Below are positions 1 to 64,000 of a stretch of DNA of 64,000 bases, one piece after another (the stretch's first letter is position 1; each line of letters opens with the position of its first letter). Location: contig AP031358.1 in assembly GCA_037833965.1 (NCBI GenBank), positions 4,658,001 to 4,722,000 on the forward strand, read 5' to 3'. Source of the DNA: Marchantia polymorpha subsp. ruderalis (taxonomy: Eukaryota > Streptophyta > Marchantiopsida > Marchantiales > Marchantiaceae). The translations under genes were made by a program, and so were the position numbers. Under the pieces are notes generated by a model that saw nothing but the letters and a program-made list of their open reading frames with translations, was not told where the DNA came from and did no database searches.

Positions 1-2713
1 TTAGTGACCTGAGTAAGCATTCGAAATACTAGCTTCCAAACGGAGATGTCCCCCCTATATCGTGCAAAACGAAACAAGTAAGGATTAGTATCGGAGCAGA
101 CAGATCACAAACTCGACAATGTGACGACAGTCAAGTCCTTGAAGACTAGTTTCCTAACAGAGATTGCCCCGTCTTCGACGAGATAGGTCACAGATTGATT
201 CATAGCAAAATAAGACAAGCATTGATAGTGCGGGATAAGAAACAAAGTTGCTATGTTGGTAATCGTAATATCACATCCGCTTGCACTCCTGCATCTCGGT
301 ATGAAAGAGCACATTTAATATCACAATTGATATGCCTAACAAGTAAGATTGCGTTACATGCTTCTACCTGGAACAAATGTTTTATCAGCAGTAAGTAAAG
401 AATGCAGGTTAACGTATTCTGGTCGGCATTTCCGCGGATTATTCACGAGGACGTGCACAAACTGTACAAGATGCGTTAAACTGCTCCCAGTGCGGTGATA
501 CCACGTGTATAATTATATTTTATACCCAGGAGCATGAAATCCTGTGCATCGTAAGCTTCCTTTAAGGAATTGAATTGCTATACCAGGAAATGTCGAAGTG
601 TACGAAGGGATAGCGAACAACTACCGGCTGAACCGCAACACCTGGCCTGAAAGCCCCAAGCTTGAAGGAGATAATAGCTCTTCCGTTCGTTGTTGTTCCC
701 TCAGGGAAAAGTAGCACCCGAGGGTAATCATTGCATAGTGCTTTTCTCTGCATAGGCGTGCTTCAGCACGACATGATGTAAGACCCTTCTTTTTCAAGTT
801 GAGTCGAAAAGCGCAATCCGAATATGAACGCCTTGGACGCCTTGCAAAAAAATCCGACGGCATCTTATCCTACTTAAGAGCGAGAATCTGACGGAATTGA
901 CGAAGGCAACAATGCTACTGAACAAACCTTGATCTCACTGGCGGCGAGTCTTCGTGATTCGGGGGACAACCTGTCTACGACAATAACCTGTTTGGAGGAA
1001 GAGCGGCGTTTTAGAAGCATTACATAACAAGTTGACTGTGCCAATCTGCACCCGTTATATACGAAGGTGGAATACCTACTCCTGTAGGAAAGCGAAAGGC
1101 TTTCAATACAAAGACTCTGCGGCAAATTAGCTCCACGACCTACACCGCATAGCACACCCCGGCTATACCAGATGACTGAAACTGTGCTGTCCCTGATTTA
1201 GCAATGTAACTGGGGCAATGTAGTTCCAAATTCCACTGATCCAGATTAAGAACAGGCCAGACTGCGTAAGATCTATCGACTTGTAAACATCCATCAGTTT
1301 CCCTTCAACAACATGAGATCAACTTTTCGTAACTCACCTCCATAGCTCGAATGATCGGCCCCACCATGAAGATGTCATCATGAGAAGTTGAGCTCACAAA
1401 GACAGGAAGCAGCTCCCAGAAATGAAAAATCGGGTCGGTGAATGAGACATGATTGGAAACAACAATGGGAGCAACCTCTCGAGGAGCAGGTCGACCGATT
1501 CGACGAATCCAATGAAACCTGCTCGCAAAGAAAAAAGGAAGATTCTCGTCATGAAGTGAATAACCAGCATCAATACGTGTCTGTATGATGAACAGTCCGA
1601 TCTCCGGGCCGGACCTACCAGTCAGTGACGCGATCGTCCCCCTTGAGAAAATCTTTTCGAACGACTGAACGAATATGTAAACTTGGTCGCAGTTCCGGCT
1701 GGCTATCACGACACGACCCATGGATTCGACTGACCTATCCATCTTCAATTTAAGATGCTGATCGGGATTAGACTTGATACGCTATTCGAACCAATAAGAT
1801 GCAGTAGACCTTATTCTCAACTACTCACTAGAAAGTACTAGCTGTGATCGCTACGAGCGTACGTCGGACCAGATATACGATAAACTAACGGAACCAGGTC
1901 TCAGACAAATTCCAGCTGCTATCATGATGAACAAGAGCGAATCGTGACATGCGCGCAGAGGATTTTCTAAGTTTAAAATTGAGTGATCACCGTCCCTCGA
2001 TCCTCGAGATGCCTTCCTAAAACATGTTCATCACGCAGCTTACCATCCAGATATCGAGGGAAAATTGTGAGTTGAAAATAACCAGGTCTGCCACTCAATC
2101 CCGAGAAGCTCAAGTCAGAAACGAACTTTCAACTCCTCCGAGCAAATTACGAAACGATGAGAGAAGGTCTCGCTGCTCAGTAAGCCGTGAACACCAAAGA
2201 AAATTAAAACCCCTAAATCAACCGACGACCTTACCCGAAGCAGAAAAGGACAGCGCGTCCACAGAGGCGAGTTACACAAAACATGCGTCGTCGCCATTTC
2301 GGCATTGGATCCTCTGTTGGCGTGTATCCAGCCAGGGCAGTTTTCGTCGCAATCAATCCCACGAAGAGAACCAGCGCGGTCATAAGAATTCTGAGCACCA
2401 AAACCGGTAGCATGAGAATGGTTTTCGTCCATTCATACAATCCCCTTATATGAGGCGTCTTATTTTTAAATGGATCTATAGCAGCCTGCTTCTCCAGCAC
2501 CGGAGGCTCTCCTAAGATCGTAATCGCATGATTAAACCTGCTCTCCAGCGCTTCCTGTGCCTCTGCGCCTTCCGCCACTATCAACCCATTCCTCCTCTCG
2601 TTTCCCCGCCCCACTCCTGCAGTATACTGCTGCCAATTCTCATTTTCTCCTCCCCCTCCTCCTCCTCCTCCTGTTTGCAACAACGGCTTCCGTAAATCTT
2701 CCTCCTCTCCCAT
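1..2713 (-). CDS. LPEAT2: Lysophospholipid acyltransferase LPEAT2-like, 5' part (five exons; continues beyond the left edge)
   Basis: Acyl-CoA:lysophospholipid acyltransferase of the plant LPEAT2 type, a membrane enzyme that re-acylates lysophosphatidylethanolamine and related lipids. Exons on the minus strand are 2713-2235, 1518-1338, 987-928, 747-584 and 54-<1; all introns are GT-AG and the codon phases join. The start is the ATG at 2713-2711; an in-frame GTG at 2728 is a less likely start. The order is a low-complexity N-terminus with a Gly run, the conserved stretch EPPVLEKQAAIDPFKNKTP, one hydrophobic segment (about residues 96-125), then acyltransferase motif I NHVSFTDP (catalytic H-x4-D), the FPEGTTTNG motif and QPVVVRYP. 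The last piece, WGDISVWKLVFRMLTQ, matches the family just before its EF-hand tail, which would lie outside the window. About 312 codons are visible and no break is seen. LPEAT2 is preferred over LPEAT1 on the motif and N-terminal match. Confidence 0.92.
121..172 (-). repeat. Diverged duplicate of LPEAT2 exon 5 in the preceding intron
   Basis: Read on the minus strand this encodes GAISVRKLVFKDLT, which parallels GDISVWKLVFRMLT of the real exon at 1-54; the nucleotides also align over about 50 bases with scattered changes. It lies about 70 bases upstream of the true exon in transcript direction. No good AG acceptor sits at the equivalent position, so it looks like a decayed tandem exon copy, though an alternative exon is not excluded. 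Confidence 0.6.
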
Positions 2714-3660
2714 TCTCGCTTGTTCCACCCCCCCAATCGAATCCCCCGAACCCCCTCCGCTGCTCTACACTTCTCTTGACAATCCGAAAAACTTCCGCCC
2801 TCGCTTTCGATTCCTTTCCGTTCCTTTCCTCCCTCCCTCGCTCGCGCGCCACACCCTTCCCGCTTCTCGCGACGGATCGGCCCTTCTCCTCTCAAACGAG
2901 AGCCGAGCCCTGTCGCCCGAATCCGAAAACTTAGAAGTGCTCGCCCCTGAATTCTCTGCCTGCCTCTGCTCTGAGTCTCGTGGCCGGAGGTGGTTGTGGT
3001 TGTTTTAGCGTGCGCTTCCTCCCGTCGAATTAATTCCGAGGAAGGATGAATCAGTCGATCGACCGATCGATCGGGCGTTCGGGCGTGCGTGCAGTGCTCC
3101 GAGTTTTCCCTCCGCTTGTCACCACTCACGAGCGAATGAATGAATGGCATCACCTTCGACCCAAAACCCTAGATTAGCCCGTAATCGCGGATCTGCGGAA
3201 TCTTTTAACTTTAGCGCCAGGCTCTAATGTCGACTCCGCTCCCGGCATCTTTGTACGCACGAGCCCGCCCTCCGCCACCTCAGCCTCGCGGGTGCCACGT
3301 CCGCTAGCCCGGCCCGCGTTTGACCGAACCGATGGTTCGTACCCTCGTCCGGAACTCCGGTGCGTGAGAAACGTGGCGGCCAGCGCTCGGACCTCTTTCT
3401 GTTCCCTCTCGCCCGCACCCGAATTCCGTCCTTTTCGGCTCTCTGCCGGCTGCCGGAAAGGCATTCCGGCGGCCTCGGAACTGGGCTAATCCAGGCTCGT
3501 TCCCAGTTCCCCGCGGTTTAGCAGATAGATTCCGGATTAGCGATTCTAATGGAACGCTTAGCTGCCGACTTAGTGATTAGCTGGCAGCGCTCAGATACTA
3601 GTGGCAGATAATTCTCACCCCGAGCCCGCTCCGCGTGTCGACTAGTGAAGTTCGAACTAG
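2714..3660 (-). promoter_or_regulatory. LPEAT2 5' leader and promoter region
   Basis: GC-rich stretch directly upstream of the LPEAT2 start, with long pyrimidine-rich runs on the plus strand (purine-rich in the transcript) at about 2640-2880. A telobox-type motif AAACCCTA lies at 3164-3171; such motifs are common near starts of plant housekeeping genes. The transcription start cannot be placed. Open frames here on either strand reflect base composition and have no recognisable domains. Confidence 0.45.
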
Positions 3661-5995
3661 AGTTAGGGAAGACGCCTGGGTCAGCAGAGTGTGGTCAGCC
3701 CTGGGCAGCAGTGTCAGGGGAAATGGCGTGGCTAACAAGCTCGCAGAGGATCGAGGGCCCAATGGACCGTGGCCCACGCATTCGACAGGCCGTGTCCACG
3801 AGAATCAGACAACACGAATCCACGAAAGGATGCAGCGGAACATTCATTCGTTGTGAAGTTTCATCTTCTTCTTCGTCTGCTTTTGCTTCCTTTCTTTGTG
3901 GAGTATTGAACTGCTCGAACGCCTCGAGTGATGTTTACGAACTTGGACAGGCAAGTGTGCCTGTACGATAGGCTGCGGGTCGTTCTCCCATCAAAATCTG
4001 GGAATCCTCGGAGTGCTTTTTGGGATGATCTAAACTTATGTTCGATGTTTAACTTGGGGTAGATGCTGACGTACATACTGCTCCCACTTCTGAAGGATAG
4101 TCCTCATTTGCAATCAACCTCAATAAAATACTAACTACCTATAGACAAAGGGTGTGAAATATCTTTTCTACCCAACTAGCAAAGAATCTATTCCTCATTT
4201 CTAATCTCGAGATTACGACTCATGTTCGTATATAAAATAAGATTAGTTTCATGTGAATAGGTTTTATGTAAATATGTCAAACAAACCATTTATTATAATT
4301 AACATTGACATCATGAATCGTTCTTTTAATAATATTTTTGGTTTTTCTCAGCATTACAGTTTAAATTTTTTTGAACTGTTCACTCCAATTTATTTATGGT
4401 TTCGTTTTCATTATATAGATTATCCAATAAAATAATTCTAAACTCCATTCAAAAAATTTAAAAAAATTATAAAAAAATATTATAAAGTGTATCCAACTCA
4501 TAAGATTTATTCTGCTATAGGTTTGATTTTTTTAAATTACAGTTTCTTGACTTAAAATATTTAATGAAAAACATATATTTCAGTATTTATTGATATGATG
4601 CATTGCATTACATTAAAGGTAGGTTTTGATTAAAAAAACTAAAAATTCCTTTTCTGTAAGGTTTCGTAATTTTGATATTTTTCCTGTAAATTATTTAGTA
4701 CTAAATAATTGAAAAAAAAAATTCTATAAAAAAATATAATCCCTAAACTTTTATATTGATTGATATTTGAATTAACACTTTAATGTTGTGAGATTTCATT
4801 GTTTCATAGATTGCATAATATTATAATTTTTAAAAAATTAATTTGAGAAGACCAATATTTTAATTTGAATGCAATGCAGTGAGCATGCACCCATTTACCC
4901 GTGTAGAGCATTGACTACTGAAATGAGCTGGTTTTAGACTATTGAGTCTTTGATAGTTTGGATATCTGTTGATACATTTGTATATCAGGCCCATTACGAT
5001 GCTATTGATACCTGGCCCACACTATACATAACCTGGTCTCGTCACATCAGATTGAGAAGAACAACTCATCAAGTCTTTTCTGCAATGTTTGACAGTACAG
5101 TACAAAAACCTCAAAACCATACAGTAAAACACAAACATAATTCACAACTGGCAACGCTCAAACGAATGAATACGGGAACATGGTTTCTGCCCCGCAAGTT
5201 GACCCATACATAGCTCACTGGAAGACGGCTGAGATTTGGCGCGACCGAGAGATATGTGTGGATCATAACGAGGGAGAGTGGACTTGAGGGGCAGCCCGAA
5301 GACTATGAATCGTCTCTTCACGACCGTCTCGTGGACAGTCCGATGAAGCTAGTCCACAACGTCGACCGTCGAGAATCGCTCTCGAGGAGGTGAGTGCAGA
5401 ATGCAATGCTGCGGCCTCGTCCACGTGCGAATGTGAGGACGAGGAGTGATTGGCAGGAGCTGGAAGCCGAACCCGATAATCGGTCGCCCTTCATCCATCC
5501 CTTGACACAGGAGCGGTTCTGACTCGGAATTCATTGGCAGCATGCTGCGAGCACCACCTTTTGGCCTCTGCCGCCAATGGAAGCTCTCGGAACGAAATCA
5601 TCAGCTGAGGATTTGCGCAAATCCTGGGCTGCTGCTGAACGGGGTCGGTGTTGAAAGGAACGTCGTCGTTCATGCTGTCGACACGACACTGCGTCCTTGA
5701 CTCGGACATAGCTCCAGCTCTTCTGCGCTCGAGTGGCAAAGCGAGCCCGCTTTGCCACTCCGAGCCGACCGCAGTAGCCGTTGTTGCTGTCAACAGGACA
5801 AACTACTTTCACGTTGTGTGTGGCCTCGCCCAACCGCGTTACTGGAGCCAACGATAGCGTAAGACAGATCAGCTGCCAGCGCCGGTCGCTTCTGTTTGCA
5901 TGCCAAGACCTCGTCCAATCGCCCACGTACTGTACGAGGCAATTTTCAGGTCCAGATATATCTTAATATTTGCGTCACAATGGTTCAGTTCTCTG
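3661..5995. other. Intergenic, no gene recognised
   Basis: Mostly AT-rich (4100-4950) with a more GC-rich patch at about 5220-5950. The patch has overlapping frames on both strands but no recognisable domain, splice structure or repeat ends. Nothing else is supported. Confidence 0.5.
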
Positions 5996-6441
5996 GTCCT
6001 TTTAAAATAAATATCACCGGAAAGGTACCGTGTCATATATTTTGAAAAAAGAAATATCGATTTTCGGTTATATGAAATACATCATGGAGTCTATCCGAAC
6101 CCAATCATTTGAGAACGGTTTGTCCCGAGTTCATGAGTCATTAGAAGTACTGCTTTTGTAGTACACGTGGTTCCAGGTGAGCTATACACAGTAGAAGTTC
6201 GAGGAACATCAGAACTCGGGTCCTTATAAAATAAATATCACCGTAAAGGCACCAAGTCATATATTTTGAAAAAATAAAACGATTTTCTGCTTATATGAAA
6301 TACATCATAGAGTCTATCCGAACCCAATCATTTGAGAAAGGTTTGTCCCGAGTTCATGAGTCATTAGAAGTACTGCTTTTGTAGTACACGTGGTTCCAAG
6401 TGAGCTATACATAGTAGAAGTTAAATGAACATCAGAAAGAC
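5996..6441. repeat. 224-bp tandem duplication (two units)
   Basis: Two adjacent units, 5996-6219 and 6220-6441, each starting GTCCTT(A/T)TAAAATAAATATC and containing the shared block GAACCCAATCATTTGAG and a run ending near AGTACACGTGGTTCCA. They differ by scattered substitutions and small indels. There is no coding potential, and no terminal inverted repeats or target duplications were found. Confidence 0.85.
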
Positions 6442-9161
6442 AAGAGTTTTCAATATAGTAAAGTAAGTAATATGATGGAGTAGATGTTGTCGTGCATTTG
6501 ATAGGTAAAAGCGATACTCATACAAGACGTACAAACAAAAGCTTGAGAAAGATTGCGAAGGATGGTTAAGTATTGAGAACTCTAAAGTATCATGTGAAAT
6601 CGGCTGATTATAATTTGTCGTCGACATAACTACGTTCGCCCCATATAGTTGGCAATTTTTTTGCTCATTTTTTCTAGGCTGCTGACGAAGATTATCAAAG
6701 TTCTCTCTATCAAAGAGGTAGAAGGCTCAGCCTCATATTGAGATCTCTTTTTCTAGTGTGATTATTATTGTTGCATTACATGCATACAAAGTTTAGGGTA
6801 GGATTCAAGTAGTATAGTTAGTGTCAAACGAGCCTCATGCATCATGTCACAATTGCTCGAGGTTTTTAAATTGGAGATCACATAACATGATTCTCCGGCT
6901 TTAATGTAATAGTGCGATGGCTTTACATATATGATGAAATGTGACTAATTTCACCTATGTGAAATATTATAGTGAATTAATAAATATTTATTTATTTATT
7001 AAGTGTGAGTCAAGAAACATCAGGATACTTTGACTTTGGACTAACTTTTTTTTATCAATATTCTTACATCCAAGGCTGAAGTTAACTAGGAGCAACGTTA
7101 ATAAGTGGAATATTGACTTCTATGAGCATCAATTGTATTAATTTGATATTCTCATAAAAATTTATCAAAGAGGTTTTTGATCTTGAACCCAATCAAATAA
7201 GAAGAGAAAGTTTGATGTTGATTGTTGGTTTACATCCAAAGTAATGTAGAAAGAGAGTTTGACCTTTCGATCATATTTGAATACTTTTTTGAGAAGTAAT
7301 TAACTTTCTTGGAATCTATTAAAGAATGAAAATCAACAATCAACAAGGATTTTGTTTTTTTATAATATTTGTCTTGTTCATGACTTAGTCGTACATCTTG
7401 AAAGTTTGTACAAGAGGATGGTTGAAGGCCATTCTATTAAAACATGCATTTCATTTGTTTCAAATCACTAGGGTCAGTTATGAGTGAAACTATCATAAAT
7501 TATTTAAAAGATTTTTATCAGTTTAATAATATAAGATAGTCAGAAAATATGTTACATGAGGTATATTATGGAACCATCTTGCTTAAATCATTTCATTAGA
7601 TTTGATGTGTAAAACATAATTGAGTGTAAATTGTATGAAGCTAAGCATTCACTTCTTTTCTATCTATGATAAACTCTTGCTATTCATCTAATTATATCTA
7701 ATAATAATTATTTTAATATAAATATGATTCAAAATAAAAAATTAATTTAGAATTTTAAACTATTATTCTAATAGAAAAATTATGTTAAATCGTATAATCA
7801 AAGTTGAAGCCGAACTAACTTTAGAGACTTGTTTAAGAATATTCATTTTATGAAAAAAATAAATTAAATAATATTAATCCCTAAAAAGAATAATTTCTTC
7901 TTTTTATTACTATATCTAAGATTTCTAATGAATTAAAATTCATGAGCCAAATTCAAATCATGATCATCTCCATATTATGTATATATTTATATATATTGCA
8001 ACTTACACATGTGATTTGATATATTTGACTTTTCAATCCATGATATACGTATGCTCTATTTCTCCAAGTTGCGTAGCTTAGATTTTTTCCAGGCACAGCC
8101 CTACTGTCAGTAGATCTTCGTCGTGGCCAGTATGATGACAGAGAGGTGTTCGGCATCAGGGGGTTACCGAATTGCTTGACTACGAGAGTTTTGAGCCGTA
8201 GATTCTGATTTTACATTTGTTTCTATTATCGTATAAATTTCTTTAAACTGCTATTACTGTAATCCAGCGGCTTGAGTTAATGCCAGATAGTCTGGTTCTG
8301 GCCATGAGGCTCGTACGTGCCATTGTACATGACTGTCCTCCATGCAGCCTCTGTCGCGCCAGTCAGAACGACAAGGAGAGATGACATCTTCACGAACAAA
8401 GTCAGATATTCATCGAATATGAGCTTCATGAGCCAAAGGTAGAATCTGATTTGCATAGCTTGGAGGAAGATCGCCCGCAGTGCATGCATTACTCGCAAAG
8501 GGAGATTTCCACTCAAACAAGTCGGTGCAAAATTGGTGAGAATTTCCCGAAATTTGGGTTGGGAGCTTGAAAATTGAATTGCTTGTACATGAATGAAGAC
8601 TCCCTCGAGGGTTTCTCGAAAGTACAAAGAAGCAAACTCAATTTGCAGACATCAACAAACCGAAAGTGTACATTATAATTGAGGGAATCTGCAAAAGAAG
8701 AGGTTCATGGTTTGCAAGGTAAGTATGGATTGTTCGTCGTGAACCATGCCTCGACGATCATTCTGATGATGGTCTAACTCAGTATCCACAGCGTCGGGAC
8801 CATTACAAGCATTTGAACATGGTGTTCAACGTCGGAGCAGCAAACCCATAAGCTTAACAAAAAAGGGCGTGAAGAAAATGATGGATACTCTTTGGCTATG
8901 TCGTGGGAAATATACTTACCTGGGTAGGGCCGATTGCTGATCACGGAGGGCAATGACATAGTATGAACTTAACCATTGCACCCCGGTTTGGAAAATTCTA
9001 GCACTTCCCCAACGGGAATTGCACGTCATATTTTGTGGAAGAGGAGTGATCGCGTTAGCGCGGCCCTCCGACTAATTAACAAATAGCAATTTGAGAATGA
9101 CTTAGTTAACACTCACGGAACGGAGAGGATCACTTGAACTGTGGGTGATAATCAAATACTG
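6442..9161. other. AT-rich intergenic DNA, no gene recognised
   Basis: Only short frames occur, several with non-ATG starts and without recognisable domains. A somewhat less AT-rich stretch at 8040-9060 has minus-strand frames with hydrophobic stretches but no family match. Confidence 0.45.
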
Positions 9162-9390
9162 AGGCTAACCCTGACCTCATTAAAAGTGGCATTTGCCACT
9201 TTTGACAGATTTTTGTTAATTGTGGCATCCAGCAATTTTTAAAAGTGGCATTTGTATTGAAATGCTGTTGTGACCGTCTTCAAACCATAGGAGATTGAGC
9301 TTATTTCACTGCTACAATTCAGGCATGATTGCTTCTATGTTATGGCTAATTTAGGTTCCATCACTTGTCATGTTACTTTCATTAGACATC

Positions 9391-9435
9391 CATAGCCATC
9401 AACATCTAACGAGAATTTAGATGTTGATGGCTATG
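9391..9435. repeat. Perfect 19-bp inverted repeat with 7-nt loop
   Basis: Arms 9391-9409 and 9417-9435 (CATAGCCATCAACATCTAA and its exact reverse complement) flank the loop CGAGAAT. It lies inside the decayed hAT element. A perfect 19-bp stem in otherwise decayed DNA is unusual. Confidence 0.85.
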
Positions 9436-10023
9436 CATGTAACACTTCATGAACAGGCCGCATAATTATTTAAAGTGAAGATACTTAAAGCACATAGAGC
9501 TTGTCATCAAGAAAAAATGACTTTGAGATTTATGATTCTAACGATGAAAGTATTAGACTTGAATTGAAGACTGACAACTTCCAAACTCAACGAGATGTGA
9601 ATTGTATGTCTTCTCAAAACCTCAGCCTAACCTGAGTGACTCCACCTCTCTTGATAGTAGTACTAGAGAAAAATTCAATATCATTACCATAATATTTTAG
9701 CATTGGAGTGTTAGAATTAGTGTTAGATAAACCAAATTCTTCCACGCATGCCCATGTACTCTTTCAATATCAAAAGGCATGCCCCATGCTCCCGGACATG
9801 CCCGTATCAAGATAGGTAAATTTAATGTATCAGACAATGTAATTCTATGGAAATAAAGCACTCTTAGAAGAAAGACGTTTGAAAAGTTTCGAAGACATGT
9901 ATATTTCTTCCGTACATACGGACATGCCTTGTATAGAAGAATGTGAATAAGGCATGCCCATGGGCATGACTCAATGTCCTCGATCCGAGGCATGCCTGTG
10001 AGGTTGTGCCTCCAACTCTAGTT

Positions 10024-10108
10024 AGAATACCTTTGCGGTATTCTTCAAAAATGCACTATGCATTTTTGTAGTTGAACTTGCGCCGAGAAGGAAGTAGTAA
10101 CTTCCTTC
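10024..10108. repeat. Three consecutive perfect short hairpins
   Basis: AGAATACC/GGTATTCT (10024-10044), CAAAAATGCA/TGCATTTTTG (10046-10068) and GAAGGAAGT/ACTTCCTTC (10087-10108), with loops of 5, 3 and 4 nt. All arms are perfect within 85 bases, inside the decayed hAT element. No function is known. Confidence 0.8.
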
Positions 10109-11279
10109 AACACACTCTACTTTGTTGGATGTACATACAGTTATGTCAAAGCACGAAGCAAAGTACTTGGAGAAAGTTATAAGATATACAAACGCTATTG
10201 CATCGATTAAATTGCATCGTCAAATTTTCAAAGGAACATATTGCATTCGTCCAAAATTACATCAAAGTGCGCATTTAGAATCCAAATTATAAGGTGGATT
10301 TTTCTACTGTAGAATGAAGCTATCATCGTCACAACAGATGCATGCTATTTGTTTCCTTCTCTTCCTTCTTCTCCTCATGTAACTTCATTTTCGTCTATTT
10401 CTCACGCACGTAGTGGAAAATTCAATCCCAAAAACTATTGCAAAGTTGATTTCTGTGTGATCTACAATAGAACCTACAACAATAAATTTCATCATATGAT
10501 CATGAATTACTTCAAATTGTGTCCACAATTGGCTCAAAAAAGGAATAATATTTCCAATCACCTACTACATACCCGATGTTACTAGTATTTTTGGTTTGAC
10601 ATTCAACTCACGGAGTGTGACAACAAGACCAAGAAGATGAAATGAAATCACAAAATGAAATTTGTCTAATTCGGCAGTTTCTGTGTATGACATCCTTGTA
10701 TTAAAATCATCAACATAACGTTTTAAAACGTCATATTGCCGTGCGTGCATGATGACGACAAGAGATATCCTTAGGTGACTAGTGTTTATGCGCATGCGTT
10801 CAAAACCAATCTAGAACTTCATTGATTTATGCGTCAGAAACTTAACAATGTCGGCACACATAATAAGTTGCGCTTCAAGCTCACGTACATTGTTGTTTGA
10901 GTCACGTTTCACTTGAATCATAGACGCTTGGGTTTCCATTGATAAAGCAAACTAACCAATTAACTTGATAATGTTGTTCTTGGTATTATGATACATTTCC
11001 AAGAATGCATCTCGGGCCCATGAAACTTGATCATCAATATGATCACAAACCGAATCAAATGCAATACATCTGTTACAGTTAAAAAGCATGGATTTCAAAT
11101 CTTGATGCTCGATATCATTGAATATGACATTTTGTTTTGATCGAATATCGATTCTGCATATATTTGTCATCAATTTTTCACATTCAACATGCTGCTCTGA
11201 GATGATCATGTCGCGAGGCTAAAGTGTCTTGAAAGTGATTTGAATCATTGCAAAAAGCGGATTAAAGTATGCAACAATG

Positions 11280-12640
11280 ATTCATTACTTATTGAACGGC
11301 GCTTGCACGGATCCTTTTTTCTCAATTGTTGACAAATTTGTCGACGATTGTGTAAAATTCATTTGAGTAGATTACCAAGTGTGATCCATTGCGTTGTTTA
11401 TTTAGGACATTTTGATACTTCCGTGTGGTTTATTAGTTTGACTTGCATCTATAAGTAAACAGAAAACGCATGAGACTTCTTGTAAAAATTGCCATGTTCA
11501 ACGTCATTGGTTGCTTGCTTCACGAAAAGATTGAGCTAGTGAGATCGAGCGGATGAAAAGAACATCAAATGCGGAAAACTTTGTTTGAACACATCCTTAC
11601 CAATTGTGTGACAACTTCTCCAATTTGCCATGTCATCGTGTTTTGCCATCAGAGTCGATAGAGATGACTTTGTTCATCCAAATTGGACAAAGCACGTTCA
11701 ATAGTATGCTGATCAACTTCACGTAGTTCACCGCTGTATGATGATTCTAAAATGTCATCAATAATACATTGAGGTTCATAAACACACTGTTAACACATAC
11801 TCAAATTTGCAAATATAGGAACGATACTCAATGATACAACGATACGTTGAACAGTCAGCAGCCAACGAGAATGTCCAAACGAAGGATTTGTGAAGTAGTG
11901 TTAAAATAAGTTGGATAGAAACCGCAAGCATGATCTTCACAAAATTGCCAACCATATGATCAGTTATCTCAACTATTTTAGCATTCTTGATACGATTGCG
12001 ATGTTGGATATAGTAAAAGTCTGCCTAAACAACAAATACGTTTTTGTGTGATCAATAGATCACCAAAATTGTAATGGATTTTTGTTAGTGACAAAATACT
12101 TGACAACTTGTGAATTTCCAACTTAAATAACTTCATAGCATTCGCTTTCAATATCGGTTGCACTTCATTGTCGTATTCATTCAGCTCCGGCTTGAAGAAC
12201 AAGTTGCCAATGAGATCATTGATTATTTTCAAGTTGGAGATTCTTACAATGACAACTTTCAATTTTTGATTCATATATGAATGTATTACAATGTTTAGTT
12301 TTTCATCAAAATATTTCTTCTTCTATTCGAAAGACAAATGTTGATACGCTGTTTAGTAGTTTTTGTGTTGAGTTTCAAGATGTTTTTTTATAACTCGTAT
12401 CAAAATAAAAAGTGGAATAGTTGAATATTTTTAGTGCAATTTTGCTTCACGCCATCACTTTCCCAACTCTCCTTCCATTTAACATGGAAAAATTTACATA
12501 ACACTATTTCCATCTTCTTGTCGCTGTTGAAAAATTTTGCAATTTTTAGACAGTATTGAATCTTATGTACTTTATCGAATGACGTTTCATGTGACATCAA
12601 ACTGTTGGAACGTGTAGCAATTCCACACATGTGTAACACT
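11280..12640 (-). pseudogene. hAT transposase remnant with many stops and frameshifts
   Basis: Reading on the minus strand and changing frame gives pieces that line up in order with the intact hAT transposase at 47622-49793. These are a finger-like N-terminal block (VLCKFFHVKWKES), then VLCPIWMNKVISIDSDG, then NTMTWQIGEVVTQLV, a CSFHPLDL block in place of CLIHQVDL, and SKCPK followed by TTQWITLGNLLKW. The intact protein has VVCPSW, STDGANTMTG, RIWCLIHQVDLV and TCPKMTTRWLALGVW at the matching places. Many stops and shifts make it non-functional. The C-terminal dimerisation region was not recognised. Confidence 0.6.
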
Positions 12641-14002
12641 AGGATTTAAAGAGAAGATCGTTCAAAGATATAAATATAAACTCTGAAAATGAGATATCCC
12701 AACAATGGTTATACTCTCCTTTATACAGCTCTCATCAACAAGTACAAGTATATAAGATTTGATCAAAACCATCCATATCACTCATAGTGGATGTATGATG
12801 TGACTAATAACCCTAACAATCACATGGATCGCTGACGTGACGCTCTCAAGTAACACACTAATTAACACATTCAATTCTTACCTAATAAATGACTCTGTCA
12901 ACTAACACACCAACTCTTTACTTACCAAACGCGCGGATCGTTAATGTGACAGCTGTGATCAATGCACGTTAAAATATGTATATCAACATTTTGAACAACC
13001 TATACTTTAGTTCTAACTAACTAAAGATTGTTACAACACGTTGCGATCGCTCTCTTGATCTACCACACACTTCTTAAAGATTCAATTGCAACCAGATAAT
13101 TACTGCATGCAATACATAATCTTTAAATTTGATGTGTTTTTTATATGGTATTATTTTCAAATTGAACGGTTGAGACCTGTATTACTATAAAATACACTTC
13201 AAAATCGGTACAAATGAAATAGACATATTCATACATGTAGAGAGATGGGAATCCCAAGGAACAAAAATGATAAAAACTCAAATACTGTATCATCAAAACT
13301 CAATGCGAAGCGTCTACAATTTGTACATTCACCTATGCAAATAAGAAAGTATGAGAACGTGATAGTACACAACAATGAAAGAAAAAGCCAGAAAGGAAAG
13401 GTTCAAATCTGGCACTAATAAACTGCATATAATAACGCTTTTGTGATACCACTGTAATTGAGAGCAACGAGTAAGCAAAACACATATAATCATCGTCAGT
13501 GATAGTGTAATACATTGTTGAATCTAGCGCCAGTTACATGCAATAGTTAATTCGATACATAGGGAACACACAGCGTCAGTGACATTGTAATTTATTCTCA
13601 AATTTGACAATAGTTGTGAGCAGTAGCGAGGACACAAAGTCAATGACAATACAATTTGTTGACAAATCTTGCAATTTTTATTGGCAGTAGTTGATTTGAA
13701 ACAAAATTTATGCAACTTTCAGGTTTAAAGAAGCAAACAAGTATAGACAAGCAATCACTATGAGAGAACACACAAAAAGAAATATGTACAAATTTGTACA
13801 ATATTGTCTCCAAATGATCACGAAGAGAGAGAAACACATCAAACAGTTGGCAATAGCGCAACTGTTACAATTTTTCCTCAAGATAAAAAATCCCGATCAT
13901 CTTTAAGATGATTGCGATTTTGCGGCATCGACAAAGTTTCAATTGTGACAAAGGTGTCATTTATTCACAAAATGTCACTTTTAATGAGGTCTAGGCTAAC
14001 CT

Positions 14003-14200
14003 ATGGGGTATCGGAGCTCGTGATGACTCCGCTGGTCAGATGTCCTCATCAGGCTGTCATGTGGTGGTAGCGGATGGCATGTCTAATGCGGAACCTTTCA
14101 ACGAATAAAGACCGAGCTCGAGGTCAGGTCATTAAGGTCCAAACCACACAACCGGCACCGGCAAAGAATACTCGACTCTCATTGGCAGGACTGCTGCCCC
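14003..14200. other. Spacer between the two DNA transposons
   Basis: About 200 bases, more GC-rich than the decayed hAT, with no gene, hairpin or repeat recognised. It ends at the left terminal repeat of the PIF/Harbinger element. Confidence 0.4.
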
Positions 14201-14225
14201 CCTTACCACACGGGAGGGAGCGGCA
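14201..14225 (+). repeat. Left terminal inverted repeat of the PIF/Harbinger element
   Basis: Contains the core TTACCACAC found inverted at both right-hand candidates (20654-20677 and 20751-20778). The exact first base is uncertain because the preceding bases are a run of C. Confidence 0.65.
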
Positions 14226-14398
14226 ATTAGAAAAATCCTAGGTGGCAAAAAAAACTATCGTTCCGGAGTACCAGGCACTTCCGCCCGGAAACCCGATTTT
14301 TACGGAAATTCCAACTCCACGTGGACATTCGCACCTTTTACAAGTTTTTTCGAAGAGCACTTCCACTTGATAGGATTTCTCAAGATTTTCTCGACGCG

Positions 14399-17300
14399 AT
14401 GGAGTCACACGGAACTCTGCCGTATGATTTCACGAATAATGCATCAGGTTCCAACTGTCCGGCTATGGGATCGGATAGCAATACGCAGGGTAATACTACC
14501 ATTCCAATGTCGCCATTTTTCGGAAAGTTTCCACACCCAGGTTTTATTTTTCCACAACCCTTCGTGCATTCACTCCCGGGGATGCACTTTCCACCAGCAA
14601 GTAACATTTCTGCGAGCCTCCCCGTTGGATTCAATACTGGTAATGAGAAAGTCGAATTTAGTGAAGTTGATGCTGTACCGACGAAAATTAGCAAGAAACG
14701 AAGAATTGCTCGTAAAAAACCTGAAATTACTCAGGTGGATGGCGTGAAAGAGGAAATCGACGTTTCAAAGAGTAATGTGCTTTGGAAGGATCATTGGATC
14801 ATTCAACTGATTACACTGCGAGGAGAAATGCATAGTGCATTTTCAGCCCCGCCAAAGCAAGGTGAGTCGCATATTCATTTACTTCAGTTGCTGCCGTGAT
14901 AAGTATATTGCACGATTCGAAACAATTGCTCGCCCAACATTGTTTATGGCCACGAAATCATCGTTGTTCTTTGATTGTAGATTGCTACATTCTTAGATTA
15001 AGTTTCGATCAGTTACATAAATCAAGCTCTGCCGGACAGCGATGTGTTCGCTGCTGTCTTTCTCCTTGAAGAGTACTGCTCGCAGTCCTCGAAAAGTCGT
15101 TTGCAGGTAGAGGACTGAGATTATATAGCAGCATGTAGATGTACGTGAAAGCACGCAATTTACGAGTATCTCGGTTAGTGTATTTGGGATATGAATTACT
15201 GGGGGTATAGATTAATTCTCAGAATACTTCTACCCGAGCAGATCAGTAGGCATATAAGAAGGTGCAGTGCATTTCCTGAATGGATGTGTAAGATTCGAAA
15301 CTATCTGAGATTCTAACAGATTAATTCCGAGATCATATTACTTGCAGGAAGTAGGAAGTCTGAATTGTAACCGGCAGGCTTTGACTGAGTGTTATTTCAC
15401 GCTTTCAGATGACAGTTTCACTTTGAGATTCATACTATCTACTTGACTATCCGAATAACGAAGTAACAAAACATTCAAGCAAACTGTGAAATCCATTTTT
15501 CCTTCATAGCAATATGTACCACTACAATCTCTTTACTTACTCGATTTCAAGATTCTCCCGTGAATGTGTCCATTTTGTGGCGGGTTCAAATCTTGGTGGG
15601 TTGGCAGGCAGAGCCATATCAACTTCCCTTCGTTGTGATCTCCAGTTGTCCATACCGTCTTGTATCTGTGCACATGAACTTAGGAAACTTATAAACTTAT
15701 ATACTTAGAAACAATAACATTAGAATCGATTTTGAAGAATTGTCTACAGTCGATACACTAAATTGAGTTGCAAGTGTTTTCTTACACTTCGTTCGCATAT
15801 CAGTTATTGTTACTATTGTTAAGTATGCTTAATCTAATGCCTTTTTTAACAAGGAACAGTAGTGCATGCTTGGTAAAATCCATGTGCTTCACATGGTCAG
15901 CTTTTATTCTGAGTTTACATTCTGAGCTCATATCATGTGAGGTCTATCAATCATAGGTTGTGATACAGCCTTAGACAGCTTTAGTACTTCTTTTTTACAA
16001 AATGCATTCAGCATAATTTGAAGCGTGCATTGTAGAGCTGGAGTGGCGTGAGCACGTACTCTCTAAGCTAACTCTAGAATAATCAGCTTTCATGTGATTA
16101 AGCTTAGAAGTACACCGGGTCTGAAAGTTGAAGAGGTAAAACACAACCTTCTAAACCTGTTGAAATTTAATCTCTTGCGGGAATACCACTAAGACTTCTT
16201 TGTTCCAGATAATTATTCAACACATTACTTCTACATTGAGTACCACCAACTATGACTTACGAATGCCCGTCTAAAGTGGTAACAATTTAGACAACCTCCA
16301 CCTCTACTAGCAGTTTGACGGCCGTAAAAACCAAAAAGCATTTAATTGTTTGTGCATTAAGAGGGAAGTCTCCATCATCAGTCTTCTTTCTTATCCTCAG
16401 TGTTTGTCTCTTTATTTCTTATCAATCTTGCCCTTTACCTTGCTCTGGTGGTGTACTGTTTGTGTTTGACAGAATAAAGGACCTGTAGTTTAAGCTATGC
16501 ATACTCCTGTTTTATTTCTGATTCTACTTTTATTCTCTAGTTACCTGCGTTCAGGGTGTAAGTGCCTCTGGTCAGTACTTCAGCCTTTCCTTGCCTTGAG
16601 AACACTCTGAAGTCAACATGTTCGTATCAGACCTCTAAATACGTCGAAGCCGATTTCGCGATTGGACCTATATCTGAAAATTATACACACAAGAGATCTT
16701 TACTTCCAGTTCTCAGCTAGAATACTTGTGACTGTCGGGTCTATTTATCCTGCATGGTTCCCAAAATGTCCTTTTATTAATGTTCGTCAGGGATGATCCA
16801 GCCGCCTTTGTTCAGTTTATTGCAATTATACTGCCGATTTGGACGAAATGTGTTCTCGTTGAGTTTTTCTTTGTCTGGACTGGTGAAGTTGGTTGTGGTT
16901 TTCTTGTTGCTACTCCTCTGTCGTAGGGAAATGTCGATACCATGGTAAGATGATCAAAGATCTGTTGAACCAACTCTTCTCAGTACACCCGCTCTTATTT
17001 ATTGTGACAGGGTGGAATCCTCAAAAAGCTGTGACATTTCTTGACAACCATGATATTGGTTCAACTCAGCGACATTGGTGCTTTCCTGACAAGAGGGTGC
17101 TGATGGGATATGCCTACATCCTGACACATCCTGGCATTCCTTGTATTGTAAGCAGCACGTAGACTGAAAATCCCAATCACTTCTAGCTATATATGGCCCC
17201 AAGGCTGAGTAACTTGTACCAGCACACACATAGCACTATACACGATTTTTTTATGTTTCTGATGTCTCAGCAAACATGTACACCCGATTGACTTCACTTA

Positions 17301-18423
17301 ATTTTAACAGAAAGAACTTATTTCTTTCTTTCAAATTTATTTCACAACTTGTTACACCTACTTCGAGCTTGTGTTGCTTGTGCTTAGGTGTTGATAATTC
17401 TTCTACGTTGGATACATATGCTACTGGATCCGGTGGTTGTTCTCAGGCTTCTCTTGGCCACAGGCCGCCAAGAGTTGTGTACAAATCAGATATTTGCATT
17501 CCATGCTTACTTATAGTAGCATATAGATTGCCTTCAAACAATGCATCTACTAGAAGAGTCACAGATTTCCGAGCTGGTATACAACAGGATTCTATTATAG
17601 AGTTTCTTTTCTATTGCATACACCATGTATGCCTACAGTGCCTAAAATCATCATGAAGCAGTCAATTTTTTCCCCATCGTTATGTTAGTTGATGGATTCT
17701 GTCTAGTAGGTATACCTTGTGTGCTACGAACAAATGTGCTCACATATCTTTGTACAATATCTAGAACTGCGACTGTTTGCACGCTTCTTTTGTCTTGGCT
17801 TTTGGTTTTGAAGTTGATCAGAAACAGATACTGCACATGATCATAAAAGCTATGCTTAGTGAGTTAGTAATTTAGTGTATGTCAATTCTCTTTGATTGTG
17901 TTTTTTAATACACTCTTATGCGTTTATGTTTTGTTCAGGTGTCGATAATTGGTCACGGCTTCACACGAAGCTTGTGTCCATGTGTCCTGATTTCAATAAA
18001 GACAGTGAAGCATGTAGAAAAAAATGGAGTTCCATCTATACCGAATACAAAGAAGACAAGGCAATGAATATGAAGTCGGGATCGCAACGATCGGAGAAAT
18101 GTCGATGGTATCTCTTGGTGGACGAGTTTATGTTTGACAGGGCAAACGTAGTTTCACATGCCCATGCCGATGTTATGGACGGAGATGGAGTGAAGTGCAG
18201 CGTCACTTCGGAGACAAATACAAAGGAGCAAAAAAGTGGGGAGAGTTCATCAAAATCACCGGAGCCTAAACGAAAAGAGGATTTGTTCTTGGAAAGATGT
18301 CTTGGAGAGCTGAAAGAGAGTAGTAAGATTATGCTAGAGAGTTTGAAGAGCAATGATGATATAAAAATGGCACTATTAATGAGTATGCAAAAAACCATGG
18401 AGAAATTGGTTGATAAACTCTAG
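14399..18423 (+). CDS. Myb/SANT (trihelix-like) DNA-binding protein of the PIF/Harbinger element
   Basis: Two exons, 14399-14861 and 17939-18423, join in frame (G|GT) to give 315 residues. The donor is GTGAGT and the acceptor is TTGTTCAG. The start is the first ATG (MESHGTLPY); an upstream in-frame GTG at 14321 is a weaker choice. The N-terminal half is low complexity, with a basic patch KKRRIARKK. The Myb/SANT domain (about residues 127-195) spans the splice junction: [16 protein letters not shown], then [10 protein letters not shown], then [16 protein letters not shown], with the regular tryptophans. The C-terminus (about 250-315) is charged and helical. In PIF/Harbinger elements this second protein partners the transposase and helps bind the element ends. 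The 3,077-bp intron is unusually long and holds an alpha-amylase exon. Confidence 0.85.
17011..17147 (+). pseudogene. Alpha-amylase (GH13) exon carried inside the Myb gene intron
   Basis: A 137-bp exon-like piece with an AG acceptor (TTGTGACAG) and GTAAGC donor in the same orientation as the host gene. It encodes a [20 protein letters not shown] block followed by [14 protein letters not shown]. This is the GH13 region IV block with the conserved NHD (the invariant active-site Asp) as in plant alpha-amylases. It is 137 bp, not a multiple of three, so including it between the Myb exons would shift the frame. No neighbouring amylase exons were recognised. Capture by the transposon is the likely origin. 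Confidence 0.85.
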
Positions 18424-19201
18424 TTGAAGAATAATTTAGGTGTACAGTATGTAAGAGAAATGGATTTTAGATTATTCTTTATGTCTTCACGACATGAAAT
18501 GACAATGTGATACTCATACTAATACATTGTTGATTTGTTTGATGGTTTTTCAAACCTTTTGAGTTCTGTTTGTTTCTTTTTTCAAGAACTAAAGTTGGTT
18601 GATTCTTCTAGCACTTTTGAGCCTGCTTTCACGTAGAGTAATGTTTGTATTCATTTGTATAGAGTTGAAGCATGTACAAGGTACAAGCTTGATGTAGCAT
18701 AATGTCTGTATTCATTTGTACACCAATTTGAACGACTGGTGTCATGACTAATCAGTATGAGAACCAGAAAATTACTCTTGTCCGAAGGACAGTACAGTAA
18801 TTTCTCTGACCTGTTCTGATTTCTTTTGCTTAACTTGTCAGTAGTGCATTAAAATACAAGGTGAAACAATGAGTTCAAAGTGTGTTGATTGCGCATGGAA
18901 TTTAGAGTGATAATAGATTTCTCTGATTATGAAGCATGTACTTGGATCAGTAGATGTGGATTTTATTATATGTAGATATTACGTTAATCCTCATAACAGA
19001 TGTCTAACGCCACAAGTCTAAATAGTTCACTAAAAAATTTACTACTTGCTAGCTTCAGAAAATGCACCGAACATCAAATACTAGGCTAGACTACTCAACG
19101 TCCATGGAAAATGTTTCCGCCATACACTCTCCTGTTTTTGCCATCCACAAACTCCTGGCAATGCCGTTCCGCCTTGCAGACAACTCCTTTGCAGTTTTAC
19201 C
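18424..19201. other. Convergent 3' region between the two PIF/Harbinger genes
   Basis: AT-rich, non-coding. It presumably contains the 3' ends of both transcripts. No separate feature is supported. Confidence 0.5.
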
Positions 19202-20497
19202 TCAAGTTGTCATTGAAATTTGAAATTCTCTTGCGATCTTTTGTTTGAAGTACTCCAATGTTTCTCGAGAGTTGTCTTCAATTCCAGCAAGGCTATGTAA
19301 AGCATGGTTAGCCACTGCAAGCTTCTCTTGTCTCGCAAGACCCGAAGGTGTCATAAGTGACAATCCATTGTGCACTTCATCTGATGCCTCTTGCAACCAC
19401 TCTGTTTTCCAGAAGTTGTCTCCTAGGATGATGCACATGTTATGTAACACAAGGCAAGTACTCACCAACTCAGGCATGTTCTTCAGTTTCACGTCAACTC
19501 CTTTTAACAATATTCGCCACCTACCCTTAAGCATTCCAAATGCTCGCTCAATGCACATACGAGTGGAACTCTGAACAAAGTTCCAGTTGTATTCCTCTCG
19601 AGTTAGCCCGTCTTTGTGACCTCTGAAGGGAGCTAACATCCAAGGGCGGCATGGGTAGGCCGCATCCCCAACCAAAGCATAAGGCGCAAGCTTTCCAGCT
19701 TCGCAAAATTGCCCAATTGCGGTTCTTCCCCATAAGTTAGCGTCATGCATGGATCCGGCCCATCCTATGTCAAAATCCCAAAATAGGCACTTGCTAGATA
19801 CAACACCTTGCAATAGTATAGAGTGAAATCCTTTACGATTGTAATAATCAGCCGCATGTAGACTAGGTGCCACAATTGGTATGTGAGAACCATCCACCGC
19901 ACCAACCACATACGGTATTCCATGAATATCTTCAAACTCTCTAGCAAATTTATCCATAGTGGTGGTGGAAGGCCACCGAATGAATCTCTTGAGAAGTAGC
20001 AATTTCACAGCATGAGTGAACTGATTAACAGCCTGTTGACTTGTTGAAAGACCAATCCTATATAAATCCGCAATGCTCTGCATGGAGTTACCTGTGGCCA
20101 ATCTTGAAATGGAGACCGCAACCTTCACTTGAACCGATATAGCCGAGCGCATGTTGGTATCTTGTCTCCGCAATGAAGTCGCAAGAGTGGAACACAGGAA
20201 CTCAAAACTCGAAACATCCATTCGCATGCGACTCTTGAACTCCCTCGCATTGAATGATCCGAGTAAGTTTCGATCAAAAAACCCAGGTTCCCCCAACCCT
20301 CTATCATGGGCCCATAAACGTCGAGATCTTGTGACTCTCCCTAGCATGAATCTTTGCACCATAATCGAAATGCAATAGGTTTGATGCCAGTTCCACATCA
20401 AGATGATACTTTGATCTCTATCAAGAGATTCCATCGTGCAAAACAGAGTGAACTGCAATAAAAGAACGAAAATGAGACTATGGACGTCATTGTCCAT
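19202..20497 (-). CDS. PIF/Harbinger transposase (HARBI1-like, DDE_Tnp_4)
   Basis: Uninterrupted 431-residue frame starting at ATG 20497-20495; a second Met at residue 22 is also possible. It is an RNase H-fold nuclease that excises and inserts the element. Catalytic residues are in place: D202 in GAVDGSHIPI, D278 in LVGDAAYP and E317 in IERAFGMLKGRW, with the usual MHDANLW block between the first two. The region before the catalytic domain (about 95-175) is the helical DNA-binding part. It is convergent with the Myb/SANT gene. Length is normal for the family and no stop or frameshift is seen, so the copy may still be active or only recently silenced. Confidence 0.93.
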   Translation of the reverse strand: MDNDVHSLIFVLLLQFTLFCTMESLDRDQSIILMWNWHQTYCISIMVQRFMLGRVTRSRRLWAHDRGLGEPGFFDRNLLGSFNAREFKSRMRMDVSSFEFLCSTLATSLRRQDTNMRSAISVQVKVAVSISRLATGNSMQSIADLYRIGLSTSQQAVNQFTHAVKLLLLKRFIRWPSTTTMDKFAREFEDIHGIPYVVGAVDGSHIPIVAPSLHAADYYNRKGFHSILLQGVVSSKCLFWDFDIGWAGSMHDANLWGRTAIGQFCEAGKLAPYALVGDAAYPCRPWMLAPFRGHKDGLTREEYNWNFVQSSTRMCIERAFGMLKGRWRILLKGVDVKLKNMPELVSTCLVLHNMCIILGDNFWKTEWLQEASDEVHNGLSLMTPSGLARQEKLAVANHALHSLAGIEDNSRETLEYFKQKIAREFQISMTT

Positions 20498-20653
20498 TGT
20501 GACAATCTATGGAAAGAAGGTGAAGATGATTTAGGGTGAAAGAGTCTACTGGGAAAGTGAAGAAAATGAGCACTGAAGTTTAGGGATTTGAGACATGAAA
20601 AATTTTGATGTGATAGTTCTATTTCTTCTCGCCGATATCTCTCTCTTCACCCC

Positions 20654-20677
20654 TGCCGCTGCCGGCCGTGTGGTAGG
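20654..20677 (-). repeat. Inner right terminal repeat of the PIF/Harbinger element
   Basis: As reverse complement it reads CCTACCACACGGCCGGCAGC, the best match to the left end (20 of 25 positions, including the inner GCGGCA). Confidence 0.6.
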
Positions 20678-20678
20678 T

Positions 20679-20716
20679 GTAGACACCCCTTGTCCACCTG
20701 GACAAGGGGTGCCTAC
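20679..20716. repeat. Strong palindrome between duplicated transposon ends
   Basis: Perfect 12-bp arms CACCCCTTGTCC / GGACAAGGGGTG (684-695 and 700-711 of the 20-kb block) flank the loop ACCT. Outer GTAG/CTAC arms are separated by single mismatches. It lies between the two right-end repeats. Confidence 0.85.
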
Positions 20717-20750
20717 GAAGATTCTTTATTACCCTAGCCAGGAGCTCCTT

Positions 20751-20778
20751 GCGGGCTGCCGGTAGTGTGGTAAGGGCC
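20751..20778 (-). repeat. Outer right terminal repeat of the PIF/Harbinger element
   Basis: As reverse complement it begins GGCCCTTACCACACTACCGG and is followed outward by TAA, the expected TWA target. It may be the true element end or the end of a small related MITE joined to it. Confidence 0.55.
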
Positions 20779-20781
20779 TAA

Positions 20782-23700
20782 GTTTACCATGTTACATGCT
20801 ATACGTGGAGGAGGTAAGAACGTGAAAATCATATGAAAGACGAGTGGTACAGTTTTTACCAAGTTACTTGAATTGATCGAATCCAATAGTTTGTTCAAGT
20901 CCTTACACGCTCAAGACTCGAGACTTTTTTTCCCGTTCCTCAAATGAATGTGATTGCCAAGATAATAAGAAAAAATGTTTCATCCCTTGATCGCCTGCAT
21001 GCAATGATTGCATGCAAGTCTCTTCATATTCCGTCACGATCAGGTGAAATGTTGTCGATCATGCCATACAACGAACTAAAAGTGCTCGTTTCAAAGCTCA
21101 TTCATGCTCGTAATGCAAAGCTCCGTTCAGCCTTGAGCTATTTTCCTGTGCTTGTGGATCACAGCTTTGTACTCAATTCGTTGGCTTTCTCACCTGCTGC
21201 CATGAGAATCTTTGCACTGACATGCTCTTAGTATACAAGGAAATCTTGAAGATTGCACGTCACCGCCGTATCCTGCTCGTGGTGAGCGATGCAGGCAATG
21301 CAGGGTGGTCGGACATTGAGAAGGCTTGAGCAGTAATGACAGCTTGAGGTAGCAGCATCCGGATATTAGCATGTTCACGTTACAGCACTCGAGCGAGCTT
21401 GCACAGCGTAATCAAACATGTCAGCTTCGGTCTTCAGTCTCGGTGGACCACAATCATACATGGGCCCCAGTATGTAAGATTATATTCAATCTGTCTGCCT
21501 CAAACCGACGACGACATGTGCAGTCTCTGTGCAGGATTGCACGCATCTTTCGAGTCCACCCACGAAAGTAGTGGCGGGCCGCTTAGCCACAGGAGGTTTG
21601 AAATGTGAAATTGGTACATTTGTGCAACGAGCAGAACCTCTTTTGGTCGGGATGGGTTGGGCGACGGGCGAGGGCCGACGTCACTACCCAAAGTGCGTGT
21701 TTCAAGTGGCCAGAGTCGCAGCAAGGTATTGTCTCTTGCGGATCCGCTGGAGCCACAGCGAGCGCACTGTTTCGCCCTGCACAATGATGGGACTGGATTG
21801 CAGGGAGCGAGCACGCATTGTGCGGGTCAGACATTCTGTTCATGGACATAATTGACCTGATCGACTGTTGACCCCAGGTCGATCTTGCTTTACTGTTTTG
21901 GAAGATCGGTTGCAATGAAAGGTCCGTGCACAGAGAATTTTGTACGAAGCATGGGAATCTAATTGTTGTGAAAGGGTAGCCACTAATCCGATTCATGCTT
22001 TGATCTAACTTAATGTGCTTGGTAGTGGATCTCATTTCATCGTCAAGTGGAAGCCACTTGACAATGAAATGGATCAGGGCTGCCAAATGCCTTCGAAGCT
22101 GCGCACCTCGAAGTAATTATGATGCAACAGATGAAATCGTGAGGAGGTCAGATGCCGTGGAGGCGTGCGTGTGATAAATAATTTTACATTGTACATTTTA
22201 CATTTTACATTTTACATTGTCGTTCAGAACTGAACGACAATGTAATTAAGCTAATGACGAACGTGAACATGAGGAAACAACGACGCTAGTTTATTTGCTG
22301 TCAGAAATTTAATAAGAAACGCGTGCATAGCAGAACCTAAGGCAAGTCAAGAACCTCAGGCACAGTACTTAGAAATAAAACGTTCTATACGAAACACCAA
22401 CTCTTCTTGTGTAAGGCCTAATTGCAGATCTGTTCAATATTACCTGGAACCGTCAAATATCCCGCCGATCAATTCATCCAGTCCCGGTGGCACAAATTTT
22501 GAGCCTGGACGGGAGTTACAAAATGTTAATTTCTGTTGAATTCGGTCCTCTGCAGATGATTCTTGATACCTTACGTGCGCCCGGTCTGCCACACTTTGTT
22601 CCTGACGACGGTCACTGGCTTCAAGTTGAAAGTTGAGGCTGCTAATACGCGCACCGATGAATAAAGCCTGGGTCCTTCACTGCGTCTGAAAAAGAGTTGC
22701 TCCTCACGAATACTCCCGATTCCTTCATAAGTGGCGGCCACAGCACTGTGAAACTCTTATCTTTGTCGTGGTTGCCTGTTCTTTGCTCAAAAGAGATGTC
22801 AGGTTGACGTGCTTAACCTTTACATGTTAAGCTTACATGTTCTTTGCTGATTCAAGAACGAGATGAAGCTCTTGATTTTATCACGTAAACGAGTATTTAG
22901 AATAAAGTCGAAGCCGGACTTCTACCAGCGGTTGCGTGTCACACAAACGGATCAATGGGCCATGTGGAGAAATCCACGTAAACATCATCCAAATTCAAGA
23001 TCGACCACAAAAGGATACCCGTATACCCAAATAAAATGCAGAGTTTGTTATCGTTGAAGCGGAATATCTTGATGGGTAGAGATCAGGTGCTGCAATCTTT
23101 CAAAGATTTAATATTTGGAAGTATGAACGGATAATAGAAGGCTTGTATCCGACCCACATTGTATGATTGATACATACACAAGCGGCAGAGTAATACCGTC
23201 CGTGCTACTGACTGAGAGCAAAGGAAGGAGGAGGATAGATGGGGAATGAAGAGAGGTTGATGAAGGACAGTAAAAAAACATCCTCAAATACAGCGGATAT
23301 CATTCCCAATTGGTGCGGAGCTTCCAGACATTAAGACTTTAGCTTCATCGGTCAGCTCACTTATCTCGGGACCAAAAGATGACAACGTTTATTTACAAAT
23401 TTATTGAACTTCATATTCCCGCAATTTGATCTGTTACAAGCTTACTCAGCGAGGAACTAGAACTGCACGGAAAACATGATTCGCGTAAGATAAGATGTAT
23501 ACTTACACTTAACCAAATTTTTAACCACCGACAGCGTACGTCTGCGAGGTAGTGTTGAACGAAAGCAGACTTGAGGCTACAGTTAGCGAGACAAATATCA
23601 TATAGTTACGTTGTGACAATACAGTGAGCGGAGGACGGCAATAAAACAAGAGCTGGAGGCTGCAATAGGGAGCAGACCTGAGGTATTTAAGGGGGAAGGA

Positions 23701-23937
23701 CACAAATCAAACAAATTGCAGAAAGAATCCAGGAAAACAGAACAAGTGTTCAATGAGTAAGGGCTATTGCATCCCGTAAACAACTTTTTGATCAGACACA
23801 TGTATTATACAATTTCTGAGGTGGCTTCATCAACTCCTCATGTTGCTCACAATACAACCCGACAGACCAAGACCCGCCTGCACAACTTGCACTGACGAAA
23901 AAATGGAGTCACAAAATTGACCCTAGAAAATTATCAA
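20782..23937. other. Intergenic region with TLS1-like gene 3' flank
   Basis: No coding region is supported; frames here lack known domains. The right-hand part must contain the 3' UTR of the minus-strand Hep_59 gene; minus-strand AATAAA-type signals (TTTATT on the plus strand) occur at about 23388-23405. Confidence 0.4.
22212..22245. repeat. Perfect 16-bp inverted repeat with 2-nt loop
   Basis: Arms TTACATTGTCGTTCAG (22212-22227) and its exact reverse complement (22230-22245) flank AA. It is preceded by several direct copies of TTTTACAT at 22188-22215. It resembles a very small foldback element. Confidence 0.85.
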
Positions 23938-26277
23938 CTAGCGGCGCATGAGACGGCTCCTCTCCCTCTTGCGAAACCGCTCCAGCATTATCTCATCCGT
24001 GGCTGCTTGTCTACGATTGCCCATATCCCGTGCGCCATCCGGAGGAGCTTCTCCCACTGAACCACGTCCTCCTCCTCCTCCACCTCCACCTCCACCCTCC
24101 CTATCTTTGTACAGTTCCGGATGCTCTGAAATATAGTATATAAGCCACGTGGATATGAGCACACCAACATTGGACACATTACTGGGGTTTACACTTTGTA
24201 AATTGTACATATTCAGTCATCATAAGTTACTGGTGAGCCATCAACTAGCAGTTCAAGTGTACTTAATTGACTTAAAAACTGGGAAATGCGAAGACCGCGT
24301 GTACCTCTTCGTAGCTTTTCTGCGTATTCGCGACCTCGCTGGAAGTAATCGGCGCTGTAACTTGCAGGAATACTGGATTGAACCCTGTACATTCGATCAA
24401 TTGAAAGACCTTAAAAAATCTGCTTCAAATATCTGAGGCTTCGAGTAAAGTACGGAAAATCAACATAACAACGATAACAATAGCACTTATTAACTGTGCT
24501 GTGCAGGAATAAATACGAGTCACTGGGAGTAGAATGAAGTAACAACTACTAGCGGAAACAAGGAACCATACAAATGTGCAGTCCACGGTAGATTCAAGCT
24601 AACAAGCTTTACAGCGTGACACTCACCTTCCTCTACCCACGAAGGGACGTTTATCTTGCAACTGCTTCTTGGCTGCCTCGGTTTCTTCGATGTTCTTCAA
24701 CTTGTACCTAGAAGCAACAACGAGATCCTTCCGTGAGCTCGACATAATCTGGCCTGGTAAAGCCTAAACTTTTGCCATCCTAGGAAGCATCAGTTCTATA
24801 AATGTCAAGGAGTACTCACTCTATAGGAAGTTGGACTTCTGCTATGCCAGTCGTCCACTGGGTTGAACTTTCCTCCGCATTTCTTCTCCTGACCTTTACA
24901 AGCACAGTATAAGACCAAAACGCCATCAAGTTCTTTAGATTCACCCCTCGGTAATCAATGATATGATATCCAACTATACACTTGATTTTAGCTATGGATA
25001 CCCACCGTCATTCTCTAATCCACTTCTATTCATCCACTGTGTCTTTCTACACAGTAAAGAGTCTTCACATTTTCTCCAAACACAAGAAGCATGATACATT
25101 TAAATGAAGACGATCCGATCCTCTTTCAGAAGAAGTAGAGATGGTTGTCTCAGACCTTCAAATGTTCGGGAATTATGTACAGGTCGTCTTCCGCTGGCTT
25201 AACCTCTTCGGGAACAACACCATATTCCCGTCCCCTTTGCTTAGCTAGTTCCTGCTCTACGTACTTCAACCTGAATGACGTCCACACAGACTGTTATCAG
25301 ATTGTTATCATATTGTTATCAGATTATAACAATCAACTTGTATGTATCTGATTGTCACAATTGGAGAATTTCAAGTGAACCAAGCTGCAGAGCAGCATGT
25401 AAAGCCCATCTTATATCCCATCTCCGTCCGCAACCAAGGAAGTCTCTTCAAAAGTCACAAGTTACTTACATATTGGGATCTTCCACTGTAACGGCTGTTT
25501 CTTGTGCAAAGGTATCTTGCAAAACAAGCTCCTCCTTTTCTCCTTCGCCTTCTGGCTTCTCTTTCTCTTTCACGACCACTTTGTCGGCAGGCAGGGCAAC
25601 AGGGTTCACGACAACACCCGTGGGCCGAACTCTCTGCTTCTGAAGAAATTTTACTTCTTCTAATGCTGATCTGCAACAGACTATTATCAGTCCTTGTTCA
25701 TGAGCGAGAGTTGCGAATACAACATGGACTTAAGATGGCTATAATCACAGCAAATGACCGAGATGAAAACCTCATTAACAATAATGGAGCTAACTTGACT
25801 ATCCAGAATATCTCCAACCTAAATCGTTGCGTTAGTGCAGGCATCGTAACGTTTAAAATTCACCATATATTCTAACTGCTCGGCAGGAGGCTGCGTTCGA
25901 GCTCATGAACATCGTTCCCGCCCGGCGGCAGGAGCAGGAGGTGAAGAAGAATCAAGAATTTTTTTTGGAAAGGATGCTGGCTATTTATGCAAATGGAATC
26001 AAACACCATAACGCCGTACACGAGAACCATGTCACCACATCTACATCGTCAATCAGAAGCACCAAGAAAAATGCACCCAAATAGGGCTTGGAGACAGAGG
26101 TTGTCAACATTTTGAACGGCAGAGGATCTTCTACACATTTTTCTAGGAATCAATGGATGCGGAGGCACGGCTAATCAGAAATACTAACCGTATTTCGTCT
26201 TCTTCATGTGAACTCTCGGGCGACTCCTCCCGATCAGCGACAGAACGCTTCCTGAAATTCTTCCTCCCGCTAGCCAT
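23938..26277 (-). CDS. C9orf78/Tls1 (Hep_59) family protein
   Basis: Seven exons on the minus strand: 26277-26189, 25670-25470, 25270-25156, 24893-24820, 24707-24627, 24372-24305 and 24125-23938. They total 816 bases and 271 residues, all phases join, and all introns are GT-AG; the third donor (GTCTGA) is weak. The start is ATG at 26277 (MASGRKNFRKRSV). The order is a basic N-terminus, an acidic stretch, SALEEVKFLQKQR, DLYIIPEHLK, TTGIAEVQLPIEYKLKNIEE, SIPASYSADYFQRGREYAEK and a C-terminus ending KRERSRLMRR after a 10-Gly run. Family members are nuclear; human C9orf78 and fission yeast Tls1 bind the spliceosomal helicase Brr2 and affect splicing. The same role here is inferred from homology. 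Confidence 0.9.
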
Positions 26278-29200
26278 TATCTCGAACTTCCTAACCCTAC
26301 TCTACAGAACTTGAACAGCGATCCCGACGTATATGCCCCTTACGCACATTAAAATGCTCTCAGCCCCTCGACTATCCACACCTAGTGGAGGCTCGTCTCA
26401 TTATCATCTGCTTCAAACTTGCAATTCGTTCACGAGGCGCCAAACCGATATGCATTCGCTCAAGCACAGTTATACGTCGAGCTCAACCTCGACGAAATAA
26501 CATCACGAGAAATTCGACAACAGATACCAAGCAGAAGTACTCCAGCAAACTCCCCTGACCCCAAAACCTCCACGCCAGCTCCCAGGTCTGCAAACGAGAC
26601 TTCGCGGTCCAAATGTTGCTCAAAATCCACCGTCGAATCCACAGCCAACCCCAAAAAAAAGAGCTTGACAGGAAACCCGATGCACGTTCAATATACTCCA
26701 GCCCGATTCCTCTACATGCTATGCTGAAGCACACGGTCCCTGAGGTACAATGCGCCTGCCTGCCAGTGTCAACGAGTCTGTTCTGTCACCTCTGATCTGC
26801 CTCAACCAGCACTGTTGTGACGTATTACTTCAACCAGGCAGCATTTTGGCGCTACCGCTACCGACCGAATGGAACATTTCTTTCGTAACAGGATTTCCGG
26901 ATTTTAAGTGCACGGCTTATTCAGTGCACCTTCCACTTCGATTCGGGTTCTGAAGGATAGGCTGGACTTAAATACATCTGGCTTTGACAGGTGCGTAATA
27001 TGATGACAATTTCGTCAATTCGACCTTCTCTCCGTGCAGGTCTCGATGACTGCATCAATATAATTCATCACCTTTGCTATGTAAAAATGCGTCCACTAGA
27101 GGGACCTGCCGTTCTTTACATTTTTATGAGTGCATGTATTTCTTTTTCCCCGTAAATTCGTTTATTAATTAATTTAATGGAAGCAAGGACTCAAGAAAAG
27201 AGTTTGCATTAATCCGGATCTAGTATATAGCTGGGAAAATCACATGAGGACATCGGTAGTTTCTGTTCAATTGCTTGTTATTGCCTGCTTCATTGCTTAC
27301 TGCTATTAAAAGTTGTGGTGGAAATGTCACCATCACAATATGCTCAGACAACTGAAATTGCAAGCATGGTCAAAACATAAACATCTATAGTAATATTCAC
27401 ATTAGTTAGGAATTTGATATAAGTCTCTAATCTGTCGTGACTGTAACATGTATCTCTATGCTGACAATTTAGATCCAGCGTTGTAGTTCGGAAGCATCAA
27501 CCTAATCTGCCACGCTTGCTATATTCGCTCATTTCCTCCAAATCTTCTCTCGGAATTAAATATCTCTACCTCATAAGAAGAATGTGGAGGTGGGGTGGAA
27601 AAATACATTATTCATCACAATAGTTTGAACCCAAATATACATCACACTTTGACCTTGTCAACGATATTAACTCCTGCCACAATCTAAAATAACTCTCACA
27701 ACTATGAAGATCATATTTATGATAGTGGCCATTCCGAGTATTTTGCAGAAAATGGAATCCCATATGACTTCGTTCAGAGATGTCACTAGGATCCGTAATT
27801 TTATTTACAACATCGTATTGCTAACATTGAAAATGTTACAACAAATATCAGAAGAATGTCTTACGAACTGTTTATTGACAAAATATCAAGAAATTTTACT
27901 TGTCTTTTCTCAAAAACGAAGATAGGTTGACATAGTGAAGGGCAAGAGAAGACTACAATTTTAAACTATTTAGCCTTGTAAGAGTGTTTTTCCTCAAACC
28001 GTTGGATAAGTAGATGTATGGAAAGTCTGCTTTTCCAACTTAGATGATTCTCCTGCTTGTCTTGTTCCCTTCTCGGTTTGATGGGACCTCCCTTTTCTGT
28101 AACCATTGATCACAACATATTCAATAAGAGTTCTCGTGAAACATATACATCGACAATATCTTCTTGGACAGAGAATATCATTCTACGTAGCACTTTAAAA
28201 AGCAAGTTGCCTCGTTCCCATCCCCGGTTGTATGATTTTGACATTTTTTAAGTTTAAATTTAGTATAGCATGAAATCTATCATTGGATGTATATTGAATA
28301 CGTGTTATAAAGTTACAACTTTTATAAATACTTCACATTCAGTCTAAGAGTATGAAAAAAGTTTTTTTTCTCTCTTAACTAGACTAGTAAAGTACAAATT
28401 ATCAGAAGATTTCTACAGACTTGGTTAAATAGTTTTATACTATCATGATGTTGTGTTAGAATACGACATTATATAGTAAAAAAAACCCGATATGAGGTCA
28501 GGTGAGAAAATAAGGACAGCACGATTCATATTTAGGCACGTCTGTGCAATGTGACTCTGATATTTATATCACTGATAACATTGAAGTAGATTGGAATAAA
28601 GTTCATCACAACACTCCGAGTGAACCGATGAAGACTAAAGCGACGTTGTTGCATTCACATTTTTCTTGTCTGAAAACGCCAACTGCTTGAATGTAGAGCT
28701 GATCAATAAGCTGAAAATCTACTGCTACGCTGTATCCGTCACTTGTAGTTTAGGAAGTTTAAGTCGGTTGCAAAAAGCTTAGAATGTATATCAGCTAAAA
28801 CCAGATAAAACTAAACCTTGAGAAAACTTGCCTTACAAAAAATTGTGGCTTGACTAAATATCATCGCATGAATCTTGAGAAACTTCTCCTAATTGAAAAA
28901 CGCCAAAACTTTGAGAACATTGCTAGACAATAACTGTCAAAACCTTGATAAACCTAATGTCAAACTTTTGAGAAATTTCACCTGATTACTCTCTAAATCT
29001 AGAGAAGTGATTTAAACTTTCTTCCTCCTTGGGCCTACGTTTTACTATTATCAACAATTTTATCTAATCCCCATGATTGTTCTGTTTTAGCTTGCGATCG
29101 CTTTAGTAAATAGTCATCATTACCTTGCTATAAATAGTTATTACTATCTTGAAATACAATGTTGCCACCACCTTAGAAGTTGCAACTAATTTGATGTTTT

Positions 29201-30429
29201 ATTGATTTCTCATCTCCCATACTTCTAACACTTTTGAGGGAGTATCTCAGAAACAAATTGTGCTACGTTGTATGGGTAGACTATTTTTCAAAATATATGA
29301 GAAATACATATACTAGAAATATTTTGAATGCACAACAAGGTCAAAAAGAAATTTTTTGTCAGGTTCAAGAAAGACAAAACTTCTAATCTTTGAATATTAT
29401 GAATACCTAGATGATTGAGGCTAAAACAAAAAAAATGCTTTTCACACAAAGGTCAAAAGTGCTTCTACAGCTAGATGCTTTGACTTCTTAGATTAATGAG
29501 TTGCTTGTGCAACATTGAAGATCTTAATTCAATTATACATTAAGATTTAAAATATCACAAAAAAAGTTTATTTTAACCCACGATAATATCTTACCTTTGC
29601 TTTGTACTTATATCTTTATCTATTTGTTCATGTGTGAATATGATATCATGTTAGATGCAACTTATATTCACTTGAATTTTTGTTCATTTGTAGGATTGAG
29701 TATAAGTTTTCAAGATACCGTTGTAAATTTTGAAATAGGAAAAAATTAAAACCTCTATATTTAGTTTCAAATGACCATGTTATGATGATTAACTATCATT
29801 TTATTTAATGGAAAATCAAATGATTGCATAACATTGTTTTGGATGGAAGAGAATGAAACAATTCAGTCACGATTTTCAAGTATAACAAAATGTTTGATTG
29901 TAGATTATCCCATTCCCATGTAGCCCAATTTGTTTTAGTCCATTTGACATTTAAGATGATGTATGATAGTTTTACCATGGTGATACTTTTGGGATATAGA
30001 GATAGAATATAGGGCTAGTTTCATTTTTTTATGGCTTGACGAAGTCTATCCATAATTTTTTGAGTTTTTGCTTGCCCCTCGTTTACTCGTATAAAACAGG
30101 ACGCGAATATTTGAAATGTATCTTTCATGTAAACTCTTACCAGTCAATTGCCATACTTGTAGAAATTTCGCACACAAGCAGTGCAGACATCAAATTTATA
30201 TTTTGTTATGAGGTCGTGGTTGGAAGGTAAACTTGGAATACAAGAGCTTTCGGTTTCTATAGCAGAACACAGTATGATTATCTGACCATGGGAGTACCAT
30301 GAGCTGATCTTTCGATCTGTCTGAAGATAGAAATTACATCTAATGATGTCAGTTGGCTTGCAATCTTTGGTCCCTGTCTAACCATGCTCTCGAATGTGGA
30401 CTTATAAACCTTGTGCATCATTTCTATCC
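26278..30429. other. Promoter of the Hep_59 gene, then AT-rich intergenic DNA
   Basis: The first few hundred bases are less AT-rich and should contain the leader and promoter of the minus-strand gene; an AACCCTA motif lies near 26291. From about 27000 on the DNA is AT-rich with only short frames and no recognised transposon ends or genes. Confidence 0.45.
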
Positions 30430-30533
30430 CCTTGGTTTTTGTGTCATTAGCTGTTTATCTATAAGTTATAGCTAATGCCACAAAAACCAAGGTCATAGAT
30501 ATAATACGTAAGGTTATTTATAACCTATACGTA
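30430..30533. repeat. Two adjacent inverted repeats
   Basis: The first has 23-bp arms at 30430-30452 and 30470-30492 (CCTTGGTTTTTGTG... and inverse, one mismatch) with a 17-nt spacer. The second is at 30505-30533, TACGTAAGGTTAT against ATAACCTATACGTA with one extra base. They may be the core of a small foldback MITE. Confidence 0.8.
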
Positions 30534-30913
30534 ACTTAGAATCAGGGGAAGAGATTCTCAGCTATTTTTGTAGCATGGGTCTCCGACAGTGGTTAGATCA
30601 CGTGTAAACACTAAGATTGGGCACACCTCGGTGTCAGCCCCTGGAACATGACATAACTTGTACAAGTTGCTTCTACTCACTGCGGGAGATGGAACAACTG
30701 TAAGAGCCAAATGTTTTCCAGCTAAAACATGCTGATTAATTTGTTATATTATGACCGGGATGGGGAAGTAAGACATGAATCGTGGGACAAGCTAAACCTT
30801 TTTCATCATAAAAGTAAGAAATATTAAAATCCTATACATTGATTAAAGCCTTCTGATTCTGTGAATTAAGTAAGCGATTGTCGAGGATGTGTCACGGAAC
30901 TTGCCCTCAGGCC

Positions 30914-31015
30914 GTGTAACAGTCAGGCCCAGTCTGTCATAGCGCCGAAACCGATGTCCAAAAGGTGTAACAGTCAGGCCCAGTCTGTCATAGCGCCGAA
31001 ACCGATGTCCAAAAG
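30914..31015. repeat. 51-bp tandem duplication beside the tRNA gene
   Basis: Units 30914-30964 and 30965-31015 are virtually identical (GTGTAACAGTCAGGCCCAGT onward, ending CCAAAAG). The second unit ends one base before the 3' end of the minus-strand tRNA gene, so both lie directly downstream of it and each supplies a TTTT tract in its direction. Confidence 0.9.
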
Positions 31016-31016
31016 G

Positions 31017-31088
31017 TGCCTCCACGGTGGATCGAACACCGGACCTTCAGTTTACAAGACTGACGCTCTACCACTGAGCTATAAAGGC
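31017..31088 (-). tRNA. tRNA-Thr (anticodon TGT)
   Basis: 72 nt on the minus strand folding into a full cloverleaf. The acceptor is GCCTTTA against TGGAGGC with G-U pairs, discriminator A. The D arm is GCTC/GAGC, the anticodon stem TCAGT/ACTGA has loop CTTGTAA (anticodon TGT), and the T arm CGGTG/CACCG has loop TTCGATC. Box A and box B are conserved and there is no intron. A TTTT terminator follows three bases after the discriminator. Looks functional. Confidence 0.93.
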
Positions 31089-34000
31089 GGATGATATCCG
31101 TAAAAGTAAATTTTAATTATTATTATCTATAAAAAATGAATAGTTACTGCTTTATTAGTCTTTAACTACTGTAATGAAATGTAATACTCAAGAAAGATAT
31201 ATGAGGAGCCCAGTTAAATAGTGCATGGATTCAACTATCAGGGTAGGATGGAGCTAAGATCCACCCTACATGCTTTTGGTGTCAAGCCCAAGAGCATAAC
31301 CATGGAAATTGTATTATACAGGGACAAATATAGTAGAATTATTAGGTCAAAAAATATACTTATCAAAAAAGAATTGTCAAACAAGTTTTATTCAGTAAAC
31401 ATTTATTTTTATAATTTTAAAAATTTACTTGTATGCCAAAATTATCCTATTCAAATTGATAAAAATTATATTTCCTCTCTTGCATAGTATAGTATGACAT
31501 CATTTGTGAGAAAACGCATGATTAGCAAATATAATTTATTTAACTAAAATGAAGAGTGGGATGATTCTTTACAAGATCTTATTACGATGTATAACTTATA
31601 TTAACCAGCTCCATTGATGAGAGTAATTATTTTGGAATGAGAAATGATCACTTTGCTTGGTACAAATTACAAATCAATTTGAAATTGATTAGGATGATTC
31701 TTGAAGCATTTGATATAGACAGTAAGAAAAAAAAGTCCACATAGAATTAATGAAAATATAGAAATAAAACACCAAGCCAAATACAGTTGAAGATATTTTA
31801 ATAAAACGTTTAGATATTTCTATTTTTGCAATGAGATATATTTCTGCAACACATACAGTACATTTGAACCATCAAGGTTTTACTAACCTACAAACAACAA
31901 ATGACTCAAATGCTAAATACATGAGATCTTACCAACTTTGGTATGTTGGGGAAAGGTAGGAGCTAGGGAAAACACATTCTTCAAAGTTGTTTTCAATTGT
32001 TTAATTTGCTGACCAGGTCTGTTGCGGACAGCAACTAATAGAAGACGATGAGTGACTCTGATGAGGATGACAACTTATATAGGAATAGGACTCGAAGCTC
32101 CAACACTAGAAGTAGTAACACTTGAAAACTAGAAGGTAAAAAGCGGAAAATAATATCGATATTGGAAGAACAAGGCAACTGGTGCTGTGAGTAACAATGT
32201 ACCGAATCTTTCTATTTATACTGCTGGCATGCTATTGGAAAACTCTAAAGTTGATAGAAACTCCGAAGTTGAAATATGTAAGCATCACTTCCAAGTTGGA
32301 AAACTTTCGCACCCGTCTCCATGGTGTGAAAAGTTTGTACTGGAAAAGTCACTACTATTGTACACTCCCTGACATCATCCCTCCTTTTTCAAACAACGGT
32401 TTACTAAAAAATTTCTATTTTCTTATAAGAACAAAAATTTAAATCTATTACTAGAAGTACATGTGATATCACATAATAATGACAGCCTGATTGGATGTTG
32501 GTGTTGATCCAAACGTGTTGAATTCAAATATCTTTAAAACTCGGTTTTTTTGGCTATTGATGATGAAATTTTTGATTGTTAGAGAGCTTTAGCAAGATTA
32601 GCAAAATCTTTCAAAATTTGTTAGTATACTTCATAGCATTGTCAATATTTCACGCTTGAAAGTGCACACCAGCAAGACTTGTAAGGGGATGTCATATCTG
32701 CCTATTCACATCTGAATATATGAATAATGATGATATGACTGCAGAAGTTTGTGTTCAACATTTGGGTTTGAAGTTTGTTACAATAACTTGAGAGAGAAAA
32801 ATAACTCCAAGGTTACTAACTTCGTTGATTATTTAATGATTTAATTCCACCGTCATTCACACACCGCGACCAAAAATTTGTCACGCTTTTTTGTAACAGT
32901 ATCTATTTGAAGAGATTGATGTTTATTGACGGTATGGTAAACGCAGTTCCAGTTGGATGTTGCAAAGAGCTCTGCGCTTTCTCTCACCTAGTCCTACTCA
33001 CGCGATGAAGCTCCTCTTTAGATAAGTCAGTCTCACTAAGTTTCTCATCACCGTTCTTGTCATCCTCATCTCCATCTTTTCATCAATGCGGTGTAAAATT
33101 ATAATCCATGTGAGTTGAATCCATCAGCATGTCTAGCAATTGTTGGTCTCATTTGATCGCTCAAAGTATAGTGATGATCATTTTTCTCATTTTCTCATAA
33201 AGTGAGCTTCATTGTGTAACTTCCAAAGTTTAAATCTTTGATTTACTTATTATTGTGATGTATTGTTTTACAAAGATGAAGCACTTTGTGCCTTATAACA
33301 AGACTAATACAAATAAAAAATGACACAACTTTTATTGGAAAATGTGTATATATTTAGTGGACTTCATTACGACAAAATCTTTGATTGTGATACGTGTTGT
33401 GTTGTTCAAGATTTTACAAAAAAAATCAATCTGTAATCGATATATTATTCTCAAACAAAGGAACAAATCAAAGAAGTGAATCAAATATTGAAGTAGTATT
33501 TATTATGCTTCTTATATTACAATCAAAACACTTGAATGAATCTATCTTAAATAAAAAGGTTTTGTTACAAGAACACGTTCACCAAATTTAATTTTTTGTA
33601 AATTATGTATATTATTGACAACTTGACTTTTTGAACTTGAGTTTTGCAAAGATCTCAAGTGCGCAAGATCTGATCAGTCAACTTTTAGAATTCCACAAAG
33701 ACATAAACTCAAAGCTTGCACAAGCTCAAGAGTAGAACAAAAATGAAAACAAATCCTAAAAGAAAAACTCAAAAATCTCAATTGAAAATAATGTCTGACT
33801 TTTGTGTTGCAATTTGAAGACTTGCTGACTGGGTAATAAACTTGATTATTGTCGTCTTGGATTTTTTTGCTTGAGTAAACTTGTCAACGAGTTAGCATAC
33901 AAGTTGAATTTGTCATCATAGATGAAATTTCATCCAATGTTTCATTCTTGAACTATATGGAAAATTGACAATTCTATAACGGTTGCCACCACCTCCATCA

Positions 34001-34440
34001 TCAATCAAGAGATGAATAATTTAAAATTTCAAAGGTCATCAACTCTCTTGTTAACTGAAGGAGATTAGAACATCTTGTACATTGCTAAGGTCATGAAGTG
34101 AAAGAATTTGAATGCCCTTTATTAATTTTGCTAAAGCTTCTAGAATGATAAGAAGTATTCATTGTCAATCTCCGACAAAACCAAATTCCAAAGATATTTG
34201 AATCCAAAATGTTTGAATCAACATCGTAATCTAATCAAACCATAAGGTTGTGAATATCACATGAATTTTTTGAAACAGATTTTGAATTTTTATTTTTGAT
34301 AAATAAAATAAAATAACTAGTGAGAACTTGTTGTTTGGAAAAGGAGAAAAGTATATTATAGATGTGATAATAGCACTGATTTTTTTTATATAAAATTTTT
34401 TCAACTTGGAAGCGGTGCAATATAATTTCCTAGATTCGAC
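31089..34440. other. AT-rich intergenic DNA, no gene recognised
   Basis: Only short, mostly AT-driven frames and no recognisable domain. Stretches such as 32040-32420 and 33960-34240 may be old transposon debris, but no family can be named. Confidence 0.4.
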
Positions 34441-35900
34441 TACCACATGCTCACTTTGTTCATAGGTAAAGCAATATCAGATCTTTTGCAAATCATTAAA
34501 TACATGAGATTGTACATAGCTTAGACAAAAGGATTACATGACATATATCTCTTCTCAATGTTATCAGTTGAACCTTATCAGGAAGTAAAGCAATGCATGA
34601 AAGGGTCAAGACACAAGTATCGAGTTTTAGAGAAAAGATCTGAGTTGTTATTTGGGAGTGAGCTCGGATGGGGGGTAATATATCCAATCGTGACAGTGAT
34701 CATCCTAGAGATACAGGACCCTAAATCCTAATGGACAGTGGCTGGTTGTGAAAGTGGTCGTGACTAAGTGTCACAATCACTAACTATAGTACAAAGTACA
34801 CACGTTCTTTAACAGAGTGTACTAAGGACCAAGAAGTGGCTAGTAATAATTCTAACACTCCCACTTACTACCTACTTAATTCGCTCATCCACATTTCCAA
34901 CTAATAAATATAAATTCTGATTATGATACCACTACTTTTCTCTAGCTAATGATTTTGTCATAAAATCTGCAATCATCTCTTCAGTTGAAACATAAACTAA
35001 CTTCACCAAATTAATGGTGACCAGATCTCTGACCGAATGATACCTAATGTCAATATGCTTAGATCTCTTGTGATTTTTGTGATGACTAGGAACGCGTAAC
35101 AATCCAGGTATTATCCGTTCTTGTCCATCATTCAAAGAAATGAGTACATTACCTTTTCCCTGAATGGGTTGGTGACTGTATCGCCCAGATATACGAACTC
35201 CTTCGATGGTACTTCAGTATATGTCACAAGTGCATTTTTTTTTATGCCATGTGTTGAGTAGCACCAGAATCCACGTACCAGGCCGGATCCATTCTGATTG
35301 ATGTTAGAGTAGTGACATACAACCGCTAGTGATCGTTTGATGTAGAATGTGAAGAAGCGTTGTTGTGTTTCTTCTTCCGGCACTCGCTGGCAAGGTGACC
35401 TTTCTTCTTGCAATAGAAGCATTTCATCTTTTTCCTGGGAAAAGATGATTTGGCAGGAGGTTCTGGTCGTGATGAAGTACCTGCCTTAGTGGAGTGTCTT
35501 GGATGCATCATCTTTGGCGTCCATCCTCGTTTCTTTGTTGTGTAGAGTGCTGCCATTCCCTCGGTCAACTCTTCTTCTTCTTGGAGGTGTGATTATTCAA
35601 GAAAAACACTAGCAATAACATATTGAGTGGTTAACGTTTGATGTGTTCGCATGGAGCGCACAAAGGATCTTATTCAATAGGAAGACTTCGAAGGAGATAG
35701 CTATAAGCTTCTGCCTTTGGAATAGTCTGCCCTATAGATGCCAACTGGTGAAGAAGTAGACGAAACTTGGAGATACAAACTCGCGTGGCTCATTTTGAGA
35801 GAATGCAATGCATCTTTCAAGTGCATATGCATTGGTTAATCATGGAATTCAAAAAATGTATTTAGTTCAGCCCAGACCTTTGTTGCTGTAGAATGGCGAG
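34441..35900 (-). mobile_element. Ty1/Copia retrotransposon remnant, 3' part
   Basis: Minus-strand element. Its 3' LTR appears to start at 34857 (TGTTAGAATTATTA after the purine-rich AGTGGGAG); the LTR's far end was not determined and the left boundary given is approximate. Upstream lie a Copia RNase H end, a protease-like piece and a gag zinc knuckle. The middle of pol is missing. The gag is interrupted at 35900 by a solo LTR and resumes at 40406. Confidence 0.8.
34932..35900 (-). pseudogene. Copia gag-protease fused to RNase H end by internal deletion
   Basis: In minus-strand order: gag piece HSTATKVWAELNTFFEFHD ending about 35836; zinc knuckle CFYCKKKGHLASEC (C-x2-C-x4-H-x4-C) in 35326-35568; protease region KKNALVTYTEVPSKEFVYLGD in 35132-35422 but with the active-site segment frameshifted; then the RNase H C-terminus HKRSKHIDIRYH and YVSTEEMIADFMTKSLAREK (34932-35135). 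Integrase and reverse transcriptase are absent, so a large internal deletion joins protease to RNase H. Cannot encode a working polyprotein. Confidence 0.85.
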
Positions 35901-36039
35901 TATGGTAACCCATTTTTTGTTTTTGGTCGGAATTAAAACATTTTTGAAAAATAAATACCGCGGCAGCAACTCTAAATAGTAATTGGTACGAAAAATAGAG
36001 TAAAAAGTGGAATCGTGGATCACGGAGAATCCAGGAGTT

Positions 36040-36061
36040 GGGGGGGGGGGGGGGGGGGGGG
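36040..36061 (+). repeat. Run of 22 G
   Basis: Uninterrupted poly-G in the leader of copy A, where related copies have only GTTGGGTGC or GTTGGATG. It may be real slippage expansion or a sequencing or assembly artefact. Confidence 0.9.
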
Positions 36062-37101
36062 CTTAGGCCGAGGTCAGCGCCTTGGACGGAGCAGATGGTT
36101 CCTATTGGGGAGAGTGCCTTCGGCGCCTTTGGCAACAGGTCCTTTTGTGAGGTGTTTTCGACGATGCGCCTTCGGCGCAGACACCTCCAGAGGATCTGTC
36201 GCTGAAGACGCACGAAGCATGCCCAGCGAGCACCTTTGTCACAAGGAAAACAACCTCGTCACTCTGTTTGCCTTTGGCCGTACGCCTTCGGCGGTAGGTT
36301 CCTTCGCCCCAACACCTTCGGCACTAGTGCCTTCGTCGTTAGGTTTTTGCCTTTGGCGGAAGGAATGCCTTCGCCTCTAGGAAGCTCATTCGGTAAAAAG
36401 ATGCGCCTTCGGCGGAAAAGCTCGCCTTCGGCAGAAGAGGAAAGGACAACGGAAATAGCGGAAGTACGTACCTTCGGCACAAGCGCCTTCAGCCGTACGC
36501 CTTTGGAGGTACGCGAACGGAGAAGGGCGTCGGTAGAAATCAGCGGAATCAAGATTGAACGTACACGTGTGAAAGTCCGCACAACGGCAGAGCGTGAATT
36601 CGAGCGTGCAAATTGGGCCGTTACACCTCCGCGCCGGCATGGCATTCAAGCAGGCCGCGGCCAGTCTAAGTGTCGAACGTTGGGCAATCTTGATCGCCGA
36701 AGGAAAGAACTCACTCTCACTCTCACTCTCGCATTTTCAATTTCGCATCCGTCGGAGCTCGCGACGCGCAGCTGGTGAATTCGCGGAGAACTTGCGGAGT
36801 GATCCCTGAGAGATTGCTGAGTGTGAGGAGAGTGTGCGGATTTTCGAGAGTGTGCAATCGGAGTAGCTTGCGGAGAACTTGCACGGAGAGATTGCTGGAG
36901 TGCGCACACCGAGCTCGCGACGCGAGTACACAGAGAATTAGCGGAGAGCTCGCGGAAAGATTGAGAGGGAGTGGGAGGAGAATTGTAGCGAGTACATAGC
37001 AAGGTCGCCGAGCTCCAGACGCGCAGTAGCCGAGTGCGCAGAGAGAAGCAAGAAGTTCGCGTCGGCAGAGAGAAGGATTGTGCAGGAACTTGCAAGAACA
37101 T

Positions 37102-39421
37102 TGCCAGGTCAACTCAGCTGCAAATGGTTCCCCTGAAAGTGCCGCAGATCGGATTGCGCGCATTTCAGAACGAGCTGTCGGCGGTGAAGCTCAATTTCCT
37201 CCTGTGGGAATGGAATTGGGTGTGCCTGGAGATGGTCCGGGAGTGGCTGCGGGAGAGGAATCAACCTCCGCGCGGTTTTTGACCACATCCGGAGAGGTGG
37301 CAGGTCAGCGATTGGGAATAAGTCTTGGGAAGGTGCGCGGGAGAAGAAGGCGACCTTCTCTTTGAATGCGAGAGTGTGCAGGTTACGAAGGAAGAAGAAA
37401 TTTCCTTCGGTGCCCTTTTCAAGAACAGCAAGTCCAGCAAGAACGGGTACAAGACCCGTGACTACAAAGATCTCATGCGGAGGAATGTCGCGGTAGCACT
37501 CCTCCAGATTTTACAGCCGCATTGGACCACCTACATGACTTCTTGGCAGGTGGGGTTTCTGGAGCTGGCGTTGACGGGAACTCCGATCCATTGGGCTCGG
37601 ATTCTGTGGAAGGCAACGCGACAACACGCGTGGGAGGAGAAGGGGGTATCGATCAATCACCTCTCCCCCTTCTTGATTAATTTCTATCGGTCGATGGGGT
37701 GCTTGACAGCGTCGAAGCGAGTGCAATTTCCCTTGCAGTCACGAAGCAATCCGGGAAGGTACGTGAAGGATGTCGAGGTCGACACCGACACTGACGAGAC
37801 ACCCGCTTGCACACCACCAGCTCGACCATGAGCAGAGAAAGAACCGCAGGCAGTACGAGTGTTGTGGAAGCGGAAATGGGATGGGGAAGCGGATCAGAGC
37901 CAACGGGAAGTGCCCGCTGCTCCCGCCCGAAGTCGGGCGACCCACGAGCCCTCTAGTCGGTCGAAGCAGAAAGCTTGCAAGCTTGTTCTGCCGGCGAGTA
38001 GCGCGGACACCGGACGAGCTGCGGAGAGAAGGAACTCGCCATCCTCGGGGGAGGATGCGAGTGCAAGAGTTCTTGGGAGGACAGCGGACCTCCCTGCACC
38101 GAAGTCATGGACACCTTCGGAGGAAGCACGAAGGCTTTCGGACCAAGGAAGACGGCATTCGGCACCGGCCAGCGTGCCGGCGGCGGACAGGTGCTTGACC
38201 TTTGAGCAAGTATCTTTTGATGACTCGACTTGAGGTCAAGAGCCTTCGGCTCAGAGGACCTCGGGTGAAGCGCCTTCGGCGCAGACCCAACTTGAGGAAT
38301 CGGCCAAGGACGAAGGCCGAAAGGAGGAGACACATGTGCCTTTGGCACAGCCTCCTTCGGCACAAGCGCCTTCGGCGATAGCAGATTGGGCAGGAGAAGC
38401 AGGCCCACCGGAAGCCAGATCTCCCATCGCGGTGGAGATCTTGGCAGGGAGTGGAGCGGCAGTCGCGGCAGAAGAAGCCACGCGACCCAGTTCCAAGGAA
38501 TCGCCGAGGATTTCTGTGGCGACAGAGATCCTCGACTTAGAGAACGAGTCGAGTTCGAAAGGTCAGGAAGTGGAGTCGGTGCAAGGCGCGCCGACGGGAG
38601 TGCTGTGCAAACAGGTGGTACCGCTATTGCGGTACCTTGATCGCAAGGCGGCGAAGTATGCTGATTCTCGCCATAGGGGATCCTACGTCGAATTGGTGAG
38701 GAATCGGACGCGAATCAAAGTAGCGATGAATCCCGAGCTGATTTCCCTGGACTGCAAGTACAGAGAGTTGGAGGAGAAGAACGATGCCCTCCACGGACAT
38801 CTTACACTCTCGCGGAAACTGCAGAAGGCAGTACTATAGCTGCGCGATGACGCAGCAGCCGAAGCCCAGCGCGAATTTGTGAAGCAGCGCGCACAGATCG
38901 AAGCGGAGCTCCATTCGGAGCGAATTCAGAATAGCACCTTGGCAGAGGAGCTCGTGCAGCAGACACGGTTGCTGGAGCAGTGTCAGATCGCACACAAGGC
39001 AGATGAGGAGTTATTGCGTCGCCTGTAATTGCAGTGCGACGAATTGAGAGCGCAGCGTGCGGATGCGGAGCTACAATTAGTGGAGTTTGAAGGCGACAAC
39101 CGGCGCGCAATAGATCGCACGCGAGAGGAGTTAGTCGCTCGAGTGAATCAGTGTCTGAGAGGTTACACTCTCTGGGAGGTGGCAGCGCGGGAGCGAATGA
39201 CCTTGCGCGAGCTAGAGATTCGTGCGGCGGCCTTGATGGCGGGTGAGAGTCGGAGCCGGCGGCGAGTGGCAAAGCGGTTACATTCCTTCCTGGCGAGGTC
39301 GCGAGACGCCATTGCAAACCTCAAAGCAGAGGTGACCGCGTTGTTGCGGCGGCTGGGATTGCGCAGTAGAGCAGAGACTGGTCGAGTAGGGAGTCAGTGC
39401 GCGATCGACCTTCGCACATGA
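37102..39421 (+). pseudogene. Broken copy of the LTR-borne long gene (copy A)
   Basis: Aligns with the intact gene at 59874-62429. The start codon is lost (TTG in its place), a TGA replaces the Arg codon of the RGFRP motif near 37280, and further shifts and stops follow near 37831 and 39028. Recognisable parts are VPLKVPQIGLRAF, NGYKTRDYKDLMRRNVAVAL, VLCKQVVPLLRYLDRKAAKYA and the coiled-coil end VAARERMTLRELEIRAAAL. Confidence 0.85.
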
Positions 39422-40405
39422 GGCATAGTAGATGACGTGAAGCGTAGAGTGTAGTGTTAGGTAGTTAGGATTTTAGAGTGTATAAAGCAGTTCAAGGCGT
39501 TTTGCCTTGGGGATTTTCCAGTTTCGGAAGTGCAATTCAGGAACTCATTTTCTCTACACATTTGTGTCCTTAGTTCTGTCACCGCGCAAGAGGAGCTACA
39601 GCTTGACGAAGTTACTGCATTTTGTAGCTGAAGGCCTTCGGCCGAATGCTCTGAGCTAGTGTAGTCTAGTTAGAACCTGAGCAGTTCGGACTTACACCTT
39701 CGGGTGATTGTTCCTGTTTGTACTCCTTCGGAATTTTTCCCCCTTAATGCCAAAGTGAAGTTTTGTTACTTCGAGTAAACCTTGGTTAACAATTCAGGTT
39801 GTACGGTGCTTGAGGCGCCTTCGGGGATAGCCTCCCCATTATTTCTAGGAATGACTAGTGCTTGAGAATTCAAACTCGTCAATAGACTGTTAAGTTGTGA
39901 CACTAGATCTTTTCTCAGTTGAGTCTCTAAGTTCGGTACATGTATTCTCTGCGCGTTTTGTAAGTTGAGTGTGTTGTTCACCGCGTGTTAGTGACTTCGG
40001 TTTGATGAAGGTACCGCATCCAAAGTAGGAAGTCCAACCCGGATGCTCTGCACTAGCAGTCAGAGTTAACAATCCGGAGTTGGGGAACATTACCTGCAGA
40101 TCCTCTAAGTGTGCTCGTGAGAAACTTTCCCCCTGAACCTTGAGTAGAGGTCCTAATCGGCCTCTTAGTTGTGCTTTTCCAGTTTCAGGTGTGTGTTGGG
40201 GTGAACTACGCTGCACTGTGCGTCCTCCGAGTGACCTCCGAGTTGAGCACTTGCAATATTTCTGGGAGTGACAGTAGCCTGAGAATTCAAACTCCTCAAT
40301 AGTCTGTTAAAACGTGACATTTAGTACTCCGTGTGTTGCCTCTGTCCCTGTGGGTTCGACCTTTTGCTGCTATAATGCAGTTTTAGCCTTTGGTGGGTTA
40401 TTACA

Positions 40406-40498
40406 ACGAGCAATCAATGGATGTTGATGGTCTTCAAACAAGTTACTCAATACCGCCAATGACATGAAATTTTTAACATTCCATTCCTGCTTGCTCCC
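40406..40498 (-). pseudogene. Copia gag fragment between two LTR insertions
   Basis: 93 bases encoding, on the minus strand, SKQEWNVKNFMSLAVLSNLFEDHQHPLIAR, the gag segment that belongs just upstream of the piece ending at 35900. It is cut at 40498 by the next LTR copy. Confidence 0.82.
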
Positions 40499-41615
40499 TG
40501 TAATAACCCACCAAAGGCTGAAACTGCAGTATAGTAGCAAAAAGGTCGAACCCACAGGGAGAGAGGCAACACACAGAGTACAAAGTGTCACGTTTTAACA
40601 GATTATTGAAGAGTTTGAATTCTCAGGCGACTGTCACTCTCAGAAATACTGCAAGTGCTCAACTCGGAGGTCACTCGCACAAAGCACAGTGCAGCGTAGT
40701 TCACTCAACACACACCTGAAACTGGAAAAGCACAACTCAGAGGTCGTTTAGGACCTCTACTTAAGATTTCAGGAGGAATGTTTCTCACGAGTACATTCAG
40801 CGAATCTGCAGGTAGTGACTCCCAACTCCGGCTTTTACAACCCTTCCACTAGTTTCTGCTAGCACAGGGCACCCGGGTTGGACTTCCTACTTCGGATGCG
40901 GTACCTTCGTCAAACCGAAGTCACTCACACGCGGTGAACAACACACTCGACTCACAAAACGAGGAGAGAATACAAGTCCGAATTGAGAAACTCAACTGAG
41001 AAAAGATCCAGTGGCACACCATAACAGTCTATTGACGAGTTTGAATTCTCAAGCACTAGTCATTCCCAGAAATACTACAGAGGTTTGCCCCGAGGGTGCC
41101 TTCTGCAGCGTAACCTGAATTACAACCAAGTCTTACTCGAAGTAACAAAACTTCACTTTGGCATTCAGGGGAAACATCCCGAAGGAGTACAATCAGGAAC
41201 AATCACCCGAAGGTGTAGGGACGAATTGTTCAAGTATCTAACCAGTTACTAGCTCTGAGCATTCAGCAATCACCCGCTGGTGTAGATCCAAACTGCTCAA
41301 GTATCTAACCAGTACATTGGCTCTGAACATTCGGCCGAAGGCCTTCAGCTTCAAAATGCAGTATCTTCGTCAAGCTGTAGCTCCTCTTGCGCAGTGACAG
41401 AATTAAGGACACAAACACGCAGAGAAAATGAGTTCCTGATCTGCACTTCCGAAACTGGAAGAATCCCAAGGCAAGACGCCTTGAACTACTTTATACCTTC
41501 TAAGATCCTAACTAACACTACTCTACGTGCTATGGTGCGAGCTGCAACACATCCTACACCTGAGGAGTCAGCGGCTGCCTTCCCCTCTAACTTACGACCT
41601 AAATCTAACCCTAAC
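40499..41615 (-). mobile_element. Long-LTR fragment B1 (3' end only)
   Basis: Minus-strand copy of the LTR 3' part: terminus TGTAATAACCCACC at 40499, TATA box at 41490-41495 (TTTATA on the plus strand). It is interrupted at 41616 by another LTR end, so B2 appears to have inserted into B1. It faces copy A tail to tail, separated by 93 bases of Copia gag. Confidence 0.75.
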
Positions 41616-42635
41616 TGTAATAACCCACTAAAGGCTAAAACTGCAATATAGTGGTAGAAAGGTCGAACCCACAGGGACAGAGGAACACACAGGGTACAAA
41701 GTGTCACATTTAACAGACTATTGAGGAGTTTGAATTCTCAGGCGACTATCACTCCCAGAAATACTGCAAGTGTTCACTCGGAGCTCACTCGGAGGTCGCA
41801 CAGTGCAGCGTACAACACACACACACACACACACGCACGCACACCTGAAACTACAGAAACACAACCCAGAGATCGGTTAGGACCTCTACTTAAGATTTCA
41901 GGGGGAAAGTCTCTCGCGAGCACTCAGCGAAGCTGCGGGTAGTGACTCCCAACTCCGGCTTTTACAACCCTCCCACTAGCTTTCTGCTAGCGTAGGGAAC
42001 CCGGGTTGGACTTCCTACTTCGGATCGAAGTCACTCATACGCGGTGAACAACACTCTCAACTCACAAAACGCGCAGAGAACACAGGTCCGCACGGAAGGA
42101 CTCACTGAGAAACGTTCCAGTAACACACCATAACAGTCTATTGAAGAGTTTGAACTCTTAGGCACTTGTCATTCCCAGAAATACTACAGGGGTTGCCCTA
42201 AAGGCATCTGCTGCAGCGTAACCTGAATTTACAACCAAGGCTTACACGAAGTAGCAAAACTTCACTTTGGCATTCAGGGGAAAATCCCGAAGGAGTACAA
42301 TCAGAAACAATCACTCGAAGGTGTAAGGGGGAAACTGTTCAAGTATCTAACTAGTCACTGGCTCTGAGCATCGGCAATCAACCGCAGGTGTAGATCCGAA
42401 CTACTCAAGTCTCTAACCAATGTACTAGCTCTGAACATTCGGCCGAAGGCCTTCAGCTACAAAATGCGGAACGCCAAGTTGTAGCTCCTCTTGCATGGTG
42501 ACAGAACTAAGGACACAAACACGCAGAGAAAATGAGTTCCTGATCTACACTTCCGAAACTGGAAAAATCCCAAGGCAAGACGCCTTGAACTACTTTATAC
42601 CTTCTAAGTCCTAACTAACACTACACTGCACTACG

Positions 42636-45423
42636 CTACGCGCCTGCACGGAACCACGCTACACTACACTCCGCAGAACCTGTGCTTCGCCTCCTGCGCG
42701 ACGGACTGCCGCGCACTAGCTCCCTGCCCTGCCAGTCTTCAGCTCGACTGCGCAGTCCCAAACGCCGCAACACCGCGGAAACCTCAGTCTCAAGGGTGGC
42801 CATGGTGTCCCGCGCCTTCGACAGAAAAGAATCCAGCTTCTTTGCCACTCGCCGCCGACTCCGACTGTCACCTGTCAACAACCCGGCTGCACGAAGCTCT
42901 AACTCACGCAATGTGAGTTTCTCCTGCGCCGCCACTTCCCAGTGGACGTAGCCCCTGAGACAGTGGGTGACACGCCTCGCCATCTCTTCCTTCGTGCGAT
43001 CTGCCTCCCGTCGGCGGTCGTTTTCAATTACAATCAACTGCGATTCGGCCTCCGCACGCTGTGCTCTCGAATCTCCGCACTCGGATTGCAGCCTGCGGAT
43101 TAATTCTTCATCCGCCTGTCGTGCGAGCTGACACTGCTCTAACAACCGCGTCTGTCGCACGAGCTCCTCTGACAAAATTCGATTTTGAGCCTGCTCAGAA
43201 TCCAGCGCTTCCGTGAGCTTCACCTGCTCCTTGGCGAGCTTTTCCAGTCTCCCATCCTTCACCTTGTTGAAGTGAACTTGTGTGGGGTCAGTACAACTTC
43301 TTATTGAGGTTGTACTGACCCCACAGGCACTCATGCTTCTCCCGCAGATCCTTAAGTTCATGTTCCACACGGGCTAGCAACTTGCTAGTGTGGACTTTAG
43401 TGCAAGTTCGCCTGCGCACTAACTCGATGTAGGACCTAGGCTGGCGAGGATCCGCGTACTTCTCCATCTTGCGATCCAAGTACCTCAACAGAGGTACTAC
43501 CTGCTCACAGAGCGCCGCCGCCGGCGCACCAACTAATTCCTCCTCCTCCTCCTCGGTGGATCCCGATCCCGACACTAATTCCGTGGATCCTCCTTCTTCG
43601 TCATCCTCCGAATTGAGGATTTCGATCGCCATTGAATGCGTCGGCGACTGGCCTGAGTGGGGCTGCGAGATGTCTGCGTGTTCTGCCGCCGCCGGCGCTC
43701 CTACAGCCTCGCTGCTCCCTGCTAAAATGTCCAAGGCGGTGGGTGAATGCGGCCGTGCCACATCCCAATCGTCCGCCTGTCGTGCCGCGACTGTAACTTC
43801 TTCGCCGCCGGCGTCTACCACCGAAGGCGATCGTGCGGAATGTACCTGCGCGGGGTGTAATTGTGCATCGCGCGCACGAATTTCATCCTGCGGACAGACA
43901 ATCCGCTCCACCGATCGGTCTTGCTCCACCCTTAGGTCCTGCGTCAGGGATGCGTCCGGCCTACGCGTAGGCGCAAATCCCGGCGCTTCATCCGCCGAAG
44001 GCGATAGAGCCGAAGGCGGCCCGCCCGATGTCCCTTGGCCTGAAGGCCCTTCCGCCAAAGGCGCATCTTCCGGCGGATTTTCCGCCGAAGGCGCGGCTTC
44101 CGCCGGCTCTCTGGTTGTAACTCGTTGGTTCGAAGGCCCTGGCGCCGAAGGCGCAAATCTCGGCGCTCTTTCTGCCGGAGGGCCTTGTCCTGAAGGCCCT
44201 TGAGCCAAAGGCGGATCTTCCGCCGGCTCCTTCCCCTTCCTGCGTTGTACCGGGGGTGAGGCCTGCCTATGCGTAGGCAAACTTTCTCTGCCTATGCGTA
44301 GGCACAAATCCACGTCCGCAAGGGGTCGTCTATCCACAGGAAGTCGCCTATGCGTAGGCGGCACACTCATCCGCGCCGCACGTGATAACTCCTGACCCGA
44401 AGGTCGTCTCCCTTCCGCCGAAGGCGTAGGGTGGTCTACCGCCCCTTCGGCCGTCCGCGTAGTCCCATCCTTCTCCGGGGACGGACTTCCCTTTTATGTG
44501 GCGATCGTCGCCGTTTCCGCGCTGCTGGCCGGTAACACAAGCCTGGGCGCCTTCTGCTTTGGCCGGCTGCAGACTTTGTGCAGTGGCCGCTTCCGGGTGA
44601 GAGCAACTGATTCTCGATGTTGCTCTTTCTCCGGTTCCTCTCTCCATCTTCGCTTCCGCGGCACTCGCGCTGCGGGTGTGTCTCTCCCCGCATCCTGTTG
44701 AGTCGGCGGAGTGGAAGTCGGCGAATCCTCCGCGTCGGTGTCTACCTCGTTATCCCGCACATACCTCCCGGGATGGTCGACTGACAATGGCAGAAATCGA
44801 GCACGCTCGGCCGCGGTTAAACAACTCATCTCCCGATAAAAATTTATCAAGAAGGGAGAGAGGTGATTGAGAGTTCCTCCCCGCTCCTCAAACGCATGCT
44901 GTCGCATCACCCTATGCAGGATACGCGACCAGTGAATTGGAGCTCCGGCCAATGTGAGCTCTACGAAGGACACCTGCCACAACGTGATGTACGTAGTGCG
45001 GTGCGGCTGCAATAATTGCAGCAGCGCCATCGCTACGGTCCTGCGGAAACGATCTTTGTAGTCGCGGGTCCTGTACCCGTTCTTGGAAGACCTCTCCCGC
45101 TTGAACAATTCCACGAAGGAGGCTTCGTCCTGCTTCGTTACCTTGACGCTCTCACTGTCGAACAGGAGGTACCCGTCCTCACCTGCGCACCTCCCCAATG
45201 CCTGTCCCCAATCGCGGACAGTCCATCTATCTACGTGCGGACGTAATCCGCGCGTAGATGGTCGTTCCTCGTCCAGCCATTTGCGCATCATGTCTGCGCA
45301 CACGTAATTCCATCCCCACAGCAAGAATTTGAGTTTCCTTGTAATCAGCCGGTCCTCAAAGGCACGCAACCCATTCTGCGGGAGCTTGAGTGGCACCATC
45401 CGCAGCCTCATCGATTTCGACAT
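42636..45423 (-). pseudogene. Broken copy of the LTR-borne long gene (copy B2)
   Basis: Starts at ATG 45423 (MSKSMRLRMVPLKLPQNGLRAF). The N-terminal domain stays open to about 44494, then the frame shifts to 44370-43288 (disordered middle and ALCEQVVPLLRYLDRKMEKYA) and again to 43370-42636 (coiled coil and basic tail RSRAEDWQGRELVRGSPSRR). The middle is enlarged by repeats encoding PSAEGPSGQG-like blocks. At least two frameshifts disable it. Confidence 0.85.
44265..44360. repeat. Cluster of GCCTATGCGTAGGC palindromes
   Basis: Three copies at 44265-44278, 44290-44303 and 44345-44360 in copy B2. The related GCCTACGCGTAGGC lies at 43959-43972 and at the matching site of copy C (53663-53676). 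Similar CGCCTGYGCACAGGCG units occur at 45890-45905 and 45941-45956, and a variant at 45985-46000. Confidence 0.88.
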
Positions 45424-45475
45424 TGGGTTCTTGAAATTGGTTTGCGCAACTCTCTTCTCTGCTCTGCCCGAGCCT

Positions 45476-46040
45476 TGTGGAACCCCACTTTTGGTAATTT
45501 TGAGGAAATTAAAACATTTTTGGAAAACTGTACCCTGGCAGCAATGTAAATAGCCTTTGGTGCATCAAAACAGAGTGAATTCGGAAGATCGCGGAGATTC
45601 TCGAGGGATCTCGTAGAATCTAGGAGTTGGGTGCAGCAGTAAGGACGGGCACCACCCTCCCTGCGAGCCATGCAGTTAGGATCCCTACGGCGCAAGGCGC
45701 AGAACCCGCCTTCGGAGCTGCGTCCGCGGCGGTAGGGAAATCCTTCATATTTAGGTCAACCCCCGGACGCCTTGACTTAGCTAGGGTCTCGTTGGAAAGA
45801 GCTTGACGCACTGATTCCAACGAGCCCAAGAACGCCAACAGCGGATAAGGACTCCGGGAGTTATGAAGGTTGTAAGATACTCAACTTTTCGCCTGCGCAC
45901 AGGCGGAGAAGTTTTGTCCTATGCGCGGACGAAGGAAGTTCGCCTGTGCACAGGCGAAATAGGGTTTGAGGTAGGCGCGAAGTTCGCCTACGCACAGGCG
46001 TCCGCCTTTGTACAGACGCTTCGGCGTCGGCGGGAAATCC
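45476..46040 (+). mobile_element. Long-LTR 5' fragment in plus orientation
   Basis: Begins TGTGGAACCCCACTTTTGG, then the AATTAAAACATTTTTGGAAAA and GGCAGCAA blocks seen at the start of copy A, then leader-like sequence with the palindromes at 45890-46000. The right boundary is approximate. Confidence 0.65.
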
Positions 46041-46418
46041 GCCTTGGGCCCTAGAATTGCGCCTTGTGAGGTAGAAATTGTACGGCGCCTTCTGCGCCAG
46101 CGCAGCGCCGCTGCCGGGGAAGGAGCTGCCAGAATAGTAAAATCCGTACGGACATTTTCGAGTAGGAGTCCCTTAACAACAAAGCTTTTGCCAAAGGCGC
46201 TAGAGGCGCTCCTTCTCAATAGGAACCGTCCGTTTCGGCCAGGGCACCTGTCCCCGACATTGTGCCTAACTCGATGATTCTCGATGATTCTCCGTGACCT
46301 GTGATCTTTCATCTTTACTCTATTTTAGTGTACGGATTACTATTTATAGTTGTTGCTGCGGTACCTCTTTTCTAAGAATGTTTAAATTCCGCACAAAAAC
46401 AAAAAGTGGGTTACCATA
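46041..46418 (-). mobile_element. Long-LTR 5' fragment in minus orientation
   Basis: As reverse complement it starts at 46418 with TATGGTAACCCACTTTTTG and continues like copy A (GGTACCGCAGCAACAAC). It converges head to head with the plus fragment. It abuts Gypsy RNase H sequence at 46419. The inner boundary is approximate. Confidence 0.65.
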
Positions 46419-47504
46419 GTATGCCACCTACTGTTATACCTGATGCGTAAGTATACAACTTGATAGAACAGTTAGGATCATACCACTTGAGAATAGGTGC
46501 GTGTAACAAGCATCTTTCAATGCTTGAAAAGCTAACTCTTGAGCTATTCCTCATCTACATTTTTGACTTTTTCCTAACATGGAAGTCAAGGCCTGAGATA
46601 TGCAAGCAAAACCTTTCACAAATCTATGATAGAATCCAGTGAGCCCTAGAAACTCTTCAACTGAGTTTGATCCTCAAGTGCTATCCATTTTTGAATTGCA
46701 TCTATCTTCTCACTCATCACTTGGATTCTTGTAGCTGTAATTCTATGACCCAAGTAATCTACTTCTGACTTGCCAAATTCACATTATGAAGCTTTGGCAT
46801 ACAGTTGATTGTCTCTTAAAACTTGAAGTATCTCTCGTAAATGACTTCTATGATCACTCAAAGTTTTGCTATATATCAATATATTATCTAGAAAAACAAT
46901 GACAGATGTATCTAAATAAGGACAAAAGATATTGTTCATCAATCCCATGAATGTAGCGGGTGCATTAATGAGACCAAAAGGCATCACTAGATACTCAAAG
47001 TGTCCATATCTAGTACAAAAAGCTGTCTTGTGGACATCTTTCTCTGCAATTCAAATTTGATTGTAGCCGCTTCTCAAATCTAGCTTGGTGAAGTACTTTG
47101 CTCCTTGAATTTGATCAAATAAATCATCCATACGAAGTAATGGATATTTGTTTTTCACCATTTGCTGATTCAACCCGCGATAATCGATGCATAGTCTCAT
47201 GGATACATACTTCTTCTTCACAATCAACACTAGAGCTCAATAAGGTGAAACACTTGGTTGAATGAATCCCTTGCTCAACATCTCCTTCACTTGAACTTTG
47301 CATTCTTCTAATTTGTTTGGAGCCAAACGATATGGAGCTTTGCAAGTTGGTGTAGTTCCAAGTATCACCTCAATCTTGTGATAGCAAAGCTACTCGCCTC
47401 TTTGGTGGTAATATTGCAGGTATATCATCTGGAAAAATATCTTTATATTCCATAAAAATATCGTTCAAGGATTCCGGGATGTAAAGTTTGTTAGTGGAGG
47501 CCAC
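46419..47504 (-). pseudogene. Gypsy reverse transcriptase / RNase H remnant
   Basis: Minus-strand pol fragment with many stops. ESLNDIFMEYKDIFPDD lies near 47470, before the RT. The RT block is [12 protein letters not shown] and [11 protein letters not shown], where the canonical Y-x-D-D is FLDN, so the second catalytic Asp is lost. Then come YLGHRITATRIQVM and an RNase H-like THAPILKWYDPN... ASGITVGGI end in another frame. It continues upstream at 49903 across the hAT insertion and is cut at 46419 by an LTR fragment. Confidence 0.85.
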
Positions 47505-49902
47505 CAGGCCACCTTAAAAGGGGTAAAGAGGCCGCGCACTACCCCTTTTACCCCATTTAAGCTTTGGGCTTTTACCCCTTTTAGTGAACTGCGGCCTTTA
47601 CAAATTGTTGTCAACCGATCGATGTCGATGTCGTCAAGGACGCTTGTAACCACTGTAGCGAAGTCGAAGAGAGCGCAGACACCGTTCATTCTGTCCCACA
47701 AGCTGAAATACGGTCTCAAGATCGTTACGCGACATGTGCATACCCGTGCTGTCGAATCTGTGCGCTGCCTGTTCTGTGTCTACCACGGACGAGAGGAGAT
47801 TGTCGGCCAGAAACGTCAGCGACAGAAGACTGTCAATTGCAAGACCTGGGAAGTGTTCCGAAGCGACGCGTACGTGAAACACCATGTTCAACAGCATCCC
47901 ACAGCCTGGAAACTATATGATGCTGCCGATGCTGATGACAAGAAGCAATTCTTCCTCGACAAGATGGAGCATAAGAATACCTTGCATGCCCATCTGGGCA
48001 ATGCGAGCACTCCGCTGACCTTCTCGTTCGACGCCGCCATCATAGATGATATCATTCTATCCGCGTTCTTCGACGAAGACGAGATCGACAGCAGCTCATA
48101 CCGCCGTGCCGTAAAGTTGTTCCAGAAGGTTGTGGATCGTGAGTCCGACGGCGCGTACCATTATACGTCTACAATCAACAGGGCCATGCAATTTCAACTG
48201 ACAGCGCGCTTCCTCGCCATAGGTATGTCGTTCCGACAGATCGAACGTGCAGTTGATGCCACGCGGGAGGTCGCCAATGTCGCAAAGCTAGGCACGCTCA
48301 ACGAGATGTTGGTTGGCGACTATGCCCGTATCCTCGTCAGCGCCGGCTTGCAGATGCTCAGCAACGTTCTGAATCGTAGCGAGACCTGGGCATTCTCGCT
48401 AGCCAACGACAGCTCGACACACTTGAGCCTGTCGTATTTCGAGCAACGAATTCGTCTGCACGTTGCCGGCGATATCTTCAACCTGCATTTGATATCCATG
48501 CCCATGTTCGACCGGCACACCTCTGAGAACATGGCGTTGCTCGTGTTCAAGATCCTGGACGTCGTTTGTCCCAGCTGGCGCGACAAACTTCTCTGCGTCA
48601 GCACCGACGGTGCGAATACGATGACCGGCCGTCACAATGGCGTTGTCGCACGCATTCAGCGTGAGGCCACTCATCCATTGTACCGTATTTGGTGCCTGAT
48701 TCATCAGGTTGACCTGGTCTCAAAGCGCAATCTGCTCGCTCTATTCGACGGCGATTTCCAATGCATCATCAACAAGGTCGCCACCTGCTTGCGTAAACAG
48801 CAGAAGCTGATCGACGATATGGGTGCGACCTGTCCAAAGATGACCACTCGCTGGTTGGCCTTAGGCGTCTGGACCAAATGGCAACTCGATCATCGCATCG
48901 ACCTGGAGACCTGGTTTGCGAGTCGTACCGCGCCAGGGCAGCTGCAGCTGCCCCGTTGGTGGTGGCCAATCATTGCAGGCGTGTGTGCGGTGATGACGCA
49001 GCTGAACTTTGCCATCGTCAAACTGCAGTCGAAGAATCTGCTGCTTTCGCAGCAGATCGCCGAGATCGAACGCGTCGTCAGTATCATCTGCATCAAGTGC
49101 GAGGTTGAGGTCGTGAATCCGCTCGTCGAAGGAGAAGTTGCAGCCGACGAGACGCAATCGGCAATCTGTGGTAAGTGGTCGATCACTCATCGCAATGTCG
49201 AGAAGTTCTTGCTTGACCAGGGTTCGTTCGTCAAGCATGTCTTGGATGCCATGACCGTCATTCAGCGTGCTGAGGTGTTCAGTGAGATGGGTACTTTCGT
49301 TGTCGGCATGATCGATGGCATCTTACAACTGGTCGCTTCTCGGGACGCTGACAACCTACCATCGGAGGAGGAGATTCCGCCGGTGCTGCCCCACCAGCTT
49401 ATCGCGATTCGACCAGCCGCATTCGCTGCACTCGCCAACAAACACGGCGGACGACTTGCTCAGCTGGGCGAGAACGTCATGGATCGCATCGAACAAGATC
49501 ACCGTGAACTCATCACTGCATTCGACAACGAGCCGTCGCTTCACGACGCGCTTGGTCGCTGCAACAACGATACGTCATTTCGTGAAGGTTGGGCGGTCGT
49601 CGAGGGTCGTTTCCGTGGTCTGCGTGACTTCTGCGGTGGCATCGCCACCATCTTTCCAAACACTGCTTCGGTGGAGTCTAGCTTCTCAATTCTCGGCTGG
49701 GAGAAGGATGCAAACCGCATGTCCCTCACCGATCTGGCGTTGGAAGGCTGCATGCAGGCGCGGCAGTTTGATCTCCTATCAAAACTAGCCTAATTCGTCA
49801 AATAAACCATTAGTTCCACTTTTACCCCTTTTAAGCTTTGTGGCGACCATTATATAAGCTAAAAGGGGTAAATGTGGATATTACCCCTTTTAAGGTGGCC
49901 TG
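47505..49902 (+). mobile_element. Intact compact hAT transposon inserted in the Gypsy remnant
   Basis: 2,398 bp with perfect 22-bp terminal inverted repeats (47505-47526 and 49881-49902, starting CAGGCCACCTTAAAAGGGGT). The motif TTACCCCTTTTA or its complement occurs three times at each end (near 47514, 47540, 47572 and 49820, 49860, 49881), as expected for transposase binding sites. One uninterrupted gene fills the space with about 110 bases on each side. No 8-bp target duplication is seen: the flanks are GAGGCCAC and ACCTAATA. Confidence 0.92.
47622..49793 (+). CDS. hAT-family transposase, intact
   Basis: 723 residues from ATG to TAA with no break. An N-terminal BED-like zinc finger (C49, C52, H87 or H88, H92) should bind the element ends. 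The RNase H-like catalytic core has likely D263 (LANDSSTH) and D329 (CVSTDGANTMTG), the conserved W357-C358-x2-H361 (RIWCLIHQVDLV) and E685 in SVESSFSILGW, within the C-terminal dimerisation region that ends MSLTDLALEGCMQ. The gene is distinctly richer in G and C, with many C/G third positions, than the AT-rich DNA around it. The style of the motifs recalls hAT proteins seen widely in oomycetes; this is an impression from memory, not a search. An apparently complete gene in perfect ends suggests recent arrival. Confidence 0.92.
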   Translation: MSMSSRTLVTTVAKSKRAQTPFILSHKLKYGLKIVTRHVHTRAVESVRCLFCVYHGREEIVGQKRQRQKTVNCKTWEVFRSDAYVKHHVQQHPTAWKLYDAADADDKKQFFLDKMEHKNTLHAHLGNASTPLTFSFDAAIIDDIILSAFFDEDEIDSSSYRRAVKLFQKVVDRESDGAYHYTSTINRAMQFQLTARFLAIGMSFRQIERAVDATREVANVAKLGTLNEMLVGDYARILVSAGLQMLSNVLNRSETWAFSLANDSSTHLSLSYFEQRIRLHVAGDIFNLHLISMPMFDRHTSENMALLVFKILDVVCPSWRDKLLCVSTDGANTMTGRHNGVVARIQREATHPLYRIWCLIHQVDLVSKRNLLALFDGDFQCIINKVATCLRKQQKLIDDMGATCPKMTTRWLALGVWTKWQLDHRIDLETWFASRTAPGQLQLPRWWWPIIAGVCAVMTQLNFAIVKLQSKNLLLSQQIAEIERVVSIICIKCEVEVVNPLVEGEVAADETQSAICGKWSITHRNVEKFLLDQGSFVKHVLDAMTVIQRAEVFSEMGTFVVGMIDGILQLVASRDADNLPSEEEIPPVLPHQLIAIRPAAFAALANKHGGRLAQLGENVMDRIEQDHRELITAFDNEPSLHDALGRCNNDTSFREGWAVVEGRFRGLRDFCGGIATIFPNTASVESSFSILGWEKDANRMSLTDLALEGCMQARQFDLLSKLA

Positions 49903-51337
49903 ACCTAATATATCTTATAAGTCCAAGGAAACATACATCATCTTTAGAAATGGATGTTGTACCCATCACAAAGAGGGGTAAATTCCTATTCTGAGATCTA
50001 ATTTTATCTCCAGAGATCTTTCATCACTACTTGTAATCAATTTTCTTCTCCAATCTACCTCTAGATTATATTGCTCCATCCATGGCATTCTAAGTACAAC
50101 ATCATATCAAGCTAAACGAATTACTCTCCATTCAATGCTCTCCTTGTATCTACCTATGGATAATTCTACACTCCATGATAGTGTTTCTATCACTTTAGTT
50201 TGCCCGTTTGGCAATTCAACTTCTTCACTTACGTCCTTCATCAAAATCAAACCTAACTTTATAGCAACACTCCTTGATAGAAAATTTTTAGTTGCTTCAG
50301 GGTCAATTAAAAACTCTGACCTTTTGTACTTCCATTAAACCATCAGTGACAATGAGTTGAGCTTGCTTCTTACTCTTTCCATGAGCTCCCAACCATTGAC
50401 TTCTTCCAACCTCACCTTTTCTTTGCTTTGTAGAACCAGTAAGGCCGCGAGGCAAGTTTACTGGTAATCTTTGTTTCAGGAAACTTCTTCCTCCACCTTT
50501 CATACTCTATCCCGTCCATGTTGTTGAACGATCGTTGCTGCATGGGCCGTCTTCCTTGTGATGTCGGCGGAATTCGACAAAACTTGGCAATTTGACCCAT
50601 TCGTCCACATGCATAGCATTGACGATTGTCACGAACTCCAGCTTCTACTCGAATCATTCCATTATTTGCATAACCTTCTTGCAAATTTGGAACCCTTGGT
50701 CACCGAATCTCACCTCCAAATCTTGGTGGTGATCCTCTTGTTGGTGCAAAAACTTTTTTACGTCAAAGGTTTCCCAACTCCATCGGTGTTGGGCAAGATG
50801 TATCTCAAAAATTACTTACTGGTTCACCGTGTGTGACACCAAAAGCATCCAAAATTTGTTGAGCAATTGTGATTGCTTCAGTTACAGTAGATGGATTGCT
50901 TACCATCACTTTCTTTTGAATTCGATCCTTCAACACTCGTTTGAACACGTCCAAGACTTCTGCTCCACTCATATCCATGATAGATACTTGAAGATCACGA
51001 AATTATTCAATGGTCTCATGAATACCTCCTTTTTTCTTCAGATCTCACAACTTCATGCTTGAAGTTTGAAGAGAGTACATCGCTTGAAAGTTTTGCAGAA
51101 GTCTTTTCATGCATTTCACTCCACGAGATGATAACACCTCGTTCTGAAAGCATTCTCTCCCATGTTGTGTATCATGTGAGACCCTTATCCGTTAGATAAG
51201 ATCTCATGAACATTCATGTAATATAATCTGAAACATGAAAATGGGATAAATGAATATTCATCCTCATAATCCATCACTCTAACACTTCCATTGTTCTACT
51301 TCCTTTTTAAACTTTCATCTTACAAGATTTTCCTATT
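49903..51337 (-). pseudogene. Gypsy gag and protease remnant
   Basis: Minus-strand upstream part of the element split by the hAT. The gag block is FRDLQVSIMDMSGAEVLDVF and PSTVTEAITIAQQILDAFG; the zinc knuckle CYACGRMGQIAKFC (C-x2-C-x4-(H to Q)-x4-C, His replaced by Gln) lies in 50412-50684. Then comes a retropepsin-like block with LIDPEATKNFLS where active members have D-S/T-G. Numerous stops and shifts make it non-coding. It is cut at 51338 by LTR copy C. Confidence 0.83.
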
Positions 51338-53969
51338 TGTAATAACCCACTAAAGGCTAAAACTGCAATATAGTGGTAGAAAGGTCAAACCCACAGGGAC
51401 AGAGGAACACACAAGGTACAAAGTGTCACATTTAACAGACTATTGAGGAGTTTGAATTCTCAGGCGACTGTCACTCCCAGAAATACTGCAAGTGTTCACT
51501 CGGAGCTCACTCGGAGGTCGCACAGTGCAGCGTACAACACACACACACACACACACACCTGAAACTACAGAAACACAACCCAGAGATCGGTTAGGACCTC
51601 TACTCAAGATTTCAGAGGGAAAGTCTCTCGCGAGTACACTCAGCAAAGCTGCGGGTAGTGACTCCCAACTCCGGCTTTTACAACCCTTCCACTAGCTTTT
51701 TGCTAGCGTAGGGAACCCGGGTTGGACTTCCTACTTCGGATCGAAGTCACTCACACGCGGTGAACAACACTCTCAACTCACAAAATGCGCAGAGAACACA
51801 GGTCAGCACAGAAGGACTCACTGAGAAACGTTCCAGTAACACACCATAACAGTCTATTGAAGAGTTTGAATTCTTAGGCACTTGTCATTCCCAGAAATAC
51901 TACAGGGGTTGCACTGAAGGCACCTGCTGCAGCGTAACCTGAATTTACAACCAAGGCTTACACGAAGTAGCAAAACTTCACTTTGGCATTCAGGGGAAAA
52001 ATCCCGAAGGAGTACAATCAGGAACAAACACTCGAAGGTGTAAGGGCAAAACTATTCAAGTATCTAACTCCTCACTGGCTCTGAGCATCGGCAATCACCC
52101 GCAGGTGTAGGTCCGAAGTACTCAAGTCTCTAACCAATGTACTAGCTTTGAACATTCGGCCGAAGGCCTTCAGCTACACAATGTGGATCGCCAAGGTGTA
52201 GCTCCTCTTGCGTGGTGACAGAACTAAGGACACAAACACGTAGAGAAAATGAGTTCCTGATCTGCACTTCTGATGTTGGGAAAGATCACAAGGCAAGACG
52301 CCTTGAACTACTTTATACCTTCTAAGTCCTAACTAACACTACACTGCACTACGCTACACGCCGGCACGGAACCACGCTACACTACACTCCGCGGAACCTG
52401 TGCTTCGCCTCTTGCGCGACGGACTGCCGCGCACTAACTCTCTACCTTGCCAGTCTTCAGCTCGACTGCGCAGTCCCAAATGCCGCAACACTTCGGAAAC
52501 CTCCGTCTCAAGGGTGGCCATGGTGTTCCGCGCCTTCGACAGAAAAGAATCCAGCTTCTTCGCCACTCGCCGCCGACTCCGGCTATGACCTGTCAACAAC
52601 CCGGCTGCACGAAGCTCTAACTTATGCAGTGTGAGTTTCTCCTGCGCCGCCACTTTCCAGTGGGTGTAGCCCTTGAGACAGTGGGTGACTCGCCTCGCCA
52701 TCTCTTCCTTCGTGCGATCTGCCTCCCGCCGGCGATCGCCTTCAACCTCAACCAACTGCGATTCGGCCTCCACACGTTGTGCTCTCAATTCCCCGCACTC
52801 AGATTGCAGTTTGCGAATTAATTCCTCATCCGCCTGTCGTGAGAGCTGACACTGCTCTAACAACCGCGTCTGTCGCACGAGCTCTTCTGACAAAATTCGA
52901 TTCTGAGCCTGCTCAGAATCCAGCGCTTCTGTGAGCTTCACCTGCTTCTTGGCGAGCTCTTCCAGTCTCCCATCCTTCACCCTGGCGAAGTGTTTGTACA
53001 CCTTCTTATTGAGGGTGTACTGACCCCACAAGCATTCATGCTTCTCCCGCAGCGCCTTAAGTTCCTGGTCCACATGGGTTAGCTACTTGCTAGTGTGGAC
53101 TTTAGTGCGAGTTCGCCTGCGCACTAACTCGACGTAGGACCCAAGCTAGCGAGGATCCGCGTACTTTTCCATCTTGCGATCCAAGTACCTCAGCAGAGGT
53201 ACTACCTGCTCACAGAGCGCCGCCGCCGGCGCTTCAACTAATTCCTCCTCCTCCTCCTCGGTGGATCCCGATCCCGACACTAATTCCGTGGACCCTCCTT
53301 CTTCATCATCCTCCGAATTGAGGATTTCGGTCGCCATTGATTGCGTCGGCGACTGGCCTGGGTGGGGCTGCGAGATGTCTGCGTGTTTGCCGCCGCTGGC
53401 GCTCCTTCAGCCTCGCTGCTCCCTGTTAAAATGCCCAAGGCGGTGGGTGAATGCGGCCGAGCCCCATCCCCATCGCCCGCATGTCTTGCCGCGACTGTGA
53501 CTTCTTTGCCGCCGGCGTCTACCGCCAAAGGCGATCGCGCGGAATGTACCTGCGCGGGGTGTAATTGTGCATCGCGCGCACGAATTTCATCTTGCGGACA
53601 GACAATCCGCTCCTCCGTTAGGTCCTGCTCCACCATTAGGTCATGCGCCAGGGATGCGTCTGGCCTACGCGTAGGCGCAAATCCCGGCGCTTCATCCGCC
53701 GAAGGCAGTAGAGCCGAAGGCGGCCCGCCCGATGTCCCTTGGCCCGAAGGCCCTTCCGCCGAAGGCGCATCCTCCGGCGGATATCCCGCCGAAGGCGCGG
53801 CTTCCGCCGGCTCTCTGGTTGTAACTCGCTGGCTCGAAGGCCTGGCGCCGAAGGCGCATATCTCGGCGCTCTATTCGCCGGAGGGCCTTGTCCCGAAGGC
53901 TCTTGAGCCGAAGGCGGATCTTCCGCCGGCTCCTTCGCCTTCCTGCGTTGTACCGGGGGTGAGTCCTGC
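51338..53969 (-). mobile_element. Long-LTR copy C (truncated by insertion of copy D)
   Basis: Minus-strand copy with terminus TGTAATAACCCAC at 51338 and TATA box at 52312-52317. It matches B2 up to GTACCGGGGGTGAG and then stops at 53969, where the LTR start TGTGGTAACACAC of copy D begins. The rest should lie beyond the right edge. Confidence 0.82.
52354..53969 (-). pseudogene. C-terminal half of the LTR-borne long gene (copy C)
   Basis: Coiled-coil part open at 53073-52354 (EHECLWGQ-type start to RRSTGSAECSVAWFRAGV). The LCEQVVPLLRYLDRKMEKYA motif lies in 53337-53146. The disordered middle is in shifted frames up to 53969. A stop lies between the motif and the coil (SYLLA region changed to a stop near 53085). 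The N-terminal domain is absent. Confidence 0.82.
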
Positions 53970-56900
53970 TGTGGTAACACACTTTTTGTTTTTTTTGCAG
54001 AATTTAAACAATTTTAGAAAACAAGTACCGGAGCAGTGTCTGTAGTTAGAAAAGGGTACGTTAAATAGAGTGGATTGAGGAGATCGTCACGAGGTCACGA
54101 AGAATCGCGAAGTTGGATGTACCCGCGCCAAATGTCTTTGGCGCCTTCGGCAAGAGCTCCTTTGCTGAGGTGTCTCTACTCACGCGCTTCCAGCGTTTAA
54201 GGAAGATACGCTTCCGGCGCAGACACCTCCGGAGGAGATCTTGCTAAAGACGTCAGAAGACGGCAAGGACCTCTGAAGGCTTCCGACCATGAGTGCGCCT
54301 TCGGCGATGCGCCGCTAGCGCGGAAGGGAAACCTTCATAACAATCAGAATACACGGTAGCTCCAGTTGGTTGAGGTTGCATTGGAAAGAGCTCGGGACGC
54401 TTGTTCTAACGAGCCCAAGAGCGTCGGAGATGGATCAGGGATGAAGAAGTTATGAGCATCGGAAAACTCGTAGCCGGACATGCGCCGCTCGCGCTAGGGT
54501 TCACCGTCGGAAAGGACTCCCGTACGCCTTCGGCGATGCGCCTTCGGCGGAATCACGCGCTCATGGGAGGAAATCAACTTAGAGGCGGAAGCGCCTCTGG
54601 CGGCTACGCAACGGAAGAAAAGCGCCGGCCGGATGTACGCCTCCGACGTGGCGCGGATAGGCGGATGCGCTGGCATGATTTGCGCCGGCGGGATATGCGC
54701 CGTCAGCAATAGACGGGGCAGAACGGACAAAACAAGTGGTACGAATACGCGCCGGCGTAATTCGCGCCGACTTGAGGTGCGCCTCCAGCGAGGCGCCGAC
54801 GGAGAAGGAATACGCTAGCGGTGATACGCCTCCGGCGATGGTTAGGTTAGAAAAAGACAACATAGCCGACGCATACACTGCGGCGAACTCGAGTCCGGAA
54901 GACGGCGCCGAAACTTGAGTCCGGAAGACGATTGCGGCGGGAGAATTCAACATTCACGCATGCGGATGCGCGCAGTGCGGAGACGTGAATTCGAGCATGC
55001 GAGGGCGAACCGTTAGGCCGTATAGCCGGCTGCGTAATTGTAACCAGTAAGAACGTTGGACGATCTTGAATTCGGAGAAGAAAAGACTGCTCTCCAGTCT
55101 CATTCTCTCATTCTTGATTTTGCGATTTCCAGCTTCCAAGATTACGCGCAAGGGCGGAGAGACCTGCAGTGAGAGGAGAGAGTGCGGAGACGAGTTGCGC
55201 AAGGATCTTGACAGACCTTGCAGAGAATTTGCGAGTAGCGAACTTGAGCGCGCAAGAGAAGAGAGAGCGATTGTAGTAAGTGTTTGAGCGGCCGACGCGC
55301 AGCAGCGATTGTGAGAGAGCGAGCGGAAGGGAGAACGTCTGTGTGTGCAGGAAACGCAATGTCGAAGGTCGCCCAGCTGCGAGTGTCTCCACTTAGAGTG
55401 CCGCAGATCGGTCTGCGCGCATTCCAAGATGTGCTAACAGGGCTGAAGCTCGATTTCCTCCTGTGGGGATGGAACTGGACATGTCCGGAGATGGTGCGCG
55501 AGTATCTGCAGGAGAGACACAAGCCCTCGCGCGGATTCCGCCCACATCCAGAGAGGTGGGACATTTGTGACTGGGTGCAGGTGTTGGGCAGGTGTGCCGG
55601 CGAGGAAGGGTTTCTCCTCTTCGAGGCCGATAGCGTGAAGGTGTCCAAGGAGGAAGAAATCTCCTACAATGAGCTTTTCAAAGTTGCCAAGCATCCCAAG
55701 AACGGTTTCCGGACACGGGATTACAAAGATCGATTGCGGAGAAATGTCGCGACTGCATTGCTGCAAATATTGCAGCCGACCAAGACCGCTTACATGCATG
55801 GTTGGCAAGTAGGATTTGTGGAGCTAGTGATGTAAGGAGCTCCAGTTCATTGGGCACGGCTCCTGTGGAAGGTGACGCGCCAACATGCACAAGAAGAGAG
55901 AGGAGGAACCCTCAATCATCTTTCGCCTTACCTGATTGTGTTTTATCGGGCGATGGGATGTTTGACAAATTCAGAGCGGACACGGTTTCCGCTGCTGACC
56001 CGGAGCTATCCAGGTAGATACTCGCGGGAGGCCGAAGTAGACACGGATCCGGACGAGGCACCTGCCAGTCCAACTCCGGCTCCGCCTCCAACAAGAGCAG
56101 CAGAAGAACGTCGAAGTGAGCGCGCTCCGCGAAAGCGGAAATGGGATGAGAGACCTGAGGACAGGCAGCCGGAAGTGCCAGCTGCGCCGACTCGGAGTCG
56201 GCCAACCAACGAGCCTCACAGCTGGCCGAAACAGAGGGCACGCAAAGTGCCAACTAGTACTGAGGAGACCGGGCGTACTCCGGTCCGGCGGAGTATCCTG
56301 CCCACGCAGGAGGAGATAATCGCGCAGATTCTGGGGAAGTCGGTGAATACCTCTGCGCAGAAGGCACCGATGCCTTCGGAAGAAGACAGACGGACTGACA
56401 GTCGGCCGACTACGAGTCAGGCGACTGAAGGTCGACAAACGGAAGGAAGGCCGATTGAGCAGCGCGTTGAACCGGACAGCAGGCCGGAAGCAGAAGAGAG
56501 TTTGGCTGACGAGCCAACAATCCGCAGAGGGTCGTCTTCGGCGGAAGGCACTTCTGGGAAAACGCCGCCAGCAAGCAGGCCAAGTGGAGTGAAGACGCGC
56601 AGGGTAGATCCGACTGCCAGTCGGACAACTGCTAGTCGGCCGACTGCGAGTCGGTCAACAGAGAGTCGGCCAGATTCGCCGACTGCGAGACGGACAGGGC
56701 CGGCGACCATTGTGCGGGCGCCTTCGGCGGACGCACCTCCTGCGAAGACACCTTCCGCGCAGATCGCGCCGGAAGGGCAGGCAGCAGAAGCGGGCGGTGC
56801 AAAGGTGACAAAAGTCACTGCGGCGTCGACCCCTTCGGAAACCGAAGATCGAGCCGGAACAGGGGCTCAAGCAGTGGGATCCCCCACTGCCTTGGATATT

Positions 56901-58518
56901 TTAGCAGGGAGTGGAGCGGCAGTCGCGGCGGAAGCTGCCGCGCGCCACAGTTCCAAGGAGTCGCCAAGGGATTCGGTGGCGACTGAAATCCTCGAAACGG
57001 AGGATGAGACGAGTTCGGAAGAGCAGGAAGCGGACTCTGTGCAGAAAACGCCAACAGGGGTGTTGTGCGAGCAGATAGTTCCACTCCTGCGATATCAGGA
57101 TCGCAAGACATCCAAGTACTCGGGTTCCGGAAAACCGCAGTCTTACGTGGAGACTGTCAAGCGCAGGACGAGGAGCAAGGTGGCCACTTGGGCCTCTAGG
57201 TGCCAAACATTGCAGGATAGGAACACTACCCTCCGACAGCACCTGGCGGTCACGCAGAAAGCTATACCAAACCCTGCAACAACGGAGGGAGGATGCGGCG
57301 ACGAAAGACCAGGCGGATGCCGAGCTAATGCGGGCAAAGATCGAGTCGGAATTGCAGGAAGAGCGGAGACAAAACCGCATCTTAGCAGAAGAGCTTGCGC
57401 GCCAGAAGCGCACCTTAGAAGAAAGTCAAAGTACACGCAAGGAGGATGAGGAATTGTTGCGCAACTTGCAATCCGAGTGCGCAGATTTGAGGGCGCAGCG
57501 CGCAGATGCGGAAATGCAGCTGGCAGAGGTGGAAGGCAGCTGCCGGACGCGAGAAGAGTTGGCGACGCGGGTGACTCACTATCTAAAAGGATACGCCCAT
57601 TGGGAGGTGGCAGCTCAAGAGAAGATCACACTCAGGGAGTTTGAGCTTCGGGCGGCGGCATTGACGGAGGGTGACAGTCAGAGTCGGCGGCGAGTAGCAA
57701 GGAAATTAGAAGCCTTCTTGTCGGGTGCGCACGACACCATGGCGCACTTGGAGTCGGAAGTGACTGCAGCCCTCCGGCGTCTGGGGTTGCGCAGCCGGTC
57801 GGAAGATTGGCAAGGTAGAGATAGAGAGCGAGGCAGTCCGGCGCACAGGAGGCGCAGCACCGGATCTGCAGAGTGCAGTAGCGTAGTTTGGTTTCGTGCA
57901 GGTGTTGCGAGTAGCAGATAGGATAGCGTAGTGTTAGTTAGGACCTTAGAGGGTATAAAGTAGATCAAGGCGTTTTGCCTTGGGACTCTTCCAGTTTCGG
58001 AAGTGCAGATCAGGAACTCACTTTCTTGGCGTGTTTGTGCATTTGGTCCTGGCACCACGTAGAGAAGCTGCAGCATAGCGAAGTTACCGTATGTTGTAGT
58101 TGAAGGCCTTCGGCTGAATGTTCAGAGCTAGTACCCGGTTAGAGACTTGAGTAGTGCGGATCTGCACCTACGGGTGATTTCTGATGCTCAGAGCCGGCTG
58201 CGAGTTAGAGACTTGAACAGTTCCCCCTTACTCCTTCGAGTGACATATCCTGATTGTACTCCTACGGGAAGTTTCCCCTGAATGCCAAAGTGAAGTTTTA
58301 TTACTTCGTGTAAGCCTTGGTTTGCAATTCAGGTTGTGTGTGTGTGTTACTGGATTGTGTCTCAGTTAAGTTCTCAGTCGGGCCTATACTCTCTGCGTTT
58401 GGTGTGAGTCGAGGGTGACGTCCACGGCGTATGAGGGGCTTCGTTCCGAAGTGGGAAGTCCAGTCCGGGTTCCCTACGCTAGTTCCTTGCGGAAGGGCAG
58501 TAAAAGCCGGAGTGGGAG
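53970..58518 (+). mobile_element. Long-LTR copy D (interrupted by copy E)
   Basis: Starts TGTGGTAACACACTTTTTG at 53970 and matches copy E closely throughout: leader, gene, TATA box at 57954-57959 and tail. It stops at 58518 inside AAAGCCGGAGTGGGAG, where E begins; E has the same sequence in its own tail near 63015-63028. E is therefore nested in D. Confidence 0.85.
55359..57921 (+). pseudogene. Nearly intact copy of the LTR-borne long gene (copy D)
   Basis: ATG at 55359 (MSKVAQLRVSPLRVPQ). Compared with E it has one nonsense change at about 55833-55835 (TAA in place of the Ser codon of LSGAPVHW) and one inserted A near 57260 that shifts the frame before the coiled coil. Everything else follows E, including the LCEQIVPLLRYQDRKTSKYS motif and the basic tail. 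Two lesions suggest recent decay. Confidence 0.87.
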
Positions 58519-59873
58519 TGTGGTAACACACTTTTTGTTTTTTTTGCAGAATTTAAACAATTTTAGAAAACTAGTACCAAAGCAGTGTTTGTAGCTAGAG
58601 AAGGGTACGCTAAATAGAGTGGATTGATGAGATCGTCACGAGGGCACAAAGAATCACGTAGTCGGATGTACCAACGCCAACGTCTTCGGCGCCTTCGGCA
58701 AAAGCTCCTTTTTGAGGTGTCTCTACTCACGCGCCTCTAGCGTATAAGGAAGCTACGCTTCCGGCGCAGACACCTCAGGAGGAGGTTTTGCTAAAGACGT
58801 CAGGAGAAGGGCCCGGACCTCTAAAGGCATCCGACCATGAGTGCGCCTTCGGCGAAGCGCCGCTAGCGCGGAAAGGGAAAACCTTCATAACAATCGGGAT
58901 ACACGGTAGATCCAGTTGGTTGAAGTTGCATTAGAAAGAGCTCGGGACGCTCGTTCTAACGAGTCCAAGAGCGCCGGAGATGGATCAGGAATGGAGAAGT
59001 TATGAGCGTCGGAAAACTCGTAGCCGGACATGCGCCGTTCGCGCTAGGGTTCACAGCCGGAAAGGATTCCCGTACGCCCTCGGCGATGCGCCTTCGGCGG
59101 AATCACGCGCTCACAGGAGGAAACCAACTCAGAGTCGGAAGCGCCCTTGGCGGCTGTTCATGGAAGGAAAGCGCCGGTCGGATGTACGCCTCCGACGTGG
59201 CGCTGACGGCCGGATGCGCTGGCATGAGTTGCGCTGACGGATATGCGCTGGCAGCAACGGACGAGGCATAAAGGACAAAATAGGCGGTACGACTGCGCGC
59301 CGGCGTAATTCGCTCCGGCTGGATGTGCGCCTCCAGCAAGGCGCCGACGGATAATGAACGCACCAGCGGCGACACGCCTCCGGAGAAGGGCGGGTTAGGA
59401 AAAGACAACAGGGCCGACGTATACCCTGCAGCGGACTCGAGTCCGGAAGGTGGTGGCGGCGGGAGAATTCAACGTTTAAGCATGCGAATGCGCGCAATGC
59501 GGGGACGTGAATTCGCGCATGCAAAGGGCGAACCGTTAAGCCGTATAGCCGGCTGCGTACGTTGCAACCAGTAAGAACGTTGGACGTTCTTGAAATCGGA
59601 GAAGAAAAGACTGCGCTCCAGTCTCATTCTCTCATTCTTGACTTTGCAATTTCCAGTTCCAAGATTACGCGCAAGGGCGGAGCGACCTGCAGTGAGAGTA
59701 GAGAGTGCGGAGACGAGTTGCACAAGGATCTTGGCGGACCTTGAAAGAATTGGGAGTAGCGATCTTGAACGAGCGCAGAGAGAGTGAGCAGTCAGTGCTT
59801 GAGTGGCCGACGCGCAGTGGCGATTGTGAGAGAGTGAGCGAAAGGGAGAACGTTTGTGTGTGCAGGCAACGCA

Positions 59874-62429
59874 ATGTCGAAGGTTCCCCAACTGCGAGTG
59901 TCTCCACTCAGGGTGCCGCAGATCGGTCTACGCGCATTTCAAGATGTGCTGACGAGGCTGAAGCTCGATTTTCTCCTCTGGGGGTGGAATTGGACGTGTC
60001 CGGAGATGGTGCGCGAGTATCTGCAAGAGAGACACAAGCCTTCTCGCGGATTTCGCCCACACCCAGAGAGATGGGAAATTTGCAATTGGGCGCAGGTGTT
60101 GGGCAGGTGTGCCGGCGAGGAAGGGGATCTCCTCTTCGAGGCCGACAGCGTGAAAGTGTCCCAGGAGGAAGAAGTCTCTTACAATGAGCTCTTCAAGGTG
60201 GCTAGACATCCCAAGAACGGTTTCCGGACTCGGGATTACAAGGATCGATTGCGGAGAAATGTCGCGACAGCATTGCTGCAGATATTGCAGCCGACCAAGA
60301 CCGCTTACATGCATGGTTGGCAGGTAGAGTTCGTGGAGCTAGTGTTGTCAGGAGCTCCGGTGCATTGGGCACGGCTCCTGTGGAAGGTGACGCGCCAACA
60401 TGCGCAAGAAGAGAGGGGAGGAACGCTCAATCATCTATCGCCTTACTTAATCGTGTTTTACCGGGCGATGGGATGTTTGACGAATGCTGAGAAAACTCGG
60501 TTTCCGCAGCTGAGCCGGTCTTATCCAGGTAGATATTCGAGGGAGGCCGAAGTAGACACGGATCCGGACGAGGAACCTGCCAGTACGCCTCCGGCTCCGG
60601 CTCCAGCCAGAGCAGCAGAAGAACGTCGAAGTGAGCGCATTCCGCGAAAGCGGAAGTGGGATGAGAGACCTGAGGACAGGCAGCCGGAAGTACCAGCTGC
60701 GCCGACTCGTGGTCGGCCCACCCCCGAGCCTCACAGTCGACCAAAACAGAGGGCACGCAAAATGCCAACTGTTACTGAGGAGACCAGGCGAACTCCGACC
60801 CGGCGGAATCTCACACAGGAAGAGATAATCGCTCAGATTCTAGGGAAGACGGCAGATACCTCTGCACAGAAGGCACCACGGCCTTCGGGAGGAGATGGAC
60901 GGACTGACAGCCGGCCGACTGCGAGTCGGATGACTGAAGGTCGACAAGCGGAAGGAAGGCCAACTGAACGGCGCGTTGAACCGGACAGCAGGCCGGAAGC
61001 GGAAGAGAGTTTGGCTGACGAGCCAACAATCCTCAGAGGGTCGTCTTCGGCGGAAGGCACTTCTGGAAGAACGCCACCAGCAAGCAGGCCAAGTGGAGTC
61101 AAGACGCGCAGGGTGTATCCGACTCCCAGTCGGACAACTGCTGGTCGGCCGACTGCGAGTCGGACAACAGAGAGTCAGTCGGATTCGCCGACTGCGAGAC
61201 GGATGGGGCCAACGACCAGTGTGCGGACGCCTTCGGCGGACGCACCTTCAGCAAGGACACCTTCCGCGCAGAATGCGCCGGAAGGACAGGCAGCAGAAGC
61301 GGGCGGTGCAAGAGTGACAAAAGTCACTGCGGCGTCGACCCCTTCACAAACCGAAGATCGAGCCGGAACAGGGGCTCAAGCAGTGGGATCTCCCACTGCC
61401 CTGGATATTTTAGCAGGCAGTGGAGCAGCAGTCGCAGCGGAAGCTGCTGCGCGCCACAGTTCCAGGGAGTCGCCAAGGGATTCGGTGGCGACTGAGATCC
61501 TCGAGACTGAGGATGAGACGAGCTCGGAAGAGCAAGAAGAGGATTCGGTGCAGAAAACGCCAACAGGGGTGCTGTGCGAACAGATAGTTCCACTCCTGCG
61601 ATATCTGGATCGCAAGACATCCAAATACGCAAGTGCCTTAAAACCGCAGTCTTATGTGGAGACTATCAGGCGAAGGACGAGGATCAAGGTGGCAAAGTGG
61701 GCCTCTAGTTGCCAAGTATATGTGGAAAGGAACACCGCCCTCAGACAACACCTGGCGGTCACCCAGAAGCTGTACCAAGCCTTGCAGCAGCAGAAGGAGG
61801 ATGCGGCGACGAAGAGTCAGGCGGAGGCCGAACTAATACGGGCAAAGATCGAGTCGGAACTGCAGGAGGAGCGGAGACAGAACAAAGTCCTAGCAGCCGA
61901 GCTTGCGCGCCAGACGCGCGCCTTAGAGGAAAGTCAAAGAGCCCGCAAGGAGGATGAGGAGTTGTTGTGCAACTTGCAAACCGAGTGCTCGGATTTGAGG
62001 GCACAACGTGCGGAATTAGAAATGCAGCTGGCAGAGGTGGAGAGCAGCTGCAGGGCACGAGGAGAGTTGGCGGCACGGGTGACTCGTTGTCTAAGCGGAT
62101 ACACCCATTGGGAGGTGGCAGCTCAAGAGAGGGTTACACTCCGGGAGTTCGAGCTTCGGGCGGCGGCCTTGACGGAGGGTGACAGTCGGAGTCGGCGGCG
62201 AGTGGCGAGAAAATTAGAAACTTTCTTGTCGGGTGCGCGCGACACTTTGGCGCACTTGCAGTCGGAAGTCACTGCAGCGCTCCGACGCCTGGGATTACGC
62301 AGCCGGTCGGAAGACTGGCAAGGTAGAGACAGTAAGCGGAGCAGTCCGGCGCGCAGGAGGCGCAGCACCGGATCTGCTGAGTGCAGTAGAGTAGTTTGGT
62401 TTCGCGCAGATGCTGCGAGTGGTAGATAG
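59874..62429 (+). CDS. Intact long gene inside the LTR (unknown function)
   Basis: 851 residues from ATG 59874 (MSKVPQLRVSPLRVPQ); an in-frame GTG at 59856 is less likely. Residues about 10-215 form a Trp-rich globular domain (GLRAFQDVL, LLWGWNWTCPEMVREYLQER, GFRTRDYKDRLRRNVATALL, HWARLLWKVTRQH, LNHLSPYLIVFYRAMGCL). Residues 220-510 are disordered, rich in Pro, Ser, Thr, Arg and Glu, with PTASR-type repeats. A conserved TALDILAGSGAAVAAE and acidic stretch lead to GVLCEQIVPLLRYLDRKTSK. Residues about 625-745 form a heptad-rich coiled coil, and the tail is basic (RRRRSTGS). No enzyme, zinc knuckle or membrane segment is seen. The globular domain faintly recalls plant transposon-associated 'Transposase_32' proteins (order of hydrophobic and W/H positions only). 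It may be a Gag-like structural or nucleic acid-binding accessory protein; function is unknown. Confidence 0.82.
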   Translation: MSKVPQLRVSPLRVPQIGLRAFQDVLTRLKLDFLLWGWNWTCPEMVREYLQERHKPSRGFRPHPERWEICNWAQVLGRCAGEEGDLLFEADSVKVSQEEEVSYNELFKVARHPKNGFRTRDYKDRLRRNVATALLQILQPTKTAYMHGWQVEFVELVLSGAPVHWARLLWKVTRQHAQEERGGTLNHLSPYLIVFYRAMGCLTNAEKTRFPQLSRSYPGRYSREAEVDTDPDEEPASTPPAPAPARAAEERRSERIPRKRKWDERPEDRQPEVPAAPTRGRPTPEPHSRPKQRARKMPTVTEETRRTPTRRNLTQEEIIAQILGKTADTSAQKAPRPSGGDGRTDSRPTASRMTEGRQAEGRPTERRVEPDSRPEAEESLADEPTILRGSSSAEGTSGRTPPASRPSGVKTRRVYPTPSRTTAGRPTASRTTESQSDSPTARRMGPTTSVRTPSADAPSARTPSAQNAPEGQAAEAGGARVTKVTAASTPSQTEDRAGTGAQAVGSPTALDILAGSGAAVAAEAAARHSSRESPRDSVATEILETEDETSSEEQEEDSVQKTPTGVLCEQIVPLLRYLDRKTSKYASALKPQSYVETIRRRTRIKVAKWASSCQVYVERNTALRQHLAVTQKLYQALQQQKEDAATKSQAEAELIRAKIESELQEERRQNKVLAAELARQTRALEESQRARKEDEELLCNLQTECSDLRAQRAELEMQLAEVESSCRARGELAARVTRCLSGYTHWEVAAQERVTLREFELRAAALTEGDSRSRRRVARKLETFLSGARDTLAHLQSEVTAALRRLGLRSRSEDWQGRDSKRSSPARRRRSTGSAECSRVVWFRADAASGR
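60915..60929. repeat. In-frame micro-hairpin CCGACT-GCG-AGTCGG (example)
   Basis: 15-nt hairpin unit encoding PTASR. Further copies, with loop variants, lie in copy E at 61119-61133 and 61149-61163 and in copy D at 56186-56202, 56610-56624 and 56640-56654. Its length of 15 keeps the gene in frame. Confidence 0.8.
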
Positions 62430-62462
62430 GATAGCGTAGTGCTAGTTAGGATCTTTTGAGAG

Positions 62463-62468
62463 TATAAA
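62463..62468 (+). promoter_or_regulatory. Conserved TATA box in the LTR
   Basis: TATAAA, followed after about 10 bases by the hairpin AAGGCGTTTTGCCTT. The same pair occurs at the same place in copies A (39481), B1 (41490, inverted), B2 (42594, inverted), C (52312, inverted) and D (57954). It is likely the promoter of the retrotransposon RNA, placing the start of R a little downstream. Confidence 0.65.
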
Positions 62469-63407
62469 GTAGATCAAGGCGTTTTGCCTTGGGACTCTTC
62501 CAGTTTCGGAAGTGCAGATCAGGAACTCACTTTCTTGGCGTGTTTGTGCGTTTTGGTCCTGGCACCACGTAGAGAAGCTGCAGCATAGCGAAGTTACCGT
62601 ATGTTGTAGTTGAAGGCCTTCGGCTGAATGTTCAGAGCTAGTACCCGGTTAGAGACTTGAGTAGTGCGGATCTGCACCTGCGGGTGATTTCTGATACTCA
62701 GAGCCGGCTGCGAGTTAGATACTTGAACAGTTCCCCCTTACTCCTTCGAGTGACATATCCTGATTGTACTCCTACGGGAAGTTTCCCCTGAATGCCAATG
62801 TGAAGTTTCATTACTTCGTGTAAACCTTGGTTTGTAATTCAGGTTGTGTGTGTGTTACTGGATCGTGTTTTCAGTAAGTTCTCAGTCGGGTCTGCACTCC
62901 CTGCGTTTTGTGTGATAGTCGAGGGTGACGTCCACGGCGTACGTAGAGGCTTCGTTCCGAAGTGAGAAGTCCAGTCCGGGTACCCCCGCTAGTTCCTGGC
63001 GGAAGGGCAGTAAAAGCCGGAGTGGGAGGCACTTCCTGCAGAACCTCTGAGTGAACTTGCGAGACACTTTCCTCCTGAAATCCGAAGCGGAGGTCCTGAC
63101 CGACCTCCGAGTTGTGCTTTTTGCCAGTTTCAGGTGTGTGTGTGTGTGTTGAGTGACCAAGCTGTACCGTGCATCCTCCGAGCATCCTCCGAGTTGAGAT
63201 CCTCCTCCGAGTCGAGCCTCCGAGTCGAGCACTGCAGTATTTCTGGGAGTGACAGTCGCCTAGAATTCAAACTCTACCAAAAGTCTGTTAAATGTGACAC
63301 TTTTACTCTGTGTGTTGCCTCTGTCCCTGTGGGTTCGATCTTTTTACCACCATACTGCAGTTTTAGCCTTTGGTGGGTTATTACATAAGGAGCCGACAAC
63401 TTCTTTT

Positions 63408-63425
63408 TGGCGCCGCTGCCGGGGA
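63408..63425 (+). other. Primer-binding site (tRNA-Asp type)
   Basis: TGGCGCCGCTGCCGGGGA matches the complement of the 3' end of plant tRNA-Asp, which gives GTT where this has GCT: one mismatch in 18. It starts 22 bases after the LTR end (63385), a longer gap than the usual few bases. Confidence 0.85.
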
Positions 63426-63468
63426 CAGTGCGTCAACACCAGAAACCTTGAGCAGCAATGCTCGGTGA

Positions 63469-64000
63469 ATGTCGACGAGCGATAGTGTGGGAAACCTGAG
63501 TGCGAGAGCCACACGGAAACTCCGTCGAGATTCAGAAAAAGCCGTGGAAACAAAACGGCGAACTAAAAAGAAGACTCCCGGTGAGGACTCTGCAGAAAGA
63601 TCGCCATCACCGACTACTGGAAGACAAAGGCGTTCCAGTTCACCTACCGAGAGCATTGAGCTAACAGTTCTATTGGACATCCCTCCGACAGGAACTCTTC
63701 CTGAGTTTGGCCAACCTAGGATCAGTCCGTCGACAGGATCACCGATGGCAGAACATCAAGCCAATCTCCGCCAGGTGTTTTCCCAACCTACCACCAAACA
63801 TTCGTATCCAAGATACACGGGAACGGGCGACGACGATGATGCAGATTCATACATAAAGCTCTTCGAGTCTGTCTCCATCGCCAATCGTGAGACCAGTGAT
63901 GAAGACAGACTACGAATCTTTCCTAGCCTGCTACGCAGACGAGCGCGTAGCTGGTACAACCATGAGAGCACCGACCCCACTGGCATCCGGACCTGGGCTC
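63469..64000 (+). CDS. Gypsy-type gag polyprotein, N-terminal part (runs off the right edge)
   Basis: Open from ATG 63469 (MSTSDSVGNLSARATRK) to the window end, 177 codons. A basic and Ser/Thr-rich N-terminus (about 1-100) is followed by a Retrotrans_gag-type domain: YPRYTGTGDDDDADSYIKLF, VSIANRETSDEDRLRIFPSL, LLRRRARSWYNHES. Gag assembles the particle that carries the element RNA. It lies 43 bases after the primer-binding site, in the usual place. It is on the same strand as the LTR gene, so the element has two different long frames at its 5' end. Confidence 0.88.
   Translation, partial: MSTSDSVGNLSARATRKLRRDSEKAVETKRRTKKKTPGEDSAERSPSPTTGRQRRSSSPTESIELTVLLDIPPTGTLPEFGQPRISPSTGSPMAEHQANLRQVFSQPTTKHSYPRYTGTGDDDDADSYIKLFESVSIANRETSDEDRLRIFPSLLRRRARSWYNHESTDPTGIRTWA

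What the first reader, a model, noticed from the sequence alone, without database searches (positions are those of the whole stretch)
58519..63385. A long conserved gene housed inside the LTR of a Gypsy-type retrotransposon family
Copy E has an 851-codon open frame wholly between the LTR ends, upstream of a conserved TATA box, and is followed by a primer-binding site and gag. Solo LTR A, with a 5-bp target duplication, carries a broken version of the same gene, which shows that the gene is part of the LTR and not of the internal region. Copies B2, C and D carry it too. Genes in U3 are rare; the known analogy is an accessory gene in the LTR of some animal retroviruses. The element would carry two copies per insertion and leave one behind in each solo LTR.
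Basis: partly seen in the sequence, partly recalled or inferred. Interest (0 to 1): 0.88.

Follow-up and report, generated by a model that had tools for sequence, protein, structure and literature searches.

The report
Conserved gene inside a retrotransposon's LTR
In a liverwort genome, a family of jumping elements carries a full protein gene inside its end repeats, so each complete insertion holds two copies; selection keeps the gene intact, which is very unusual, and what its protein does is still unknown.

Summary
The finding holds. Copy E is a complete Ty3/Gypsy element: 4867-bp LTRs, 5-bp target duplication, PBS, gag-PR, RT-RH-INT, PPT. Its 3' LTR, beyond the window, is 99.92% identical and holds the same gene. 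The 851-codon gene (59874-62429) lies wholly in U3, about 33 bp upstream of the LTR's only TATA box.

In the host genome, which matches Marchantia polymorpha, the 53 scored matches (of 13,506 first-look candidates) all span residues 1-851 and 46 have no stop. Sixteen pairs lie at the LTR-to-LTR distance, 13 with both copies open.

Selection is purifying: dN/dS is 0.29 (N-terminal domain 0.11), against 1.15-1.30 in the two other forward frames. Distinct variants are 113 nonsynonymous, 121 synonymous, 0 stops. Copies in older subfamilies, 41-63% identical in protein, keep the gene in the same place.

No relative was named outside Marchantia, no Pfam domain, no membrane segment. Function is inferred only: a nuclear accessory protein made from U3. 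Closest parallels are MMTV sag (gene in U3) and plant additional ORFs, described in the internal region. A new variant of a known kind.

The parts
58514..58518 (.). 5-bp target duplication GGGAG (second copy follows the 3' LTR beyond the window)
58519..63385 (+). 5' LTR of copy E, 4867 bp
   Evidence: 99.918% identical to the 3' LTR
58519..59873 (+). U3 upstream of the gene; no TATA(A/T)A on this strand; a T/G-rich stretch ending in CAG (possible 3' splice site) 8 bp before the ATG
59874..62429 (+). LTR gene, 851 codons: N-terminal domain (about 1-228), disordered P/S/T/A/R-rich linker (229-560), coiled-coil-like C-terminal part (561-851)
62463..62468 (+). TATAAA, only such site in this LTR; same place in copies D and C and in locus L073
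63408..63426 (+). primer-binding site TGGCGCCGCTGCCGGGGAC (tRNA-Asp type, recalled)
63469..64000 (+). start of the 942-codon gag-PR frame (continues past the window; RT-RH-INT follows after a TAG)
53970..58518 (+). copy D, LTR interrupted by E; broken gene 55359-57918
35901..40405 (+). solo LTR A; broken gene 37100-39340, 50% protein identity, 6 stops; flanks GCGAG/ACGAG
41616..46418 (-). copy C, LTR of an older subfamily; gene 42639-45423 in two blocks at 41% and 63% identity
51338..53969 (-). LTR part of a further copy with a C-terminal gene piece 52363-53355, 49% identity

Best explanation
Shown: a Ty3/Gypsy retrotransposon family of Marchantia carries a complete sense-strand protein gene in the U3 part of its LTR, so a full insertion has two copies and a solo LTR keeps one; the protein sequence is under purifying selection in young copies and the arrangement is shared by older subfamilies. 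Inferred: the protein is a nuclear accessory factor of the element (helical N-terminal domain, basic patches, disordered linker, coiled coil, no membrane segment), most likely a regulator of element expression or silencing or a helper of RNA/cDNA handling, and not an envelope. It is made either from a TATA-less promoter in the first 1.35 kb of U3, ending at the poly(A) site in R, or from a spliced RNA whose 3' exon is the gene in the 3' LTR. Because U3 of the genomic RNA comes only from the 3' LTR (established knowledge of reverse transcription), the inherited copy is the one in the parent's 3' LTR. The gene probably began as an additional ORF downstream of pol and entered U3 when the left edge of the LTR moved upstream of it.
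For: Complete element with TSD, PBS, PPT and two LTRs, both with the gene. 53 of 53 scored matches full length, 46 without stop, 16 pairs at 10,652-10,662 bp, 13 with both open. 16 of 20 LTRs fetched by non-gene probes have an open frame of 849-859 codons. dN/dS 0.289 (bootstrap 0.215-0.391), N-terminal domain 0.111 (0.037-0.235) in 17 copies; gag in 28 copies 0.18. Distinct variants 113 N, 121 S, 0 stop, neutral expectation 66.7/29.4/3.8%, P 1.5e-11. Older subfamilies with the same layout. Basic motifs PRKRKW and PKQRARK; Kyte-Doolittle 19-residue maximum 1.22. pol stop 37 bp from the LTR.
Against: No transcript or peptide was seen. No homologue, fold or domain points to a function; the structure model is poor (mean pLDDT 49.6). 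One antisense frame also gives a low ratio, 0.36, expected where its third positions face the gene's. Before I dropped two broken or misaligned loci, the C-terminal part gave 0.56 and gag 0.51. 7 of 53 scored matches and 4 of 20 fetched LTRs are broken; E's own 3' LTR copy has an early stop. The basic motifs were found in only 15 and 10 of 35 homologues, many of them partial. Origin by LTR extension is untested.
Confidence: 0.65

Rival explanations
1. The gene is an envelope-like ORF (Athila/SIRE sense) absorbed into the LTR and used for movement or membrane interaction.
For: Sense orientation right after pol; in plants sense additional ORFs lie between pol and the 3' LTR (passages of PMC7264820).
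Against: No segment is hydrophobic enough for a membrane helix: 19-residue maximum 1.22. No Pfam match to a transposon-ORF family at E up to 10.
Confidence: 0.12
2. The protein is a silencing antagonist or transcription regulator acting in trans on all family LTRs, and solo LTRs are working gene cassettes.
For: Basic patches and coiled coil; about 1,397 of 2,311 exact LTR ends are not accounted for by 5'/3' pairs, so many LTRs may stand alone.
Against: No expression or DNA-binding evidence. The 1,397 also includes truncated copies and subfamilies with another leader. Of solo LTRs only A was read, and its gene is broken.
Confidence: 0.25
3. A recently captured host gene without function for the element.
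For: Extra ORFs in plant elements often have separate origins (passages of PMC6317226).
Against: Present in several subfamilies at 41-63% identity and under selection. The homologues found look like element copies, but I did not test each annotated homologue for being a host gene.
Confidence: 0.04
4. Open frame by composition or low age, not a gene.
For: GC-rich sequence with long frames; young copies.
Against: Other forward frames 1.15 and 1.30 against 0.29; 29.5 stops expected and 0 seen in 16 copies chosen as intact; 8.9 expected and 0 seen among distinct variants; protein-level conservation to copy A, dN/dS 0.19 with saturated dS.
Confidence: 0.02

Closest known systems
Mouse mammary tumour virus sag (LTR ORF)
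   Same: A whole accessory gene in U3, upstream of the LTR promoter (location recalled); purifying selection reported (abstract of PMC11998498).
   Different: sag encodes a type II membrane protein of a vertebrate retrovirus (passage); this is an 851-residue protein without membrane segment in a plant Gypsy element, with no sequence relation seen.
Plant Ty3/Gypsy elements with additional ORFs (Retand, Ogre, Athila, Grande, RIRE2)
   Same: Non-chromodomain Gypsy elements with an extra conserved ORF; sense ORFs usually lie next to pol.
   Different: Those ORFs are described in the internal region, between pol and the 3' LTR or upstream of gag; here the gene is inside both LTRs. No match to the Pfam domains of such ORFs at E up to 10.
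Retrosat2 / RIRE3 / RIRE8 with ORF0 (rice)
   Same: Long LTRs (over 3 kb) and an extra ORF of unknown role (passages of PMC3485330).
   Different: ORF0 lies upstream of the gag-pol ORF and is described as an internal ORF, not LTR-borne.
nef of HIV/SIV and bel genes of foamy viruses (recalled)
   Same: Accessory genes that reach into U3.
   Different: They overlap the 3' LTR only in part; here the gene lies wholly inside.

Membership tests
Ty3/Gypsy LTR retrotransposon | Two near-identical LTRs with short target duplication | tested here: met
   99.918% over 4867 bp, GGGAG/GGGAG
Ty3/Gypsy LTR retrotransposon | PBS after the 5' LTR and PPT before the 3' LTR | tested here: met
Ty3/Gypsy LTR retrotransposon | gag, PR, then RT-RH-INT in this order | tested here: met
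   Pfam: Retrotrans_gag, zf-CCHC, protease (below its cut-off), RVT_1, RT_RNaseH, rve
Chromovirus | Chromodomain after integrase | tested here: not met
   No chromodomain at E up to 0.01
Tat/Ogre/Retand | Second (archaeal-type) RNase H | tested here: inconclusive
   Two RNase H models hit one and the same region; no specific model or RT tree was run
Plant additional-ORF elements | Extra ORF in the internal region | tested here: not met
   Gene inside both LTRs; pol stop 37 bp from the LTR in E
Plant additional-ORF elements | Plant mobile domain, Transposase_28 or Athila ORF-1 domain (named in PMC6317226) | tested here: not met
   No such hit at E up to 10 in 10 and 8 family members; PF20167 gave 0 in this genome, but it also rang in none of 14 control genomes
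sag-like LTR gene | Complete gene in U3 upstream of the promoter | tested here: met
   (promoter judged by the TATA box only)
sag-like LTR gene | Membrane protein | tested here: not met
sag-like LTR gene | Spliced or internally promoted mRNA | not testable with these tools
   No transcript data; only a candidate CAG before the ATG in E, D and A

The most novel reading that the evidence does not exclude
An LTR retrotransposon lineage has turned its LTR into a self-contained gene cassette: U3 carries its own promoter, a conserved accessory gene and the poly(A) site, so every solo LTR is a potential stand-alone source of a trans-acting element protein, and the genome holds a dispersed gene family of up to thousands of LTRs that can help or defend surviving elements.
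Probability: 0.25. Interest if true: 0.88.

Novelty: new variant of a known kind. Interest (0 to 1): 0.74.

Why it matters
LTRs are treated as noncoding control regions. A selected 851-codon gene in U3 of a plant element would show that accessory genes can live in LTRs outside vertebrate retroviruses, change how solo LTRs are read (as gene copies, not only promoters), and give Marchantia, a genetic model, a testable case of an element-coded factor. It also affects gene annotation: pieces of this family are listed as hypothetical host proteins, and one database model joins part of it to gag.

Tried and rejected
Rejected: composition artefact; tandem-repeat or assembly artefact (TSD, PBS, PPT and many unlinked copies); envelope glycoprotein. 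Led nowhere: Pfam and PDB sequence searches; PF20167 in this genome (uninformative control); AlphaFold on 10 sequences (mean pLDDT 49.6), so no fold search was made; a deeper alignment could not be folded because the queue stayed full. A possible likeness of the N-terminal domain to plant transposon-ORF domains was a recalled lead that no call supported. First pooled ratios (0.56 gene part, 0.51 gag, 31 sequences) were distorted by two broken loci (L022, L023); one search dropped these and L019 (copy E itself), leaving 28. Dropped before counts: L047, L061, L062 from the alignment; also E's 3' LTR and L053. The stop test is therefore conditional on intact copies.

Full report
What is there. 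The window is G000:C9:4658001-4722000 of a 241-Mb, 9-contig assembly. Its best match to one annotated Marchantia polymorpha subsp. ruderalis protein is 100% over 195 residues, and the named homologues of the LTR gene are all from M. polymorpha (9 of 9; 31 of 31 named, 4 unnamed; 72 of 72 named, 17 unnamed), so the host is very probably that liverwort.

Copy E is a complete element. Fetching the DNA to the right shows the 3' LTR at window-equivalent 69176-74042, 99.918% identical to the 5' LTR at 58519-63385 (4 differences). The termini are TGTGGTAACA and TTATTACA, GGGAG is repeated on both sides, a purine-rich tract precedes the 3' LTR, and the flanking sequence is the LTR of copy D, which goes on after E. 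The internal region has a 942-codon gag-PR frame and an RT-RH-INT frame. Gene order is that of Gypsy elements; no chromodomain was found.

The gene. An ATG frame of 851 codons, 59874-62429, lies wholly inside the LTR. The only TATAAA or TATATA on that strand follows it at 62463, so by this criterion the gene is in U3. The pol stop is 37 bp from the 3' LTR.

How general it is. A protein search of the host genome scored 53 of 13,506 first-look candidates; all 53 span residues 1-851 and 46 have no stop. Among them are 16 neighbouring pairs 10,652-10,662 bp apart, the LTR-to-LTR distance, with both genes open in 13; one set of three is a tandem array counted as two pairs. Of 20 LTRs fetched through probes from the LTR end (17) or start (3), not from the gene, 16 have an open frame of 849-859 codons and 4 are broken. 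The exact LTR-end 20-mer occurs 2,311 times and 457 of these run on into the leader before the PBS, with none in the reversed-pattern control; 409 match through the start of the PBS. If each of the 457 has one 3' partner, about 1,397 ends are unpaired: solo LTRs, truncated copies or other subfamilies.

Selection. In 17 intact copies, pooled pairwise dN/dS is 0.289 (codon bootstrap 0.215-0.391): 0.111 for residues 1-228, 0.384 for 229-560, 0.355 for 561-851. The same sites read in the other two forward frames give 1.30 and 1.15. Antisense frames give 1.08, 1.29 and 0.36; the last is probably the frame whose third positions face the gene's, and one search lists no antisense ORF of 150 aa or more within the gene. 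Segregating sites by codon position are 48, 60 and 121. Counting each distinct variant once: 113 nonsynonymous, 121 synonymous, 0 stops; under neutrality 66.7%, 29.4% and 3.8% would be expected, P = 1.5e-11. As a yardstick, the N-terminal part of gag in 28 copies gives 0.18 (0.09-0.33) and the C-terminal 359 codons of the LTR gene 0.34 (0.22-0.57) in the same copies. With two broken loci left in, both ratios were higher, 0.51 and 0.56.

Age of the arrangement. Solo LTR A has the gene at 50% protein identity in the same position, with 6 stops, flanks matching at 4 of 5 bases, and dN/dS to E of 0.19, though dS is saturated. Copy C has it at 41% and 63% in two blocks, with the downstream TATA. 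Locus L073, chosen from the list for its long frame, has it at 51% and 46% between a recognisable LTR start and TATAAAG; its LTR end lies outside the fetched piece. Between A and E the blastn pieces reach only 38 bp of the upstream noncoding U3 but several hundred bases of the gene. The LTR gene thus predates the split of these subfamilies. A search with a distant member found 151 matches, most of them broken, which shows an old, populous family.

The protein. No Pfam family above chance at E up to 10 in the 10 and 8 members scanned and no meaningful PDB match. AlphaFold on residues 1-240 gave a helical but poor model (mean pLDDT 49.6, pTM 0.46). Composition suggests a disordered linker and a coiled-coil-like C-terminal part; the hydrophobic maximum is too low for a membrane helix; two basic motifs resemble nuclear signals.

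How it may work. Shown: location, copy number, selection, age. Inferred: made from U3, either by a TATA-less upstream promoter or by splicing onto the CAG just before the ATG; nuclear accessory role; origin by leftward growth of the LTR over an ORF downstream of pol. From established reverse-transcription rules, progeny inherit U3 from the parent's 3' LTR. E's own 3' LTR gene carries an early stop while its 5' LTR gene is open.

Known relatives in kind. Reviews and surveys place extra ORFs of plant elements in the internal region (abstract and passages of PMC7264820; passages of PMC6317226; abstract of PMC11963269; passages of PMC3485330; passages of PMC9289625). [quoted passage not shown] MMTV sag is the functional parallel for location and is reported to be under purifying selection (abstract, PMC11998498). 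Full-text searches for genes or ORFs in LTRs (listings, with passages of PMC6875170, PMC12037069, PMC1560396 and PMC7302162) showed me no plant case; these searches cover only the open-licence library and a few phrasings. A liverwort genome paper (passages of PMC9985172) reports 222 full-length LTR elements in M. polymorpha; the passages do not mention LTR genes.

Noticed in passing
L009:3295-3297 (window-equivalent 66295-66297): The gag-PR and RT-RH-INT frames are in one frame, split by a TAG followed by CAA CTA, conserved in E and 10 of 10 other copies. This fits a recalled stop-readthrough motif (UAG CAR YYA), so pol may be made by readthrough.
   Followed up: partly
window 53970-63385: E is nested in the LTR of copy D at GGGAG.
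   Followed up: yes
G000:C6:10773073-10805649 and C9:5363403-5387273: Head-to-tail arrays with regular spacing of about 10,660 bp, as from unequal recombination between LTRs.
   Followed up: no
LTR copies L043-L060: Synonymous divergence in the gene (2-8% to E) exceeds divergence of the noncoding U3 upstream (0.4-1.1%); constraint on U3 or exchange between subfamilies could explain it.
   Followed up: no
P0038 (MARPO_0006s0274): A database gene model joins part of the LTR gene to gag, and many hypothetical Marchantia proteins are pieces of this family.
   Followed up: no
G000:C1: The 5.6-Mb contig C1 (size by subtraction; perhaps the sex chromosome) holds at least 100 of 2,311 LTR ends in its first 3.3 Mb, about three times its share.
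   Followed up: no
window 47622-49793: 723-aa open frame with a sub-threshold hAT dimerisation hit.
   Followed up: no
window 19202-20497 (-): 431-aa open frame with a strong DDE_Tnp_4 transposase match.
   Followed up: no
window 31015-31088 (-): tRNA-Thr (TGT) gene.
   Followed up: no
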